Positions 1 to 55,675 of a DNA stretch of 55,675 nt are shown piece by piece (the first letter of the stretch is position 1; each line of letters starts with the position of its first letter). Source of the DNA: Burkholderiales bacterium (GTDB lineage Bacteria; Pseudomonadota; Gammaproteobacteria; Burkholderiales; Burkholderiaceae_E); contig JAFKGG010000369.1 in assembly GCA_017307915.1 (NCBI GenBank), positions 1 to 55,675 of the forward strand, read 5' to 3'. The position numbers and the translations under genes are program-made. The notes beneath the pieces are model-generated. The model saw nothing but the letters and a program-made list of their open reading frames with translations, was not told the origin of the DNA and did no database searches.

Positions 1-127
1 CGGCGCTGACCACGATGGCGTTTCTGATGTAGCAAGCCGGGGCCATCACCGTGCCGGCCCCGCGTTCCTGTTTTCGCATCGCAGCTTCTTTTCGGACCTG
101 GCGCATCGCCGCTTCTCCTCCTGCCTG

Positions 128-157
128 GCGACCCCGGCGCGCAAGCCCCGGGGTCGC
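128..157. terminator. GC-rich hairpin, probable terminator
   Basis: A perfect 10-bp inverted repeat (GCGACCCCGG at 128-137, CCGGGGTCGC at 148-157) with a 10-nt loop lies just past the 3' end of the crotonase gene that closes the operon. On the plus strand it is followed by a short T-rich stretch (tgctttctc), so it may also stop a plus-strand gene lying mostly left of the window. There is no T-run on the minus strand. Confidence 0.55.
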
Positions 158-171
158 TGCTTTCTCGGCCT

Positions 172-981
172 TCAGCGCCCGCGAAACACCGGCTTACGGC
201 GCTCGCTGAAGGCACGCACGCCTTCGGCGAAGCTCTCGCCGCCGACCAATTCCATCTGCCGCGACCGTTCCAGGTCGAGCTGCTGCGCCAAGGTGTTCGA
301 CTCGGCGGCAGCGAAGATCGCGCGCGCTTCCAGGATCGCGTGCTGCGGCATGGCGGCCAGCGCATGCGCCATGCGCCGTGCCTCGGCCTGCAATCGATCG
401 TCTTCGACGCAGGCCCAGATCAGGCCCCACTCCTGCGCCTTGTGCGCCGGCAGCTTCTCGCCAGTGATCGCCAGCCCCAGTGCACGGGCACGCCCGATCG
501 CGCGCGGCAGCGCCCACGTGACGCCCATGTCGGGCATGGCACCGAGGGCTGGAAAGAACGGCAGATAGAAGTACGATGATTTCGCCGCGATCACCAGGTC
601 GCCGGCCAGCGCCAGGCCCATGCCGCCGCCCGCGGCCACGCCATTGACGGCGCACACCACCGGCACCGGCAGCTCGTTCAGGGTACGCACGACGGGGTTC
701 ATGCGCGTCATCAACTCGCCCACGTATTGCCCGAGCGGGCAATCAGGATCGGGCTTGTCGATCAACTCGCGATAGCGCGCCAGATCGGCCCCGACGCAAA
801 AACCCCGCCCGCGGCCGGTGAGGATGACGGCGCGCACCGTCTTGTCCTCGCGCGCCCTCGCGACGGCATCCGTCAGGCCCTGGATCATCTCGCCGCCCAG
901 CGGGTTCATCCGGTCGCCGTCGTTCAGACTGATCGTGGCGATCGCCTCGTCGATCTCGAACTGGACCAAGGGTTCTTTCAT
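172..981 (-). CDS. enoyl-CoA hydratase/isomerase family protein (isomerase-like)
   Basis: Crotonase-fold enzyme of 269 aa acting on an acyl-CoA in the cytoplasm. Oxyanion-hole motif FCVGADL is at residues 61-67 and GVAAGGGMGLAL at 114-125. The two hydratase glutamates are not conserved: the first position is Gly. An Asp (D150, in MPDMGVTW) sits where PaaG-type isomerases carry their acidic residue, so double-bond isomerisation is as likely as hydration. The ATG at 981 was chosen because it follows AAGGAA and overlaps the stop of the DUF2889 gene by ATGA. It is the last gene of the transporter/acyl-CoA operon that starts at 9832. The substrate is not known. Confidence 0.85.
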   Translation of the reverse strand: MKEPLVQFEIDEAIATISLNDGDRMNPLGGEMIQGLTDAVARAREDKTVRAVILTGRGRGFCVGADLARYRELIDKPDPDCPLGQYVGELMTRMNPVVRTLNELPVPVVCAVNGVAAGGGMGLALAGDLVIAAKSSYFYLPFFPALGAMPDMGVTWALPRAIGRARALGLAITGEKLPAHKAQEWGLIWACVEDDRLQAEARRMAHALAAMPQHAILEARAIFAAAESNTLAQQLDLERSRQMELVGGESFAEGVRAFSERRKPVFRGR

Positions 982-1538
982 GATGAGGATTCCTTGCGGC
1001 GAAGCGGAAAATAGGTGCGCACGACCTCGCCGTCCAGACGCAGTCCGTGGCAGGCGCCCAGGGGCGTGAACTTGCCGCCCGGCGCCGCCGGATCGACGTC
1101 GGTGAATTCGCTGTCGGCCCACAAAGCCTGGAACACGGTGCTCGCCATGGCCGAAATCAGTTCGGAAATGTGCGTGCACCCCACTTCGCCTCGGAACAGT
1201 TTCTTGACTTCGCTGCCGAAGCCCGGGCCGATGCGCAAGCCCACCAGCTTGCTATAGGCCGCCTCGGCACCTTCGCATTCCGGATAAGGGCGCTCCTCGC
1301 TGTAGGCACCGGCCGCGACGATCCAGCGATCACGGCTCACCGTGAGCCGCACGCGCATCTGATGGATCGGCGCGTTTGCGTCGATGCTCCTTCCCGTCGG
1401 CAACCGCGCCGGCTCCGGCTTGGTATCGACGAGCAGCGCCTCGATGTCGAGCAGGCCGTCTTCACGCTCGAAGGCTTCGCAGATGATGCGCCGCAAGTGG
1501 ATCGGCCGGCGTGGCGCGGCAGGCGGTGCCTCGCTCAT
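978..1538 (-). CDS. DUF2889 family protein
   Basis: A 186-aa soluble protein that I place in the DUF2889 family from its overall sequence, including a RRIICEAFEREDGLLDIEA-type start and a later DGEVVRTYFPLR segment. No enzymatic motif is recognisable and the function of the family is not established. It overlaps the upstream CaiB-like remnant (stop at 1535) and the downstream crotonase (start at 981) by ATGA on both sides, so all three are probably translated together. Members of this family often sit beside acyl-CoA genes, which fits here. Confidence 0.7.
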   Translation of the reverse strand: MSEAPPAAPRRPIHLRRIICEAFEREDGLLDIEALLVDTKPEPARLPTGRSIDANAPIHQMRVRLTVSRDRWIVAAGAYSEERPYPECEGAEAAYSKLVGLRIGPGFGSEVKKLFRGEVGCTHISELISAMASTVFQALWADSEFTDVDPAAPGGKFTPLGACHGLRLDGEVVRTYFPLRRKESSS

Positions 1539-1918
1539 GCGCGCGCCCCGGCATGGGCCGCCCCGGCATGGGCCGCCCCGGTATCGGCCGCCCCCACGAA
1601 GGCTACGCCGGCGCTGACCAGCGCATCAATCTCGGCCGGGGAATAGCCGGCCGCCGCCAGCAGCTCAAGCGTGTGCTGGCCGGTGTGTGGCGCCTCGACC
1701 GCGCGCGCGTCTTTCATATCGAGCGACAGCGACAGGCGCCCGCGATCGACCACGCCGTCGTTGCGCATCAGGTCGTCGAGCCCGCCGCGGCTGGGCGCGG
1801 GCGGCCGGTCGATGCGCAGAACCCGCGCGCCCATGTCGGCCAGCAGCATGCAGGCGAACGGCCCCGGACCGATGCCGGCAAGCTCGATGACGGTGAGATG
1901 GGAAAGCGGTCCGGACAT
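1535..1918 (-). CDS. CaiB/BaiF CoA-transferase family protein, internally deleted (AMACR-like remnant)
   Basis: Only 127 aa, against about 360-400 aa for alpha-methylacyl-CoA racemase and other class III CoA-transferase family members. Residues 1 to about 75 match the family N-terminus (VIELAGIGPGPFACMLLADMG). Residues from about 76 match the C-terminal tail (HTLELLAAAGYSPAEIDALV). The roughly 250 residues between, including the region carrying the catalytic Asp, are absent, yet the reading frame is kept. The C-terminus ends in Ala-rich repeats encoded by a 15-bp tandem repeat. It is coupled to the DUF2889 gene by ATGA and lies 18 nt after the acyl-CoA dehydrogenase. It is very probably inactive as a racemase; a truncation artefact of assembly is the alternative. 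Confidence 0.7.
   Translation of the reverse strand: MSGPLSHLTVIELAGIGPGPFACMLLADMGARVLRIDRPPAPSRGGLDDLMRNDGVVDRGRLSLSLDMKDARAVEAPHTGQHTLELLAAAGYSPAEIDALVSAGVAFVGAADTGAAHAGAAHAGARA
1546..1590. repeat. 15-bp tandem repeat, three units
   Basis: Units of ccccggcatgggccg at 1546-1560 and 1561-1575 are identical; the third at 1576-1590 differs at two positions (ccccggtatcggccg). The unit length is a multiple of three, so on the minus strand it extends the CaiB-like remnant with Ala-rich pentapeptides (AAHAG, AAHAG, AADTG) without breaking the frame. Confidence 0.85.
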
Positions 1919-1936
1919 GGCGGCGGCTGTGCTCGA

Positions 1937-3097
1937 TTACATCCGCTTGGCCACTTCTTCCAGCATCACCTCGGTAGCGCCGCCGCCGATGGTGAGGATG
2001 CGGGAGTCGCGCGCCATGCGCTCGACCGGCGTGCCGATGATGTAGCCGGTGCCGCCGTGCAATTGCAGGCAGGTGTGCACGATCTCCTGCAAGGTCTCGG
2101 CGCCGAAGGCCTTCAGCATCGACACCTCGCGCACCGTGTCCTTGCCCTCGTCGATCATCTGCGCGCACTGGTAGGTCAGCGCGCGCACCGCCGCGGCCTT
2201 GGCGGCGACCCAGGCAATCTTGTTGCGCACCACCGGCTGCTCCCACAGCGGCTTGCCGAAGGCCTGCCGGTTGCGCAGATAGTCCACCGTCAGCTCGATT
2301 GCCTTGGCGCTGGCGCCCGAGACCAGCGCGCCGACCACCAGACGCTCGTTCTGGAAGGTGCTCATGATGTAGTAGAAGCCTTTGCCTTCCTCGCCCAGCA
2401 GCGCGTCGTGCGGCAGCTTCAGGTCGTCGAGGAACAGCTCGGCGGTGTCGGAACTGCGCCAGCCATGCTTGTCGAACTTGCGCGCCACCTTCAGGCCGGG
2501 GTTGCCCTTTTCGACGATGAACAGCGAAATGCCGCGGCTGCCCTTGGCTTGCGGATCGGTGCGCGCGGCGACGATGTAGAGGTCGCCGAGCACGCCGTTG
2601 GTGATGAAGGTCTTCGAGCCGTTGATGCTCCAGCCGTCTTCGGTACGCACGGCGCGGGTCTTCAGCCCCGCGACGTCGGAACCGGCATGCGGTTCGGTCA
2701 CGCACACTGCTCCCACCTGCATGCCGGCGCAGGCCGCGGGCAGGTATTTCTTCTTCTGCTCGTGGCTGCCGCGATGGGCGATGTGCGAGATCGACATGTC
2801 GCTGTGCACCGTCAGCGCTGCCGCCACGCCGCCGTAGGATGAGCGTGCAAGCTCTTCCCCGAGCACCACCGAAGCCAACGCGCCCATGCCGCCGCCGCCA
2901 TACTCGACCGGATGCCGCATGCCCAGGAAACCCATCTCGCCGAGCCGGCGGAACACGTCCCTCGGGATCTCGCCGGCCGCCTCCCAGGCATCGCCGTTGG
3001 GCACGATCACTTCGTCGACGAAGCGGCGCACCTGCTGGCGCACCATGCGCAGTTCATCGCTGAGTAGATCGGGTTCGTTGAATTGGAATTCGGTCAT
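1937..3097 (-). CDS. acyl-CoA dehydrogenase
   Basis: Flavin-dependent acyl-CoA dehydrogenase of 386 aa, of normal length for the family, introducing an alpha-beta double bond into an acyl-CoA. The FAD/substrate loop VTEPHAGSD is at 133-141 and the C-terminal helix motif HGGTGYI is present. The usual SCAD-type catalytic Glu position (YEGTSE) reads IGGGATE, but E251 in FQNERLVVG matches the alternative position used by isovaleryl- and long-chain-type enzymes, so activity is expected. It lies between the transporter receptor gene (138-nt gap with a hairpin) and the CaiB remnant. The chemical identity of the substrate is not visible. Confidence 0.9.
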   Translation of the reverse strand: MTEFQFNEPDLLSDELRMVRQQVRRFVDEVIVPNGDAWEAAGEIPRDVFRRLGEMGFLGMRHPVEYGGGGMGALASVVLGEELARSSYGGVAAALTVHSDMSISHIAHRGSHEQKKKYLPAACAGMQVGAVCVTEPHAGSDVAGLKTRAVRTEDGWSINGSKTFITNGVLGDLYIVAARTDPQAKGSRGISLFIVEKGNPGLKVARKFDKHGWRSSDTAELFLDDLKLPHDALLGEEGKGFYYIMSTFQNERLVVGALVSGASAKAIELTVDYLRNRQAFGKPLWEQPVVRNKIAWVAAKAAAVRALTYQCAQMIDEGKDTVREVSMLKAFGAETLQEIVHTCLQLHGGTGYIIGTPVERMARDSRILTIGGGATEVMLEEVAKRM

Positions 3098-3176
3098 GAA
3101 GAGGCTGCGCGTTCAGCGGTGAAGTCTGAAGGGTGATGGGCGTCGGCCCGAAGCAGTGCGAGTGCTGCGCATCGAT

Positions 3177-3209
3177 GGGTGCACGAGGCGGTCGCCACCC
3201 CGTGCACCC
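3177..3209. other. intergenic hairpin between receptor gene and acyl-CoA dehydrogenase gene
   Basis: A perfect 9-bp inverted repeat (gggtgcacg at 3177-3185, cgtgcaccc at 3201-3209), with a further ccgtgcacg copy about 12 nt downstream. There is no T-run on the minus strand, so it is more likely an mRNA-stabilising or attenuating hairpin after the highly expressed receptor gene than a full terminator. Confidence 0.5.
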
Positions 3210-3235
3210 CTGCATCCCGTGCACGCCTGGCCTGA

Positions 3236-4396
3236 CTATTTGACGACCTTGTACGTCGCCCCGGCAGGGTCGGCCTTCAGCAGGAACAGCTTCGGCGCCG
3301 CCAGGTGATTGGTCGGCGTGAACGTGACCGGCGTCATCGCGCCCGTTTCCAGCCCCTTCACCTTGTTGAGCTCGGCGATGGTGCAATTCCAGGTCAGCGC
3401 CTTGCCGCAACGGCCGATCGCATCGAACAGCGCGCGCGTCGAGGCATAGCCGGTAAAGGTGTAGCGGTTGACCCGGGCGAGTTCTTCCTGCGACAGATGC
3501 TTGGCGAGCTTTTCAGTGAACCCCTTGGCTTCCGGCTCACTTTCGAGATAGACGTAATCGATCGTGTACACGTTCTCGGCGGCCGAACCCATCATCTTGG
3601 CGCTGGCCGGCACGCGCGATACGTAGGTCACGCCCGTGGGAATCTTGTGGCCGATGCGCTCCAGTTCCTTGGCCATGGTCACGTTCTCGCCCAGCACGCC
3701 GCCGGCCATCAGCGCCTCGGCGCCCGATTGCTTGACCTTCAGCATCTCGGAAGAAAAGTCGCTCTGGCCCTTCTTGTAGATCTGGGTGGAGACGACCTGC
3801 AGTTTCTTCTCCTTCACGGCGCGATCGAAGCCTTGCCGCACGTTCTCGCCGTATTCGTCGTCCTGCGAGACCAGCGCCCACTTCTTGCCGGGATAACGCT
3901 CGGCCATTCGCGAGACGAGTTCGGTCACGGCATCGGCCATGTCGTAGCCGACGGCGAACACGTTCTTGATGAGGGGTTTGTAAAGACCCTCATACGTGGT
4001 GATCGGCGCCATGGCCGGAATGCCCGACTGCTGGATCAGCGGCATCGCGGCCTGCGACTGCGCCGTACCGGAGATCGACGTCAACGCGAACACCTTGTCG
4101 CTGTTGATCAGCTTGCGTACACCCTGCACGGTGCGCGACGGCACGTAGCCGTCGTCTTCGGAAATCAGCCGCACCCGGCGCCCGTTGATGCCGCCCGCGG
4201 CATTGACTTCGGCCACGGCGACCTTCACGCCCAGGTTGTGCGCCACGCCCAGCAGCGCCGGCGGCCCGGTCAGCGGCAAAATGTCGCCGACCACGATCTC
4301 GCTGTCGGTCACGCCCTGCTGCTGTGCCGCCGCGGGGCCGACAGCGCCCGCGCTCAGCAGGCCGATGACGGCGAGGGTAGTAAGTCTCCTGTTCAT
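3236..4396 (-). CDS. branched-chain/hydrophobic acid ABC transporter substrate-binding protein
   Basis: Periplasmic receptor of the LivK-type (type I periplasmic-binding fold), 386 aa. Residues 1-24 form a Sec signal peptide ending in GPAAA, and the mature part begins QQQGVTDSEIVVGDILPLTGP, typical of this family. The ATG at 4396 follows AAAGGAG at 7 nt spacing. It is encoded directly after LivM in a complete ABC operon that also contains an acyl-CoA ligase, so the ligand is more likely an aromatic or aliphatic carboxylate than leucine or valine. That ligand call is inferred from context only. Confidence 0.9.
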   Translation of the reverse strand: MNRRLTTLAVIGLLSAGAVGPAAAQQQGVTDSEIVVGDILPLTGPPALLGVAHNLGVKVAVAEVNAAGGINGRRVRLISEDDGYVPSRTVQGVRKLINSDKVFALTSISGTAQSQAAMPLIQQSGIPAMAPITTYEGLYKPLIKNVFAVGYDMADAVTELVSRMAERYPGKKWALVSQDDEYGENVRQGFDRAVKEKKLQVVSTQIYKKGQSDFSSEMLKVKQSGAEALMAGGVLGENVTMAKELERIGHKIPTGVTYVSRVPASAKMMGSAAENVYTIDYVYLESEPEAKGFTEKLAKHLSQEELARVNRYTFTGYASTRALFDAIGRCGKALTWNCTIAELNKVKGLETGAMTPVTFTPTNHLAAPKLFLLKADPAGATYKVVK

Positions 4397-4448
4397 TGCT
4401 AGCTCCTTTTGTGGTCAGGCCAGGGTCGTGGTGATGAAAGCGCGATCG

Positions 4449-5495
4449 TCAGTAGCGCAAGGGCCAGTAGACCCAGGCGTGCCGGACGTCGTGCCAGATG
4501 CCGCGCAGCCCGCGGGGATCGAACCTCAGAAAACCGATGATTGCCAAGCCATACAGCACGCTCTTGATCTCGTGCGCGCTGGTGGTGAGCAGGTCGCTCA
4601 GGCCGCTGCCCAGCACCGACATCGCTGCGGCGAAGATCTCCGGCAAGGTCATGATGAAGATCGTGCCGAATACCGCCCCGAGCACCGAGCCGAGCCCACC
4701 CACGATGACGATGGCCAGCGCCTCGATCGACAGCAGGAACGGGTAACCCTCGACGCTGACGATGCCCAGATACAGGCCCATCAGCGCGCCGCCCACGCCG
4801 GTCAGCGCCGCGCTCACCAGAAAGGCCAGCAGCTTGAAGCGGACCAGGTTGATGCCCATGGTGCGCGCCGCGATGTCGTTGTCGCGGATGGCGACCAGCG
4901 CGCGCCCGATGTAGGAGCGGCGAAAGTTCAGCGTCACCGCCACCGCCAGCACGCACATGACCAGACAGAACCAGTAGAACGCGTTGTCGCTCGACAGGTC
5001 GACACCCAGCATGGTGGGACGCATGACCATGATGCCGCGGCCGGCCCCGGTCCACTTGCCGCCGGCCAGGATGCAGGCGCTGACGATGTGGCTGAAGGCC
5101 AGCGTCGTGATCGCCAGATACAAGCCGTGCAGGCGCAGCGACGGAATGCCCACGATCAGGCCGAACAGCGCGGGCACCACCGCCGACAGCATCAGCGCGA
5201 ACTCCGGCGGCAAGCCCAGGCGGGTGACGCCGATCGCGTAGGTATAGCCGCCCAGCATCAGGAAGCCGACGTGGCCCAGCGAGATCAGCCCGGTGAAGCC
5301 GGTCAGCACGGTGAGCCCGAGCGCGCCGACCAGCGTGAACAGGATGATGGTCAGATGCGACAGCAGAAAATTGCCGAGCAGGAACGGGGCAAGCGCCAGC
5401 GCCACCAGCAGCGCCGCCGTCCACGCCTTGACCGCCGGCGAATCGGTCAGGACGATCAGCTCGCCATAACCCTTCTTGAAGTATCCGCTTCGCAT
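4449..5495 (-). CDS. livM: branched-chain-type ABC transporter permease (LivM-like)
   Basis: Inner-membrane permease of 348 aa with several hydrophobic helices from about residue 30 (FLLGNFLLSHLTIILFTLVG) and the family segment GLISLGHVGFLMLGGYTYA. The motif RRSYIGRALVAIRDNDIAARTMGI, which contacts the ATPase, is clear. The ATG at 5495 shares one base with the LivH stop (TGATG), showing translational coupling. The same frame is open further upstream, but that part is antisense-like shadow of LivH and the ligase gene. It pairs with LivH, LivF, LivG and the receptor at 3236. Confidence 0.9.
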   Translation of the reverse strand: MRSGYFKKGYGELIVLTDSPAVKAWTAALLVALALAPFLLGNFLLSHLTIILFTLVGALGLTVLTGFTGLISLGHVGFLMLGGYTYAIGVTRLGLPPEFALMLSAVVPALFGLIVGIPSLRLHGLYLAITTLAFSHIVSACILAGGKWTGAGRGIMVMRPTMLGVDLSSDNAFYWFCLVMCVLAVAVTLNFRRSYIGRALVAIRDNDIAARTMGINLVRFKLLAFLVSAALTGVGGALMGLYLGIVSVEGYPFLLSIEALAIVIVGGLGSVLGAVFGTIFIMTLPEIFAAAMSVLGSGLSDLLTTSAHEIKSVLYGLAIIGFLRFDPRGLRGIWHDVRHAWVYWPLRY

Positions 5496-6367
5496 CAGAC
5501 CCTCTCGATCCGTTTTTCGCCGAACAGCCCGAACGGGCGGATCATCAGCACCACCAGGATCAGCACGAAACCGGCGATCTCCTTCAGCGTGCTGGGCAGA
5601 TAGCCGCCGACCAGGTTTTCGAGGATGCCGATGATCAGGCCGCTCACGCCCGAGCCGATGATCGAATCGAATCCGCCCAGCACGGTGGCCGGAAAAGCCT
5701 TCAGGCCGATCTCGAACACCGTGGGCGCCAGCCCGTAGATCACGGCGAACAAGGCGCCGGCCAGGCCCGCCAGACCCGAGGCCGCGGCCCAGGCCACGGC
5801 CTGCACGCGCGCCGTCGAGACGCCCATCAGGCGGGCCGTCTTTTCGTCGGCCGCCACGGCACGCATCGCCACGCCGAAGCGGCTGCGCGTGAGAAACAGC
5901 CAGAACCCGAGCACCGCCAGCACCAGCACGCCGAACACCACGAGCTGGCTGACCCGGACGCCGATGCCCATGAGCTGCACGATGTCGTCGGCGCCCGCCA
6001 CTTCGAACTTGTGCGGCGATGCGCCCCAGATCATCGTGACCAGGGCACGCAGCACCACGGCCAGCCCCACCGTGACCAGCACCACCGACAGCACCGGCTC
6101 GCCGAGCATCGGCCGCATGATCAGGCGCTCGCACACCAGGCCCAGCACGGCGCCGACGCACACGGCCAGCAGCACGGCCATGACGCCGCCGGTGCCCATC
6201 GCCATGACCAGCGACCAGGTCGTGTAAGCCGTGAGCATGCCCATTTCGCCCTGGGCGAAATTGACGATGCCGGTGGCCTTGAAGATGACGGCGAAGCTCA
6301 TCGCCACCAGACCGTAGATGGCGCCCACCGCCAGGCCCGACACCACCAGTTGAGCGAAGTATTCCAT
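5495..6367 (-). CDS. livH: branched-chain-type ABC transporter permease (LivH-like)
   Basis: Inner-membrane permease of 290 aa, normal length for LivH. It starts MEYFAQLVVSGLAVGAIYGL and carries the family sequence NFAQGEMGML near residue 36 and the coupling-loop region RSRFGVAMRAVAADEKTARLMG. It follows the acyl-CoA ligase stop with no intergenic base (ligase ends at 6368) and runs into LivM with a 1-nt overlap. Its place after the ligase instead of next to the ATPases is unusual and discussed in the findings. Confidence 0.9.
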   Translation of the reverse strand: MEYFAQLVVSGLAVGAIYGLVAMSFAVIFKATGIVNFAQGEMGMLTAYTTWSLVMAMGTGGVMAVLLAVCVGAVLGLVCERLIMRPMLGEPVLSVVLVTVGLAVVLRALVTMIWGASPHKFEVAGADDIVQLMGIGVRVSQLVVFGVLVLAVLGFWLFLTRSRFGVAMRAVAADEKTARLMGVSTARVQAVAWAAASGLAGLAGALFAVIYGLAPTVFEIGLKAFPATVLGGFDSIIGSGVSGLIIGILENLVGGYLPSTLKEIAGFVLILVVLMIRPFGLFGEKRIERV

Positions 6368-8210
6368 CTATGCTCCGTAGATGATCTCGAGTTCGCGCGC
6401 GAACTTCTTGTTGATCAGGCCGCGGCGAACCTTCTGCGTGGCGGTCAGTTCGCCGTCGTCGTGATCCAGCTCTTTCTCCAGCAGCACGAACCGGCGGATG
6501 TTTTCCACGCGAGCGAACTTGGCATTGACTTCGTCGACGACGCTCTGGATCAGCTCGTGCACCTCGCCCATCTGGGTCAGCGATTTGAAGGTCGTATACG
6601 GCAGGTTGCGCTCGGCGGCCCAGCGGCCGACGCTGTCGAAATCGATCTGGATCAGGCCGCCCAGGAATTTGCGGCCTTCGCCGACCACGATGGCTTCGCG
6701 AACGAAGGGGCTGTCCTTGAGCGCGTTCTCGATTTCCGACGGGGCGATGTTCTTGCCGCCACTGGTGATGATGATCGCCTTCTTGCGGTCGACCACGGCG
6801 ATCTCGTCTTCGCCACGCAGCTCGACGATGTCGCCGGTAGCCAGCCACCCATCGGGCGACATGATGTCGGCGGTGCCCTGATCGTCGAACAGGTAGCCCT
6901 TGAAGACGCCGGGCGAGCGCACGAAGACCTCGCCGTCTTCGGCCACCTTCCATTGCACGCCTTCCATCGCAGGGCCGCAGCTACCCGAGATGAACGGCCG
7001 GCCGGGCACCTGCACGAAGCACAGGCCGCCGGCTTCGGTCAGGCCGTAGCCCTGCCCTACCGGCAAACCGATGACGTCGAAGAACTTCAGCGTCTCGGGC
7101 GACACCGAGGCGCCGCCGCACATGCGGGTGTGCGTGCGATTCAACCCCATGTGGCGCTGCATGTTGCGAAACAGCAGGCCATACCAGAACGCGAACTCGA
7201 GCTTGTCGCGCAGCGCGATCAGATGCCCGTGCACGGCGCGGCGGTCCGACAGCACGCGTCCGCGCCTCATGCCGATGCGATACATCCACTGCTGCAAGCG
7301 GCCGCTGTCCTTCATGCGGAACTCGAAGCTCTGCTGCAGTTTTTCCCAGATGCGCGGCACGCCCAGGAAGAAGGTGGGCGCGATCTCGCGGATGTTGCCG
7401 GCGACCGTGTCGATGGACTCGGCGAAGTTCACGCAGCCGCCCGACAACAGGTGCTGCACGGTGGAGTAGCTGCGCTCGGCCACGTGGCACAGCGGCAGAT
7501 AGCATACCGACTCGAACGGCTTGTCGGTCATCCTGCGCGCCACCATGTACGCATAGGCGCCGTAGACGAAATTGCGGTGCGTCAGCATCGCCCCCTTCGG
7601 CGGCCCGGTCGTGCCCGAGGTGTACACGAGGATGTTGACGTCGTCGGGCATCAGCGCGTCGATCGACTCGTCGAGCCGGCGCTCGGCGTCAGGGTGCTCG
7701 GCGGCATATTCGTCGCCCAGTTCGAGCAGCCGGGCGAACCCGTGCGGGCGCCCCGGCGCGTAGCGGCGCAGCCCCTTCATGTCGATGCAGAAGATGTGCT
7801 CCAGGTGCGGCAGCCCGTCGCCGTTGGCCATCGCATCGAGCACCTTGTCGGTCTGCTCCTGGTCGCCGGTGATCGCCAGCCTGGCGCGGCAGTGGCCCGC
7901 GATGTACTGCACCTCGGGCCAGGGGTTGGTCGGGTAGATGCCCACCACCTGCACGCCGATCATCTGCGCGCCCAGATCGGCATAGAACCATTCCGGCACG
8001 TCTTCGGCGGCGATGATGAGGCGGTCGCCGCGCGACAGGCCCAACTGCATCAGCCCGAGCGCCGCGCGGCGCGCATCGCGGTAATAGTCGGCCCAGGTGC
8101 GGCCGCGCCAGACGCCCTGCACCTTCTCGCGCAGCGCCACCTGGCCGCCGCGCTCCCGGGCACGCAGGCGCAGCAGGCCCGGCATCGTCGCCTCGCCCCG
8201 GATCAGCTTG

Positions 8211-8224
<14 letters not shown>
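6368..8224 (-). CDS. AMP-dependent acyl-CoA synthetase (FadD15/long-chain type)
   Basis: Adenylate-forming ligase of 618 aa that activates a carboxylic acid to its CoA thioester using ATP. The phosphate-binding motif YTSGTTGPPKGAML is at 201-214, GYGLTEAGG follows in the middle of the protein, and the hinge region GWLATGDIVEL and the K-rich VDRKKAIIITSGGKNI segment are intact. The start at 8224 follows GAGGAGG and overlaps the LivG stop by 14 nt. It is sandwiched between the ATPase and permease genes, which suggests that uptake and activation are coupled. Long-chain specificity is a family label; the real substrate may be aromatic. Confidence 0.9.
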
Positions 8225-9001
<777 letters not shown>

Positions 9002-9005
<4 letters not shown>

Positions 9006-9832
9006 GACAGCCATCTCTTGCGACGCTTGTAGTGCTTCACGTCTTTCATGTGGGTGCGGCCCGCCTGCGAGGACAGGCCCAGGTAGAACTCGCGCACGTC
9101 TTGATTGCGGCGCAGTTGTTCGCTGGTGCCGTCGAGCACGACGCGGCCGTTCTCCATGATGTAGGCGTAGTCGGCGATCGCCAGCGCCCGGCTGGCGTTC
9201 TGCTCGACCAGAAGAATGGTCAGCCCGGCCGCTTCGCGCAGGCGGCCGATGCTGTCGAAGATCTCGGTCACGATCAGCGGCGCCAGACCCAGCGAAGGCT
9301 CATCGAGCGCCAGCACCTTCGGCTGGCTCATCAGCGCGCGACCGATCGCCACCATCTGCTGTTCGCCGCCCGACAGATAGCCGGCGATCTGCCTGCGCTT
9401 GTCGGCCAGGCGTGGAAACAGCCGATAGACGTAGTCGCGCGCCTCGGCCAGTTTGCCGGCGCTTTGCAGATGCGCGCCCACCACCAGGTTCTCATCGACG
9501 GTCAGCGTGGCGAACAAGCGCCGCCCTTCGGGCACCTGCACCATGCCGCGTTTGACGATCAACGGCGCGGGCGCGCGTTCGACGGCTTCGCCGAACAGGT
9601 GGATCGAGCCTTTCTCGATCTCGCCGTCTTCGGCATCGAGCACGCCCGAAATCGCTTTCAGCACGCTGGATTTCCCGGCGCCATTGGAACCGAGCAGTGC
9701 CACGATGCTGCCGGCGCGCACCTCGAGCGACACGTCGCGCACGGCCTCGATAGCGCCGCCGTAGACGATCTGGATGTTGTGCACGGCCAGCGCCGGCGGG
9801 GCGGCGGCGGTCGATGCGGATGGATTTGTCAT
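9002..9832 (-). CDS. livF: ABC transporter ATP-binding protein (LivF-like)
   Basis: Second ATPase of the transporter, 276 aa. Walker A GSNGAGKSS is at 48-56, then YLSGGEQQM signature and LALDEPSLGLAP Walker B. It carries a basic C-terminal tail (KDVKHYKRRKRWL) that exceeds classical LivF. It is the first gene of the operon and has a 20-bp operator-like palindrome only 15 nt upstream of its ATG. If the -10 assigned to that site is right, the leader would be just a few bases, so either the mRNA is nearly leaderless or the real start lies slightly downstream. Confidence 0.9.
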
Positions 9833-9847
9833 CGTCTCTGAAATAAT

Positions 9848-9867
9848 TAGTCCGTCGCGTCGGTCTT
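9848..9867. promoter_or_regulatory. operator-like palindrome, site A (upstream of livF)
   Basis: TAGTCCGTC-GC-GTCGGTCTT, matching the shared consensus TARWCCGWC-NN-GWCGGWYTW. On the minus strand it lies between a possible -35 (TTTAAA) and a -10-like AATTAT at 9843-9848. It should govern the transporter/ligase/acyl-CoA dehydrogenase operon. The size and symmetry suit a TetR-family repressor; the protein is not identified. Confidence 0.7.
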
Positions 9868-9910
9868 TAAATTGCGAACATTATGTGGAAGAAAGCAGGG
9901 ATGGGCCCAC

Positions 9911-11179
9911 CTAGGGCTTACCCGTAACCGTCTCCGATCCCGCAAGAACGTCCTTCAGCGGCACGGCCTCGTCGGCCAGCCGTTCTGCATCGATATGCAC
10001 CGGCTGCGCCAGCGCACGACGAGCCAGCATGAATTCGCCCGGCCGGTTGACCGCATCGACGGCCAGCAGGCGCGAGGCATGCAGATAGAACGCGCAGAAG
10101 CTGCGCTTGCCAGGATCGCCGCGCAGCACGCAGCGGTCATGCCCCTGTGACAGCCCGGCCATCTGCAGCTTGAGTTCGTATTGATCCGACCAGAACCATG
10201 GCACGCTGCGGTTCGGCTTGGGCTTGCCGCACAGCCACGACGCGGCGGCGCGCGCCTGTTCGAGCGCATTGGGCACCGATTCGAGCCGCAGCTCGCGGTC
10301 GGCAAGCGCGTGGTGCTGCAGCGTGCAGTCACCCGCCGCCATGATGTCGGGATCGGCCGTGCGCGCGAGTTCGTCGACCCGGATGCCGTCGCGGCTCGCC
10401 AAGCCGGCCGCCGCCGCGGCCTCGATGTTCGGCAGCATGCCGATCCCCGCTACCACGACATCGGCGGCGATGCGCTGTCCGTTGCTGCACTGCACGGCCG
10501 TGATGCGGCCGCCCTCGCAGATCACGCGCTCCACGCCGGTGCCGGTCAGGATCCGCACGCCCGCCTCGCGATGCACCTGCTCATAGAAGCGCGCAACCTC
10601 GGCCCCCGCGACGCGCGCCAGCACGCGCGGCTGCGCCTCGATCACCGTGACTTCGGCGCCCAGCCCACGCGCCGACGCGGCCACTTCGAGCCCCACGTAG
10701 CCGCCGCCCACCACGACCACGCGCGCTCCCGGGGCCAGGTTCGCGCGAATGCCGTCGGCATCGGCCAGTGTACGCAGGTAGAAGAGATTGGCCGGCGGAT
10801 GTTGCGGATCGATGCCCTCGCAGGCCAGCGGCCGCGGCCGCCCACCGGTGCACAGCGCGAGCTTGTCGTAGTGCAGCACCGAACCGTCGGCCAGCGTCAC
10901 GGTATGTGCCGTGCGATCGATCGATGTCAGCCGGGCACCCGGCAGCCGTTCGATGTGTGCCGCCTCATAAGCCGAGGCCGGGCGCAAGGCCAGCGCGTCG
11001 GCCTCGCACTTCCCCAGCAGATAGGCCTTCGACAGCGGCGGGCGCTGATAGGGCACACCGGTTTCGTCGCCGAGCACAATGATGCGCCCGGGCCAGCCGC
11101 CCTGGCGCGCGGCGATCGCGAGTTCGCTGCCTGCGTGCCCCGCGCCGACGATGAGCAGTTCGCCGCCTTGTGTCTCCAT
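9911..11179 (-). CDS. NAD(P)H:ferredoxin reductase, FAD-dependent (putidaredoxin/BphA4 type)
   Basis: Flavoprotein reductase of 422 aa that passes electrons from NAD(P)H to a [2Fe-2S] ferredoxin. The FAD-binding motif GAGHAGSELAIAA is near the N-terminus and the NAD(P)-binding motif VVVGGGYVGLEVA in the middle, followed by the TADPDIMAAGDC segment that closes the FAD site. The ATG at 11179 is preferred over TTG at 11206, because the probable -10 TATAAT (minus strand, 11210-11215) puts transcription initiation near 11203. It shares the operator with the dioxygenase and is the obvious reductase for the ferredoxin at 19860. Confidence 0.9.
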   Translation of the reverse strand: METQGGELLIVGAGHAGSELAIAARQGGWPGRIIVLGDETGVPYQRPPLSKAYLLGKCEADALALRPASAYEAAHIERLPGARLTSIDRTAHTVTLADGSVLHYDKLALCTGGRPRPLACEGIDPQHPPANLFYLRTLADADGIRANLAPGARVVVVGGGYVGLEVAASARGLGAEVTVIEAQPRVLARVAGAEVARFYEQVHREAGVRILTGTGVERVICEGGRITAVQCSNGQRIAADVVVAGIGMLPNIEAAAAAGLASRDGIRVDELARTADPDIMAAGDCTLQHHALADRELRLESVPNALEQARAAASWLCGKPKPNRSVPWFWSDQYELKLQMAGLSQGHDRCVLRGDPGKRSFCAFYLHASRLLAVDAVNRPGEFMLARRALAQPVHIDAERLADEAVPLKDVLAGSETVTGKP

Positions 11180-11213
11180 GCTCGCCTTCGCCGATTTTTT
11201 CAGCAAACCATTA

Positions 11214-11233
11214 TAGTCCGACTCGTCGGTCTA
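11214..11233. promoter_or_regulatory. operator-like palindrome, site B with perfect -10 (upstream of ferredoxin reductase)
   Basis: TAGTCCGAC-TC-GTCGGTCTA, the most symmetric copy of the consensus. On the minus strand its left end overlaps a perfect TATAAT at 11210-11215, so the palindrome fills the -35/-10 spacer. A repressor bound here would block RNA polymerase. Confidence 0.75.
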
Positions 11234-11258
11234 AAGACGAGCCCACCGAAGCAAAGTT

Positions 11259-11286
11259 GCGACGAACCGCACGGGGTTCTCGTCGC
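11259..11286 (-). terminator. probable terminator of the dioxygenase operon
   Basis: Inverted repeat with one bulge: gcgacgaacc at 11259-11268 pairs with ggttctcgtcgc at 11275-11286. On the minus strand it follows the flavoprotein stop (11318) and is followed by aactttgc, a weak T-stretch. A second hairpin (gagggc/gccctc, 11305-11327) overlaps the stop codon. Confidence 0.5.
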
Positions 11287-11317
11287 AGACCCAGCTCTCT
11301 CACCGAGGGCCTGGGCT

Positions 11318-12622
11318 TCAAGCCCTCGCCAACGCCGCCAGTGCCTTGTTGGCCGCCTCGCGCCCCGTATAGGCGCAGGCCTGCGTGCCGCCGTCGCCGT
11401 AGTCCTTCACGGCATCGCCCACGTGCCACAGATTGGCCAGCGGCGTGTCCTGCGGCATGTCGAAGCCGGCGCACGAACGCTGCGCCGGCCATTCATCGCG
11501 CATGACGCGGATGGAGAGCATCTTGGCGTCCTTGAAGCCGGGGAACAGCTCGCGCAGATCGGCCAGCGATTCCTCGATCTCGACCTTGTCGTCGAAATCG
11601 CCGATGGCCGGGCGTGGCACGGCATAGGCCACGTACTGATACCAGCCCGCCGGCGCCAGCTCGGGGCAGGTGGCGGTGAGTTCGCCCATGTTGCACAGGC
11701 GCCGCGTCTTGCCGAAAGTGACCAGGCCGGGCGCATCGAGCAGGCGCTCGCGCGTGGCGAAGTTGATCACGATGTTGGCGGCCGGCCGCGGCACCGACTT
11801 CGCGCGCGCGATGTAGTCGGCACCCAGCGCTTCGGCGCCGGGCAGCGTCGCGGTGGCAGTCGGCCCGATGTTGCTGATGAACGCGTCGGCGTGCACACGG
11901 TGCACTGCGCCTTCGTGCTCGACGTCGAGCGCGATGACGCGGCCGTTCTGCGCGTGCATCGCCACGACCGGCGCGTTCAGCCAGATCTCGCCGCCTTTGG
12001 CGCGAATGCCGTCGCCCAGGTCGTTCCACAGCCCCACGGTGCCGCGTGGGCAGAAGCCGAAGCGCTTGAAGGCGCCCTTCTGCGCGAAGTAGACGAGGAA
12101 GGCGCGCGCCGGCAGCTCGTCGGCGTTGGCGGCGAAGATGGCGGCGCACAGGTTGCGAAAGATCGCGTGCACCGTCTCGTTGGACGTGTATTGCTTGAGC
12201 CACTGCTGCGTGCTGAGCTTGTCTTCGGGCAGATCGCCGGCGCGCGCGTCGGCGAACTTGGCGCCGATCTTGGCGGCCTGCTTGGTGAAGGTGCCCAGCA
12301 GCATGCCCCAGCCGCCCTTGGCCACGTTGATCACCTTGCCGTCGATGTAGAACACCGTGGCCGGGTTGGGTTCGCGGATGTCGAGTGGCACGCCCAGCAG
12401 GTCGAAGGTTTCCTCGAAGAGGCCGCCGAGCTCGATGGCGATGGCGCCGACGTTGACGATGTGCCCGTCGATGACTTCACTTGACGCGCGGCCGCCCAGC
12501 CGGTTCAGCCGCTCGACCAGCAATACCTTCTTGCCGGCCGCGGTCAGGCGCGCCGCCGCGCTCATGCCGCCGGCGCCGGCGCCGAAAACGACCGCGTCAT
12601 AGCGGTCCGTGCTCGCATTCAT
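11318..12622 (-). CDS. FAD-dependent oxidoreductase, phytoene-desaturase/amine-oxidase-like
   Basis: Flavoprotein of 434 aa. The N-terminal Rossmann motif is VVFGAGAGGMSAAARLTAAGKKVLLVE followed by RLGGRASS, the arrangement of the NAD(P)/FAD phytoene dehydrogenase and monoamine oxidase group. The C-terminal closing motif is LWHVGDAVKDYGDGGTQACAYTGREAA. The ATG at 12622 has GAGGAG 8 nt upstream. It is the last gene of the dioxygenase operon, 45 nt after the thiolase. Carotenoid synthesis is unlikely here: a desaturase or oxidase of the catabolic intermediate is the more sensible guess. Confidence 0.8.
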   Translation of the reverse strand: MNASTDRYDAVVFGAGAGGMSAAARLTAAGKKVLLVERLNRLGGRASSEVIDGHIVNVGAIAIELGGLFEETFDLLGVPLDIREPNPATVFYIDGKVINVAKGGWGMLLGTFTKQAAKIGAKFADARAGDLPEDKLSTQQWLKQYTSNETVHAIFRNLCAAIFAANADELPARAFLVYFAQKGAFKRFGFCPRGTVGLWNDLGDGIRAKGGEIWLNAPVVAMHAQNGRVIALDVEHEGAVHRVHADAFISNIGPTATATLPGAEALGADYIARAKSVPRPAANIVINFATRERLLDAPGLVTFGKTRRLCNMGELTATCPELAPAGWYQYVAYAVPRPAIGDFDDKVEIEESLADLRELFPGFKDAKMLSIRVMRDEWPAQRSCAGFDMPQDTPLANLWHVGDAVKDYGDGGTQACAYTGREAANKALAALARA

Positions 12623-12667
12623 CAAACGTCTCCTCGAATCTGTTCGTTGTCGTGAGCGGCTGCCGCG

Positions 12668-13870
12668 TCAGGCGCCCTGCAAGCCCACGATGGCGATGGC
12701 GCACACGTTCTGCGACGGCTGCCCGCCCAGGTTGTGCAGCAGCCCGGTCTTCGGGTTCGAGAGCTGGCGCGGCACGGCACGGCCCTGCAATTGCAGGTAG
12801 ATCTCGTAGAGCATGCGGATGCCGCTGGCGCCGATCGGATGGCCGAAGCATTTCAGGCCGCCGTCGATCTGGCACGGCACTTCGCCGTCGGCGTCATACA
12901 CGCCGTCGAGCACGTCGCGCACCGCGCCGCCGATTTCCGACAGGCCGAGGTCTTCCATCGTCACCAGCTCGGTGATCGAGAAGCAGTCGTGCACTTCGGT
13001 CATGCTCAGGTCTTTGCGCGGATTGCCGATGCCGGCTTCGGCGTAGGCTTTTTTCGCGGCGACGCGCACCGTGTGCAGATAGCTGCCGTCCCACTGGCTC
13101 GATTGCAGCTCCCAGCCATTCGATACGGCCACCTGCAAGGCCTTGAAGGTCACCAGGTCTGTCTTGCCCATCGCGCGCGCGATCTCGGGCGTGGTGACGA
13201 TCACTGCCGCCGCGCCGTCGGAGACGCCGCAGCAATCGAACAGGCCCAGCGGCGCCGCGATGGTCGGAGCCTTCAGGCATTGCTCTTCGGTGATCGGTTT
13301 TTGCAAGTGCGCCTTCGGGTTCTTCGCGCCGTTGGCGTGACTCTTCACCGACACGTGCGAGATGGCGCGCTTCAGTAGCGCCGCGTCGATGCCGTGCCGC
13401 GCGCGATAGGCCGTGGCAAGCTGCGCGAAGTTGGCCGGCGCCACCGCGTTCGGATACCACTGCGGAATGTAGGTGCCGACCTGCGCCATCGGCAGCCCGC
13501 CGTAGCCGGTGTCCTTCAGCTTCTCTACGCCCAGCGCCAGCGCGATGTCGCAGGCGCCGGCCGCCACCGCGTATACGGCGGCACGAATGGCCTCGGAACC
13601 GCCGGCGCAGAAGTTCTCCACGCGCGTCACACCGATGTTCGGCAGCCGCAGCGCGATGCTCATCGGCGTGCCGCCGCGGCCGGTGCCCACGTCGTCCATG
13701 TGCGTGGAATACCAGGCCGCGCCGAGCTGTTCGGGCTCGATGCCGGCGTCGGCCATCGCCTCGTTGTACGCCTCGACCATCAGATCTTCGGGGCTGGCGT
13801 CCCAGCGCTCGCCGAACTTGCTGCAGCCCATTCCGAGGATGGCGACCTTGTCCTTGATGCCGTTGGCCAT
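12668..13870 (-). CDS. thiolase family protein (SCP-x-like)
   Basis: Thiolase-fold enzyme of 400 aa. The nucleophile is C88 in VENFCAGGSEAIRAA; the HDCFSITEL motif and CFGHPIGASG near the C-terminus supply the other active-site residues of SCP-x-type thiolases. The ATG at 13870 has AAGGAG at 8 nt. The frame stays open upstream, but that part overlaps the fusion gene. It lies 11 nt after the HMG-CoA-synthase-like/DUF35 fusion, its likely physical partner. It probably cleaves a 3-oxoacyl-CoA; a retro-aldolase role like that of Ltp2 is the alternative, since Ltp2 also works with a DUF35 protein. Confidence 0.85.
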   Translation of the reverse strand: MANGIKDKVAILGMGCSKFGERWDASPEDLMVEAYNEAMADAGIEPEQLGAAWYSTHMDDVGTGRGGTPMSIALRLPNIGVTRVENFCAGGSEAIRAAVYAVAAGACDIALALGVEKLKDTGYGGLPMAQVGTYIPQWYPNAVAPANFAQLATAYRARHGIDAALLKRAISHVSVKSHANGAKNPKAHLQKPITEEQCLKAPTIAAPLGLFDCCGVSDGAAAVIVTTPEIARAMGKTDLVTFKALQVAVSNGWELQSSQWDGSYLHTVRVAAKKAYAEAGIGNPRKDLSMTEVHDCFSITELVTMEDLGLSEIGGAVRDVLDGVYDADGEVPCQIDGGLKCFGHPIGASGIRMLYEIYLQLQGRAVPRQLSNPKTGLLHNLGGQPSQNVCAIAIVGLQGA

Positions 13871-13881
13871 GCGTCGGCTCC

Positions 13882-15342
13882 TTAGCGGGTGAAAGCGCCG
13901 CGCACCGGCGTCGCCTTCCAGAAGTAGCGGGTGAAGTGGCGGCGTTCGTCGGTGTCCTTGATGCGGAACACCATTTCCATCGCCGTGCCGGCGTCGACCT
14001 CGCCGACGTCCAGGTCGGTGAAATCCATCAGGATGCGGCCGCCGCCGTCGAAATCGATCTGGCCGTAGTGGTGCGGCGGCGCGGGGTGATAGGACAGGTA
14101 TTCCGCCGACCACGACAGGATGCTGGCCGGCCGGTCGGCAAGCTTGTGGGGTCTTTGCGTATCTTGCAGCGGCTTGCCCTGGTCGTACGACAAACGCGAC
14201 GGCGGGAAGTGCACGCTGCCGGTGACCTCGCAGCGGCCGCCGACCAGGCCCAGCAACGCCGAGCGATGGCGCCAGGCGGTCGACAACGCGGTCTTCTTGT
14301 CCTGCTCGCCGCGCATGCCGCGTTCGAATTGCAGCCGGCCCTTGAAGGCCAGGAACTTGGTGTAATTGCGTTCTTCCACGCCGCGCGCCAGCCATTGGCT
14401 CACGCCGCGCACCGGGCGAAACGAACCGATGGCATCGGTGACGCGCAGCACCAGCGCCTGCGCACCGCTGCCGAACTGCGCCAGCACGATCAGCTCGCCG
14501 GGCCGGGCACGTTCGAGCAGATGAGCCAGCATCAGCAACGCGTGCGGCAGGCCGCTGTCACCGATCTGATCGAGCAGCGCATCGGCCACGGCTTCGGGGC
14601 GGATGCCGCAGGTCTTGGCGACCTGCGCATCCATCCTGGCGAAGCTGGAGGGGAAGATGAAGTGATCGACCTGCGCCGGCGCCAAGCCGGCCTGCTGCAA
14701 CGCTGCGGCCACCGCGCGCGGCACCAGCTTGCCGATGCCTTCGTCACGCACCCAGCGCTCTTCCCAGTGGTAATCGACGTCTTCGCCGGCGGCGCGGAAG
14801 TGGTCGACGAAATCGACCGACACCGTGCCCGCGCCCAGGAACTCGGCCAGCACCTCGTCCTTGCCGATCAGCATCGCGGCAGCCGCGTCGCCATAGTCCA
14901 GTTCCTGCTGGCTGGCCGCCGGCGCCTTGCGCTCGTCGGCGGCCAGCACCAGCGCGTCGCCGCCGCCGGCCTGCACGCGCGCCACCGCCTGCGCAATCGC
15001 CGACAGCGCCACGCGCTGCGAGCCGCCCATGTCGATGGCCTCGATGTCTTCGTCCAGCGTCAGCGCGCCGGCCACCACGCCTGCGTTCAGGCGCTCGGTG
15101 AACGGCAGCGTGTCGGAGGCCAGGAACACGGCACGCACGTGCCCGCGATCGTCGCCCGGGCCCAGGCAATCACGCGCGGCGGCCACTGCCATCGTGATGC
15201 TGTCCTCGTCCCAGTTGGCCATCGCACGCGTGCCCTTGCGCGCCGCGAACTGCGGCGCATACCAGGCATTGGCCTGCGCGACCGCCTGCCGCGCCAGACG
15301 CAGGCGCGGCACGTAGGCGCCGAATCCGGTGATTCCGATCAT
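13882..15342 (-). CDS. HMG-CoA-synthase-like domain fused to DUF35 (OB-fold) domain
   Basis: A 486-aa two-domain protein. Residues 1 to about 340 resemble HMG-CoA synthase/KAS III. Residues from about 355 form a DUF35 unit: a degenerate Zn-ribbon (GGRCEVTGSVHFPP, only one Cys left) and an OB-fold. In the synthase domain the loop that normally carries the catalytic Cys (ACYGG type) reads IDMGGSQR at 103-110, with Asp104 at the Cys position, so condensation by the usual mechanism is not expected. The ATG at 15342 overlaps the esterase stop by ATGA. The next gene is a thiolase, which suggests a thiolase/HMGCS/DUF35 assembly like the archaeal one. Confidence 0.8.
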   Translation of the reverse strand: MIGITGFGAYVPRLRLARQAVAQANAWYAPQFAARKGTRAMANWDEDSITMAVAAARDCLGPGDDRGHVRAVFLASDTLPFTERLNAGVVAGALTLDEDIEAIDMGGSQRVALSAIAQAVARVQAGGGDALVLAADERKAPAASQQELDYGDAAAAMLIGKDEVLAEFLGAGTVSVDFVDHFRAAGEDVDYHWEERWVRDEGIGKLVPRAVAAALQQAGLAPAQVDHFIFPSSFARMDAQVAKTCGIRPEAVADALLDQIGDSGLPHALLMLAHLLERARPGELIVLAQFGSGAQALVLRVTDAIGSFRPVRGVSQWLARGVEERNYTKFLAFKGRLQFERGMRGEQDKKTALSTAWRHRSALLGLVGGRCEVTGSVHFPPSRLSYDQGKPLQDTQRPHKLADRPASILSWSAEYLSYHPAPPHHYGQIDFDGGGRILMDFTDLDVGEVDAGTAMEMVFRIKDTDERRHFTRYFWKATPVRGAFTR

Positions 15343-16271
15343 GGGGCTGTCTTTCCGGTGGAAGCGGCCTCGAAGCGCGCCGCGAAGAAACGACCGCCGG
15401 CGGCCAGCGCGTCGCGCGCCTCGGCCAACACGGCGGGAAACTGCTGGAACACGTGGATCATGCCGGGCCACACTTGCAGCTCGGCCTGCGTGCCCGCGGC
15501 AAGCGCCTTGTGCACGAAGGCTTCGGAGTCGCTGACGACCGTCTCGCGTTCGCCCACCTGCAACAGCAGCGGCGGCAACGCGGCCAGTTCGTCGGGCGCG
15601 GCGAACAGCGGCGAAGCCAGCGCATCGGTGGCGTCGCCCGCGTCGCCGAGATAGTTGCGCGCCAGCGCGACGATCATCGGCCGCTGGTGGATCGGGTCGA
15701 GCGCGGCGCACGTCTGGTAGCTCTCCCCCGCGGCGGTCAGGTCGGTCCACGCCGACAAGCCCCAGTAGGCGATGGGCAACGGCTCGCCGCAGCGGTGCAG
15801 CGCCAGCAGCAGCGACAAGCCCAGGCCGCCACCGGCGGAATCACCCGCGATCGCGATCTGATGCGTGCCCACGCCCTGCGCGCGCAGCCAATCGTAGGCG
15901 GCGAGCGCGTCTTGCAGCGCGGCGGGATAGCGGTGCTCGGGCGCCAGCCGATAGTCCACGCCCAGTACGCGCGCACCCGCGGCGGCTGAGACGCAAGCCA
16001 TCAGCTCGCGATGCGAGGCGAGCGATCCGACCTGGAAACCGCCGCCGTGGAAATACAGCACGATGCGGTCGTTGCGTGCACCGGGTGCGGTCACCCATTG
16101 GCACGGCACGCCGGCCGCATCCACCGCTTCGACGATGGCCTGGCTCGGCGCATCGAACAGTTCGTCCCAGTCGGCGCGCATCTGCGCCACCGGCGTATCG
16201 CGGCGCCAGCGGCCATAGACGGCCTTGACGCGTGCGACGATGGCGTCGATGCCTGGATGTCCGGTGTTCAT
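15339..16271 (-). CDS. alpha/beta hydrolase, HSL family
   Basis: Hormone-sensitive-lipase-type hydrolase of 310 aa. The oxyanion motif HGGGF is at 75-79, the nucleophile elbow GDSAGG at 143-148 (Ser145), and the C-terminal His lies in GMIHVFQQF. It is cytoplasmic, with no signal peptide. It overlaps its neighbours by ATGA at both ends (16268-16271 and 15339-15342). In this operon it could hydrolyse an ester, lactone or CoA thioester made by the oxygenase pathway; the sequence does not say which. Confidence 0.88.
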   Translation of the reverse strand: MNTGHPGIDAIVARVKAVYGRWRRDTPVAQMRADWDELFDAPSQAIVEAVDAAGVPCQWVTAPGARNDRIVLYFHGGGFQVGSLASHRELMACVSAAAGARVLGVDYRLAPEHRYPAALQDALAAYDWLRAQGVGTHQIAIAGDSAGGGLGLSLLLALHRCGEPLPIAYWGLSAWTDLTAAGESYQTCAALDPIHQRPMIVALARNYLGDAGDATDALASPLFAAPDELAALPPLLLQVGERETVVSDSEAFVHKALAAGTQAELQVWPGMIHVFQQFPAVLAEARDALAAGGRFFAARFEAASTGKTAP

Positions 16272-17137
16272 GCGCCGCACCCCATGCCACCGGAAACGCC
16301 CAGTACCTCGCCGGTGACGTAGCTCGCGCCTTCGGAAACGAGAAACGCCACGGCAGCGGCCACCTCTTCCGGCGTGCCGAGCCGCCCCACCAGCGTGGTG
16401 CCGGTCATCGCCGCCATCATCCTGTCGCCGCCGTGCTGCACGGCCTGCCGCAACAGCGGCGTGTCGATCGGGCCCGGTGCGACCACATTGGCCGTGATGC
16501 CCTTGCGCCCGTTCTCGCGCGCGATGGAGCGAGTGAAGGCAATGACGCCGCCCTTGGCCGCCGCGTACACCGAGCCGCCGCGCGAGCCGAGCCGGCCGGC
16601 TTCTGAGGCGATGTTGACGACGCGACCGTAGCCGCCGGCCTGCATGGCATCGAGCACGGCATGCGTGGTGTTCAGCACCGATTCCAGGTTGACGGCGAGC
16701 AGGCGGCGCCAATCGGCCGGCGAGGTCAGCGTGAAGAACGCGTGCTGGTCGATGCCTGCGCTGTTGACCAGGATCTGGAACGGACCATGTTCGCGCACGG
16801 CGGCCTGCACGCCGTCGAAGTCGGTGACGTCGAGTTGCAGGCCCGTGCCGCCGATCGACTGCGCCAGGCTGATGGCCGCCTCGCCTTGCAGATCGGCGAC
16901 GACCACTGCGGCGCCGTCGGCAGCAAGCCGCCGTGCAATCGCTGCGCCGATGCCGCTGGCACCGCCGGTGATCAGGGCACGCCGGCCGGTCAACGGGGCG
17001 GGTATCGCGGCGGATGCCGAGGCAGGCACCGCGACGACGGCTTGGCCGGACGCCTCGGCGTGAGCCGGGGCAGCCGCCGAGTCAGACGCCGGCCTGGCCG
17101 TCGGGGTCAACACCGGAGCAGGTGTCGGCGCAGCCAT
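16268..17137 (-). CDS. short-chain dehydrogenase/reductase with Ala/Pro-rich N-terminal extension
   Basis: Classical SDR of 289 aa. The cofactor motif TGGASGIG is at 57-64, and the catalytic set is S178, Y191 and K195 (YAAAK). Before the fold is an unusual low-complexity leader of about 48 residues rich in Ala and Pro (PTPAPVLTPTARPAS and so on). The start at 17137 is supported by a TGATG overlap with the upstream crotonase stop; no internal start has a good ribosome site. It may oxidise a cis-dihydrodiol or a 3-hydroxyacyl-CoA. Confidence 0.85.
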   Translation of the reverse strand: MAAPTPAPVLTPTARPASDSAAAPAHAEASGQAVVAVPASASAAIPAPLTGRRALITGGASGIGAAIARRLAADGAAVVVADLQGEAAISLAQSIGGTGLQLDVTDFDGVQAAVREHGPFQILVNSAGIDQHAFFTLTSPADWRRLLAVNLESVLNTTHAVLDAMQAGGYGRVVNIASEAGRLGSRGGSVYAAAKGGVIAFTRSIARENGRKGITANVVAPGPIDTPLLRQAVQHGGDRMMAAMTGTTLVGRLGTPEEVAAAVAFLVSEGASYVTGEVLGVSGGMGCGA

Positions 17138-17958
17138 CAGCGCCCCGTGAAGCGCGGCGCGCGCTTCTCGATCACGGCCGCCAGGCCTTCGCGCGCATCG
17201 GCCATGCCCGACAGCACGGCTTGCGTGTGATTCTCTTCGGGCATCGCAGCTTCCACGCCCTGCCCGATGCCGTTCCACAGCAAGCGCTTGGTATTGGCCA
17301 GCGCGGCCGGCGCACCGGCCGCGAGCTGCCGCACCAACGCGAAGGCTTCATCGCGCAGCTTGTCGTCGGACACCACGCGCGTGATCAGGCCGATCTCTTT
17401 GGCCTCCGCAGCACTGATCGTCGGATTGAGCATCAGGATTTCCATCGCGCGGCGCAGCCCCACCAACTGTGTCAGCGTGACCGACACGCCGGCATCCGGC
17501 ACCATGGCCACGCGCGTGGCGCCCGCCAGGAACTTGGCCGATTCCGCCGCCACCACGAAATCGCAGGAGCACACCAGCCCCATGCCGCCGCCGCCGGCCG
17601 CAAAGCCGTGCACCGCTGCGACCACCGGCGGGTTCAAGCGCAGCAACCCGGCCGCCACGAGCTGCAGATAGCTCGTCGCCACGCGGATGTAGTCGGGCAA
17701 GGCCTCGCCCTTGGCAAGGAAGGTATGCACATCGCCGCCGGCACAGAAGTTCTTGCCCTCGCCGGTGATCAGCACGCTGCGCACGCGGCCGTCGCCGTGT
17801 ACCTGCATCACGACTTCGTGCAGCGCCTTGAGCAGCTCGATGTTCAGCCCATTGGCCGATTCGGGCCGGTTCAGCCGGATGTGGGCCACGCCGTCGGCAT
17901 GCAGTTCCAGCAGGGCCGGGCCTTCGCCGACCAGGATGGTGGGAGCGTTATCCGTCAT
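17137..17958 (-). CDS. enoyl-CoA hydratase/isomerase family protein
   Basis: Crotonase-fold protein of 273 aa. The oxyanion motif FCAGGDV is at 71-77 and HGFAAGGGGMGL follows around 118-128. As in the crotonase at 172-981, the first hydratase Glu is missing and an Asp (D155, in MVPDAGVS) occupies the PaaG-type position, favouring isomerase or related chemistry. It begins 10 nt after the dioxygenase beta subunit and shares a TGATG with the SDR. It probably acts on the CoA-linked product of the oxygenase step. Confidence 0.87.
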   Translation of the reverse strand: MTDNAPTILVGEGPALLELHADGVAHIRLNRPESANGLNIELLKALHEVVMQVHGDGRVRSVLITGEGKNFCAGGDVHTFLAKGEALPDYIRVATSYLQLVAAGLLRLNPPVVAAVHGFAAGGGGMGLVCSCDFVVAAESAKFLAGATRVAMVPDAGVSVTLTQLVGLRRAMEILMLNPTISAAEAKEIGLITRVVSDDKLRDEAFALVRQLAAGAPAALANTKRLLWNGIGQGVEAAMPEENHTQAVLSGMADAREGLAAVIEKRAPRFTGR

Positions 17959-17968
17959 CGCGATCGCC

Positions 17969-18460
17969 TCAGATGAGGAAGGCCATGGAGTACAAGGCCG
18001 AGTGGTTGTTGACCAGCATCACTTTCTTCAGCGCCATGCGCAAACCCTCGGCCTCGCGGCGCAGCGTGTACTCGTTGCGCGAAGCCCAGAGCGTGTCGCC
18101 GCGCGTGTGCGACTCGAACACCAGCGCGTTGGCCGCGGCATGGATTTCGCGGCTGTCGTCCGAAACGATCTCGACGTTGGAGACCAGACGCCGCAACCGC
18201 GATTGCGGCGTCTGGCTGAAACGCTTGCCGGTGTGGTACTGCCGGATGCGCAGCGCGATGCGCGAGCGGTTGTCGTACAGGATCGACATCTTCTGCTCGG
18301 GATCGATGTCATCGCCGTTAGCGGGTACCCAGTAGACGCCGTCGTCGGTCCACAGGCTTTCCCAGGCGTCGTATTGATGCTCGTCTTGCAGTCGCGCTTC
18401 GCGGTAGATGAACTGCGTCACGTCTTCGAGCGTGGCGCGCTGTTCCGGCGTCATCGGCAT
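17969..18460 (-). CDS. aromatic-ring-hydroxylating dioxygenase, beta subunit
   Basis: Small structural subunit of a Rieske dioxygenase, 163 aa, the usual size, with the NTF2-like fold pattern (FIYREARLQDEHQYDAWESLW near the start, then DNRSRIALRIRQY). It overlaps the alpha-subunit stop by one base (TGATG at 18458-18462), so the two subunits are made together, as expected for an alpha-beta hexamer. In-frame ATGs at 18460 and 18454 are both possible; the first is coupled. Confidence 0.92.
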   Translation of the reverse strand: MPMTPEQRATLEDVTQFIYREARLQDEHQYDAWESLWTDDGVYWVPANGDDIDPEQKMSILYDNRSRIALRIRQYHTGKRFSQTPQSRLRRLVSNVEIVSDDSREIHAAANALVFESHTRGDTLWASRNEYTLRREAEGLRMALKKVMLVNNHSALYSMAFLI

Positions 18461-19752
18461 CAGGCCGCCTCCATCAGGGACTTGTAGTGGCGCCAGATGC
18501 CGCGCGTCGGCACCTCGTCGGTGTTGTCGCCGATCAGAAAGCCGTCTTCGTCGCGCCGTTCACGATGCTTGCCGCGCCCCAGGTAAAGCCATTCGGGATT
18601 GCGCATCTGCACGCCCATCTGCGTGCGCTCATACATCTCGGCGTCGTCGGCCAGCAGGAAGCCGGCCGGGCCGACCGAGCCCATCGTCTGCTGGCGCAGC
18701 CGGCGGTTCAGATCGGGCGCGCCCTTGAACTGCAAGGCGGTGACGTGCTGCACAGTCTCGTTCACCGCCAGCGGCTGGATCACGAAGATCTGGATCTCGG
18801 CGATGAACAGATTCGGAAAGATCATGACGTGCGGCGTGCCGTCGATCATGATGCGGCGCGCTTCTTCCTCGCCGTAGGCGGCGTTCATGTTCGCCACGTA
18901 GTCGGGCAGCTTGTCGGGCGTGGTGCCGAACCACGACAGCGGCACGTCGCGCTTGCGAAATTCCGGGCGCAGATCGTTCTCGGTGTGGCCGTTGCCGAAA
19001 TCGCGCGAGACGGCGGTGGACTCGGCGCTGTAGAGCGCACCGATGCCGCTTTGCGCCACCTCGAAGATCGAAGCGTGCACGAACGACGGGTGATAGCCGT
19101 CGGTCTCGTTCTCGACCAGGAACTTCCAGTTGGCCCTGACCTTGTGCTTGAGGAACCCGGCCGTGATCTCGACCTCGCCCTGCGGCGAGGTTTCGCACAG
19201 CGCGTCGATCGAGCGCATGGCCGGCCCCAGGTGTTCTTCCAGGCTCGGGCCCTGCGCGGCCATCGAGCCGAACACGAAGCCGCGGTAGCTGGCCACGCGC
19301 GCCACGCTGCCCAGGCCCAGCTCGCGGCGATCGACGCCTTCATAGCCGGAAGGAAACGGATAACCCTTCAGGGCGCCGTCATTGGAAAAGGTCCAGCCGT
19401 GATAGGGACAGGTGAACGAGCGCACGTTGCCGCCGTCGCTCATGCAAACACGGTTGCCGCGGTGCGGGCAGCGGTTGTGCAGCAGATGAATGGCGCCATG
19501 CCGGTCGCGCGTCATGATCACCGGTTCGGGGCCGATCGACTTCATCACGAAGTCATTGGCGTTCGGCACCTCGCTTTCGTGGCCGACGTAGACCCAGGTG
19601 CGGAACCAGATCTTGCGCAGTTCTTGCTGGTAGATGGCGGGGTCGGTATAGAGCGAGCCATGCACGTGCGCGGGGCGCACCAGCTCGTCCCAGCGCGGTG
19701 CAGGCCCGGCAGGCGCGATCGGCGCGGTGGGAAGGGTGGCGCAGTGTTCCAA
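18460..19752 (-). CDS. aromatic-ring-hydroxylating dioxygenase, alpha subunit (Rieske)
   Basis: Catalytic large subunit of 430 aa. Rieske [2Fe-2S] ligands are C95/H97 and C115/H118 (CPH and CPYH). The mononuclear iron site is in ENETDGYHPSFVH: D218, H221 and H226. The start is the TTG at 19752, preceded by GGAGACAGG. No ATG lies between it and the promoter, and starts further upstream would fall before the predicted transcription start near 19784. It is the first gene of the minus-strand operon and diverges from its ferredoxin. The aromatic or alicyclic substrate cannot be read from the sequence. Confidence 0.92.
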   Translation of the reverse strand: MEHCATLPTAPIAPAGPAPRWDELVRPAHVHGSLYTDPAIYQQELRKIWFRTWVYVGHESEVPNANDFVMKSIGPEPVIMTRDRHGAIHLLHNRCPHRGNRVCMSDGGNVRSFTCPYHGWTFSNDGALKGYPFPSGYEGVDRRELGLGSVARVASYRGFVFGSMAAQGPSLEEHLGPAMRSIDALCETSPQGEVEITAGFLKHKVRANWKFLVENETDGYHPSFVHASIFEVAQSGIGALYSAESTAVSRDFGNGHTENDLRPEFRKRDVPLSWFGTTPDKLPDYVANMNAAYGEEEARRIMIDGTPHVMIFPNLFIAEIQIFVIQPLAVNETVQHVTALQFKGAPDLNRRLRQQTMGSVGPAGFLLADDAEMYERTQMGVQMRNPEWLYLGRGKHRERRDEDGFLIGDNTDEVPTRGIWRHYKSLMEAA

Positions 19753-19794
19753 ACCTGTCTCCGGGGTTGCTGCTGCGAATCGTTGATGGAATAA

Positions 19795-19814
19795 TAGACC
19801 GACGGGACGGACTA
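19795..19814. promoter_or_regulatory. operator-like palindrome, site C (dioxygenase/ferredoxin divergent promoter)
   Basis: TAGACCGAC-GG-GACGGACTA, 20 bp. On the minus strand TATTAT (19791-19796) abuts it as a -10 for the dioxygenase operon; the plus-strand ferredoxin starts 46 nt to the right. One repressor bound here could control both directions. Confidence 0.75.
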
Positions 19815-19859
19815 TGTCAACGCACACCAGCCCGCCGTTCAGCAAGGAAAGATCACTGC

Positions 19860-20180
19860 ATGCCCACCGTCGTCTTCATCGATCACCACGGCACTACCTA
19901 CCGGGTCGAGGCGCCGCTCAACAAGAGCCTGATGCAGGTCGCGCTCGACCATTCGGTGCCCGGCATTCTGGGCGACTGCGGCGGCTCGTGCAGTTGCGCC
20001 ACCTGTCACGGCTACGTGGATCAGCCCTGGGTCGCGCAGTTGCCGCCGCGTTCGGAAACCGAGGTCTTCATGCTCGAGGGCGTGCCCGATCTGCGCGAGA
20101 ACAGCCGCCTGTGCTGCCAGATCCGGATGACGCCGGAGCTGGATGGCATCGTCGTTCACCTGCCCGAGGAGCAGGTCTAG
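19860..20180 (+). CDS. [2Fe-2S] ferredoxin, adrenodoxin type
   Basis: Ferredoxin of 106 aa with plant/adrenodoxin-type ligands C40, C46, C49 and C86 (C-x5-C-x2-C-x36-C). It starts at ATG 19860 after AAGGAAAG. It is divergent from the dioxygenase alpha gene and shares operator site C with it. It is the natural carrier between the FAD reductase at 9911 and the Rieske oxygenase. Its stop lies 7 nt from the stop of the convergent quinone reductase gene. An adrenodoxin-type carrier with a two-subunit oxygenase is a less common pairing than a Rieske ferredoxin. Confidence 0.93.
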   Translation: MPTVVFIDHHGTTYRVEAPLNKSLMQVALDHSVPGILGDCGGSCSCATCHGYVDQPWVAQLPPRSETEVFMLEGVPDLRENSRLCCQIRMTPELDGIVVHLPEEQV

Positions 20181-20187
20181 GACTGCC

Positions 20188-20931
20188 TCAAACGACGCGG
20201 CGATGTCCGGCCGTGCACGGCTCGACATCAGCTCTGAGCCGCCACTCAGGCGTGAAATCGGCCAGCGCGTGCGTTGCCATGGGTGCTTCGCACTCGATGT
20301 TTCTCAACCGCGCCGCGTATTGATCCAGGTATTCGCGGCGCTGCGCCGCGTCGGTGTATTGGATCGCCCAGCCGACGAAGGGCTGCAACACCTGCAGGCC
20401 GCTGTAGCCGAAGGTGCCGTACTGCAGGTGCCACAGGATGACGTCGCGCTGTCCCAGCAGGCCGTCGGGCTCCATCATGGCCGGAAAGCAGCCGGTGGTG
20501 AACACCAGCATCGCCTTGCGGCCTTTCAGGCCGCCATTGTCGAAGCGCATGCCGCCCGCGCCGTAGGCGGTGCCGTTGGCAAAGACGCGGTCGATCCAGC
20601 CCTTCATGATCGCGGGCACCGAAAACCACCATAACGGAAACTGCAGGATCAGCAGATCGCACGCGAGCAGCTTGTCGATCTCAGCCTGGATGTCGGCGGC
20701 GAAGCTGTGGCGCTGCGATGCGAGCTTCTGCTCGCGGTCATATTGCAGCGCATCCGGAAAACGCCGCTCGGTGAAATCGCTTACGCCGGCCACGGGATTG
20801 AAACCCATGGCGTACAGATCCGACACCACGACCTGATGGCCGCAGTCGCGCAGCGTCTGCACCGAACGATCCAGCAATGCCCGGCCGAACGACTTGGGTT
20901 CGGGATGGGCGAATACGATCAGCACCTTCAT
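20188..20931 (-). CDS. NAD(P)H dehydrogenase (quinone), flavodoxin-like fold
   Basis: Protein of 247 aa of the NQO1/MdaB family that reduces quinones by two electrons with a flavin. N-terminal MKVLIVFAHPEPKSFGRAL, the LLILQFPLWWFSVPAIMKGWIDRVF segment and the TTGCFP loop are typical. It is transcribed on its own with operator site D 35 nt upstream of its ATG, so it belongs to the same regulon. It may reduce a quinone produced by, or toxic to, the oxygenase pathway. Confidence 0.87.
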   Translation of the reverse strand: MKVLIVFAHPEPKSFGRALLDRSVQTLRDCGHQVVVSDLYAMGFNPVAGVSDFTERRFPDALQYDREQKLASQRHSFAADIQAEIDKLLACDLLILQFPLWWFSVPAIMKGWIDRVFANGTAYGAGGMRFDNGGLKGRKAMLVFTTGCFPAMMEPDGLLGQRDVILWHLQYGTFGYSGLQVLQPFVGWAIQYTDAAQRREYLDQYAARLRNIECEAPMATHALADFTPEWRLRADVEPCTAGHRRVV

Positions 20932-20965
20932 GGCGCTTCCTTGGTGGTAGCAACGCCGTCAATAA

Positions 20966-20985
20966 TAAACCGACACGACGGTTTT
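20966..20985. promoter_or_regulatory. operator-like palindrome, site D (upstream of quinone reductase)
   Basis: TAAACCGAC-AC-GACGGTTTT, the most diverged of the four copies but with the same core CCGAC-NN-GACGG. On the minus strand a TATTAT (20962-20967) abuts it as the -10, putting transcription start near 20955, 24 nt before the gene. Confidence 0.65.
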
Positions 20986-21033
20986 TCATTGTGGTATTGC
21001 CGGAGGCAAGGACAGCCGCCCAGCCCCCGCGAC

Positions 21034-21070
21034 GATCATGCTTGCCCGGCCGCGGCCAAGGAGCATGATC
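21034..21070. terminator. long hairpin after the Bug gene
   Basis: gatcatgct (21034-21042) pairs perfectly with agcatgatc (21062-21070), and the loop holds a second palindrome, ggccgcggcc. It lies 16 nt past the stop of the Bug gene at 21086, the end of the long minus-strand operon. No T-run follows, so termination may need Rho. Confidence 0.55.
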
Positions 21071-21085
21071 GACGCAGCACCCGTT

Positions 21086-22066
21086 TCAATCCAGCTTGAT
21101 GCGCCCTTCCCTGCGCAGCCTGGCCCACTTGTCGGTTTCGGCGCGCATCAGCGCGCCGAACTCGGCCGGCTGCTTGCTGAACGCTGGCTCGGCGCCCCAG
21201 CCCAGCCAGCGCTCCTTCACGTCCGCGCCCTGCATGATGCGCGCGATCTCGGCGTGCAGCTTGTTCAGCACGGCCGGCGGCGTGGCCGCGGGCGCGAGAA
21301 AACCATACCACGGGTTCACGTCGTAGCCGGGCAGCGCCGCCTCGGCCACCGTCGGCAGCTCGGGAGCGCTGCTGGCGCGCGTCGCGCCGGTGACAGCCAG
21401 CGCCCGCACCTTGCCGGTCTTCGCATGCGGCAAGGCGATGGGCGCGCCGGCGAACGACACCTGGACGCGATTGCCGATCAGGTCGTTCATCGCTTCGTTG
21501 ATGCCGCGATACGGCACGTGGACCATCTTCACGTCGGCCATGTAGTTGAACACCTCGCCGGCCAGATGGGTCAGACTGCCATTGCCTGAAGAGCCGAAAT
21601 TGACGTCGTTCGGGTGCTTGCGCGCATAGTCGATCAGCTCGCGCACGTTCTTCACCGGCAGCGCCTGGCTGGTCACGACCACCAGCGGCAGGCTGGCGAT
21701 CAGCGAAATCGGCGCGAAATCCCGCAGATTGTCTTCAGGCTTGCGTCCGCGTGCCCCCGAATCCATCAGCATCGACGAGGCACCGACGAACAGCGTATAG
21801 CCATCGGGAGGCGAATTGGCGGCCAGGTCAGCGCCGATCACCAGGCCCGCGCCGGGCTTGTTCTCGATGACGAACGACTGCCCGAGCGACGTGGCCAGCT
21901 TCTGCGCGACGTACCGCGCCAGCAGGTCGGCCGGGCCGCCCGGACTGTACGGCACGATGACCTTCACCGCGCGCTCGGGATAATCGGCGCGCGCCGCCGA
22001 TGAATAGGCGACGGCGGAAAAGAGCGCGGCAGCAGCGAATGCGATACGCAGCAGAGGCTTTCTCAT
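21086..22066 (-). CDS. tripartite tricarboxylate transporter receptor (Bug family)
   Basis: Periplasmic solute receptor of 326 aa. Residues 1-27 form a signal peptide ending ARA; the mature protein begins DYPERAVKVIVPYSPGGPADLLARYVA, the hallmark of Bug/TctC proteins, with the HVPYRG loop near residue 185. No tctA/tctB membrane genes are in the window, as is usual for orphan Bug receptors. It is the last gene of the GntR operon, 9 nt after the racemase-fold gene; its ribosome site (TAGGAG) overlaps that stop codon. The ligand is unknown. Confidence 0.92.
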   Translation of the reverse strand: MRKPLLRIAFAAAALFSAVAYSSAARADYPERAVKVIVPYSPGGPADLLARYVAQKLATSLGQSFVIENKPGAGLVIGADLAANSPPDGYTLFVGASSMLMDSGARGRKPEDNLRDFAPISLIASLPLVVVTSQALPVKNVRELIDYARKHPNDVNFGSSGNGSLTHLAGEVFNYMADVKMVHVPYRGINEAMNDLIGNRVQVSFAGAPIALPHAKTGKVRALAVTGATRASSAPELPTVAEAALPGYDVNPWYGFLAPAATPPAVLNKLHAEIARIMQGADVKERWLGWGAEPAFSKQPAEFGALMRAETDKWARLRREGRIKLD

Positions 22067-22075
22067 GGCTTACTC

Positions 22076-22891
22076 CTAATCCGGCACGAGCTTGGAAACG
22101 CCATACAGATCCATCAACTCCTTGACGCGCTCGCGCATCGGGATGGCCTGGTAGTAGCCGCGGGTCGAGCGCGACGTGCCGAGCAGGCGTTTCATATCGA
22201 CCAGCATCTCGGCCGTCTTCAGCGTGGCCGCGACGCCGTCGATGACCGGCACGTCGTCGACGCGCGAGATGCCGGCCCGATGCAGCATCAGGCTGAGCGG
22301 CGCCTCGCCCGGGATGATCACGTCGGCGCCATCGGCAATCAGTTGCCTGGCGTTCTCGTAGAAGATCTCGAGCACCTGTGCCGGTGCCTCTTTCGTCGGC
22401 AGGACGGCCGATGAAGGAAAGCCGACATAGCGGATCGCGGCGCAGCGGCCGGTCAGCCCCATCCGGTCGACGTTGCTCTGGATCATCGGGATCATTTCCT
22501 TGATGAACAGCAGCACGCCGAACTTCTGGCCCAGATGCATGGCCAGCGTCATCGCGCATTCGCCGTAGCCGACCACGGGAATATCGACCAGGCTCCGGAT
22601 CTCGCGAATGCCGGGTTCGGGCAGCGTCGTCAGCGCGAAGGCGTCGAAGCCGCGCTCTTCGGCCAGGATCGCCGCGCGGGCGAACTGATGCGCGTGCAGC
22701 GACTGAAAATAGGCGAAACCCACGTCGGTGCTGGGTCCGTCGCCTTTGCGATGGCCATGCGTTCCGGCGTGCGTGCCATGCACGACGACCTCGGTATCGG
22801 GGCGCACGATTTTCTTGATGTGCGCGCGCAGCGATTCGTCGTATTCGGGAACGCGGGCCAGCGTGGTGAAGCTCTGATGCCAGATTTTCAT
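22076..22891 (-). CDS. Asp/Glu/hydantoin racemase superfamily protein lacking both catalytic Cys
   Basis: A 271-aa protein of the aspartate/glutamate racemase fold, recognised from FDAFALTTLPEPGIREIRSLVDIPVVGYGE and GADVIIPGEAP. In active racemases the two matching loops hold the catalytic cysteines; here they read TTLPEPG (T88-T89) and PGEAP (G195-E196). Two-base Cys racemisation is therefore unlikely, and an isomerase, lyase or binding role should be considered. The N-terminal His-rich segment HGTHAGTHGHRKG is unusual. The ATG at 22891 (MKIWHQSF) was preferred to longer frames that run into the PrpD gene. Confidence 0.75.
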   Translation of the reverse strand: MKIWHQSFTTLARVPEYDESLRAHIKKIVRPDTEVVVHGTHAGTHGHRKGDGPSTDVGFAYFQSLHAHQFARAAILAEERGFDAFALTTLPEPGIREIRSLVDIPVVGYGECAMTLAMHLGQKFGVLLFIKEMIPMIQSNVDRMGLTGRCAAIRYVGFPSSAVLPTKEAPAQVLEIFYENARQLIADGADVIIPGEAPLSLMLHRAGISRVDDVPVIDGVAATLKTAEMLVDMKRLLGTSRSTRGYYQAIPMRERVKELMDLYGVSKLVPD

Positions 22892-22907
22892 GGGTTCGGA
22901 ATCTCCG

Positions 22908-24341
22908 TCAGGATCGTGATGAGACCGTCGCCGCCAAGGCGCAGCAGTGCTCGATGAGCGCCGCGACCTTCTGGTCGGCCATGTCGAGTGCCTTGCCGGC
23001 AAAGCCGGTCGCGTCGCCGGGCCAACCGGCCCAGGCGAAACAATCGATCGCCTTTTCGGTCAGTTCAGAATCGGTGAGCGGATCACCCGCATCGCCATGC
23101 GCCACCGTGACGCGGCGCCGGAACGAGCGGCCGTCGCGCGTGTGGATGACGACTTCGGACCAGCGCGGCAATATCGGGCCCGGCGCTTCGATCACCCGCA
23201 CGCGTTGCATCAGGTGATCGACGTCGGCGCGCAACACAGCCGCATCGTCGAAGCTGCGCAAGCCGATATGGCCATCGATCAGCGCCGCTGCCACCACGTA
23301 GGCCATGCTGAACTTCGCTTGCAGCCCGGTGCGCGGCTTGTCGAGCCGCAGCGCCTGTAGGCCGCCGGCGCTGGTAAGGATCTCGATGCGCTCGATGTCT
23401 TGCGGCACCAGCCCGTGGCCGCGCCGGATGTCGAGCACGGCATCCAGCGCGCGGTGCACGCCGTAGCAGCACGGATACTTCTTCAGATCCAGACCGACGC
23501 GCAGGATCTCGGACGGCGCTTCGCCCAGGCCAGCCAGCGCCGGCCCCATGTCTTCGCCGCAGGCATAGAGCGCCAGGTAGCCGTAGCGGCCGTCGATGGC
23601 CGACGCGGCAGCCGTGAAGCCGGCCTGCGCCAGCAGCGCGGCGCGCACTGCGGACGCTGCGCAATGCGCCGACTGGAATGACTTGGCCATCGCGCCGAAG
23701 TTCTCGCGCGTGCCGCTGGCTTGCGCCACGGCCAGACCCAGCGTATCGCGCATCTGCGCCTCGTTCAGGCGCAGCAGCACGCCGCAGGCGGTGGCCGTGC
23801 CCAGAATACCCAGCGCCGAGGTGGAATGCCAGCCGCGCGTGTAGTGATCCAGCGCCATCACGCGCGCAAATCTGGACATTACTTCGAAGCCGGCGATGAA
23901 GGCGCCGGCGAACTCGCGCCCGCACGCGTCGGTGCGCGGCGCCAGCGCCGCCAGTGCCGGCACGAGCGTGGCACTGACGTGCGCGCGCATCGGCGTCATC
24001 ACGTCGTCGTAGTCGAGCACGTGCGCCGCGATGCCGTTGACGAACGCAGCCGATTCAGCGGGCAGCCGCTCGCCCGTTCCCCAATCCAGGGCATCGCTGG
24101 TGCCGCGTAGCGGCGCCACATAGGCACGCGCGATGCGGGTCGCTTCTTCGCACTGGCCTGCGATGGACACCGCTACGGTATCGAGCAGTGCACGGTAGGT
24201 CACGCGCGCGGCGGCACCGAATTGCGCATCGCAAGCCGGCTCGCGCCACTGCCGCGCCGCATAGGCGGTGATCAGTTCGATGGCCGACGGGGAGCACTGC
24301 ACTGCCATGGGCTCGTACTCGGGCACGATCGCCGGACTCAA
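22908..24341 (-). CDS. MmgE/PrpD family protein
   Basis: A 477-aa member of the family that includes 2-methylcitrate dehydratase PrpD, iminodisuccinate epimerase and cis-aconitate decarboxylase. Typical segments are LLDTVAVSIAGQ, VNGIAAHVLDYDD and GWHSTSALGILGTATACGVLL, followed by DLKKYPCCYGVHRALDA. The TTG start at 24341 overlaps the Bug stop (TTGA) and has GAGG upstream; ATG at 24308 is an alternative. With a PrpB-like lyase and an aconitase in the same locus, a dehydratase acting on a citrate-like acid is the best guess. Confidence 0.85.
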   Translation of the reverse strand: MSPAIVPEYEPMAVQCSPSAIELITAYAARQWREPACDAQFGAAARVTYRALLDTVAVSIAGQCEEATRIARAYVAPLRGTSDALDWGTGERLPAESAAFVNGIAAHVLDYDDVMTPMRAHVSATLVPALAALAPRTDACGREFAGAFIAGFEVMSRFARVMALDHYTRGWHSTSALGILGTATACGVLLRLNEAQMRDTLGLAVAQASGTRENFGAMAKSFQSAHCAASAVRAALLAQAGFTAAASAIDGRYGYLALYACGEDMGPALAGLGEAPSEILRVGLDLKKYPCCYGVHRALDAVLDIRRGHGLVPQDIERIEILTSAGGLQALRLDKPRTGLQAKFSMAYVVAAALIDGHIGLRSFDDAAVLRADVDHLMQRVRVIEAPGPILPRWSEVVIHTRDGRSFRRRVTVAHGDAGDPLTDSELTEKAIDCFAWAGWPGDATGFAGKALDMADQKVAALIEHCCALAATVSSRS

Positions 24342-25327
24342 TCGGCCTCGATGTTCGCCGCCTTGACCACGCGGCCCCAGCGCGCCAGCTCGGCATTCAT
24401 ATAGTCGCCGAATTCTTCGGGCGACGCGCTGACCTTGGGTTCGGAACCGCTGGCCAGCATCTGCTGACGCAGCTCGGGGATCTGCGCGATCTTCCCGACC
24501 GCGACATGCAGTTTGTCGATGATCGGCCGCGGGGTCTTGGCCGGCGCCATCAGTGCGTACCAGTTGCCGCAGGTCAACTCCGGCATACCCTGTTCGGCCG
24601 CGGTGCGCAGGCCGGGCAGCAGCGGGTTGCGCGCTTCGCTCGTGATGGCCACGCCGCGCAGCTTGCCCTCTCTGACGAACGGATACAGCGCCGGAAAATC
24701 AACGCCCATGCCGTCGGTCGTGTTTGCCACCAGGTCGGTGATCGCGGGCGCCGCCCCTTTGTAGGGAACATGCCGGATGTCGATATTGGCGCTCTGCTTG
24801 AGCAGTTCGAGCACGACCCGAGTCGAGCCGCCGGTGCCGACGGTGGCAAAGTTCAGGCCGCCCGGCTTCGATTTCGCCAACCGCACCAGGTCGCCGAGCG
24901 ATTGCACGTCGAGCGTCGGACGCACGGCGAAGATGATCGGGCTGCTGGCCAGCAGCGAGACGCCGATGAAATCGGTACTGGCGTTGTACGACAGCTTCGG
25001 ATAAGTGAGGCGGTTGAGCACCATCGGCGTCAACCCGGCCACCAATAGTGTGTAGCCGTCGGGGGTCGCTTTGGCGACCAGCTCGGAGCCGATGACGCCG
25101 TTGGCGCCGGCGCGGTTATCGACGACCACCGAAACCCCCAGCGCTTCCGACAAGCGCGGTGCCACCTGCCGCGCCAGGATGTCGTTGGCGCCGCCCGGCG
25201 GATAGCCGACCACGAGGCGGATCGGTCTGGATGGATATTCCTGCGCCTGTGCCCTGACATGGGGAACGCTCGATGCGAACGCCACCCCGGCCAGCGCCTT
25301 GGCCGCGGCTCGACGATTGGGATTCAT
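24338..25327 (-). CDS. tripartite tricarboxylate transporter receptor (Bug family)
   Basis: Second Bug receptor of the operon, 329 aa. The signal sequence MNPNRRAAAKALAGVAFASS contains an Arg pair and ends around VRAQA; the mature part starts EYPSRPIRLVVGYPPGGANDILARQVA, and the HVPYKG loop is present. The ATG at 25327 follows AGAGGAA. It overlaps the PrpD gene start by 4 nt, linking receptor and enzyme production. No membrane partner is seen. Confidence 0.9.
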   Translation of the reverse strand: MNPNRRAAAKALAGVAFASSVPHVRAQAQEYPSRPIRLVVGYPPGGANDILARQVAPRLSEALGVSVVVDNRAGANGVIGSELVAKATPDGYTLLVAGLTPMVLNRLTYPKLSYNASTDFIGVSLLASSPIIFAVRPTLDVQSLGDLVRLAKSKPGGLNFATVGTGGSTRVVLELLKQSANIDIRHVPYKGAAPAITDLVANTTDGMGVDFPALYPFVREGKLRGVAITSEARNPLLPGLRTAAEQGMPELTCGNWYALMAPAKTPRPIIDKLHVAVGKIAQIPELRQQMLASGSEPKVSASPEEFGDYMNAELARWGRVVKAANIEAD

Positions 25328-25423
25328 GTCATTCCTCTTTCGGCACGCCGTCTCGTGGCGGCTGCCCAGGTACTGCGTACTTCACAGGCCGGTGACGCCT
25401 GATTTCGGCCGCGGATCGGCTGA

Positions 25424-26065
25424 TCAGCCGCCGTCCTTCGCCACCATCTGCGGCGTGCGCGTCACCGCCGCCATGGTCATGACCTGACCCAGCCCCGCGT
25501 AGTTGGGCCCGCCCAGGCGCGCGAGCGGGCGCAGCGCGGCCGTCTCGACCTTGCCGTTCACGCACAAGCCCGGCCTGAAGTGAAAGACGAGCACCTCTCC
25601 GACGATGAACTCGGCACGCGTCTCGCCGAATTCCTGCACGCTGTGCAACCGGCATTCCATCGCGGCCGGAACGTTTGCCAATCGGGGCGTGGTGATCGCC
25701 ACCCCAGGCGCCAGTTCCAGCCCGAGCAGATCGGCTTCGCTGACCTCGGGTGCGAACTCGTCGGCGCTGCGATGGATGTCCTGCACCATCGTCTCGTCGC
25801 CGATGTTCACGACGAACTCGCGGCGTTCCAGGATGTTCCGGCTGGTGTCCTTGCGCCGGCCGGCACGCAGGCCGATGTTGATGCCCACCATCGGCGGCTT
25901 GCTGCACACGTAGGTATAGCAGCTGAACGGCGCGAGGTTGACGACACCGGCGGCCGATTGCGTGCTGATCCACGCGATCGGCCGCGGCACAACGAGACCG
26001 CTGAGCAGCCGGTAGCAGCCCTCCGCGTCCAGCGAATCGGCACGGATGGAAACGGGCTCGGCCAT
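25424..26065 (-). CDS. flavin reductase-like / FMN-binding split-barrel protein
   Basis: A 213-aa protein of the DIM6/NTAB flavoprotein family. It has YRLLSGLVVPRPIAWISTQSAAGVVNLAPFSCYTYVCSKPPMVGI, the usual FMN-binding pattern, and RKDTSRNILERREFVVNI. The upstream stop codon forms part of its ribosome site (TAAGG), 3 nt before the ATG, so it is coupled to the Bug gene at 26069. It may supply reduced flavin, or itself reduce a substrate in this pathway. No partner monooxygenase lies in the same operon. Confidence 0.85.
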   Translation of the reverse strand: MAEPVSIRADSLDAEGCYRLLSGLVVPRPIAWISTQSAAGVVNLAPFSCYTYVCSKPPMVGINIGLRAGRRKDTSRNILERREFVVNIGDETMVQDIHRSADEFAPEVSEADLLGLELAPGVAITTPRLANVPAAMECRLHSVQEFGETRAEFIVGEVLVFHFRPGLCVNGKVETAALRPLARLGGPNYAGLGQVMTMAAVTRTPQMVAKDGG

Positions 26066-26068
26066 GCC

Positions 26069-27079
26069 TTAGCGCTGCTGCTGCAGGTCGAGCTTGTTGA
26101 TCACCGGCGTCCAGCGCACTGCTTCCTGCTGCATGCTGCGCGTCGTGTCGGCCGGCGAATCGCCGACGATGATCAAGCCCTGCCCGGAGATCTTCTCGAT
26201 GGCTTCGGGCGTACGCAGCGCGGCCACGGCGGCCGAATTGAGCTTGGCGATGACGTCGGCAGGCGTGCCGGCGGGCGCGTAGAGTGCGTGCAGATTGTTG
26301 GTCTGGAAACCCGGGTAGCCCAGCTCATCGATGGTCGGCACGTCGGGCAGCGAAGTCTTCAACCGGGTCGAGCTGGAGACGGCCAGCGCCTTGATCTTGC
26401 CCGCCTCGACCAGCGGTTTGACGCTGACCGCCGACAGCATCATGGCGTCGATGTGCCCGCCCAGCATGTCCTGCACGGCCGGCGTGTCGCCGCGATACGG
26501 CACGTGCCGGATGTCGATGCCGGTGGCGATCTTCAGCAGCTCGCCGGTCAGGTGGCTGGGCGTGGCGGTGCCGGGCGAGCCGAAGCTGATCTTGCCCGGG
26601 TTGGCCTTGGCCATCGCGATGAAGTCCTTGAAATTCTCGATACCCAGCGTGCTGCGCACCACCACCACGAACGGCTGGTTCAGCACGTGCGTGACTGCGG
26701 TCAAGTCGCGATCCGGCTTATAAGCCAGCTTCGAATCGATCATCGGCACGATCACCAGCGGGCCGGTCGTGCAATAGCACACCGTATAGCCGTCGGCCGG
26801 CGATTTGGCGACATGCGTGGCAGCGATGGTACCGGAGGCGCCATCGCGATTTTCCACCACCACCTGCTGGCCGAGATGGCGTGCCATCTCGCGGGCGAGC
26901 AGCCGCGCGATCACGTCGGTGGAGCCGCCCGGCGAGTACGGCACGATCAAGCGCACGGGCTTGGTCGGAAAATCGGTAGCGGCATGTGCCGGCGCCTGTG
27001 CCACGGCGGCCAATGCCAGAGCGCCGGCCAGACCCAACCCGCGAGCGGCGCGGGTGACTCGTTTCAGTGTCATGATCAT
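26069..27079 (-). CDS. tripartite tricarboxylate transporter receptor (Bug family)
   Basis: Third Bug receptor of the operon, 336 aa. A signal peptide (GLAGALALAAVAQAPAHA) precedes ATDFPTKPVRLIVPYSPGGSTDVIARLLA, and the HVPYRG loop is present. Three in-frame ATGs lie close together; the one at 27079 has the best spacing from AGGAG. It is coupled to the flavin-reductase-like gene. Three different receptors in one operon imply either several ligands or a sensory role for some of them. Confidence 0.9.
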   Translation of the reverse strand: MIMTLKRVTRAARGLGLAGALALAAVAQAPAHAATDFPTKPVRLIVPYSPGGSTDVIARLLAREMARHLGQQVVVENRDGASGTIAATHVAKSPADGYTVCYCTTGPLVIVPMIDSKLAYKPDRDLTAVTHVLNQPFVVVVRSTLGIENFKDFIAMAKANPGKISFGSPGTATPSHLTGELLKIATGIDIRHVPYRGDTPAVQDMLGGHIDAMMLSAVSVKPLVEAGKIKALAVSSSTRLKTSLPDVPTIDELGYPGFQTNNLHALYAPAGTPADVIAKLNSAAVAALRTPEAIEKISGQGLIIVGDSPADTTRSMQQEAVRWTPVINKLDLQQQR

Positions 27080-27111
27080 CATCGTCTCCTGGTTGCTTTG
27101 CTGGGCTGGAA

Positions 27112-28593
27112 TCAGGCTGGCGCAGCCGACGTACTTGCCCGTGACGCGTGTGCGGCGTCGCTGCCGGCCAGGCGGCCGAACACAGCCCCTTTCAGAACCG
27201 ACGTGGCGCCCGTGTAGTTGCCGTAGTACAGGCCCTGCGCCTCGCCCGCTGCATACAGCCCCGGAATGGGATCGCCTTGCAGGTTCAGCACACGCGCCAT
27301 CGTGTCGGTCTTCAGCCCACCGAAGGTGAATACGATCGACGAGATGATCGGATAGGCCTTGAACGGCCCCCGGTCGATCGGGCGCGCCCAGTTCGACTTG
27401 GGCGGATGAAGATCGCGCGTAGCCAGGCCGTCGACGCGGCGCGGATCGAATTCACCGGCAACGCAGGCAGCGTTGTATTGGGCCACCGTTCGTTCCAGCA
27501 TCGCGGGCGGCACGCCCAGCTTGCCGGCCAGCTCGCCGAGCGTGGCGGCCTCGATCGCCGGCTGCTCGGTTCTGATGGCCACTGACTGGTTCGGTACGTC
27601 GGCCACCTTGGCATCGAGAATGCACCAGGCAATGCCATCGGTCTGCGCGAAGATGCGGCGGGTCACGCGCTCGTAGGTCTCGTCGGTTTCGCCGGGCCCT
27701 TCGTCGACGAAGCGCAGGCCTTCCTTGTTGACCAGGATGCCATACGGATAGATGTAGATCGACGGGCCGGCGCGACGCGAGCGCGGATCCATCGGCGAGG
27801 CGTGATAGCTGCCGAAATCGCCGCAGGGCGCGGCGCCGACGTCCAGCGCCATGCGAATGCCTTCGCCCTTGTTGTATTGCCCACCGACCGACATGGCGCG
27901 CAGGTTGAGCGCGCGCGGTCCGATGTAGCGCGTGAGCATCTCGGCGTTGCCCTGGAAGCCGCCGCTGGCGACCACCACAGCGCCGCTGCGGACTTCGAGC
28001 GTGCGGTTGCCGCGACCCAGCGCACGCACGCCGCAGACGGCACCCTCGGGGTTCTGGATCAGGCTGGTGGCCGCCGTCTCGTACAGGATCGTGCCGCCCT
28101 TGTTGGTGAACACCTTGGTGAGCGATTCGACGATCGCCTGGCCGCCGCCGCTGGGCACGATGCGCGGCTGCGCCGACGTGGGAAACGGCACTTCGAGCGG
28201 CGTGAAGCGCACGCCATAGCCAGTGAGCCACTTCAGCGTCGCCGGCGCCTGCTGGGCCAGCGCCGACACCACGTTGGGGTCGACGAAACTGAAGGCCTTC
28301 AGCAGCGGCGGCCAGCTCTGCTGGTCGCGCGCCACGTCGGCCATCATCAGCGGGTCGAGATAGCCGCCTGCGTTGTCGGCGAAGTGCTCTTCGAAATCGT
28401 CGGACACCTCGTCGACCGACTTCATGCGGATGTAGGCACCGGTGTGGCGGGTGTTGCCGCCGGCATCGTCGGCCGGGGCACGCTCGATCACGCACACACT
28501 GGCGCCGTTTTCCTGCGCTGACACCGCAGCCGACAGCCCGGCCACGCCCGAGCCGATGACGATCACGTCATACGAGGTCTGCTTGGATTGCAT
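27112..28593 (-). CDS. FAD-dependent dehydrogenase, fumarate reductase/TcuA-like
   Basis: A 493-aa flavoprotein of the fumarate reductase/succinate dehydrogenase family, closest in length and layout to tricarballylate dehydrogenase TcuA. The N-terminal FAD motif is VIVIGSGVAGLSAAVSAQ, with GGNTRHTGAYIRM afterwards and the C-terminal GLYAAGEAQGLYYGNYTGATSV. The ATG at 28593 has GGAGA at 5 nt, better than the ATG at 28605. It is cytoplasmic, with no signal peptide. In this operon it may oxidise a tricarboxylate to an aconitate-like alkene, but the substrate is inferred from neighbours only. Confidence 0.82.
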   Translation of the reverse strand: MQSKQTSYDVIVIGSGVAGLSAAVSAQENGASVCVIERAPADDAGGNTRHTGAYIRMKSVDEVSDDFEEHFADNAGGYLDPLMMADVARDQQSWPPLLKAFSFVDPNVVSALAQQAPATLKWLTGYGVRFTPLEVPFPTSAQPRIVPSGGGQAIVESLTKVFTNKGGTILYETAATSLIQNPEGAVCGVRALGRGNRTLEVRSGAVVVASGGFQGNAEMLTRYIGPRALNLRAMSVGGQYNKGEGIRMALDVGAAPCGDFGSYHASPMDPRSRRAGPSIYIYPYGILVNKEGLRFVDEGPGETDETYERVTRRIFAQTDGIAWCILDAKVADVPNQSVAIRTEQPAIEAATLGELAGKLGVPPAMLERTVAQYNAACVAGEFDPRRVDGLATRDLHPPKSNWARPIDRGPFKAYPIISSIVFTFGGLKTDTMARVLNLQGDPIPGLYAAGEAQGLYYGNYTGATSVLKGAVFGRLAGSDAAHASRASTSAAPA

Positions 28594-28626
28594 CTGTGTC
28601 TCCATCGTCGTTGCCGGATGAGCCGG

Positions 28627-29211
28627 TCAACCAAGGAATTCACTCGAAGAAACGACGCGCCCGAACAGGGGCAGCATGTTCTGCACGCTGTGTCGATGCC
28701 AGTCGGGATTGGCCACGGCGCAGCAGTCTTCCAGCACGGTGACGGCGAAACCGGCGTCATCGGCATAACGCGCCGTGCTTTCGACCGCCATGTGCGTGGC
28801 CACGCCGCCGAGCACCACTTCCTGGACGCCGCGCTTGTGCAGCAGCGACAGCAGAGCGGTGTTGAAGAACGGATTGACGCAAGCCTTGGTGATCACGATC
28901 TCGCCGTCGGCCGGTTGCAGCTCGGGCGGGAACTCGGTGCCCCAGGTGCCGACGATCGCCGTTCGCGCCTGCTTGAGCTTGCCGATGCGCGGTGCCACGC
29001 TCAGGCTGTCGGCATAGTCGGGGCGAAAGCCCAGACGCACGTGGAACACCGGCCGGCCGGCGCTGCGGAAGGCGGCCAGCACGCGCGCCGCGGCGGGCAC
29101 CACGCCGCGCTCTTGCGCGACCTTGGCCAGCGGCGAAGGCACGCCTTGCGGCGGCGTCGAAACCATGTCGTTTTGCAGGTCCAGCAGGATCAGGGCGCTA
29201 TTCGGGTTCAT
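28627..29211 (-). CDS. isochorismatase-fold protein without the nucleophile Cys
   Basis: A 194-aa isochorismatase/cysteine-hydrolase family member. Acid D11 (LLDLQND) and K109 (VITKA) are in place, but the position of the Cys nucleophile reads Ala (A142 in GVATHMAVESTARYADD). Amidase activity of the nicotinamidase type is thus not expected; a PhzD-like vinyl-ether hydrolysis, which does not use Cys, remains possible. The ATG at 29211 (MNPNSALILLDLQ) begins at the fold. It sits between the SDR and TcuA-like genes of the GntR operon. Confidence 0.8.
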   Translation of the reverse strand: MNPNSALILLDLQNDMVSTPPQGVPSPLAKVAQERGVVPAAARVLAAFRSAGRPVFHVRLGFRPDYADSLSVAPRIGKLKQARTAIVGTWGTEFPPELQPADGEIVITKACVNPFFNTALLSLLHKRGVQEVVLGGVATHMAVESTARYADDAGFAVTVLEDCCAVANPDWHRHSVQNMLPLFGRVVSSSEFLG

Positions 29212-29251
29212 GTTTCTGTGACAACGGTATTGGGAGAGGTTCGGAGGTATG

Positions 29252-30019
29252 TCAGTCGGTCCAGGCGCCGCCGTTGACGTCGAGCACTTCGCCGTTGACG
29301 AAGCCGGCGGCGTCGCCCGCCAGGAAGGCGATCGCATCGGCCACGTCTTCGGGCGTGCCCATGCGGCCCACCGGGATCAGGTCTTTCAGCGTCTGCGGAA
29401 AGTTGCGCGTCATGTGCGTGGCAATCGGGCCCGGGGCCACCGTGTTCACCGTGATGCCGTGATGCGCGTTTTCCTTGGCAAGGAAATAGGTGACGGCGTT
29501 GACACCGGCCTTGGAAGCGCCGTAGGCAAGATTGCCGGCGCGCTTCTGCTCGGCTGGATCGATCCACGGCCGCGGATTGCCGCCGTTCTTGCCCAGGATG
29601 GAACTGACATTGACGATGCGGCCGTAGCCTTGCGCACGCATCGACGGCAGCACTGCCTTGCAGCACAAGAACACGCTGGTGAGATTGCAGCTCAGGACAC
29701 GATTCCACTCGGCTTCATCGACGTCGTCGGAAGCGCCGTGCGAGCTGACGCCGGCAATGTTCACCAGCACGTCGATACGGCCGAATTCGGCCAGCGTGCG
29801 CTCGACCATCGCGCGCACCGAGTCGGCCACGGTGACGTCGGCAGTGGCTTCGATCGCCGAACCGCCGGCGGCGCGCACCAGCTCCAGCACTTCACCGGCC
29901 GGAGCGCGATCGACCAGGCACAGCCGAGCCCCCTCCATGGCGAGCCGCTGCGCGGTGGCGCGGCCCAGGCCGCCGGCGGCGCCGGTGACGATGGCGATGC
30001 GGTTGACCAGCCGTTGCAT
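29252..30019 (-). CDS. short-chain dehydrogenase/reductase
   Basis: Classical SDR of 255 aa with cofactor motif TGAAGGLG, NIAG, a Ser in NVSSILG and YGASK as the catalytic Tyr/Lys pair. A loop of about 12 residues (NGGNPRPWIDPA) inserted before YGASK probably shapes the substrate pocket. It starts 2 nt after the lyase stop and belongs to the GntR operon. It probably oxidises or reduces a hydroxy/keto acid; substrate unknown. Confidence 0.88.
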   Translation of the reverse strand: MQRLVNRIAIVTGAAGGLGRATAQRLAMEGARLCLVDRAPAGEVLELVRAAGGSAIEATADVTVADSVRAMVERTLAEFGRIDVLVNIAGVSSHGASDDVDEAEWNRVLSCNLTSVFLCCKAVLPSMRAQGYGRIVNVSSILGKNGGNPRPWIDPAEQKRAGNLAYGASKAGVNAVTYFLAKENAHHGITVNTVAPGPIATHMTRNFPQTLKDLIPVGRMGTPEDVADAIAFLAGDAAGFVNGEVLDVNGGAWTD

Positions 30020-30021
30020 GC

Positions 30022-30945
30022 TCAGTGTCCCCCCGCGTCAGCGCCATCGTCGGGTGCAAAGCGCATCAGCCTGGCTTCGCGCTGGCGCATCTCGGCGTAG
30101 CCCATCAGCTCCATGATGTCTTCGATCGACGCGAGCAGATCGGGGCGGTCGATCGGTTCTCCGGTCTGCACCACGGCCTGCATCAACTGCAGGGCATGCT
30201 TCATCCCATGGATGGCAGCCGCCGGCAGCATGCGCGGCAGGCTGACGCGGCGCACGCCGAGCGCCTTCAGACGAGGGATCGGAATCAGCGGCGTGGTCGG
30301 CCGCGAACGAATGCCGAAACCCATGTTGACGGTGACTGGCACACGCGCCGCCTCGACGATCGCCGCCACGTCGGCTTCGGAACGCACCGCATCGGCGAAG
30401 ATCATGTCGGCGCCCGCCTCGGCATAGGCGCGGGCGCGCCGGCAGGCACCTTCGATGCCTTCCAGGGCGATGGCATCGGTGCGCGCGATGATGACGAAGG
30501 CATCGTCGCGGCGCGCCATGCAGGCGGCCTCGATCTTCTTCAGCATTTCGGCGCAGGACACCACTTCTTTGCCGGGCATGTGGCCGCAGCGCTTGGGGCT
30601 GACCTGGTCTTCGAGATTGACGCCGGCGATGCCGGCCTCTTCGAACATCTGCACCGTGTAGTGCACGTTCATCGGATTGCCGTAGCCGGTGTCGGCATCG
30701 GCGGTGACGGGAATGCTCACCGACCGCGCGATGTGCCGGCAGTGATTCACGTTTTCCGTCAGCCCCATGACGCCGGCATCGGGCACGCCGAGCAGGGAAT
30801 TGGAAATGGCGGCACCGCTGGTGCAGGCGGTCTTGAAGCCAGCGGCTTCGACCAGCCGCACGCTGTAGCCGTCATAGACGCCGGGCGAAACGATGAACTC
30901 GCCGCTGTTGAGCAGCGCTCGGAATTTGCGCGCGTTTTCAGTCAT
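30022..30945 (-). CDS. isocitrate lyase/PEP mutase superfamily protein (PrpB-like)
   Basis: A 307-aa TIM-barrel lyase. DADTGYG is at 83-89 (metal binding), ED at 112-113 and the catalytic loop KRCGH at 118-122, the version with Cys found in isocitrate and methylisocitrate lyases. It therefore probably cleaves a 2-hydroxy tricarboxylate into a 2-oxo acid and succinate. Oxaloacetate decarboxylase-type members lack this Cys. The ATG at 30945 is the only start with family-like N-terminus. It follows the GntR gene by 26 nt. Confidence 0.87.
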   Translation of the reverse strand: MTENARKFRALLNSGEFIVSPGVYDGYSVRLVEAAGFKTACTSGAAISNSLLGVPDAGVMGLTENVNHCRHIARSVSIPVTADADTGYGNPMNVHYTVQMFEEAGIAGVNLEDQVSPKRCGHMPGKEVVSCAEMLKKIEAACMARRDDAFVIIARTDAIALEGIEGACRRARAYAEAGADMIFADAVRSEADVAAIVEAARVPVTVNMGFGIRSRPTTPLIPIPRLKALGVRRVSLPRMLPAAAIHGMKHALQLMQAVVQTGEPIDRPDLLASIEDIMELMGYAEMRQREARLMRFAPDDGADAGGH

Positions 30946-30971
30946 GAAATGTGCGTGGAGGTGAAGCGATC

Positions 30972-31679
30972 TCACGCGCTGCGCGACTCGGCGGCGTCGC
31001 CGGTGAACAGCGGCAGGCTGGTGAACAGATGCTCGGCGGCGCGCGCCACGTGCGAACGCATCAGCGACTCGGCCAGATCGCCGTCGCGGGCGCGCAGCGC
31101 GCGGATGATCTGCCAATGCTCGGCATAGGCCTGGCTTTTGCGCTCGGGCACCGCGCCGGAGCGGCGCCGATACATGCGCAGCAAGTGGTACATGTCGCCG
31201 CACAGCGCGTCGATGATCCGGCTGTTGCGGCTGGCGCGCACGATGCGCTCGTGCAAGTCGAAGACGCGCGGCGCGCCGTCGGCACCTTCGCCGTCGAGCG
31301 CGCGCTGGCGATCGAGCTCCAGTTCGCGCAGCAGCTCGTTGATCTCTTCATCGGTCATGCGTTCGGCAGCGAGCCGGCACGCCATGCCCTCGAGCGCCAT
31401 GCGCATCTCGAACAGCTCGCGCGCGCCTTCCTGGGTGAGAGTGACCACGCGCGCCTTCAGGTAAGGCTCGCGCGTGACCAACTGCAGGCCTTGCAGCCGG
31501 CGCACCGCCTCGCGCACCGGCCCGCGGCTGACGCCGAAATCTTCGGCGATTGCGGCTTCGTTGATGACGTCGCCCTGGGCCAGACGCCCGTCGTAGATGC
31601 GGTGCAGCAGCTCGTTCAAGATGGTCTCGGCAAGGGGCGTGGCTTTGGCGCCCGGTTCTGGTTCGCGTCGGATCTGCAT
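30972..31679 (-). CDS. GntR-family transcriptional regulator (FadR/FCD subfamily)
   Basis: A 235-aa regulator. The N-terminal winged helix-turn-helix includes INEAAIAEDFGVSRGPVREAVRRL, and the C-terminal all-helical FCD domain has RMALEGMACRLAAERM and DLHERIVRASRN. It is the first gene of an eleven-gene operon. A TTGACA (plus coordinates 31710-31715) and a GATAGT 17 nt away (31687-31692) predict transcription starting next to the ATG at 31679, so the mRNA may be leaderless and the GTG at 31688 cannot be used. It probably binds the two palindromes at 31705 and 31835. Confidence 0.88.
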   Translation of the reverse strand: MQIRREPEPGAKATPLAETILNELLHRIYDGRLAQGDVINEAAIAEDFGVSRGPVREAVRRLQGLQLVTREPYLKARVVTLTQEGARELFEMRMALEGMACRLAAERMTDEEINELLRELELDRQRALDGEGADGAPRVFDLHERIVRASRNSRIIDALCGDMYHLLRMYRRRSGAVPERKSQAYAEHWQIIRALRARDGDLAESLMRSHVARAAEHLFTSLPLFTGDAAESRSA

Positions 31680-31704
31680 GGGCGGCACTATCAGCCAAAT
31701 TGAT

Positions 31705-31722
31705 CAAAGTGTCAACAGTTTG
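31705..31722. promoter_or_regulatory. GntR operator-like palindrome 1, overlapping the gntR -35
   Basis: CAAAGTGTCAACAGTTTG, with dyad symmetry CAAA-N-TGT-NN-ACA-N-TTTG. The minus-strand -35 TTGACA lies inside it, so binding should repress gntR and the downstream operon. A second nearly identical copy is at 31835. Confidence 0.7.
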
Positions 31723-31834
31723 GAAGGATGGGCTTCGATGTTGATGAGAGCCCTCAAGCAGAATTACACTTTTTCATAGGAATATTCTGTAAACCAAGGC
31801 CGAATGCTTGGGGTGCCTCCTGGCGCCTTCCCTA

Positions 31835-31852
31835 CAAATTGTCAACAGTTTG
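31835..31852. promoter_or_regulatory. GntR operator-like palindrome 2, before the aconitase gene
   Basis: CAAATTGTCAACAGTTTG; it differs from site 1 at one base. It ends 9 nt before the aconitase ATG at 31862, in the leader or core promoter of that gene. Confidence 0.7.
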
Positions 31853-31861
31853 AGAAATCCT

Positions 31862-34588
31862 ATGCCCCCTGCCACGCCATCGGCTGCCCTGCCGCGCGCC
31901 TCGATTTCCGTTGCCGGCCGCCGGTGGCACGCCGTGGATCTGCCACGCGCGGTGGCACAGTCCGGCGGCGACCTGTTGCGCATGCCCTATGTGATCCGCG
32001 TGCTGCTGGAGAACCTGCTGCGCTCGCAGATGGTCGGGCGCCCGGTATCCGATGAAGAAGTCGCGCGGCTGCTGCAATGGCACGGCCACGTCGGCGCCGA
32101 TCTGCCGCTGTACGTGTCGCGGGTGATCCTGCCCGACTCCAGCGGCGTGCCGGTGCTGCAGGATCTGGCCTCGCTGCGCGACGCCGTCGCGCGTGCTGGC
32201 GGCGATACCGCACTGGTGGATACGCGGGTGCCGGTCGATCTGGTCGTCGACCATTCGCTGCAAGTCGATGCCTGGGGCAGCGCCGACGCGATGAGAATCA
32301 ATATGCGCCGCGAGTTCGAACGCAATGCCGAACGTTATGCCTTCATCGGCTGGGCGCAACAGGCGTTTCGCGGTCTGCGCGTGTTCCCGCCGGGCAGCGG
32401 CATCATTCACCAGGTCAATCTCGAACGCATCGCCAGCGTGGTGGCGACCGCACGCTACGGCGACGAAGACTGGGCGTTTCCCGATTTCGTGATCGGCGGC
32501 GATTCGCACACGCCGATGGTCAACGGCATCGGCGTACTCGGCTGGGGCGTCGGCGGCATCGAAGCCGAAGCCGCGCTGCTGGGCCATGCCTATACCTTCG
32601 CGCTGCCCGAAGTGGTCGGCGTTCGGCTCATCGGCGCCGCCGCGCCGCTGGTGTGGACCACCGACATCGCGCTGCTGGTCACCGAACGGCTGCGCCGCGA
32701 GAGGGTCGCCAACTGCGCGGTCGAGTTCTTCGGGCCCGCCGTGGCGTCGCTGTCGGCGCCCGAGCGCGCCACGCTGTCCAACATGGCACCCGAGTACGGC
32801 GCCACCTGCGGCTTTTTCGCGGTCGACGAACGCACGCTCGACTATCTGCGCAAGACGGGTCGAAGCGAAGCGCAGATCGCGCTGGTGCAAACCTACTGTC
32901 GGCACGTCGGCCTGTTTCGCGACGGCAACGAACCCGTTCCCGACTATGCACGCATCATCGAGATCGACCTCGGCCAGGCAACGCCGAGCGTGGCCGGGCC
33001 GCAGCGGCCGCAAGATCGCCTGGCCTTGAGCACGGTGGCTGCGGATTTCCGAGAGCGGCTGGTCGCACCGCTCAGCGCGGGCGGCTTCGGCACGACGCAG
33101 ATCACAGCCGCATCCGCATCCGACACCGACACCGACACCACCGGCAGCCTGCCGCAAGGCGCCGTGGTGATCGCCGCTATCACCTCATGCACCAATACCT
33201 CGAACCCACAGGTGATGCTGGCCGCCGGGCTGCTAGCGCGCAATGCCGTCGCGCGCGGCCTGCGGCCGCCTGCCTGGGTGAAGACCTCGCTGGCGCCCGG
33301 CTCGCCGTCGGTGGTGCGCTACCTGGAAGAGGCCGGGCTGCTGGCGCCGCTGGCCAGCCTGGGCTTTCATCTGATCGGATTCGGCTGCACCACCTGCGGC
33401 GGCAAATCGGGGCCGCTGGCGCCTGAAGTGGCACAGGAGATCGAACAGCGGCAACTGGTGGCCGCGGCCGTGTTGTCAGGCAACCGCAATTTTCCGGGCC
33501 GCATTCACAAGCTGGTGCGCGCCAACTACATCGGCGCACCGCCGCTGGTCGTGGGCTATGCGTTGGCCGGCCGCGTTGACATCGACCTGGCTGCCGATCC
33601 CATCGGCGTCGATGCCCACGGCGTGCCGGTTTACTGGCGCGAGCTGCTGCCCGATCCCACCGAAGTGCAGCGGCTGGTCGATCGCCTGACCGAGATCGGC
33701 GGCGCCGCACCCAAGACGATCGGCATCATCGACGAAGACTGGTGCCGCAGCTCCGCCACCGGTCTTCACTATCCGTGGAATCCCGACTCACAGTATCTGC
33801 GCAACCCGCCTTTCTTCGACGTCGATCCGCACGGTGGCGACGGCATCACGCAGCTCTCTGCGGCGCTCGGCCGCGCGCGCGTGCTGTGCGCGTTCGGCGA
33901 CTCGCTGACCACCGACCACATCTCGCCCAGCGGCGAGATTCCGGCCGATACGCCGGCCGGGCAATATCTGATCGCCAAGGGCGTGGCACCCCGCGATTTC
34001 AATACCTACGTCGGCAGGCGCGGCAACTTCGAAGTGATGGTGCGCGGCACGTTCGCCAACGTGCGCCTGCGCAACGCGCTCACCCCTGAGCGCGAAGGCG
34101 GCTGGACACTGCACCTGCCGGAGCGCAGCCTGACGACCATCCACGACGCCGCGCAGCGCTACCTGCAAGACGGCATTACCGCGATCGTGATCGCGGGCAA
34201 GGAATACGGCACCGGCAGCAGCCGCGACTGGGCGGCCAAGGGTTCGGCACTGCTGGGCATCAAGGCGGTGATCGCTGAATCGTTCGAGCGCATCCACCGC
34301 TCGAACCTGATCGGCATGGGCGTATTGCCACTGCGCTTTCGCGACGGCGAAGGCTGGCGCCAGCTCGGCCTGGACGGCATGGAGTCGTATTCCTTCGAAG
34401 GAGTGGCCGAGGGCGTACAGCAAGGCACGCCGATCCGCGTGCACGCGCAGCGCGACGACGGCACCAGCATTCGCTTCGAAGTGCTGGCCGAGGTGCGCAC
34501 GGTAGCCGAACGGCACCTGATGGCCGAAGGCGGACTGCCCAGCAGCGTATTGCGCGAGTTGTTGCGACAAGCCCCAGCTCGCGCCTAG
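31862..34588 (+). CDS. aconitate hydratase family protein
   Basis: A 908-aa aconitase of the AcnA/AcnD-like long form. The [4Fe-4S] ligands are the Cys in ITSCTNTSNP (about residue 443) and the pair in GFGCTTCGGKSG (about 509 and 512). VIGGDSHTPM and the C-terminal swivel domain with FGDSLTTDHISPSG and GTGSSRDWAAKG are complete. It is divergent from the GntR operon and carries a GntR operator copy in its leader, so it is likely dedicated to the same pathway, re-hydrating an aconitate-like intermediate. A short Asp/Thr repeat (SASDTDTDTTGS) lies before the first cluster Cys. Confidence 0.92.
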   Translation: MPPATPSAALPRASISVAGRRWHAVDLPRAVAQSGGDLLRMPYVIRVLLENLLRSQMVGRPVSDEEVARLLQWHGHVGADLPLYVSRVILPDSSGVPVLQDLASLRDAVARAGGDTALVDTRVPVDLVVDHSLQVDAWGSADAMRINMRREFERNAERYAFIGWAQQAFRGLRVFPPGSGIIHQVNLERIASVVATARYGDEDWAFPDFVIGGDSHTPMVNGIGVLGWGVGGIEAEAALLGHAYTFALPEVVGVRLIGAAAPLVWTTDIALLVTERLRRERVANCAVEFFGPAVASLSAPERATLSNMAPEYGATCGFFAVDERTLDYLRKTGRSEAQIALVQTYCRHVGLFRDGNEPVPDYARIIEIDLGQATPSVAGPQRPQDRLALSTVAADFRERLVAPLSAGGFGTTQITAASASDTDTDTTGSLPQGAVVIAAITSCTNTSNPQVMLAAGLLARNAVARGLRPPAWVKTSLAPGSPSVVRYLEEAGLLAPLASLGFHLIGFGCTTCGGKSGPLAPEVAQEIEQRQLVAAAVLSGNRNFPGRIHKLVRANYIGAPPLVVGYALAGRVDIDLAADPIGVDAHGVPVYWRELLPDPTEVQRLVDRLTEIGGAAPKTIGIIDEDWCRSSATGLHYPWNPDSQYLRNPPFFDVDPHGGDGITQLSAALGRARVLCAFGDSLTTDHISPSGEIPADTPAGQYLIAKGVAPRDFNTYVGRRGNFEVMVRGTFANVRLRNALTPEREGGWTLHLPERSLTTIHDAAQRYLQDGITAIVIAGKEYGTGSSRDWAAKGSALLGIKAVIAESFERIHRSNLIGMGVLPLRFRDGEGWRQLGLDGMESYSFEGVAEGVQQGTPIRVHAQRDDGTSIRFEVLAEVRTVAERHLMAEGGLPSSVLRELLRQAPARA

Positions 34589-34654
34589 CGAAGCCAGGCG
34601 CAGGCTGGGCGAGGCCGATGAGCGCTTAGATCGGCCCGATCCGGCCGCCGGGCT

Positions 34655-35812
34655 TCAGGGCGCGAACTTCCACTGCCCCTTGTCGAGCCGGATGATCACG
34701 CGCGCCCGCTCATCCATGCCGTACAGATCGCCGGGCTTGAAGTTGAAGACCCCGTGCGTACCCACCACTTCCTTGGTATTGGCAATGGCATCGCGCAGCG
34801 ACTGCCGGAACTCGGGCGTGCCCGGCTCGCCTTTGGCACGCGCCGCGGCGTCGGCGAACACCAGCCACGCATCGAACGAATAAGCCGAGAAGGCATCGCT
34901 GGTGGGCGCGCCATGCGTCTTCTGGAAGACGTTGCGGAACTCCATGCCGATCTTCTTGCTCGGATGGCCATCGGGAAGCTGCTCGACCACGATGATCGGC
35001 CCGGTCGGCATCAGCACGCCCTGCGCTGCGCTGCCTGCCACGCGCACGAAGTCAGGGTTGATCAGGCCGTGCTGGCCATAGACGCGTCCCTTGAAACCGC
35101 GCTCGGCCAGCGCCAGGAACGGCAGCGCGCCGGGCGTGCCGGCGCCGCCGGTCATGATCGCATCGGGACGCATGGCGAGCAGCTTCAAGATCTGGCCGGT
35201 AACCGATGAATCCGAACGCGCATAACGCTCGTTGCCCAGCACCTTGATGCCGGCACCAGGCGCCGCCTGCATCAAGGCGTTGTAGACCAGGTCGCCCCAG
35301 GCATCGGAGAAGCCGATGTAGCCCACGGTCTTCACGCCATCCGCCTTCATGCGCTCGACCACCGCGTCGATCATCAGCTGCGGCGGCTGCGCGACGGCAA
35401 ACACCCAGGGGTTCTCCGCCGGATTCAGCATGATCGGCGTCACCGCGATCATCGGCACCTTCGCTTCACGGCCGATCTGGGCCATCGCCATCGCGGCGGG
35501 CACGCCGGAGGTGCCCATCAACACGTCGACCTTGTCTTCCTGCACCAGCTTGCGCGCGTTACGGCCCGCAGCGGTCGGGTCGGAGCCGTCATCCAGGATG
35601 ATCAGCTCGACCTTGCGACCATTGATCTGGCTCTTGTACGCCAGTCCGGCCTGCATGCCGCGTGCGTAGGGAATGCCGATCGACGAGTTCGGCCCCGACA
35701 GCGATACGCTCAGCCCGACCTTCAGGTCGGCGGCCAGAGCCCCCGTGGCAACACACCCGGCAAGCGCGGCGGCAGCAAAGCCGCGCACGAGGAGATCCAT
35801 CGAACATTTCAT
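34655..35812 (-). CDS. ABC transporter substrate-binding protein (LivK-like), orphan
   Basis: A 385-aa periplasmic receptor of the branched-chain amino acid type. The signal peptide ends GALAA at about residue 28, then DLKVGLSVSLSGPNSSIGIPYARGMQ. The ATG at 35812 has AGGAG at 7 nt. No permease or ATPase gene is next to it, so it either uses the transporter of region 1 or a system elsewhere. It follows the fused dehydrogenase/hydratase gene and is the 3' end of the region 3 gene run. Confidence 0.9.
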   Translation of the reverse strand: MKCSMDLLVRGFAAAALAGCVATGALAADLKVGLSVSLSGPNSSIGIPYARGMQAGLAYKSQINGRKVELIILDDGSDPTAAGRNARKLVQEDKVDVLMGTSGVPAAMAMAQIGREAKVPMIAVTPIMLNPAENPWVFAVAQPPQLMIDAVVERMKADGVKTVGYIGFSDAWGDLVYNALMQAAPGAGIKVLGNERYARSDSSVTGQILKLLAMRPDAIMTGGAGTPGALPFLALAERGFKGRVYGQHGLINPDFVRVAGSAAQGVLMPTGPIIVVEQLPDGHPSKKIGMEFRNVFQKTHGAPTSDAFSAYSFDAWLVFADAAARAKGEPGTPEFRQSLRDAIANTKEVVGTHGVFNFKPGDLYGMDERARVIIRLDKGQWKFAP

Positions 35813-35874
35813 GTCAGTGCTCCTGGTGGCAATAGGTGATGAACGACGAACAACGGTGAGACGAGCAAGAACGC

Positions 35875-37887
35875 CTATCCGGTCTTGGAGAAATCCGCCT
35901 TGCGCCCTTCCCCGAACGCATTGATGCCTTCGCGCGCCGCAGCGGTGCATCCGCTGGCGCCAAAGGCCCGATATCCCAGCTCCAGCGCATCGGCGAAATG
36001 CTCGGCGGCCGCGGCATCGCGCACGCAGCGCTCGAGCAGCGTCACGACTTCAGCGCTGAGCGGTGCGCCGTCCGGCCCACGTGGCGGCTCGACGGAAAAC
36101 GCGGGCAGTGCCACCGGCCCGTCGAGCGAGCGGCGCTCCTGCCGTGCGAGCGCCTTGAGCGTTCCGACCGCCGCGTCGATCAGGCCCGGCAGGTCATCGG
36201 CCAGCGCATCGACGATGCCGAGTTCGAGTGCCTGTTCAGCCTTCAGCCGCGTAGCACCGCGCAACATCGTATGGAAAGTGGCGGCGGCATTGGGCCAGCG
36301 GCGATAGGGCAGAACCATCGCCCCCAGGCCGGGCACGATGCCGAGCGTGATCTCGGGAAGCTGCATGTAGGCGCCGCGCAGCGCCACCAGGCCGTGGCAG
36401 CGCATCGCCAGCTCGAAACCGCCACCGAGCACCATGCCGTTGAGCGCGGCCACCACCGGTTTTTTCATCGCATCGAGATGCACCAGCAGCCGGGCGCAGT
36501 CGCGCGCGTATTGCGCGCAGGCATCGGCATCGCCGAGCAGCGCCGGAAAACGGCCGATGTCGGCGCCGGCGCAGAAAGCCCGGCTGCCGTAGCCGACGAT
36601 GACGAAACCCTCAACTGCATCGTCCTGTTCGAAGCGCTTGATCACCCGCAGCACTTCGTCGGTCATGCCGTCATGCAGCGCATTGTGCGCCTCGGGGCGG
36701 CGCAGCGTGATGAGCTTGACGCCATCCAGGTCGTCGACCAGCACGTGGCCCTCGAAATCCTGGTAATCGGCCAGCGCTCGCCGCGGCTGCGGCATGCCGG
36801 GCCGTTCGGCGGCCAGGCGCGCCAGGATGCGCTGCGTCTCGGCCTCGCCGAGGCTGCGCATCAGTTCGATCGGCCCCTGGCGAAAGCCCAGCGCAACGCG
36901 GCAGCCCAGATCCAGGTCGGCGGCATCGCCGATGCCGCGATCGAGAATGTCGACCGCCTGCGACAGATAGATGCCGCGCAGCCGATCGCGGATGGCGGCC
37001 GCGGTGGCAGGATCGGGCGCGGGTGCGTCGCCGAGCTTCCAGCGATCGACGGAACGGAAGATCGGCGCCGGCCGGTAGTGCTCGCCTTCTTCATCGGCCT
37101 GCAGCGTATTGGTCTCGATGATGATCGGGTTGCCGTGCGCCAGGTTCAGCACGAAGAAGGGACCGGCATGCACGTACTCGCGCGCCACTGCATCGATCTG
37201 CGCCGCGCTGGCGCCGGTGCCCAGCAGCAGCGCCGCTTCGTTGCACCAGTTGTCGAAGATGCGGTCGAGCATGAAGCAGGGCACGTCGGCGCTGGCCAGC
37301 GGCAGCTTGCCGGTTTCGCACAGCACGCGCCGCAGGTGCGGCACCAGCCAGGGCGCGGCGCCGGACCAGTCGACCACCTCGACCACCGGATTGCGCCAGG
37401 CCGGCGCAAAGAAATGCGTGATCGCCGCTCGCTCCGGATGGCGCATCTGCGCGAACATCCGCGCCGCCGGCAGCGAACTCGAGTTCGAGCTGATCACTGC
37501 GTCAGCGGCGACGCGCTCCTCGATCATCGCCATGATGCGTTGCTTCAATGGCAGATTTTCGGTGGCGGCTTCGATGACCCAATCGCTGCCCTTGATCGCG
37601 TCGTAGTCGGTGGTGCCCTCGATGCGGGCCAGTACTTCGGCAGCCTGCGCCGGCGTCATCTTGCCGCGCGCGCAGGCCTTCTCGGTATAGCCGCGCAGCC
37701 GCGCGAGCGCGGCATCGACCGCCTGCTGGGCAACGTCGACCAGAACCAGTGAAATGCCCGGCAGCGCGCTCTTGATGTAGTAGCCGATATCGGGCCCGAT
37801 TGCCCCCGCGCCGATCACGGCCACGCGCCGAGGCACAGGCAAGGCCGGCGCGCCGATCAGAGGATTGTGATAAGTCTTGGAACGCAC
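35875..37887 (-). CDS. 3-hydroxyacyl-CoA dehydrogenase / enoyl-CoA hydratase fusion (reversed domain order)
   Basis: A 670-aa bifunctional beta-oxidation enzyme. Residues 1 to about 365 are a 3-hydroxyacyl-CoA dehydrogenase: NAD motif GAGAIG at 26-31, SSNSSS at 133-138, and the catalytic His H158 (THFFAPA). Residues from about 375 to 670 are a crotonase with AFCAGADIG and NGMVLGGGFELAMRC, keeping the first catalytic Glu. FadB has the opposite order. The GTG start at 37887 has AAGGAG at 8 nt. It follows the SDR by 12 nt. It should hydrate and then oxidise the acyl-CoA made by the ligase and dehydrogenase upstream. Confidence 0.92.
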   Translation of the reverse strand: MRSKTYHNPLIGAPALPVPRRVAVIGAGAIGPDIGYYIKSALPGISLVLVDVAQQAVDAALARLRGYTEKACARGKMTPAQAAEVLARIEGTTDYDAIKGSDWVIEAATENLPLKQRIMAMIEERVAADAVISSNSSSLPAARMFAQMRHPERAAITHFFAPAWRNPVVEVVDWSGAAPWLVPHLRRVLCETGKLPLASADVPCFMLDRIFDNWCNEAALLLGTGASAAQIDAVAREYVHAGPFFVLNLAHGNPIIIETNTLQADEEGEHYRPAPIFRSVDRWKLGDAPAPDPATAAAIRDRLRGIYLSQAVDILDRGIGDAADLDLGCRVALGFRQGPIELMRSLGEAETQRILARLAAERPGMPQPRRALADYQDFEGHVLVDDLDGVKLITLRRPEAHNALHDGMTDEVLRVIKRFEQDDAVEGFVIVGYGSRAFCAGADIGRFPALLGDADACAQYARDCARLLVHLDAMKKPVVAALNGMVLGGGFELAMRCHGLVALRGAYMQLPEITLGIVPGLGAMVLPYRRWPNAAATFHTMLRGATRLKAEQALELGIVDALADDLPGLIDAAVGTLKALARQERRSLDGPVALPAFSVEPPRGPDGAPLSAEVVTLLERCVRDAAAAEHFADALELGYRAFGASGCTAAAREGINAFGEGRKADFSKTG

Positions 37888-37899
37888 CGCGAGACTCCT

Positions 37900-38682
37900 T
37901 CAGATCAGCGAACCGCGGTTGACGATGCCGCCGTCGATGGTGACGATCGTTCCGGTCGTGTAGGAGGAATGGTCCGAAGCGAGCAGCACCACGGTTGCGG
38001 CGATCTCCTCGACCGTGGCGGCGCGACCGAAGGGAAATCCCTTGGCGAGTTCCTGCCAGCGCTCGGCATCGCCCAGCCGGGTGCCGGCTTCCTTGCGCAT
38101 CAAGCCCACGAGACGATCGGTGGCTACCGGTCCGGGATTGACCCCGACCACGCGCAACCCGTCTTTCGGGCTCTGCCCGCCAAGCGCGCGCGTGAAGGCC
38201 ATCAGCGCCGCATTGCCAGCCGCGCCCGCGATGTAGCCGGCATCCAGGGCTTCGCCGCCGTTGCCGAGGATGTTGATGATCACGCCGTGCCCGCGCGCCT
38301 TCATGCGCCGGTAATACTCCCGCGACAGGTTGATGTAGCCGAATACCTTCAGATCCCAGGCCGCGCGCCAGCGTTCCTCATCGACCTCTTCGACGGTGCC
38401 CCGCGGGATCGATCCGGCGTTGTTCACCAGGATGTCCAGTTGCGGAACGCGCGTTGCAAGCTCGGCCGCGCTGCCGCGCGCCGCCAGGTCCATTGCATGG
38501 ATCTCGACGTCGATCGAGGCAATTTCGAGCAGACGCGTGCGTGCCGCCTGCAGCTCGTCGCGGCTGCGCGCAACCAGATGCAGATGGCAGCCTTCGGCCG
38601 CCAGCATCTCGGCGATCGAGAAGCCGATACCCTTCGAACCGCCGGTGATCAACGCGGTACGCCCGCCCAGTCGCATGTCCAT
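37900..38682 (-). CDS. SDR-fold protein lacking the catalytic Ser and Lys
   Basis: A 260-aa SDR with a good cofactor site (TGGSKGIG near 13-20, NNAG 87-90) and the catalytic Tyr Y150. The active-site Lys (Y+4) is Ala (A154 in GYIAGAAGNAALM), and the Ser usually in NISS is replaced (INILGNGG). Canonical dehydrogenase activity is doubtful although NAD(P) binding should survive. The ATG at 38682 has AGGAGG at 8 nt. It lies between the acyl-CoA dehydrogenase and the fused beta-oxidation enzyme. Confidence 0.83.
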   Translation of the reverse strand: MDMRLGGRTALITGGSKGIGFSIAEMLAAEGCHLHLVARSRDELQAARTRLLEIASIDVEIHAMDLAARGSAAELATRVPQLDILVNNAGSIPRGTVEEVDEERWRAAWDLKVFGYINLSREYYRRMKARGHGVIINILGNGGEALDAGYIAGAAGNAALMAFTRALGGQSPKDGLRVVGVNPGPVATDRLVGLMRKEAGTRLGDAERWQELAKGFPFGRAATVEEIAATVVLLASDHSSYTTGTIVTIDGGIVNRGSLI

Positions 38683-38736
38683 CGATGTTCCTCCTGGTAT
38701 TCGTGGTGTTGAACGCGCTCGTCGCCGATCAAGGCC

Positions 38737-39870
38737 TCAGCTCGTCAAGGCCTTGGTGATGATCAGCTTGAGAATCTCGCTGGTGCCGCCGCCGATCAGC
38801 GTGAAGCGCACGTCGCGCAGATAGCGCTGCACCGGGTATTCCATCGCGTAGCCGTAGGACGCGAAGACACGCGCAGCCTGGTCGCAGACCTCTGCCGCAG
38901 TTTCGGTCGCAAACAGCTTGCACATCGCGGCTTGCATGTGGTGCGGCAGGCCGCTGTCGTGCAGCCAGGCAGCCTGCTGCTGCAAGGTTTCGGCGGCCGC
39001 CAGCGACGTAGCCATGTCGGCCAGCTTCGACTGGATCGCCTGGAAGCGCCCGATCGGCTGGCCGAACTGGCGACGCTCGCTCGAATAGCGCAGCGCCTCG
39101 GCCAATGCCGCGCGAGCGACGCCTAGCGCCATCGCCGCGGTCACGATGCGGATCTCGGCCAGCAGGGTCTTCAGGTGCGCCTCGCCATCGCCTTCCTGGC
39201 GCGACAGACGATGGCTGTCGGGCACGAAGCAGTCTTCGAAGGCCAGCTCGGAAGTCGGCAGCGCGCGCACCCCCATCTTGTGGATGGCGCGCCCGATCGA
39301 CAGGCCGGCGAAATCGCGTTCCACCAGGAAGATGGTCAGCGCCCGGCCCTCGCCGGCTCTGGCGAATACCGTGAAGAAGTCGGCCACCGGCGCCGACGTG
39401 ACCCAGGTCTTGCGCCCTTTCAACAGATAGCCGCCTTCGACGCGGCGCGCGCTGGTCGCGATCGCGCCCAGGTCGGACCCGGCATCAGGCTCGGTCATGC
39501 AGATGGCGCCGATCTTGCGGCCCTCGAGCGCGGGCCTCAGCAGTCGCGTCTGGATGTCTTCGCTGCCCAGCAGATGCAGGAACTTGGTGCCCATCAGCGA
39601 CTGCATCGCCATGGCGCCGGCCAGCGCCATCGAACCCCGCGCAACCTCGGCCAGCGCCAGGCAGAAGTCGGACAGCGCAACGCCGCTGCCGCCAACATCC
39701 TCGGGGTAGCGCATGCCGAAAGCGCCGAGCGCGCCCAGTTCGCGAAACAGCTCGTGCGGGAATGCGCCCGCCTCGTCCAGCGCTTCGGCCTGCGGGGCGA
39801 TGCGCTGGTCGCAGAAACGCGCAAAGGTATCGCGGATCGCGCGCTGCTCGATGCTGAGTTCGAAATCCAT
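38737..39870 (-). CDS. acyl-CoA dehydrogenase with atypical base position
   Basis: A 377-aa acyl-CoA dehydrogenase. MTEPDAGSD and the C-terminal YGYAMEYPVQRYLRDVRF are family-typical. The SCAD-type Glu position reads Gly (IGGGTSEI). The alternative isovaleryl-type position before the conserved Arg is Ile (LLAEIRIVTA), with a Glu one residue earlier. Either this Glu acts as base or the enzyme does something other than alpha-beta dehydrogenation. The ATG at 39870 begins MDFELSIEQRAIRDTF, the normal N-terminus. It lies 14 nt after the thiolase. Confidence 0.88.
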   Translation of the reverse strand: MDFELSIEQRAIRDTFARFCDQRIAPQAEALDEAGAFPHELFRELGALGAFGMRYPEDVGGSGVALSDFCLALAEVARGSMALAGAMAMQSLMGTKFLHLLGSEDIQTRLLRPALEGRKIGAICMTEPDAGSDLGAIATSARRVEGGYLLKGRKTWVTSAPVADFFTVFARAGEGRALTIFLVERDFAGLSIGRAIHKMGVRALPTSELAFEDCFVPDSHRLSRQEGDGEAHLKTLLAEIRIVTAAMALGVARAALAEALRYSSERRQFGQPIGRFQAIQSKLADMATSLAAAETLQQQAAWLHDSGLPHHMQAAMCKLFATETAAEVCDQAARVFASYGYAMEYPVQRYLRDVRFTLIGGGTSEILKLIITKALTS

Positions 39871-39884
39871 GTGCTTCCCCGTGT

Positions 39885-41090
39885 TCAGGCGTCGCCGACC
39901 TCGATCACCACGGCCATCGCGGAATCGCCCGCGGCGCAGCCGGCGAACAGACCGATGCCGCCGCCGCGCAGCACGAGCTCTTCGATCAGCTCGATGATCG
40001 AACGGGTGCCCATCGGCGCTTGCGGGTGCCCCCAGACCAGCGAACAACCGTAGTTGTTCATCGCCATCAGGTCAGCGCCGGTTTCCTTGGCGAACAGCAG
40101 GTCGTTGAGCGCGAACGGGTTGTGGGTCTTGATCGCGCTCAGCGCCGCAACGTCGACGCCGGCCTGCTCGAGCGCGCGCCGTGCCGCCGGCACCACCGCT
40201 TCGGGCATCAGCGCCAGACCGGCGCGCGCGCTGCCAAAGCCGCGCAGGCGCACCGCGATGTGCGGATCGCGCGACAGCTCACGGGCCCGCTCGGGCGAGG
40301 CCAGCACGATCGCGGCATTGCCGTCGGCCGGATGGGTCTGAGCGCCGTAAGTCACGCTGCCGTCGGCCTGCACCGGCTTGAGCGCCGCCAGCCCCTCGGG
40401 CGTCGATGAGGTGATTCCTTCGTCGCCGTTAAGGCGCGCCGCGATCTTCTTGTAGCCCGGTGCGGGCGCCTCGAATGGCAGGCGCATGAAACGGCGCAGG
40501 AAGGCGCTGTCGTCGGCCAGCGCATCGCGATACTGCTGCTCTCTGCGCAGCACCACTTCATGCTGGCGAGCGGTGTCGAAGCCGTGGCGCCGGGCGACGT
40601 TCTCGGCCGTTGCCAGCATTGCATGCCTGCCCAGCGGATCGCAGTTGAAATTGCCCAGCACCCAATCCTCGGCAGCGCCGGTGCCACCCGGAGCACGCGG
40701 ATCGGGGTAATAGAGATGCGGGCCATTCGAAGTGCGGTCGCAAGTCAGAACCAGCGAAGTTTCCGCCAGCCCTGCTTCGATTTCCTGCGCCGCGGCCAGC
40801 AGCGTGCGCACGCCGGTGGCGCAAGCCTGCATGAGGGTCGGGCCGGCCACCTGCCCGGCACCGATCAATCCCATCAACCACGGCAGGCCATAGAACGAAT
40901 GCTTCTGCGGCACCGAAAAGCCGAGCACGCCGTGATCGAACACGGCCGGATCGATTCTCCGCTGGGCGAGTTCGGCGCGCGCCACGTAGGCCGCGAACTC
41001 GATGCTGTGCAGCGAAGCGAAGCTGCCCTGCCAGCGCGAGAACGGCGTACTCCAGTAACTGCCGTAGGGAATCTGGGCCTTGTAGGACAT
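39885..41090 (-). CDS. thiolase family protein
   Basis: A 401-aa thiolase. The nucleophile is C90 in MQACATGVRTLL; THNPFALND replaces the usual NEAFA motif, GHPQAPMGTR supplies the His loop, and CAAGDSAMA the second Cys. It probably releases acetyl- or propionyl-CoA from a 3-oxoacyl-CoA. It comes after the CoA ligase gene by 51 nt and before the acyl-CoA dehydrogenase. Its N-terminus (SYKAQIPYGSYWSTPFSRWQGS) is unlike the standard biosynthetic thiolases. Confidence 0.85.
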   Translation of the reverse strand: MSYKAQIPYGSYWSTPFSRWQGSFASLHSIEFAAYVARAELAQRRIDPAVFDHGVLGFSVPQKHSFYGLPWLMGLIGAGQVAGPTLMQACATGVRTLLAAAQEIEAGLAETSLVLTCDRTSNGPHLYYPDPRAPGGTGAAEDWVLGNFNCDPLGRHAMLATAENVARRHGFDTARQHEVVLRREQQYRDALADDSAFLRRFMRLPFEAPAPGYKKIAARLNGDEGITSSTPEGLAALKPVQADGSVTYGAQTHPADGNAAIVLASPERARELSRDPHIAVRLRGFGSARAGLALMPEAVVPAARRALEQAGVDVAALSAIKTHNPFALNDLLFAKETGADLMAMNNYGCSLVWGHPQAPMGTRSIIELIEELVLRGGGIGLFAGCAAGDSAMAVVIEVGDA

Positions 41091-41141
41091 CCTGGTCTAC
41101 CTTCGTGGTCTATGCCTTGTCGGTTCGGCGCAGTGCGAGGA

Positions 41142-42518
41142 TCAGCTCGCCGGCGCCGGCTCGATTTCGATCAACCGGATCTTGCCGCTCTCGCGCGGCA
41201 GCGTGCCCGGCGCAAGCCATTCGAAAACCGGCGTCACGCGCAGGCTGTCGCGAAATTCGAGCAACAGCTCGCGCTCGAGATCGGCAATCGCGGCTGCTTC
41301 GATACCGCCATGTTCGATGCGAATGCGCAGCGGCGGCGTGACCGCAGGCCCCGGGCGATCGAGCCGGATGCGCAGCGCGCCCGTGACGCGCGGCCGAAAG
41401 CGCGCGACCACGCCCGCGACCGCCTGCGGATAGACGTTCATCCCCTTCACCGTGAGCATGTCATCGGTGCGGCCCAGAATCTTGAAGCGCATGCCGGGTC
41501 GGCCGCAGGGGCACGGACTGGTCCAGACCTGCAACAGGTCGCCCAGCGCATAGCGCATGAACGGCCCGCCGCGCCAATCCAGGAAACTGAACACCATCTC
41601 GCCGATCGCGCCCTCCGACATCTCGATCGGGTTCCGGGTCTTGGGATCGATCAGTTCGAGCAGGCAATGGTCGCCCGACACGAAATGCATGGCCCCTTCA
41701 ACCTCGTCGGCGTGATCGCAGGAAATGCCGTGAAACGCATGGCCGCCCCCGGTATGGTCGTAGACCTCGGCGCCGAAGCCCTCGGCGAGCGTGCGCCGTA
41801 TGTCGGCATCGCCGCCGCCGCCTTCGCCGGCGCAGAAGAACCAGCGCAGACCCAGCTCGTGCGCCGGGCGGCCGGTCTGGCGCGGCGCCTCTTCGATCAG
41901 GTACTGGCCGAAGGAAGGCGTGGCGACGATCGCATGGGGCCGGGTCAGCGCGATCATGTCCAGCACGCGGCGGGTACCGCCCTCGATGCCCACCGGCACG
42001 ACGCAGGCTCCCAGGTGCATGATGCCCTGCGACAAAGGCAGGCCGCCGGTGAACATGCTCAGCGACAGCGCCTGGATCATCGTGTGGCCGGGCCGGATGC
42101 CGCAGCGCCAGTACTTGCGTGCGTGCATCTCGTTGACCACGGCAACGTCGTGCGCGGTCAGCGTGTAGAGGGTCGGCATGCCGGTGGTGCCCGAGGTGGC
42201 GTTGATGCGCACGATCTCTTCGGGCGGCGCGCAGCCGAACAGCGCCGACGGGCTGCCGTGCTCGCGCAGCGATTGCTCCTGCACGCGCCGGTGCTCGTCC
42301 TTGGTCATCACCGGAATGCGGGCGAAGTCGGCGAAGCTGCGGATGTCTTCGGGCAGCGCGCCGGCTTCTTCGAACTTGCTCCGATGCACCGGCGAGTGTT
42401 CATAGTTGTACCGAAGCTGCCGCATCAGACGATCGAGCTGCAATTCGCGCAGCGCTTCCGGCGCAAGCATTTCCACCGCAGGATTCCACAAGCCGCGATC
42501 GCGGCCGGCCTCAATCAT
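41142..42518 (-). CDS. phenylacetate-CoA ligase-like AMP-forming ligase
   Basis: A 458-aa adenylate-forming enzyme of the PaaK family. The N-terminal RLMRQLRYNYEHSPVHRSKFEEAG is typical; the ATP motif ATSGTTGMPT is at 107-116, followed by YDHTGGGHA and CGRPGMRFKILGRTDDMLTVKGMNVYPQ. It activates a carboxylic acid, probably aromatic or branched. It overlaps the VOC gene by 8 nt (42511-42518). Confidence 0.9.
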   Translation of the reverse strand: MIEAGRDRGLWNPAVEMLAPEALRELQLDRLMRQLRYNYEHSPVHRSKFEEAGALPEDIRSFADFARIPVMTKDEHRRVQEQSLREHGSPSALFGCAPPEEIVRINATSGTTGMPTLYTLTAHDVAVVNEMHARKYWRCGIRPGHTMIQALSLSMFTGGLPLSQGIMHLGACVVPVGIEGGTRRVLDMIALTRPHAIVATPSFGQYLIEEAPRQTGRPAHELGLRWFFCAGEGGGGDADIRRTLAEGFGAEVYDHTGGGHAFHGISCDHADEVEGAMHFVSGDHCLLELIDPKTRNPIEMSEGAIGEMVFSFLDWRGGPFMRYALGDLLQVWTSPCPCGRPGMRFKILGRTDDMLTVKGMNVYPQAVAGVVARFRPRVTGALRIRLDRPGPAVTPPLRIRIEHGGIEAAAIADLERELLLEFRDSLRVTPVFEWLAPGTLPRESGKIRLIEIEPAPAS

Positions 42519-42936
42519 GTTGCACCCCGGCAGGCTCGTCGGGCTGGCACAACTCGATTCTCAGCGCGCTGCACGCATCGGGCGGCAGAAACGCGATGCG
42601 ACCGTGCGAACCGCGACAGGGAAATCCCTCGATGGGTGCAACACCCTGCGCCGCCAGCCCATTCAACGCATCGTCGAGATTGCGCACCGCGATCGACAGA
42701 TGGTTGAGCCCCGGCTCGGCGCCCATCGCGCGATGCGCCAGATCATCGGCCGGGCCGGTGTATTGCAGCAGCTCGATCGAGATGTTGGCGGCCTGGAACT
42801 CGGCCACTTCCAGGCCGACCGCGGGCAATGAGCGGCGTACCAGCGCCGCGCCGGGCAGCAGCCGACGCAAGGTTTCGACCGCAGGTTCGAGCGCCTGCAC
42901 GACGATGCCGACATGGTCGATGGTGGGAACTGTCAT
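42511..42936 (-). CDS. VOC family protein, methylmalonyl-CoA epimerase-like
   Basis: A 141-aa vicinal-oxygen-chelate protein. Metal ligands fit the epimerase pattern: H8 (IDHVGI), E55 (ISIELLQ), H79 (LNHLSIAV) and E128 (LRIELC). It may epimerise a 2-methyl-branched or 2-carboxylated acyl-CoA, which suits a carboxylation pathway. The ATG at 42936 begins directly at the fold. It lies between hydantoinase B (25-nt gap) and the PaaK-like ligase. Confidence 0.82.
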   Translation of the reverse strand: MTVPTIDHVGIVVQALEPAVETLRRLLPGAALVRRSLPAVGLEVAEFQAANISIELLQYTGPADDLAHRAMGAEPGLNHLSIAVRNLDDALNGLAAQGVAPIEGFPCRGSHGRIAFLPPDACSALRIELCQPDEPAGVQHD

Positions 42937-42961
42937 ACCGGTTCTCCCGCGGGTCTGGGGC

Positions 42962-44743
42962 TCAGCGCTGCTGCGCGCCAGCCTGGGCGGCGCGCAGCGC
43001 ATCAGTGGCCTGGCGATCGAGCGTCAGCGTCGCTGCATCGACGACCACGCCATAGTCGCGTCGCGCGGCATCGATGCTCAGCAGGCCATCGAGCACGTCG
43101 TCGAACACTTCCTGCTCATTGCGTTGGCACGGATCGCCGTAGCCGCCGCCGCCGCCGGCACGCTGCCGATAGACCGCTCCGCGCGGAATGTTGCGCACGA
43201 TCTCCTTGGACTTCGGCCGCACGACCTTGCCGTCGGGGTATGCGATCTCGACGCTGTTGATGCTGCCTTCGCGGCCGCCGAACAGGCCGAAGGCGCGGGC
43301 TTCATCCTCGACGCCGTCGCCGAAGGCAATGCCGGTGACGTTCTCGCCTTCGATGACGAATTCGGTGTCGACGCCCAGGCCGCCGCGCCAGCGGCCCGCT
43401 CCCGCCGAATCGGTTGCATACTCGTGGCGCAGCAGCCGGTGCGGGTCGTGGATCTCGAACATCTCGTAGTCCTGCGCAAGAATGCCGCCCGCGCAGTTGA
43501 TCAGCCCGATATGGTCATAACCGTCGGCGTTCCAGGCAGCGCCCGAGCCCCCCTTGAGCGCCAGGAACAGGATGTCGACGTAAGGCCGCCCGTGGCGCGG
43601 ATCGTGCCCCGTGACCGTGAAACCCATCATTCGGTTCCAGCCGGCCGTCACCATCTTGGGCAGCGCCTGCGCGAACGCGCGGAAGATCGCATCGGAAATC
43701 GGCCCGGTGATCGAATTGCCGAACGTGGTGGCCGCCGGAAAGCGCGCGTTGAGAAAGCTGCCCTCGGGGTTGATGATGCGGATCGGCCGCAACAAGCCGG
43801 CGTTGTGCGGCACGTCGGGGTTGATCAGCATCAGGAAGGTCAGCAGCAGCGCCGATGCCGTGGCGGCATACGGCGCGTTGACGAACCCCGGCGTCTGCGG
43901 CGAAGACCCGCTGAAGTCGAAGCACAACTCGTCGCCCGCCACCGTCACGGCCAGCTCGATCTTCATGCGCGAGCCTTCGTTGACGCCGTCGTAGAAGGCC
44001 CAGCTGGTACCTCGATAGACGCCGTCGGTGATGGCCGCGATTTCGCGCCGCACGATGCGCTCGGAAGTGGCAAACAGATAATCGATGCAGGCGTCGAAGC
44101 GCTCCGGCTCGAAGCGCCGGAACAGGCCCTGCAAGCCGCGTTCACCGACCCGCGTGGCGCCGATCTGCGCCTTGATGTCTTCTTCGACGATGCGAAACCG
44201 GATGTTGGCGAAGATCATGCGCCAGACGTCACGCCGCAGCTCGCCGCGCTCGTAGACCTTGATCGGCGTGATGCGCAGAGCTTCCTGCCAGACCTCGCGT
44301 GCCTCGGGGTTGTAGCCGCCCGACTGCGCGCCGCCGATGTCGGCCTGATGCCCTTTGCAGGCCGCCCAGGCGATGAGCCGGCCATCACGGAACACCGGGC
44401 GGAACACCGCCACGTCATTGTTCTGGTTGCCGCCCGAGAACACGTCGTTGTGCAGGATCACGTCGCCTTCGTGGATGTCTTCCCCGAAGAACTCGACGAT
44501 GCGCTCGCACGCCGGCTGCAAGGCGAAAGCCAACACCGGGATGTACTCGGTCTGCTCCAGCATCCGGCCGCGCGCGTCATACAGGCCGGTCACGAAGTCG
44601 CGCGCCTCGTTCAGGATCGGCGAACGCGTGGTGCGAAGCAGCGTCAGCCCCATTTCCTCGGTGATCGATTTCAGGCGCCGATGCAGCACCGAGGCTTCGA
44701 TCGGATCGACGGTGACGCCGGTCTCGACGGCGGATGCATTCAT
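42962..44743 (-). CDS. hydantoinase B/oxoprolinase family protein
   Basis: A 593-aa HyuB-type subunit. DPIEASVLHRRLKSITEEMGLTLLRTTRSPILNEARDF at the N-terminus and the central HNAGLLRPIRIINPEGSFLNARFPAATTFGNS segment are diagnostic. With HyuA it forms ATP-dependent hydantoinases, oxoprolinases, caprolactamases, or acetone/acetophenone carboxylase-type complexes. It overlaps hyuA by ATGA (44740-44743). Which reaction occurs cannot be told from this subunit alone. Confidence 0.9.
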   Translation of the reverse strand: MNASAVETGVTVDPIEASVLHRRLKSITEEMGLTLLRTTRSPILNEARDFVTGLYDARGRMLEQTEYIPVLAFALQPACERIVEFFGEDIHEGDVILHNDVFSGGNQNNDVAVFRPVFRDGRLIAWAACKGHQADIGGAQSGGYNPEAREVWQEALRITPIKVYERGELRRDVWRMIFANIRFRIVEEDIKAQIGATRVGERGLQGLFRRFEPERFDACIDYLFATSERIVRREIAAITDGVYRGTSWAFYDGVNEGSRMKIELAVTVAGDELCFDFSGSSPQTPGFVNAPYAATASALLLTFLMLINPDVPHNAGLLRPIRIINPEGSFLNARFPAATTFGNSITGPISDAIFRAFAQALPKMVTAGWNRMMGFTVTGHDPRHGRPYVDILFLALKGGSGAAWNADGYDHIGLINCAGGILAQDYEMFEIHDPHRLLRHEYATDSAGAGRWRGGLGVDTEFVIEGENVTGIAFGDGVEDEARAFGLFGGREGSINSVEIAYPDGKVVRPKSKEIVRNIPRGAVYRQRAGGGGGYGDPCQRNEQEVFDDVLDGLLSIDAARRDYGVVVDAATLTLDRQATDALRAAQAGAQQR

Positions 44744-46830
44744 GCGAGCTCCTCCCGTAGTTGATCCTCGAGCACGCAGCTGCCCAGCGCGTCGACGCGC
44801 AGTTGGAATCCGGCCGGCACGAAGATGCTGGTGGTGATCTTCTCGATGATCGCCGGGCCTTCGATGCGATGCCCGTGCAGCAGCCGGTCGCCGTCGTAGA
44901 CCGGCGTCTGCGCGAACGCCTGCGATTCAGGCTGGAACACCGCGCGCCGCCCCTTGATCAGATGCCCGGCATCGGACGCGGCTTCGGGCTCGACGATCGC
45001 CGGCGGTTTGTCGGTCACGCCGAGCGCCGCAAGGCGCAGGCTGACCAGTTCCACCGTCGCGCCTTCCTCTTGCAGCGCATAACCGAAGAGCGCGTCGTGG
45101 CGTTTGTGGAAGGCGTCGCGGATCGCATTCCAGCGTGCGGCTTCGAGCAGCTCTGCGTCGACTTCGACGCTGACCTCGTGGTATTGCCCGAGATAACGCA
45201 GATCCAGCGCATAGACGAAGCGGCGTTGCGCCGTGGGAATGCCCTCGGCGGCCAGCACTTCTTCGGCCTCGGCCTGCATCGCGCAGACCAGGCCGCCCAG
45301 GTGATTCCGATCGACGCCGGCGTCATCGAGCACTGTCGAGTAGCTGCGCACGAAATCGTGCTTCAGATCGGTACGCAACATGCCGCTGGCGCAGAAGATC
45401 GCCGCCTCGCGCGGCACCACGATGCGGCGGATGCCCAGCTCGCGCGCGATCATCGCCGCATGCACCGCGCCCGCGCCACCGGCGCAGATCAACGGAAAAG
45501 CGCGCGGATCCCAGCCCTTCTGCACCGAGATCTCGCGGATCGCCGAGGCCATGTTGACGTTCATCACGCGGTACATGCCCCAGGCCGCCCGCACGGTATC
45601 GAGCCCCAGCGGACTGGCCACGCGCTCGGCGATGGCGGTTTGCGCGGCCGGCAGATCGAGCTGCAGCGCACCGCCGGCGAAGAAATCCGGCGACAGGTAG
45701 CCAAGCACGAGATTGGCGTCGCTGCACGTCGGCTCGGTGCCGCCGCGCCCATAGCACACCGGCCCGGGCGCCGCCCCGGCGCTTTGCGGCCCCATGCGCA
45801 GCAGGCCGTCGTCGATCCATGCGATGGAACCGCCGCCGGCGCCGATGGTGGCGATCTCCATCGACGGCAGGGCCAGCGCGAAGCGGTTGACCGTACCGGC
45901 GGTGGTGATCGAGGGCCGTCCGGCGACCACCAGGGCCGCGTCGAAGCTGGTGCCGCCCATGTCGACGGTGATGAAGCTGTCTTCGCCGTGCGGCTGCATC
46001 GCGGCCAGGCCGGCGGTCGGCGCAGCGGCGGGGCCCGACAGCAGCGTCGAGGCCGCCAGCGCCGCCACGGCTTGCGGGGAGGTCACGCCGCCATTGGACT
46101 GCATGATGCGCAGCACGCCCTCGAAGCCCTCTTCGCGCAGCCGGCGCTGCAGGTTCTCCATATAGCGCTTCAATATCGGGCCGACCACGGCATTGAGTAC
46201 CGTGGTGCTGGTGCGCTCATAGAAGCGGATTTGCGGCAGCACGCCGTGCGACACCGACAGGTAGACCGAGGGCATGCGCTGCGCGACCAGCGCGGCAGCG
46301 GCAGCCTCATGGGCCGGGTTGGCGTAGGCATGCATGAACGAGATCGCCACCGCCTCCACCTGCTGGCGCTGGAACTCCTCGATGGCGCGTTCGACGTCAT
46401 CAGCCACGAACGGCTCCAGCTCGCGGCCTTGGTAGTCGATCCGGCCACGCACCGGCAAGCGCAGCCGGCGCGGCACCAGCGAAGGCGGCGGAGTGGCTTT
46501 GTTGTCGTAGAACGCCTCGCGCACGCCGCGGCGCATCGCCAGCGCATCGCGAAAGCCCGCATTGGTGAGCAAGCCGGTGCGCGCGAACTTGCCCGTGAGT
46601 ACCGCGTTGGTGGTAACGGTGGTACCGTGCACGATGATGTCGACCTGCCGCAGGAAGTCGGCCGTGGCGAGGCCAAGCCCGCCCGCCAGATCGTTCAGCC
46701 CCTGCAGCACGGCCTGCGACGGATCGGCAGGCGAGGACAGCACCTTGTGCACGCGCGTGCGCCCATCTGGGAGGAGCAGCAGATAGTCGGTAAACGTTCC
46801 ACCAACGTCGATTCCAATGCGATAGCCCAT
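44740..46830 (-). CDS. hydantoinase A/oxoprolinase family protein
   Basis: A 696-aa HyuA-type ATPase subunit. Actin-like nucleotide-binding motifs are GIDVGGTFTD near residues 5-14 and TVDMGGTSFD in the middle, with GAGGGSIAWIDDG after. The ATG at 46830 has AGGGAA at 7-8 nt; the frame runs a little further upstream without a better start. It is the first gene of the region 3 run and faces a TetR gene across a 122-nt gap. The substrate could be a ketone, a lactam or a hydantoin. Confidence 0.9.
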   Translation of the reverse strand: MGYRIGIDVGGTFTDYLLLLPDGRTRVHKVLSSPADPSQAVLQGLNDLAGGLGLATADFLRQVDIIVHGTTVTTNAVLTGKFARTGLLTNAGFRDALAMRRGVREAFYDNKATPPPSLVPRRLRLPVRGRIDYQGRELEPFVADDVERAIEEFQRQQVEAVAISFMHAYANPAHEAAAAALVAQRMPSVYLSVSHGVLPQIRFYERTSTTVLNAVVGPILKRYMENLQRRLREEGFEGVLRIMQSNGGVTSPQAVAALAASTLLSGPAAAPTAGLAAMQPHGEDSFITVDMGGTSFDAALVVAGRPSITTAGTVNRFALALPSMEIATIGAGGGSIAWIDDGLLRMGPQSAGAAPGPVCYGRGGTEPTCSDANLVLGYLSPDFFAGGALQLDLPAAQTAIAERVASPLGLDTVRAAWGMYRVMNVNMASAIREISVQKGWDPRAFPLICAGGAGAVHAAMIARELGIRRIVVPREAAIFCASGMLRTDLKHDFVRSYSTVLDDAGVDRNHLGGLVCAMQAEAEEVLAAEGIPTAQRRFVYALDLRYLGQYHEVSVEVDAELLEAARWNAIRDAFHKRHDALFGYALQEEGATVELVSLRLAALGVTDKPPAIVEPEAASDAGHLIKGRRAVFQPESQAFAQTPVYDGDRLLHGHRIEGPAIIEKITTSIFVPAGFQLRVDALGSCVLEDQLREELA

Positions 46831-46888
46831 ATCATTCCCTGGCTGCATTCCCGGACTGCCGGCGTCTCGCTCCGGCACTTCGCAATGA

Positions 46889-46916
46889 TGGTACTGAATT
46901 TTGGTTTTTAGTACCA
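46889..46916. promoter_or_regulatory. inverted repeat between hyuA and tetR
   Basis: TGGTACT (46889-46895) and AGTACCA (46910-46916) form perfect 7-bp half-sites separated by a 14-nt AT-rich spacer in the divergent promoter region. It is a good candidate operator for the neighbouring TetR protein. Confidence 0.55.
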
Positions 46917-46952
46917 GATGTTTTTGAATTTGTTTTTCAGGACGGATTTATC

Positions 46953-47600
46953 TTGGCCAGCAAGACCGCCTCTTCTTCCCGCCCATCAGCCCCCGTCGAA
47001 CCCAAGGACGCGCTTTCGATATCACGCGAGGAGCAGCTCCTGGAAGAACTCGAGACGATCTTCCTGCGCGATGGATTCCGCGACGTCACGGTGGATCAGC
47101 TCGCCCGCACGCTGCACTGCTCCAAGCGCTCGCTCTATGCGCTGGCGCCGAGCAAGGAGGAACTGTTCCTGCGCGTGTTCGATCGCTACCTGTCGCGCTT
47201 GCGCGAAGACTGCAACCGAGGAGCGGCCGGCGTCAGCCCCGAGCAGGCATTCGTGCCTTACCTGATGCCCGCGATCGATGCGGCGCGCAAGCTGTCGGCG
47301 ACGCTGATCCGGGACATGACCGCGTATGCACCGGCCAACGAGATGTGGGAACGCCACCAGCGCGATCGGATGGCGGGTTTGCGCACGCTGGTGCAGCGCT
47401 GCGTCGATGACGGCATCTTTCGCAATGCCAATGCCAATCTCGTCGCCGAGGTGGTGGCCGCGTCGCTGCGGCGCATCCGCGAGCCGCGCTTTTTAGCCGC
47501 CTCGAAGCTTTCGTATCGGGAAGCCGTGGCGGAACTGTACGGCCTGCTGCTGCACGGCCTGCTGCATCCCGAAGCCGCCGATCGGGTCAACGAGGGTTGA
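46953..47600 (+). CDS. TetR-family transcriptional regulator
   Basis: A 215-aa regulator. The N-terminal helix-turn-helix (about residues 27-75) reads LLEELETIFLRDGFRDVTVDQLARTLHCSKRSLYALAPSKEELF, and the C-terminal part is a helical ligand domain. The start is the TTG at 46953, the only one that gives a full leading helix; its AGGA lies about 11 nt upstream, so the start is not certain. It diverges from hyuA and precedes the monooxygenase gene. It may control either or both; nothing ties it to the four-site palindrome of region 1. Confidence 0.85.
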   Translation: MASKTASSSRPSAPVEPKDALSISREEQLLEELETIFLRDGFRDVTVDQLARTLHCSKRSLYALAPSKEELFLRVFDRYLSRLREDCNRGAAGVSPEQAFVPYLMPAIDAARKLSATLIRDMTAYAPANEMWERHQRDRMAGLRTLVQRCVDDGIFRNANANLVAEVVAASLRRIREPRFLAASKLSYREAVAELYGLLLHGLLHPEAADRVNEG

Positions 47601-47638
47601 GGCGGCACAGGGCCATGCCCGCCGCCGCTCGCGCCAAA

Positions 47639-47661
47639 TCATTTCCGATCATCGGAAATGA
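47639..47661. promoter_or_regulatory. perfect 23-bp palindrome upstream of the monooxygenase
   Basis: TCATTTCCGA (47639-47648), spacer TCA, TCGGAAATGA (47652-47661): 10-bp half-sites without mismatch in a GC-rich setting. It lies 38 nt past the tetR stop. The right arm contains an in-frame ATG of the monooxygenase gene, but an operator location argues for the later start. Confidence 0.7.
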
Positions 47662-47747
47662 GCGATTCAAAGGCGGGCCGCCTTGCCGACAATGTGCACC
47701 GCACCGGCACCGCCGCATTCCGGAAACGTCAACCCATCGTCACCAGC

Positions 47748-49370
47748 ATGAACATCGGCCGCACAGAGAAGGAATCCGCTGAATACGACGTCCTGATCGT
47801 GGGCTACGGTCCCACCGGGGCAAGCATCGCCAACCTGTTGGGCAAGCGCGGCTATCGCGTGGCCGTGTTCGACCAGGCCGGCGAGATCTACGACAAGCCC
47901 AGGGCCATCACCGCCGACCAGGAAGTGATGCGTGTATTTCAAGAGTGCGGCCTGGCCGACGAGATCGCCGCCGCAACCACGCCGCACCCCGGCACCGATT
48001 TCCTGGGCATCGACGGGCAGGTCATCAAGCGCTTCTATCCCGCGCCGCCGCCTCACCCGCTGAGCTGGGAACCGACCTGGATGTTCGTGCAGCCCGAGCT
48101 GGAAGCGACACTGCGCCGCGGCGTGGCGCGCTATCCGCAGGTACGCGAGTTCCTGCGGCACGAGTGCCTCGATTTCACGCAGAGCGGCGAGACGGTGAGC
48201 GCGCGCCTGCGCCGGCTGGACGACGGCGCCGAGATCACGATGCGCGGACGCTATCTGATCGGCTGCGACGGCGGACGCAGCGTCGTGCGCCGCGCCCTCG
48301 GCGCGCGTATCGAAGACCTCGCGTTCGACGAATGGTGGATCGTCGTCGATGCCTGGATCCGCGGGCCGGTCGAACTACCGCCGCGCTGCGCCCAGTTTTG
48401 CCGGCCGTGGCGGCCCGGCACGTACATGGTCGGACCGGGCAATCTGCGGCGCTGGGAAATCAAGATGCTGCCCGGTGAAAAACCGGAAGATTTCGAATCC
48501 CGCGATGCCGTGCTGAAAGTGCTCGGCAGCTTCGTCGACACCACGCACCTGGAATTGTGCCGAACCGCCATCTACCGCTTCCACGCCCTGGTCGTCGAAC
48601 AATGGCGCTCGGGCCGCGTGTTCCTGGCCGGCGACGCGGCGCACCAGACGCCGCCGTTTCTCGGACAGGGTTTGAGCGCCGGCATCCGCGACGCGATCAA
48701 CCTGGTGTGGAAACTCGACGGTGTCGAGCGGCTGGGCTATGCCGATTCGCTGCTGGACACCTATGGCGAGGAACGCAAGCCGCACGTACGCACGATCGTT
48801 GCGCACGCCAAGGCGTTCGGCCTGATCATCGGCGAACTGGACATGCAGGCCGCGCAGCGCCGCGATCGCGAACTGAGCGAGCAACTGGCCTCGGGCAAGG
48901 CCGAAACGGTTCGGCAGAAATTCATTCCCGGCCTGGATTCGGGCCTGATCGGCCGCGATCGCGACGGCCATCGGCATCGCGGCGCCGGCGAACTGTTCGT
49001 GCAGCCCTGGGTTCATCGCGGCGATGAGCCGCGTCGCTTCGACGATCTGTTTGAGCCGGGGTTTCTGTTCGTGGCCGGCTCGAAAACAGCGCTGGGCTGG
49101 TTCGATGCCGACATGATGCAGGCCTGGCAGCGGCTGCACGGGCAGCTCGTGCTCATCGAGCCGGCCGGCTTTGCGCCGGCCGCGGGCGCCGAGCTGTTCG
49201 TATCGTTGCAGGAACGCGATGGCCTGTTCCGCGACTGGCTGGCAGCCACGGGCGCTCAAGCGGTGATCGTCAGGCCGGATCGCTACGTGTATGGGGCCGT
49301 TGCCGACGCGCAGGAATTGCGCGGCCTGCTGGCCCAGCTTTCGCAGGCCGTGTGGCCGGCACCCGGCTAG
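47748..49370 (+). CDS. FAD-dependent aromatic monooxygenase (MhpA-like)
   Basis: A 540-aa flavoprotein hydroxylase of the PheA/TfdB/MhpA group. The FAD motif DVLIVGYGPTGASIANLLGKRGYRVAVFD is near the N-terminus, LIGCDGGRSVVRRALG in the middle and VFLAGDAAHQTPPFLGQGLSAGIRDAINLVWKL binds FAD ribityl/pyrophosphate. A thioredoxin-like C-terminal domain follows. The ATG at 47748 (MNIGRTEKES) is preferred because the in-frame ATG at 47658 lies within the palindrome, though neither has a strong ribosome site. It should hydroxylate a phenolic compound with NAD(P)H and oxygen. Confidence 0.85.
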   Translation: MNIGRTEKESAEYDVLIVGYGPTGASIANLLGKRGYRVAVFDQAGEIYDKPRAITADQEVMRVFQECGLADEIAAATTPHPGTDFLGIDGQVIKRFYPAPPPHPLSWEPTWMFVQPELEATLRRGVARYPQVREFLRHECLDFTQSGETVSARLRRLDDGAEITMRGRYLIGCDGGRSVVRRALGARIEDLAFDEWWIVVDAWIRGPVELPPRCAQFCRPWRPGTYMVGPGNLRRWEIKMLPGEKPEDFESRDAVLKVLGSFVDTTHLELCRTAIYRFHALVVEQWRSGRVFLAGDAAHQTPPFLGQGLSAGIRDAINLVWKLDGVERLGYADSLLDTYGEERKPHVRTIVAHAKAFGLIIGELDMQAAQRRDRELSEQLASGKAETVRQKFIPGLDSGLIGRDRDGHRHRGAGELFVQPWVHRGDEPRRFDDLFEPGFLFVAGSKTALGWFDADMMQAWQRLHGQLVLIEPAGFAPAAGAELFVSLQERDGLFRDWLAATGAQAVIVRPDRYVYGAVADAQELRGLLAQLSQAVWPAPG

Positions 49371-49605
49371 GTGCCAAGGCAGGCCGATAGTACGTCTGCG
49401 CCGGGCGCACAAGGCCATCAAATGGATCGCAACGGCCGGCCGATGCGCAGACGCTGCAGTGCCTGGGCCAGGCCAACGACGTGCCAGCCGCATCGCGCGC
49501 TCGAGCACCGCCGGCTCCCGCGCCGGAACCTGAGCCTCCATCGCAAATCAGTCGCGACAGGCCTGCTCATCGCATACCATCTGACTTGCAGGGCGAGTTG
49601 GAGAA
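49371..49605. other. intergenic region without recognisable gene
   Basis: A 235-nt stretch between the monooxygenase stop and the LysR start. I see no tRNA, strong hairpin or convincing operator in it; any LysR control promoter here was not identified. Confidence 0.4.
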
Positions 49606-50526
49606 ATGCTTGTGCGTTACGACCTGATCGATTTTAGGCTGCTGGTTCACATCGCCGAAGCGAAAAGCCTTACTCGGGCCGCTGAACGCTGTCACTTGTC
49701 CGTGCCATCGGTCAGCCTGCGCATACGGCAGCTGGAAGAAAATCTCGGCGTGCGCTTGCTGCAGCGCCAGGCACGCGGCGTCGAACTCACGCAAGCCGGC
49801 CGTATCATCGAACGCAGAGCCCTTCGTATCCTGCGCGAACTGGCCTGCATGCACGACGAACTCGCGCCGTTTGCCGATGGACTGTATGGAGAGATCCGAT
49901 TCATGGCTACCACGGTGGCGATGGCGACGTTCGTGCCTGAAGCGCTGGCGCTGTTCCTGCGCCAGCATCCCAAAGTCACCGTCCATATGGAAGAAATGAA
50001 CTCCGTCGAGATTCTGAGCGCAACGGCAGGCAACCGCATCGACCTGGGCATCGTCGCCCATCGCTCCGACGATCCGGCCATCGCTTACGCAAGCCTGTGC
50101 AAGGACGATCTGCTGGTGATGCTGCCCGCCCATGCCGATCTTGATGCCCACGAAAACCTTGCCTTCGAGGCGCTGCTCAAGAGCCAGGAGTTCGTCGGAT
50201 TCGGCCGCTTGAGCGCCCTCGATGGCTTTCTGGATGACGTGGCCACGCGCCTGGGCAAGCGGCGGATCGTACGGGCTCAGGTGCATGAACTGGAAGCCCT
50301 GATCGGGATGGTGGCGCTCGACGTCGGCGTGGCCATCATTCCGCGCAGTCTGGCTTATCGCGTCACGCACGATCGCAGAGTGTGCATGAGGCCATTGAGC
50401 AACGACTGGGCAAGCCGGGAAATCAGCCTATGCTGGCCCAGCACCGAAGAACTCCCCGGTTATGTGGCCGCCCTGCGAGGTGCGTTGACGCAGGCCGCTA
50501 CCGCGACTCACCTTCCCGTGATGTAG
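49606..50526 (+). CDS. LysR-family transcriptional regulator
   Basis: A 306-aa LysR regulator. The N-terminal winged helix (about residues 5-65) reads FRLLVHIAEAKSLTRAAERCHLSVPSVSLRIRQLEENLGVRLLQR; the rest is the two-lobed effector domain. Its last 29 nt overlap the 3' end of the convergent alpha/beta hydrolase gene. It probably regulates the Bug-nitrilase-hydrolase operon, although LysR genes are more usually divergent from their target. Confidence 0.9.
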   Translation: MLVRYDLIDFRLLVHIAEAKSLTRAAERCHLSVPSVSLRIRQLEENLGVRLLQRQARGVELTQAGRIIERRALRILRELACMHDELAPFADGLYGEIRFMATTVAMATFVPEALALFLRQHPKVTVHMEEMNSVEILSATAGNRIDLGIVAHRSDDPAIAYASLCKDDLLVMLPAHADLDAHENLAFEALLKSQEFVGFGRLSALDGFLDDVATRLGKRRIVRAQVHELEALIGMVALDVGVAIIPRSLAYRVTHDRRVCMRPLSNDWASREISLCWPSTEELPGYVAALRGALTQAATATHLPVM

Positions 50527-51511
50527 CGTTCCCTTCGAGCGGCGGCAGATGCCGCAGCAGGAACTCCGCCTGAATATCCAGCGCCTGGCCGGTCTCGGGC
50601 AAGTCAGCCATCTTCCAGTGGACGTGAGGCAATCCCTCGAACACGAATAGTTCAGCGGCGACGCTGGCCTGCCGCAGCGCGCGATGGAATCGGCAGGTTC
50701 CACCGAGAAAAAAATCGCGTGTACCGGTCATGCACAGCGTAGGTGGAAATGCCCGCAAATCGGCCAATTGCGGCGACAGCCTGGGATCGGTGCGCGGCCA
50801 ATCCCGCAAGTACCCTCCTGCCTGCTGGGCCACCGGTCGAACATCGGGACTGAAACCGAAGATTCCCAGGTAAGCCTCGGAATCGCACGCCAGCGTGAAA
50901 TCCGCCGTACCCGAGAAGAAGCCCAGCGCCGCCGGCAAGGGCACCCCGGCCAAGTCCGCAGCCACCAGCGTCTGAGCACCGAGAACCGCTCCTGCCGATG
51001 ATCCGTAGAGGGCGATGCGCGACGCGGAATGGAGCTGCATGAGCCCCTGGTATACCGCCAGCGCATCCTCGACCGCGGCCGGAAACGGATGCTCTGGCGC
51101 CAAGCGGTAGTCCACCGCAATGACCGTGAGCCCCGTACGCGCTGCGATGGGGATTGCCTCGAACACGGCCCCCCGCCCTGCGACGAAGGCGCCACCGTGC
51201 AGATTGATCAGAACGGCATCCTCGCGACGCAGCGGGGAATCCGGCGGTGTCACCTGCCAGCAGCGGACCCCTGCCAGGGTGACCGGCTCGACGCTGACGC
51301 CAGGATGCAGTGCCAGGAAACGCCGGGCCTGCTGCGCATATCCGGCATCGACGATACTGCGAACCGTATCGGCATCAGCGGTGAGATTACGTGTGCCATC
51401 CGGCCTTGAACCGGCTTCGCACAACCAGGCCCGAGCCTGCGGACTGAGCGCCGCCGGCAGCGGAATCTCCAGCGCACCGAGCCAAACGCTGCCGTTACGG
51501 GTGACTTGCAT
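50498..51511 (-). CDS. alpha/beta hydrolase, HSL family
   Basis: A 337-aa hydrolase. The oxyanion motif HGGAF is at 105-109, the nucleophile motif GSSAG at 170-174 (Ser172), and the C-terminal His in EGLPHVHWKM. It carries an extra N-terminal segment of about 95 residues before the core fold. It is the third gene of the Bug-nitrilase-hydrolase operon, 36 nt after the nitrilase gene, and overlaps the 3' end of lysR. An ester or amide substrate related to the nitrilase product is likely. Confidence 0.87.
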   Translation of the reverse strand: MQVTRNGSVWLGALEIPLPAALSPQARAWLCEAGSRPDGTRNLTADADTVRSIVDAGYAQQARRFLALHPGVSVEPVTLAGVRCWQVTPPDSPLRREDAVLINLHGGAFVAGRGAVFEAIPIAARTGLTVIAVDYRLAPEHPFPAAVEDALAVYQGLMQLHSASRIALYGSSAGAVLGAQTLVAADLAGVPLPAALGFFSGTADFTLACDSEAYLGIFGFSPDVRPVAQQAGGYLRDWPRTDPRLSPQLADLRAFPPTLCMTGTRDFFLGGTCRFHRALRQASVAAELFVFEGLPHVHWKMADLPETGQALDIQAEFLLRHLPPLEGNATSREGESR

Positions 51512-51547
51512 GTTTCATGCGATCGATCGTTGCAGACTTGTGCGCAG

Positions 51548-52633
51548 TCATCGTGCCAGGCTCGGCATCGGCAGTTCGGTAGGCTGGAACACGCCGTCTT
51601 CGTTGAGCTTGCGCAAGGTATCGTTCAGCACCTGGTTGGCCATCTCGGCCTGCATGCCCTTGCACCGCTGCCCGAGATTGACAGGCCAGACCGCACGCTC
51701 GTAGATCAGCCGAAAGATCTCCGATTTGATGTGCGGAATCCAGTTGAAGTTGCGAGCGGTCTGCCGATGATAGCGCAGCGATTCGATGTGGATGGGAGCC
51801 GCAACGAAGCAGTCTTCCTGCGAATCGTTCTGATGCAGAATCGAACCGCGATAGTCGACGATCATCGATTTTCCGCCACAGAAGAAGCCCTGCGACTGCG
51901 CATCGTCGATGTAGTGCCGCCCTGTATTGGGCGCGATCACATAGCAGGTGTTGTCTAGCGCACGGGCCCGATTCTGGATTTCCCAGGCGCCCTGGGTAAC
52001 CTTGTTTTCCATGGAGCTCGGGCGATAGATGATCTCGGCGCCGTTGAGCGCAAGGCCGCGCGCCACTTCCGGGAAGTTTCCTTCCATGCAGATCGATGCG
52101 CCGATGTTGCCAAGCGGCGTGCGAGCCACTGGAAAGAAGGCATCCAGGCCTTCGCCGAACATCGCCACCCACTCGTCGTACACGTCATGCGGCGTCGTGC
52201 TGTGCTCGATGGTGAAGACGACGTTCTTGTGATGCCGATGAATGATCTCGCCCTGCGGCGATATCAGGAACATGGTGTTGAAGAAGCGATCCGGAAATTC
52301 CGGCATCCGGGTCTTGGCCTGGGCGATGATGTAGATGCCCCAGCGAGCGGCTTTTTCGCGCAGCGGCGCCAGCACCGGCCCCGACAGGTCGATGGCGCCC
52401 ACGCGTGCGTAGACGATGGGATCCCAATCATGCAATTCGTCGGGAAACCCCTGAATCGCGCCCTCGGCAAGCGCCAGCAGCTTGACGGGGTATTCGATCG
52501 CGCTCAGCACCACCACGTCGATCATGTGGCAGATGTGCTTGAGGTTGCGCTCGTAGTTGGGCTTTCCGTCCAGCCGATACAGGCAGTCGTAGGTATGGGT
52601 TTGCAGACCGGCGGCCCCATAGATGGGAATCAC
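51548..52633 (-). CDS. nitrilase superfamily amidohydrolase (carbon-nitrogen hydrolase)
   Basis: A 361-aa nitrilase-fold enzyme. The catalytic Glu-Lys-Cys triad is E57 (LAEGAIQGFP), K136 (HRHHKNVVF) and C182 (GASICMEGNFPE). Its length and C-terminal extension resemble aliphatic amidases more than small omega-amidases. It starts with GTG at 52633 after GGAGA at 8 nt spacing. It is downstream of a Bug receptor gene, separated by a hairpin, so it probably hydrolyses an imported amide or nitrile. The exact branch is uncertain. Confidence 0.88.
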   Translation of the reverse strand: MIPIYGAAGLQTHTYDCLYRLDGKPNYERNLKHICHMIDVVVLSAIEYPVKLLALAEGAIQGFPDELHDWDPIVYARVGAIDLSGPVLAPLREKAARWGIYIIAQAKTRMPEFPDRFFNTMFLISPQGEIIHRHHKNVVFTIEHSTTPHDVYDEWVAMFGEGLDAFFPVARTPLGNIGASICMEGNFPEVARGLALNGAEIIYRPSSMENKVTQGAWEIQNRARALDNTCYVIAPNTGRHYIDDAQSQGFFCGGKSMIVDYRGSILHQNDSQEDCFVAAPIHIESLRYHRQTARNFNWIPHIKSEIFRLIYERAVWPVNLGQRCKGMQAEMANQVLNDTLRKLNEDGVFQPTELPMPSLAR

Positions 52634-52662
52634 GGATCGTCTCCAGTAGTGAGAAGGAACGA

Positions 52663-52691
52663 TGTAGCCAAGCGAAGCCCGGATGGCTACA
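52663..52691. other. hairpin at the Bug stop codon, before the nitrilase gene
   Basis: Perfect 8-bp stem TGTAGCCA (52663-52670) and TGGCTACA (52684-52691), which includes the Bug stop codon on the minus strand. It may stabilise the receptor mRNA or reduce read-through into the nitrilase gene. Confidence 0.5.
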
Positions 52692-53679
52692 CAGGCTGCA
52701 CGCCGAGCGTCTTCATCAAGGTCGCCACCGCGTCGTACTCCCTGCCCACCGATGCACGAAATTCCTCGGGCCCCTTGTAGTCGGGAACGTGGCTCATCGC
52801 GGCCAGCGCTTGTATGAACGAGTCCGTTTCCATCGCGGCCTTGACCTCGTTGGCCAAGCGCTGCACCAACGCGGCATCGAGTCCGCGCGGGCCGATCAGA
52901 CCCTGCCAGAGTGGGGATCGGGTAAGGAAACTGTCATAGCCCTGCTCGGCCAGAGTGGCAAGCCCCGGGAACTGACCGACCCGCCTGGGCCCCGCCACTG
53001 CAATCGGCACGCCCCAGCCCTTGTCGCGGTAGATCTCGGCCACATGCGCAGGCACGAAACCGATCTTCACCTGCTTGGCCACCAGATCCTGCAGTGCCGG
53101 CTGAGCTCCGCGATAAGAGACATGTAACCATCTGGCGCCGCTGAGTTGCTCGACGGACGCCATGATCAGGTGCGGAAACGAACCTGTTCCCCACGAACCG
53201 TAACTGATGGTGTCGGGCTTGGCCTTGGCCAAAGCCACCAGCTCGCCCATCGTGCGGATCTTCAGGTCAGGGTCGACGATCACCAATGGCGATGCCGATG
53301 TGAATTGCGCGATCAGCGTGAGATCGGTCAGCGGGTTGTAGCCGGGATTCTTCAGCGTGAACACCGCGTTGATCAGCGAATCGGGCAATGCCACGCCCAA
53401 GGTCAGGCCATCTGCCTTGGCGCGCGCCAGTTCGGCCGTGCCGATCGAACCACCACCGCCCGATCGGTTATCCACGACGAAGGTATCGCCTGTGCTCCGG
53501 GTCAGAATGTCGGAGAGACGGCGCGCGGCGGTATCGACCGGCCCGCCTGGCGGATAAGGAGTGATCAATCGTATCGGCCTGCCGCCCGATGCCCACGCCG
53601 GGCCCGGCATGCTCAACGAACCAAACCCTATGGCAGCGACAGCCGCCGTCGTAGCCAGCAACTCGCGACGCTTCATCAT
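52687..53679 (-). CDS. tripartite tricarboxylate transporter receptor (Bug family)
   Basis: Fourth Bug receptor of the window, 330 aa. The leader MMKRRELLATTAAVAAIGFG has a twin-arginine-like KRRELL motif and ends PAWA; the mature part has RPIRLITPYPPGGPVDTAARRLSD, and the usual HVPYRG loop reads HVSYRG. The ATG at 53679 follows GGGGAGA. It is the first gene of the operon with the nitrilase and hydrolase. No membrane partner is visible. Confidence 0.9.
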   Translation of the reverse strand: MMKRRELLATTAAVAAIGFGSLSMPGPAWASGGRPIRLITPYPPGGPVDTAARRLSDILTRSTGDTFVVDNRSGGGGSIGTAELARAKADGLTLGVALPDSLINAVFTLKNPGYNPLTDLTLIAQFTSASPLVIVDPDLKIRTMGELVALAKAKPDTISYGSWGTGSFPHLIMASVEQLSGARWLHVSYRGAQPALQDLVAKQVKIGFVPAHVAEIYRDKGWGVPIAVAGPRRVGQFPGLATLAEQGYDSFLTRSPLWQGLIGPRGLDAALVQRLANEVKAAMETDSFIQALAAMSHVPDYKGPEEFRASVGREYDAVATLMKTLGVQPV

Positions 53680-53941
53680 TGTTCTCCCCGATTGCACGCT
53701 GCGCATCGATCGACGACATGACGCCGATGCACAGGCTGGAGCAGAGTCGCAGAGTTAGCCGGCGGCCACAATTTGGAAGTTTCGAATCGGCGATTAGCGC
53801 CAGGCTAAAGCTGTGGGCGCTGACATGCAGGTGCAACCGCGCACGGCTGAAGAGCGCGAGATGGCGGAGCGCTATCGCAGCGCGGAGGCGATGATGCGCG
53901 GCCGCCCGTGGGTCACCGAGCAGCACAGCGCCAGCGCGCCA
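53680..53941. other. intergenic region, no gene assigned
   Basis: A 262-nt segment between the Bug start and the Rpn remnant. It should hold the promoter of the Bug-nitrilase operon. A plus-strand open stretch (around 53813-53941) with a charged AEEREMAERYRS segment may be a gene fragment, but I cannot assign it. Confidence 0.35.
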
Positions 53942-54573
53942 TCAGGAACGACGCAGCTGCCGTATCTCGTCTTCGGGCAGATCGGTGAGCCGGGCAATAG
54001 TGGCGTCATCGAAGCCCGGTTGGCCGAACAGACGGCGGGCAAATTCCAGGCTGGCTTCGTGTTTGCCTTTCAACTCGCCTTCGCGCAGCCCCTCTTCGCG
54101 CCCTTCCCGGCGCGCGGCCCGCTCGGCGCCGACCGCATCACGCATCGCATGCTCGCGAGAAAAAGCCTGCCAATAGGTTTGCTCGTCGGACGACAATTCT
54201 TCCAACTGCTGCAGCGCCTGCTTGACCGGCCCGTGGGTGATCACGCTCATGACTGCGTTCTCCTGCCAGTGTTCGAAGTACGCCACCCACGCACGCAGCG
54301 CCGCCGCGCCCATGCCCAGCCTGGCTGGTGTCGCACCTGCATCTCCACGCCATACAGCGAACCAGCGGCGTCGCGGGCAAGCACGTCCAGCACGATGAGC
54401 TTACCGGTGAGCTCCTCGGGCTCGATGCGCGGATTGAGCACTTCGACGACGTCGACCGGCGGCTGATCGCTGCGCACCGCGTTGATCAAATCGGCCAGCA
54501 GATCAAGCCGGTGGGCGAACAACAGCTTGAAGACCAGATCGTTCTTCGGGTCGAGCAACTCGGGAGCGGGCAT
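53942..54573 (-). pseudogene. Rpn-family (PD-(D/E)XK) nuclease/transposase-like gene, deleted and frameshifted
   Basis: The N-terminal part (ATG at 54573) reads MPAPELLDPKNDLVFKLLF and continues to GSLYGVEMQVRHQ, the start and nuclease-core strand of Rpn/PDDEXK transposase-like proteins. Around 54310 the homology jumps to the C-terminal region in another frame (LRAWVAYFEHWQENAVMSVI, then the EGREEGLREGELKGKHEASLE tail typical of the family), ending at 53942. About 130 central residues are missing, so a deletion with frameshift has broken the gene. Intact members are about 300 aa and promote RecA-independent recombination. Confidence 0.75.
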
Positions 54574-54710
54574 GGCAGCAAGATCAGAAATGAGGAAAGC
54601 CCCGAGGGCGCGCATGAAGACGTGCTCGAATACGGCGGCTCCAGTTGTCGTTTTAAGCGCGCAGCGCCCTGCTGTCGATCGACCGTCGGGCCTAATGCGA
54701 ACGACCTGAC

Positions 54711-55675
54711 CTATACCCAGCCTTCCTGCTCCGCCTTGCGGCCTTCGCGCTGCATCGCCTCGCACAGCAGGCGCAGCTGGCGATGCAGCTCGCGCCACTC
54801 GCGCATGCGCAGGAAGCCAAGGAAATGACGGCCGCACCAATCGCGCAGCTTGGACTGGGTCAGATCTTCATGGGCCTGCCGATAGGCATCCCACAGGCGC
54901 AGCACGCCGACGAACTCGGAGCGCCCATCGGCGAACTGCGCATGCGCGCTGTCGGCTGCACCGCGTGCTTCGGGCGGGCGTTCGCGCGGATCCTGGATGC
55001 CCAGGAACGAGGCGATCACCAGCATCGGCCGCAGGCAGCCGGCCGCCTGCGCGGCCACCAGCATGCGCGCCAGCTTCACGTCCACCGGCAGGCGTGCCAT
55101 CTGCTTGCCGATGGTGGTCATGCGCCGCTCGGTATCGATCGCGCCCAGTTCGGTCAGCTGCTGCCAGCCATCGGCCACCGCACGCTCGTCCGGCGCTTCC
55201 AGGAATGGGAATTCTTCGATGCGACCCAGGCCCAGCTGCAGCATGCGCAGGATCACCCCGGCCAGGCTGGAGCGGCGGATTTCCGGATCGGTGAACTCCG
55301 GCCGCGCCTGGAAATCGGCCTCGGCGTACAGGCGGTAACAGATACCCTCGGCGATACGGCCACAGCGGCCCTTGCGCTGGTTGGCGCTGGCCTGCGAGAT
55401 CGGCTCGATGTGCAGGCGGTCCAGCTTGTTGCGCGGGCTGTAGCGCTTGACGCGGGCGAAGCCCGGATCGACCACGTAACGGATGCGCGGCACCGTCAGC
55501 GAGGTTTCCGCCACGTTGGTGGCGAGCACGATGCGCCGGTTCGGCCCGGGGTTGAATACCCGGTCCTGGTCCTGGTTGGACAGGCGCGCGTACAGCGGCA
55601 GCACCTCGGTGTTGCGGTACTTGCGCCGTTCCAGCGACTGGTGCGCATCGCGGATCGCGCGCTCGCCCGGCAGGA
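54711..55675 (-). CDS. hrpA: ATP-dependent RNA helicase HrpA, partial and C-terminally truncated
   Basis: DEAH-box helicase fragment that is open through the right edge of the window (upstream residues read LPGERAIRDAHQSLERRKYR). Helicase motif V is LATNVAETSLTVP and motif VI QRKGRCGRIAEG. The helicase-associated domain follows, to HRQLRLLCEAMQREGRKAEQEGWV and a stop at 54711. HrpA normally carries some 500-600 further residues after this point, which are absent, and a broken Rpn gene lies just downstream. The fragment reminds me of Xanthomonadaceae HrpA. It may be a pseudogene or an assembly join. Confidence 0.8.
   Translation of the reverse strand, partial: LPGERAIRDAHQSLERRKYRNTEVLPLYARLSNQDQDRVFNPGPNRRIVLATNVAETSLTVPRIRYVVDPGFARVKRYSPRNKLDRLHIEPISQASANQRKGRCGRIAEGICYRLYAEADFQARPEFTDPEIRRSSLAGVILRMLQLGLGRIEEFPFLEAPDERAVADGWQQLTELGAIDTERRMTTIGKQMARLPVDVKLARMLVAAQAAGCLRPMLVIASFLGIQDPRERPPEARGAADSAHAQFADGRSEFVGVLRLWDAYRQAHEDLTQSKLRDWCGRHFLGFLRMREWRELHRQLRLLCEAMQREGRKAEQEGWV

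Follow-up and report, generated by a model that had tools for sequence, protein, structure and literature searches.

PaaR (BCAL0210) of Burkholderia cenocepacia is described as a TetR repressor whose operator, ACCGACCGGTCGGT, lies between the -35 and -10 elements of several separate promoters and mediates repression (PMC2770484), and phenylacetyl-CoA is reported to release it (PMC9493321). MbdR of Azoarcus sp. CIB is reported to act at several operators, including one at its own promoter, and to be released by 3-methylbenzoyl-CoA (PMC4424350). In the literature searched, mostly at the level of titles and the beginnings of abstracts, we recognized no description of the regulon presented here, for which two TetR paralogues, TetR1 and TetR2, are the candidate regulators.

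The window, a stretch of 55,675 nucleotides from a Burkholderiales bacterium (the host), carries four 20-bp palindromes at 9848, 11214, 19795 and 20966. Direct inspection found the coordinates given in a preliminary description to be exact, and the downstream genes are those that it had named: an ABC ATPase, a ferredoxin reductase, Rieske alpha and beta genes opposite a divergent ferredoxin gene, and a quinone reductase. The features are as follows, with the domain matches that support them in brackets.

1937–3097, minus strand: acyl-CoA dehydrogenase, probably the last gene of the livF operon (Pfam)
3236–4396, minus strand: Liv-type periplasmic binding protein (Peripla_BP_6)
4449–5440, minus strand: LivM-type permease, start approximate (BPD_transp_2, residues 532–808 of the 834-aa ORF 4452–6953)
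5495–6367, minus strand: LivH-type permease (BPD_transp_2)
6368–8224, minus strand: AMP-forming acyl-CoA ligase, presumed maker of the CoA thioester (AMP-binding)
8211–9014, minus strand: LivG-type ATPase (ABC_tran, BCA_ABC_TP_C)
9002–9832, minus strand: LivF-type ATPase, first gene after the predicted operator at 9848 (ABC_tran)
9848–9867, minus strand: palindrome (predicted operator) before livF, exact match; AATTAT, -10-like, overlaps
9911–11179, minus strand: ferredoxin reductase (fdr), likely from ATG 11179 by the -10 position; longest ORF from TTG 11206 (Pyr_redox_2, Reductase_C)
11214–11233, minus strand: palindrome (predicted operator) before fdr, exact match; TATAAT overlaps
11318–12625, minus strand: FAD-dependent amine-oxidase-fold oxidoreductase, by position last of the dioxygenase operon (Amino_oxidase)
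12668–13870, minus strand: thiolase-like protein, start approximate (thiolase domains; NCBIfam match from residue 176 of a long ORF)
13882–15342, minus strand: HMG-CoA-synthase-like protein with C-terminal OB fold, start approximate (domain matches)
15339–16271, minus strand: alpha/beta hydrolase, start approximate (Abhydrolase_3)
16268–16990, minus strand: short-chain dehydrogenase, start approximate (adh_short_C2)
17137–17958, minus strand: enoyl-CoA hydratase (ECH_1)
17969–18460, minus strand: Rieske dioxygenase beta subunit (Ring_hydroxyl_B)
18460–19752, minus strand: Rieske dioxygenase alpha subunit, first gene after the predicted operator at 19795 (Rieske, Ring_hydroxyl_A)
19795–19814, no strand assigned: palindrome (predicted operator) between the divergent Rieske alpha and ferredoxin genes, exact match
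19860–20180, plus strand: 2Fe-2S ferredoxin, divergent from alpha (Fer2)
20188–20931, minus strand: NAD(P)H quinone reductase-like flavodoxin-fold protein (Flavodoxin_2)
20966–20985, minus strand: palindrome (predicted operator) before the quinone reductase, exact match; TATTAT overlaps

ORF 4399–5424 was rejected as livM: it lacks a Pfam match and is in the wrong frame, the true one lying in the 834-aa ORF. As previously proposed, each palindrome is abutted or overlapped by a minus-strand hexamer (AATTAT, TATAAT, TATTAT and TATTAT, respectively), and the one at 19795–19814 makes up the 18-bp spacer of a minus-strand TTGACA-N18-TATTAT. No convincing -10 element was seen on the ferredoxin side of this site. 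The ATG of livF (9832) follows its proposed -10 element by only ~10 bases. For fdr, ATG 11179 is the more likely start, since TTG 11206 leaves no space for a leader.

The palindromes are far beyond chance. At up to three mismatches, the pattern gave 8 strand-hits in the window, all from the four known palindromes (0.63 expected), and none of 100 shuffles reached 8. Throughout the assembly (6,110,206 bases in 521 contigs), exact matches on at least one strand occurred at six places, four in the window and two on contig C82, against 0.009 (base composition) or 0.002 (first-order Markov model) expected per 6.1-Mb genome, both values being derived from window composition. The genome scan that the preliminary description had called for was thus positive. 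No further place had one mismatch, and the 7 further places with two mismatches are at background level (reversed-pattern control at up to two mismatches, 19 + 20 hits). The core alone (ACCGWCNNGWCGGT) is found at six places in the host genome, of which two are regulon members and three, on C111, C254 and C500, fall within long open frames. The remaining one, on C355, precedes another TetR gene.

Consistent with the earlier account, in which no regulator gene lay in region 1 of the window, no TetR was found among those region-1 proteins that were scanned. At 46953 the window does encode a TetR, which was rejected as the regulator because only TetR_N, and no TetR_C_24, was found in it. The probable regulator, missing from the window, can be placed on C82, which carries two adjoining TetR genes:

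C82, 1939–2553: TetR1 (TetR_N, PF00440, E 1.9e-17; PF17932)
C82, 2694–3284: TetR2 (TetR_N, PF00440, E 7.5e-16; PF17932)

The two proteins are 43% identical, have the same Pfam domain set (TetR_N, the N-terminal helix-turn-helix, and TetR_C_24, for the all-helical ligand domain) and are nearly alike in the recognition-helix stretch (SKSHLYHYF and TKSMLYHYF). The C82 palindromes flank TetR1: one is ~43 bp upstream of its start codon, and the other precedes a second Rieske alpha gene, whose product is 75% identical to the window's. The expectation of a TetR-type regulator encoded outside region 1 is therefore supported by TetR1, which also has the sought motif in its promoter. With two paralogues present, a single regulator is not to be taken for granted. 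The genome scan found no palindrome belonging to the host TetR2 gene. C82 and the window belong to different contigs of the assembly, and no junction between them is seen. Mis-binning of the window was rejected: for a hydantoinase B that it encodes, 7 of 17 congeners have matches of 81–87% identity (a partial match in one of the seven), and the tetranucleotide compositions of the window, C82 and contig C56 agree (r 0.97–0.99).

The arrangement recurs in relatives. Members of several Comamonadaceae genera, and of the family to which the host belongs, possess TetR1 and/or TetR2 and carry the palindrome at the matching promoters. A site at up to one mismatch precedes 14 of 16 TetR1 genes, a count that leaves out two 44% TetR paralogues (L023, L028) grouping with the TetR1 clade, and 10 of 12 TetR2 genes among those examined; the tetR1 sites of L025 and G068 are only degenerate. 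The palindrome is kept before livF in ten loci (L015, L016, L017, L019, L020, L021, L022, L024, L025 and L028), lies between fdr and a divergent tetR1 at the position of the fdr site, and precedes alpha/ferredoxin in five of six loci having alpha plus TetR1 or TetR2. It is retained there in L025, L095 and G413, and with one mismatch in G068; in L161, with alpha and TetR2, no site was seen at alpha within three mismatches. The acyl-CoA dehydrogenase gene of relatives has its own predicted operator, in common with tetR2. The target genes had been called a previously unlinked set; G413 (~36 kb) and Pseudorhodoferax L025 (~19 kb) hold them, together with the TetR genes, as one cluster. Alpha relatives in Sulfitobacter, Rhodococcus and an ibuprofen plasmid have no site at the alpha promoter, indicating that the dioxygenase module does not always come with this regulation.

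The strict pattern is present in only 1 of 74 family genomes, and it under-counts, because three of the 74, with TetR1/TetR2 relatives, have sites at 0–1 mismatches to the pattern of the preliminary description. Single hits elsewhere mean little, since the reversed control matched 14 of 399 genomes of the order and the true pattern 3; a lone exact match in G328 was discarded, as it sits within a 656-codon open frame. Across 56 regulon sites the outer TA is conserved and certain positions are A/T-degenerate, although this invariance is partly circular, the sites having been picked at up to one mismatch and many loci being close relatives.

The published PaaR operator, likewise placed between -35 and -10 (PMC2770484), has the same core as the regulon sites, CCGAC-NN-GTCGG, although few of these sites have CG at the center as in CCGAC-CG-GTCGG. 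The host paaA gene and a PaaR assigned by its position near paaA are on C56; neither is on C82 or the window contig. The host paa promoter site, CCGACCGGTCGG, was found by eye and has two mismatches to the PaaR core. Among six genomes in which paaA was located, the exact PaaR core lies just upstream in three (G227, G321 and G350), whereas G203 and G413 showed no such site. In the tree, whose labels are per fetched locus so that TetR1 and TetR2 of one locus share a label, the PaaR clade comprises 12 rows with paa-linked TetRs, including the host's, and TetR1 and TetR2 fall outside it; the three form separate supported groups, the order among which is not supported. Because PaaR and a paa site exist separately in the host, the regulon appears related to, yet distinct from, that of PaaR.

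The identical core and a PaaR encoded in the same genome could nevertheless mean that the host PaaR itself controls these promoters, the pathway being a branch of the phenylacetate regulon. We consider this very unlikely: the host paa site has other flanks and is missed by the 20-bp pattern at up to two mismatches, relatives carry dedicated TetR genes at the sites, the tree separates the three groups, and the central CG, which the host paa site shares with the paaA sites of three other genomes, is present in only 3 of the 56 regulon sites. A more serious alternative, which we rate as quite possible although somewhat short of even, is that just one TetR acts on the sites, the other regulating something else or being a vestige; in the stretches read, G068 has TetR1 alone and G061 TetR2 alone, with sites adjoining each, and the host TetR2 is without a site of its own. 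Against this, the two recognition-helix stretches are nearly the same, and in relatives the same palindrome is found in the promoters of both TetR genes.

Inverted repeats near start codons might instead act as RNA, as leader hairpins or terminators. This reading is hardly credible and was discarded, given that the palindromes overlap -10 elements and thus lie ahead of the presumed transcript start in the forward direction, and that only 15 of the 56 sites have complementary bases at positions 4/17 and only 16 at 8/13, a pattern that fits a dimer on DNA for which A and T are both acceptable better than it fits a stem; moreover, no T run follows the window palindromes. Just as implausible is a MerR-type activator that would sit on the palindrome in the spacer and untwist a promoter of long spacing. 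The palindrome does fill the -35/-10 spacer, of 18 bp in the alpha promoter, but the conserved neighbors are TetR genes, the related PaaR is described as a repressor (PMC2770484), and no MerR gene was found among the proteins scanned, which were part of all ORFs.

Collectively, the palindromes are probably operator sites for a TetR repressor and define a regulon akin to that of PaaR but separate from it, in which a CoA thioester would release the TetR. The analysis shows the sites, how specific they are in the genome, that they are conserved at corresponding promoters and that TetR genes adjoin them; binding, repression, the CoA-thioester ligand and the action of one or both TetRs are what we infer. 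Most likely, by analogy with PaaR and phenylacetyl-CoA, TetR1, perhaps together with TetR2, represses the pathway and is freed by a CoA thioester formed in it. A TetR1 dimer, and probably also a TetR2 dimer, would bind TA-R-W-CCG-W-C-NN-G-W-CGG-W-Y-TA; the bound site, filling the -35/-10 spacer or overlapping -10, would keep RNA polymerase out. Such blocking of initiation would fit PaaR, the closest characterized case, in its common core and -35/-10 placement. Substrate would enter through the Liv-type transporter and be activated by the AMP-forming ligase, whereupon a pathway CoA thioester would bind the TetR and make it leave the operator. Uptake, ligase, Rieske dioxygenase, electron carriers and the CoA enzymes of the dioxygenase operon would then be induced jointly, and TetR1 would limit its own synthesis. 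More speculatively, and on balance doubtfully, the paralogues, with nearly the same recognition helix and diverged ligand domains, may form a two-repressor switch, sharing operators by competition or as heterodimers, so that the pathway opens only with two CoA intermediates, an early substrate and a later product.

A structure model of the TetR1 orthologue from L015 (mean pLDDT 92) resembles TetR structures, the best being 3ccy (TM 0.89). The nearest solved structures include TetRs that respond to CoA esters, AibR with isovaleryl-CoA and FadR with stearoyl-CoA, as well as KstR2; these TetR regulators of acyl-CoA pathways are fold neighbors of the model at 17–21% identity. Their operators and pathways differ from those of the TetR1/TetR2 regulon. 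By analogy with these neighbors and with PaaR and MbdR as published, the effector of TetR1/TetR2 may be an aromatic or acyl-CoA. The regulon, common to several genera of aromatic-degrading bacteria, supplies candidate genes for tracing the substrate of its Rieske dioxygenase, and the TetR pair might serve as a sensor in that search.

This dioxygenase is distantly related to that of ibuprofen degradation. On plasmid pIBU218 of Rhizorhabdus wittichii MPO218, the ipf cluster encodes Rieske alpha and beta subunits 42–44% and 44% identical to those considered here, alongside an OB-fold protein, an AMP-binding ligase and an ABC substrate-binding protein; we read its alpha gene as ipfA from the published account and its position (PMC9195938). 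It differs in regulation: the stretch has one chance-like core match within one mismatch, away from the alpha gene, and ipfA expression is reported to be independent of ibuprofen (PMC9195938). MbdR, as described, resembles the proposed regulator in that it is a TetR repressor, serves an aromatic CoA pathway and has multiple operators, one at its own promoter, but its operator, ATACN10GTAT, is unrelated and its pathway anaerobic (PMC4424350). PaaR also controls a CoA-thioester pathway, as proposed for the TetR1/TetR2 regulon. In contrast to PaaR, the latter targets a Rieske dioxygenase system rather than paa genes and has two TetR paralogues, and its sites have the conserved outer TA, A/T-degenerate positions and rarely the central CG; PaaR-like proteins near paaA are only 31–33% identical to TetR1 and belong to another clade. 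The comparison suggests a group of TetR proteins whose members share an operator core and act on different CoA pathways.

The four 20-bp palindromes of the preliminary description were all found as reported, at 9848, 11214, 19795 and 20966. Allowing up to three mismatches, the pattern TARWCCGWC-NN-GWCGGWYTW gave 8 strand-hits in the window against 0.63 expected, confined to these four places. We scanned the whole host assembly (G000; 6,110,206 bases, 521 contigs) with the same pattern. Exact matches on at least one strand occurred at six places, the four in the window and two on contig C82 (1812-1831 and 2596-2615), against an expectation of 0.009 (base composition) or 0.002 (first-order Markov model). 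This rules out a random genome-wide density of the motif, which had been named as speaking against a regulon. No further place was found at one mismatch; at two mismatches there were seven more, and a reversed control pattern gave 19 and 20 hits at the same stringency.

Contig C82 (8,655 bp; locus L014) carries the following genes:

C82 482-1756, minus strand, second host copy of the Rieske dioxygenase alpha-subunit gene, 75% identical to the window alpha
C82 1939-2553, minus strand, TetR1 (TetR_N + TetR_C_24)
C82 2694-3284, minus strand, TetR2 (TetR_N + TetR_C_24)

TetR1 and TetR2 share 43% identity. One palindrome lies between them, about 43 bp upstream of the TetR1 start, and the other about 56 bp upstream of the C82 Rieske gene; thus the motif marks the promoter of a TetR gene and a second gene for the key enzyme of the pathway. 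The regulator had been expected to act from elsewhere, possibly as a TetR gene with the motif in its own promoter. TetR1 is such a gene, and this expectation was essentially right, with the likely regulator now located on C82. A third host alpha (C328 8163-9395) is 45% identical to that of the window, and the stretch read around it (L163) held no site within three mismatches. On C355 (391-404; L168), another TetR_N gene is preceded, at a distance of a few dozen bases, by a core palindrome, ACCGACCAGTCGGT, that resembles the PaaR one but lacks the outer TA; this gene may encode an additional regulator whose operator is related.

A TetR1 search of genome contigs returned 79 loci. In 12, TetR1 was 60-76% identical, and all 12 had exact sites (Variovorax WS11, Hydrogenophaga, Ramlibacter, Pseudacidovorax, Caenimonas, Pseudorhodoferax and a betaproteobacterial contig). 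Where the fetched stretch reaches, the window's gene set adjoins TetR1, most genes being about 60-90% identical; it occupies a single contig in G413, of the same order (about 36 kb), and lies within about 19 kb in Pseudorhodoferax L025. In the relatives, sites separate alpha from ferredoxin, the ferredoxin reductase gene from divergent tetR1 and an acyl-CoA dehydrogenase gene from divergent tetR2; a site also precedes livF. A site with at most one mismatch precedes TetR1 in 14/16 cases (L025 and G068 have degenerate sites) and TetR2 in 10/12 (L025 has two mismatches, the host no site). Six loci combine alpha with TetR1 or TetR2; five (G000, L025, L095, G413, G068) have the alpha/ferredoxin site, and G025 has none there.

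In Hydrogenophaga L016, a one-mismatch site at 17729 precedes a TRAP transporter (DctP, DctQ, DctM), suggesting that the regulon there takes in a second uptake system. Similar sites occur at L017 18209, L019 17752 and L021 17719; the genes beside the site were scanned in L016. Hyphomicrobiales/Rhizobiales metagenome contigs (L032-L034) carry an imperfect repeat, TAGATCAAACGATTGGTCTA, before TetR relatives (about 35%), with outer bases similar to the regulon sites and inner bases different; L033 also holds a Rieske alpha 65% identical to that of the window.

Among 399 genomes sampled from the order, alpha (E up to 1e-100) was present in two (G000, G413) and a slightly stricter motif in these and G328, where the hit falls within a long open frame. 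TetR1 homologues of 31-36% identity occurred in 14 other genomes of this sample, without the strict motif. The reversed control also matched in 14/399 genomes; isolated motif hits are therefore weak evidence. Of 74 genomes in the host's family, only the host had the strict motif, but the original pattern stood beside the same genes in G068 (TetR1 60%, one mismatch), G025 (TetR2 57%, one mismatch) and G061 (TetR2 61%, no mismatch). A Myxococcales locus has an exact site directly upstream of a 46% identical TetR.

Across 56 sites (22 stretches, 19 genomes or records), positions 5, 7, 9, 12, 14, 16 and 19 were invariant, partly circularly, as the sites were picked by similarity. The A/T positions were complementary in few sites (4/17 in 15, 8/13 in 16), a tolerance that suits protein recognition of DNA rather than an RNA stem. 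In the alpha promoter, TTGACA-N18-TATTAT, the palindrome forms the spacer, a layout kept in L025 and nearly so in L095; -35 matches are weaker at the other window promoters. For a -10-like hexamer at constant offset, 64 oriented promoters gave a score of 3.61 of 6 against a background of 1.26, partly from the motif's own terminal TA and with a mirror peak from divergent promoters. Even so, A+T makes up 82% of the 6-base flanks, although the genomes themselves have about 65% G+C.

On the best reading, TetR1, perhaps with TetR2, would be the repressor of both the window and the C82 promoters, and a CoA thioester that the ligase at 6368-8224 helps to form would release it. Such a ligand is proposed by analogy with PaaR, MbdR and the fold neighbours AibR, KstR2 and FadR; that of MbdR is 3-methylbenzoyl-CoA (PMC4424350). 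Against the 3-phenylpropionate and benzoate dioxygenase models, the window alpha gives matches that score far under the cut-offs; its identity to the Rieske alpha from ibuprofen plasmid pIBU218 is 42-44%. The thiolase, HMG-CoA-synthase-like/OB-fold protein, hydratase, SDR and hydrolase suggest CoA ester breakdown after dioxygenation. Within the oxygenase operon, the HMG-CoA-synthase-like gene with a C-terminal OB fold (13882-15342) adjoins the thiolase gene (12668-13870), a pair that recalls archaeal thiolase/HMG-CoA-synthase/DUF35 complexes. Other window genes are:

21086-22066, TctC/Bug-type solute receptor (Pfam)
24338-25327, probable TctC/Bug-type solute receptor (by similarity)
42962-46878, hydantoinase B/A pair
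52687-53706, TctC/Bug-type solute receptor (Pfam)

Hydantoinase B has 81-87% matches in 7/17 congeners, indicating that the 42962-46878 part of the contig is native to the genus.

Overall, the observation is confirmed and its interpretation essentially right, completed with the likely regulator. The proposed TetR1/TetR2 regulon adds one more case to a known type of regulon, a solid, useful and moderately surprising result. Among characterised systems, the closest is the TetR repressor PaaR from Burkholderia cenocepacia, which controls phenylacetate (paa) promoters via the inverted repeat ACCGACCGGTCGGT between -35 and -10; insertion in its gene causes derepression, and the repeat is required for negative control (PMC2770484). 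According to a review, PaaR is released by phenylacetyl-CoA and not by phenylacetate (PMC9493321). Of six genomes examined, three (G227, G321, G350) have the same core, or ACCGTCCGGTCGGT, ahead of paaA, and the TetRs near the paa genes of these three and the host are 31-33% identical to TetR1. The host has its own paa locus on contig C56, with a TetR at 79700-80290 placed in the PaaR clade by the tree; its paaA is preceded by CCGACCGGTCGG, whose flanks differ from those of the regulon sites. TetR1, TetR2 and PaaR form separate groups, their branching order not resolved. Together, the separate paa locus and the separate groups argue for a system distinct from PaaR. A central CG occurs in just 3/56 regulon sites, a difference from PaaR that may keep the two regulons apart. 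The system is not PaaR itself, though it appears to be a relative that works in a similar way.
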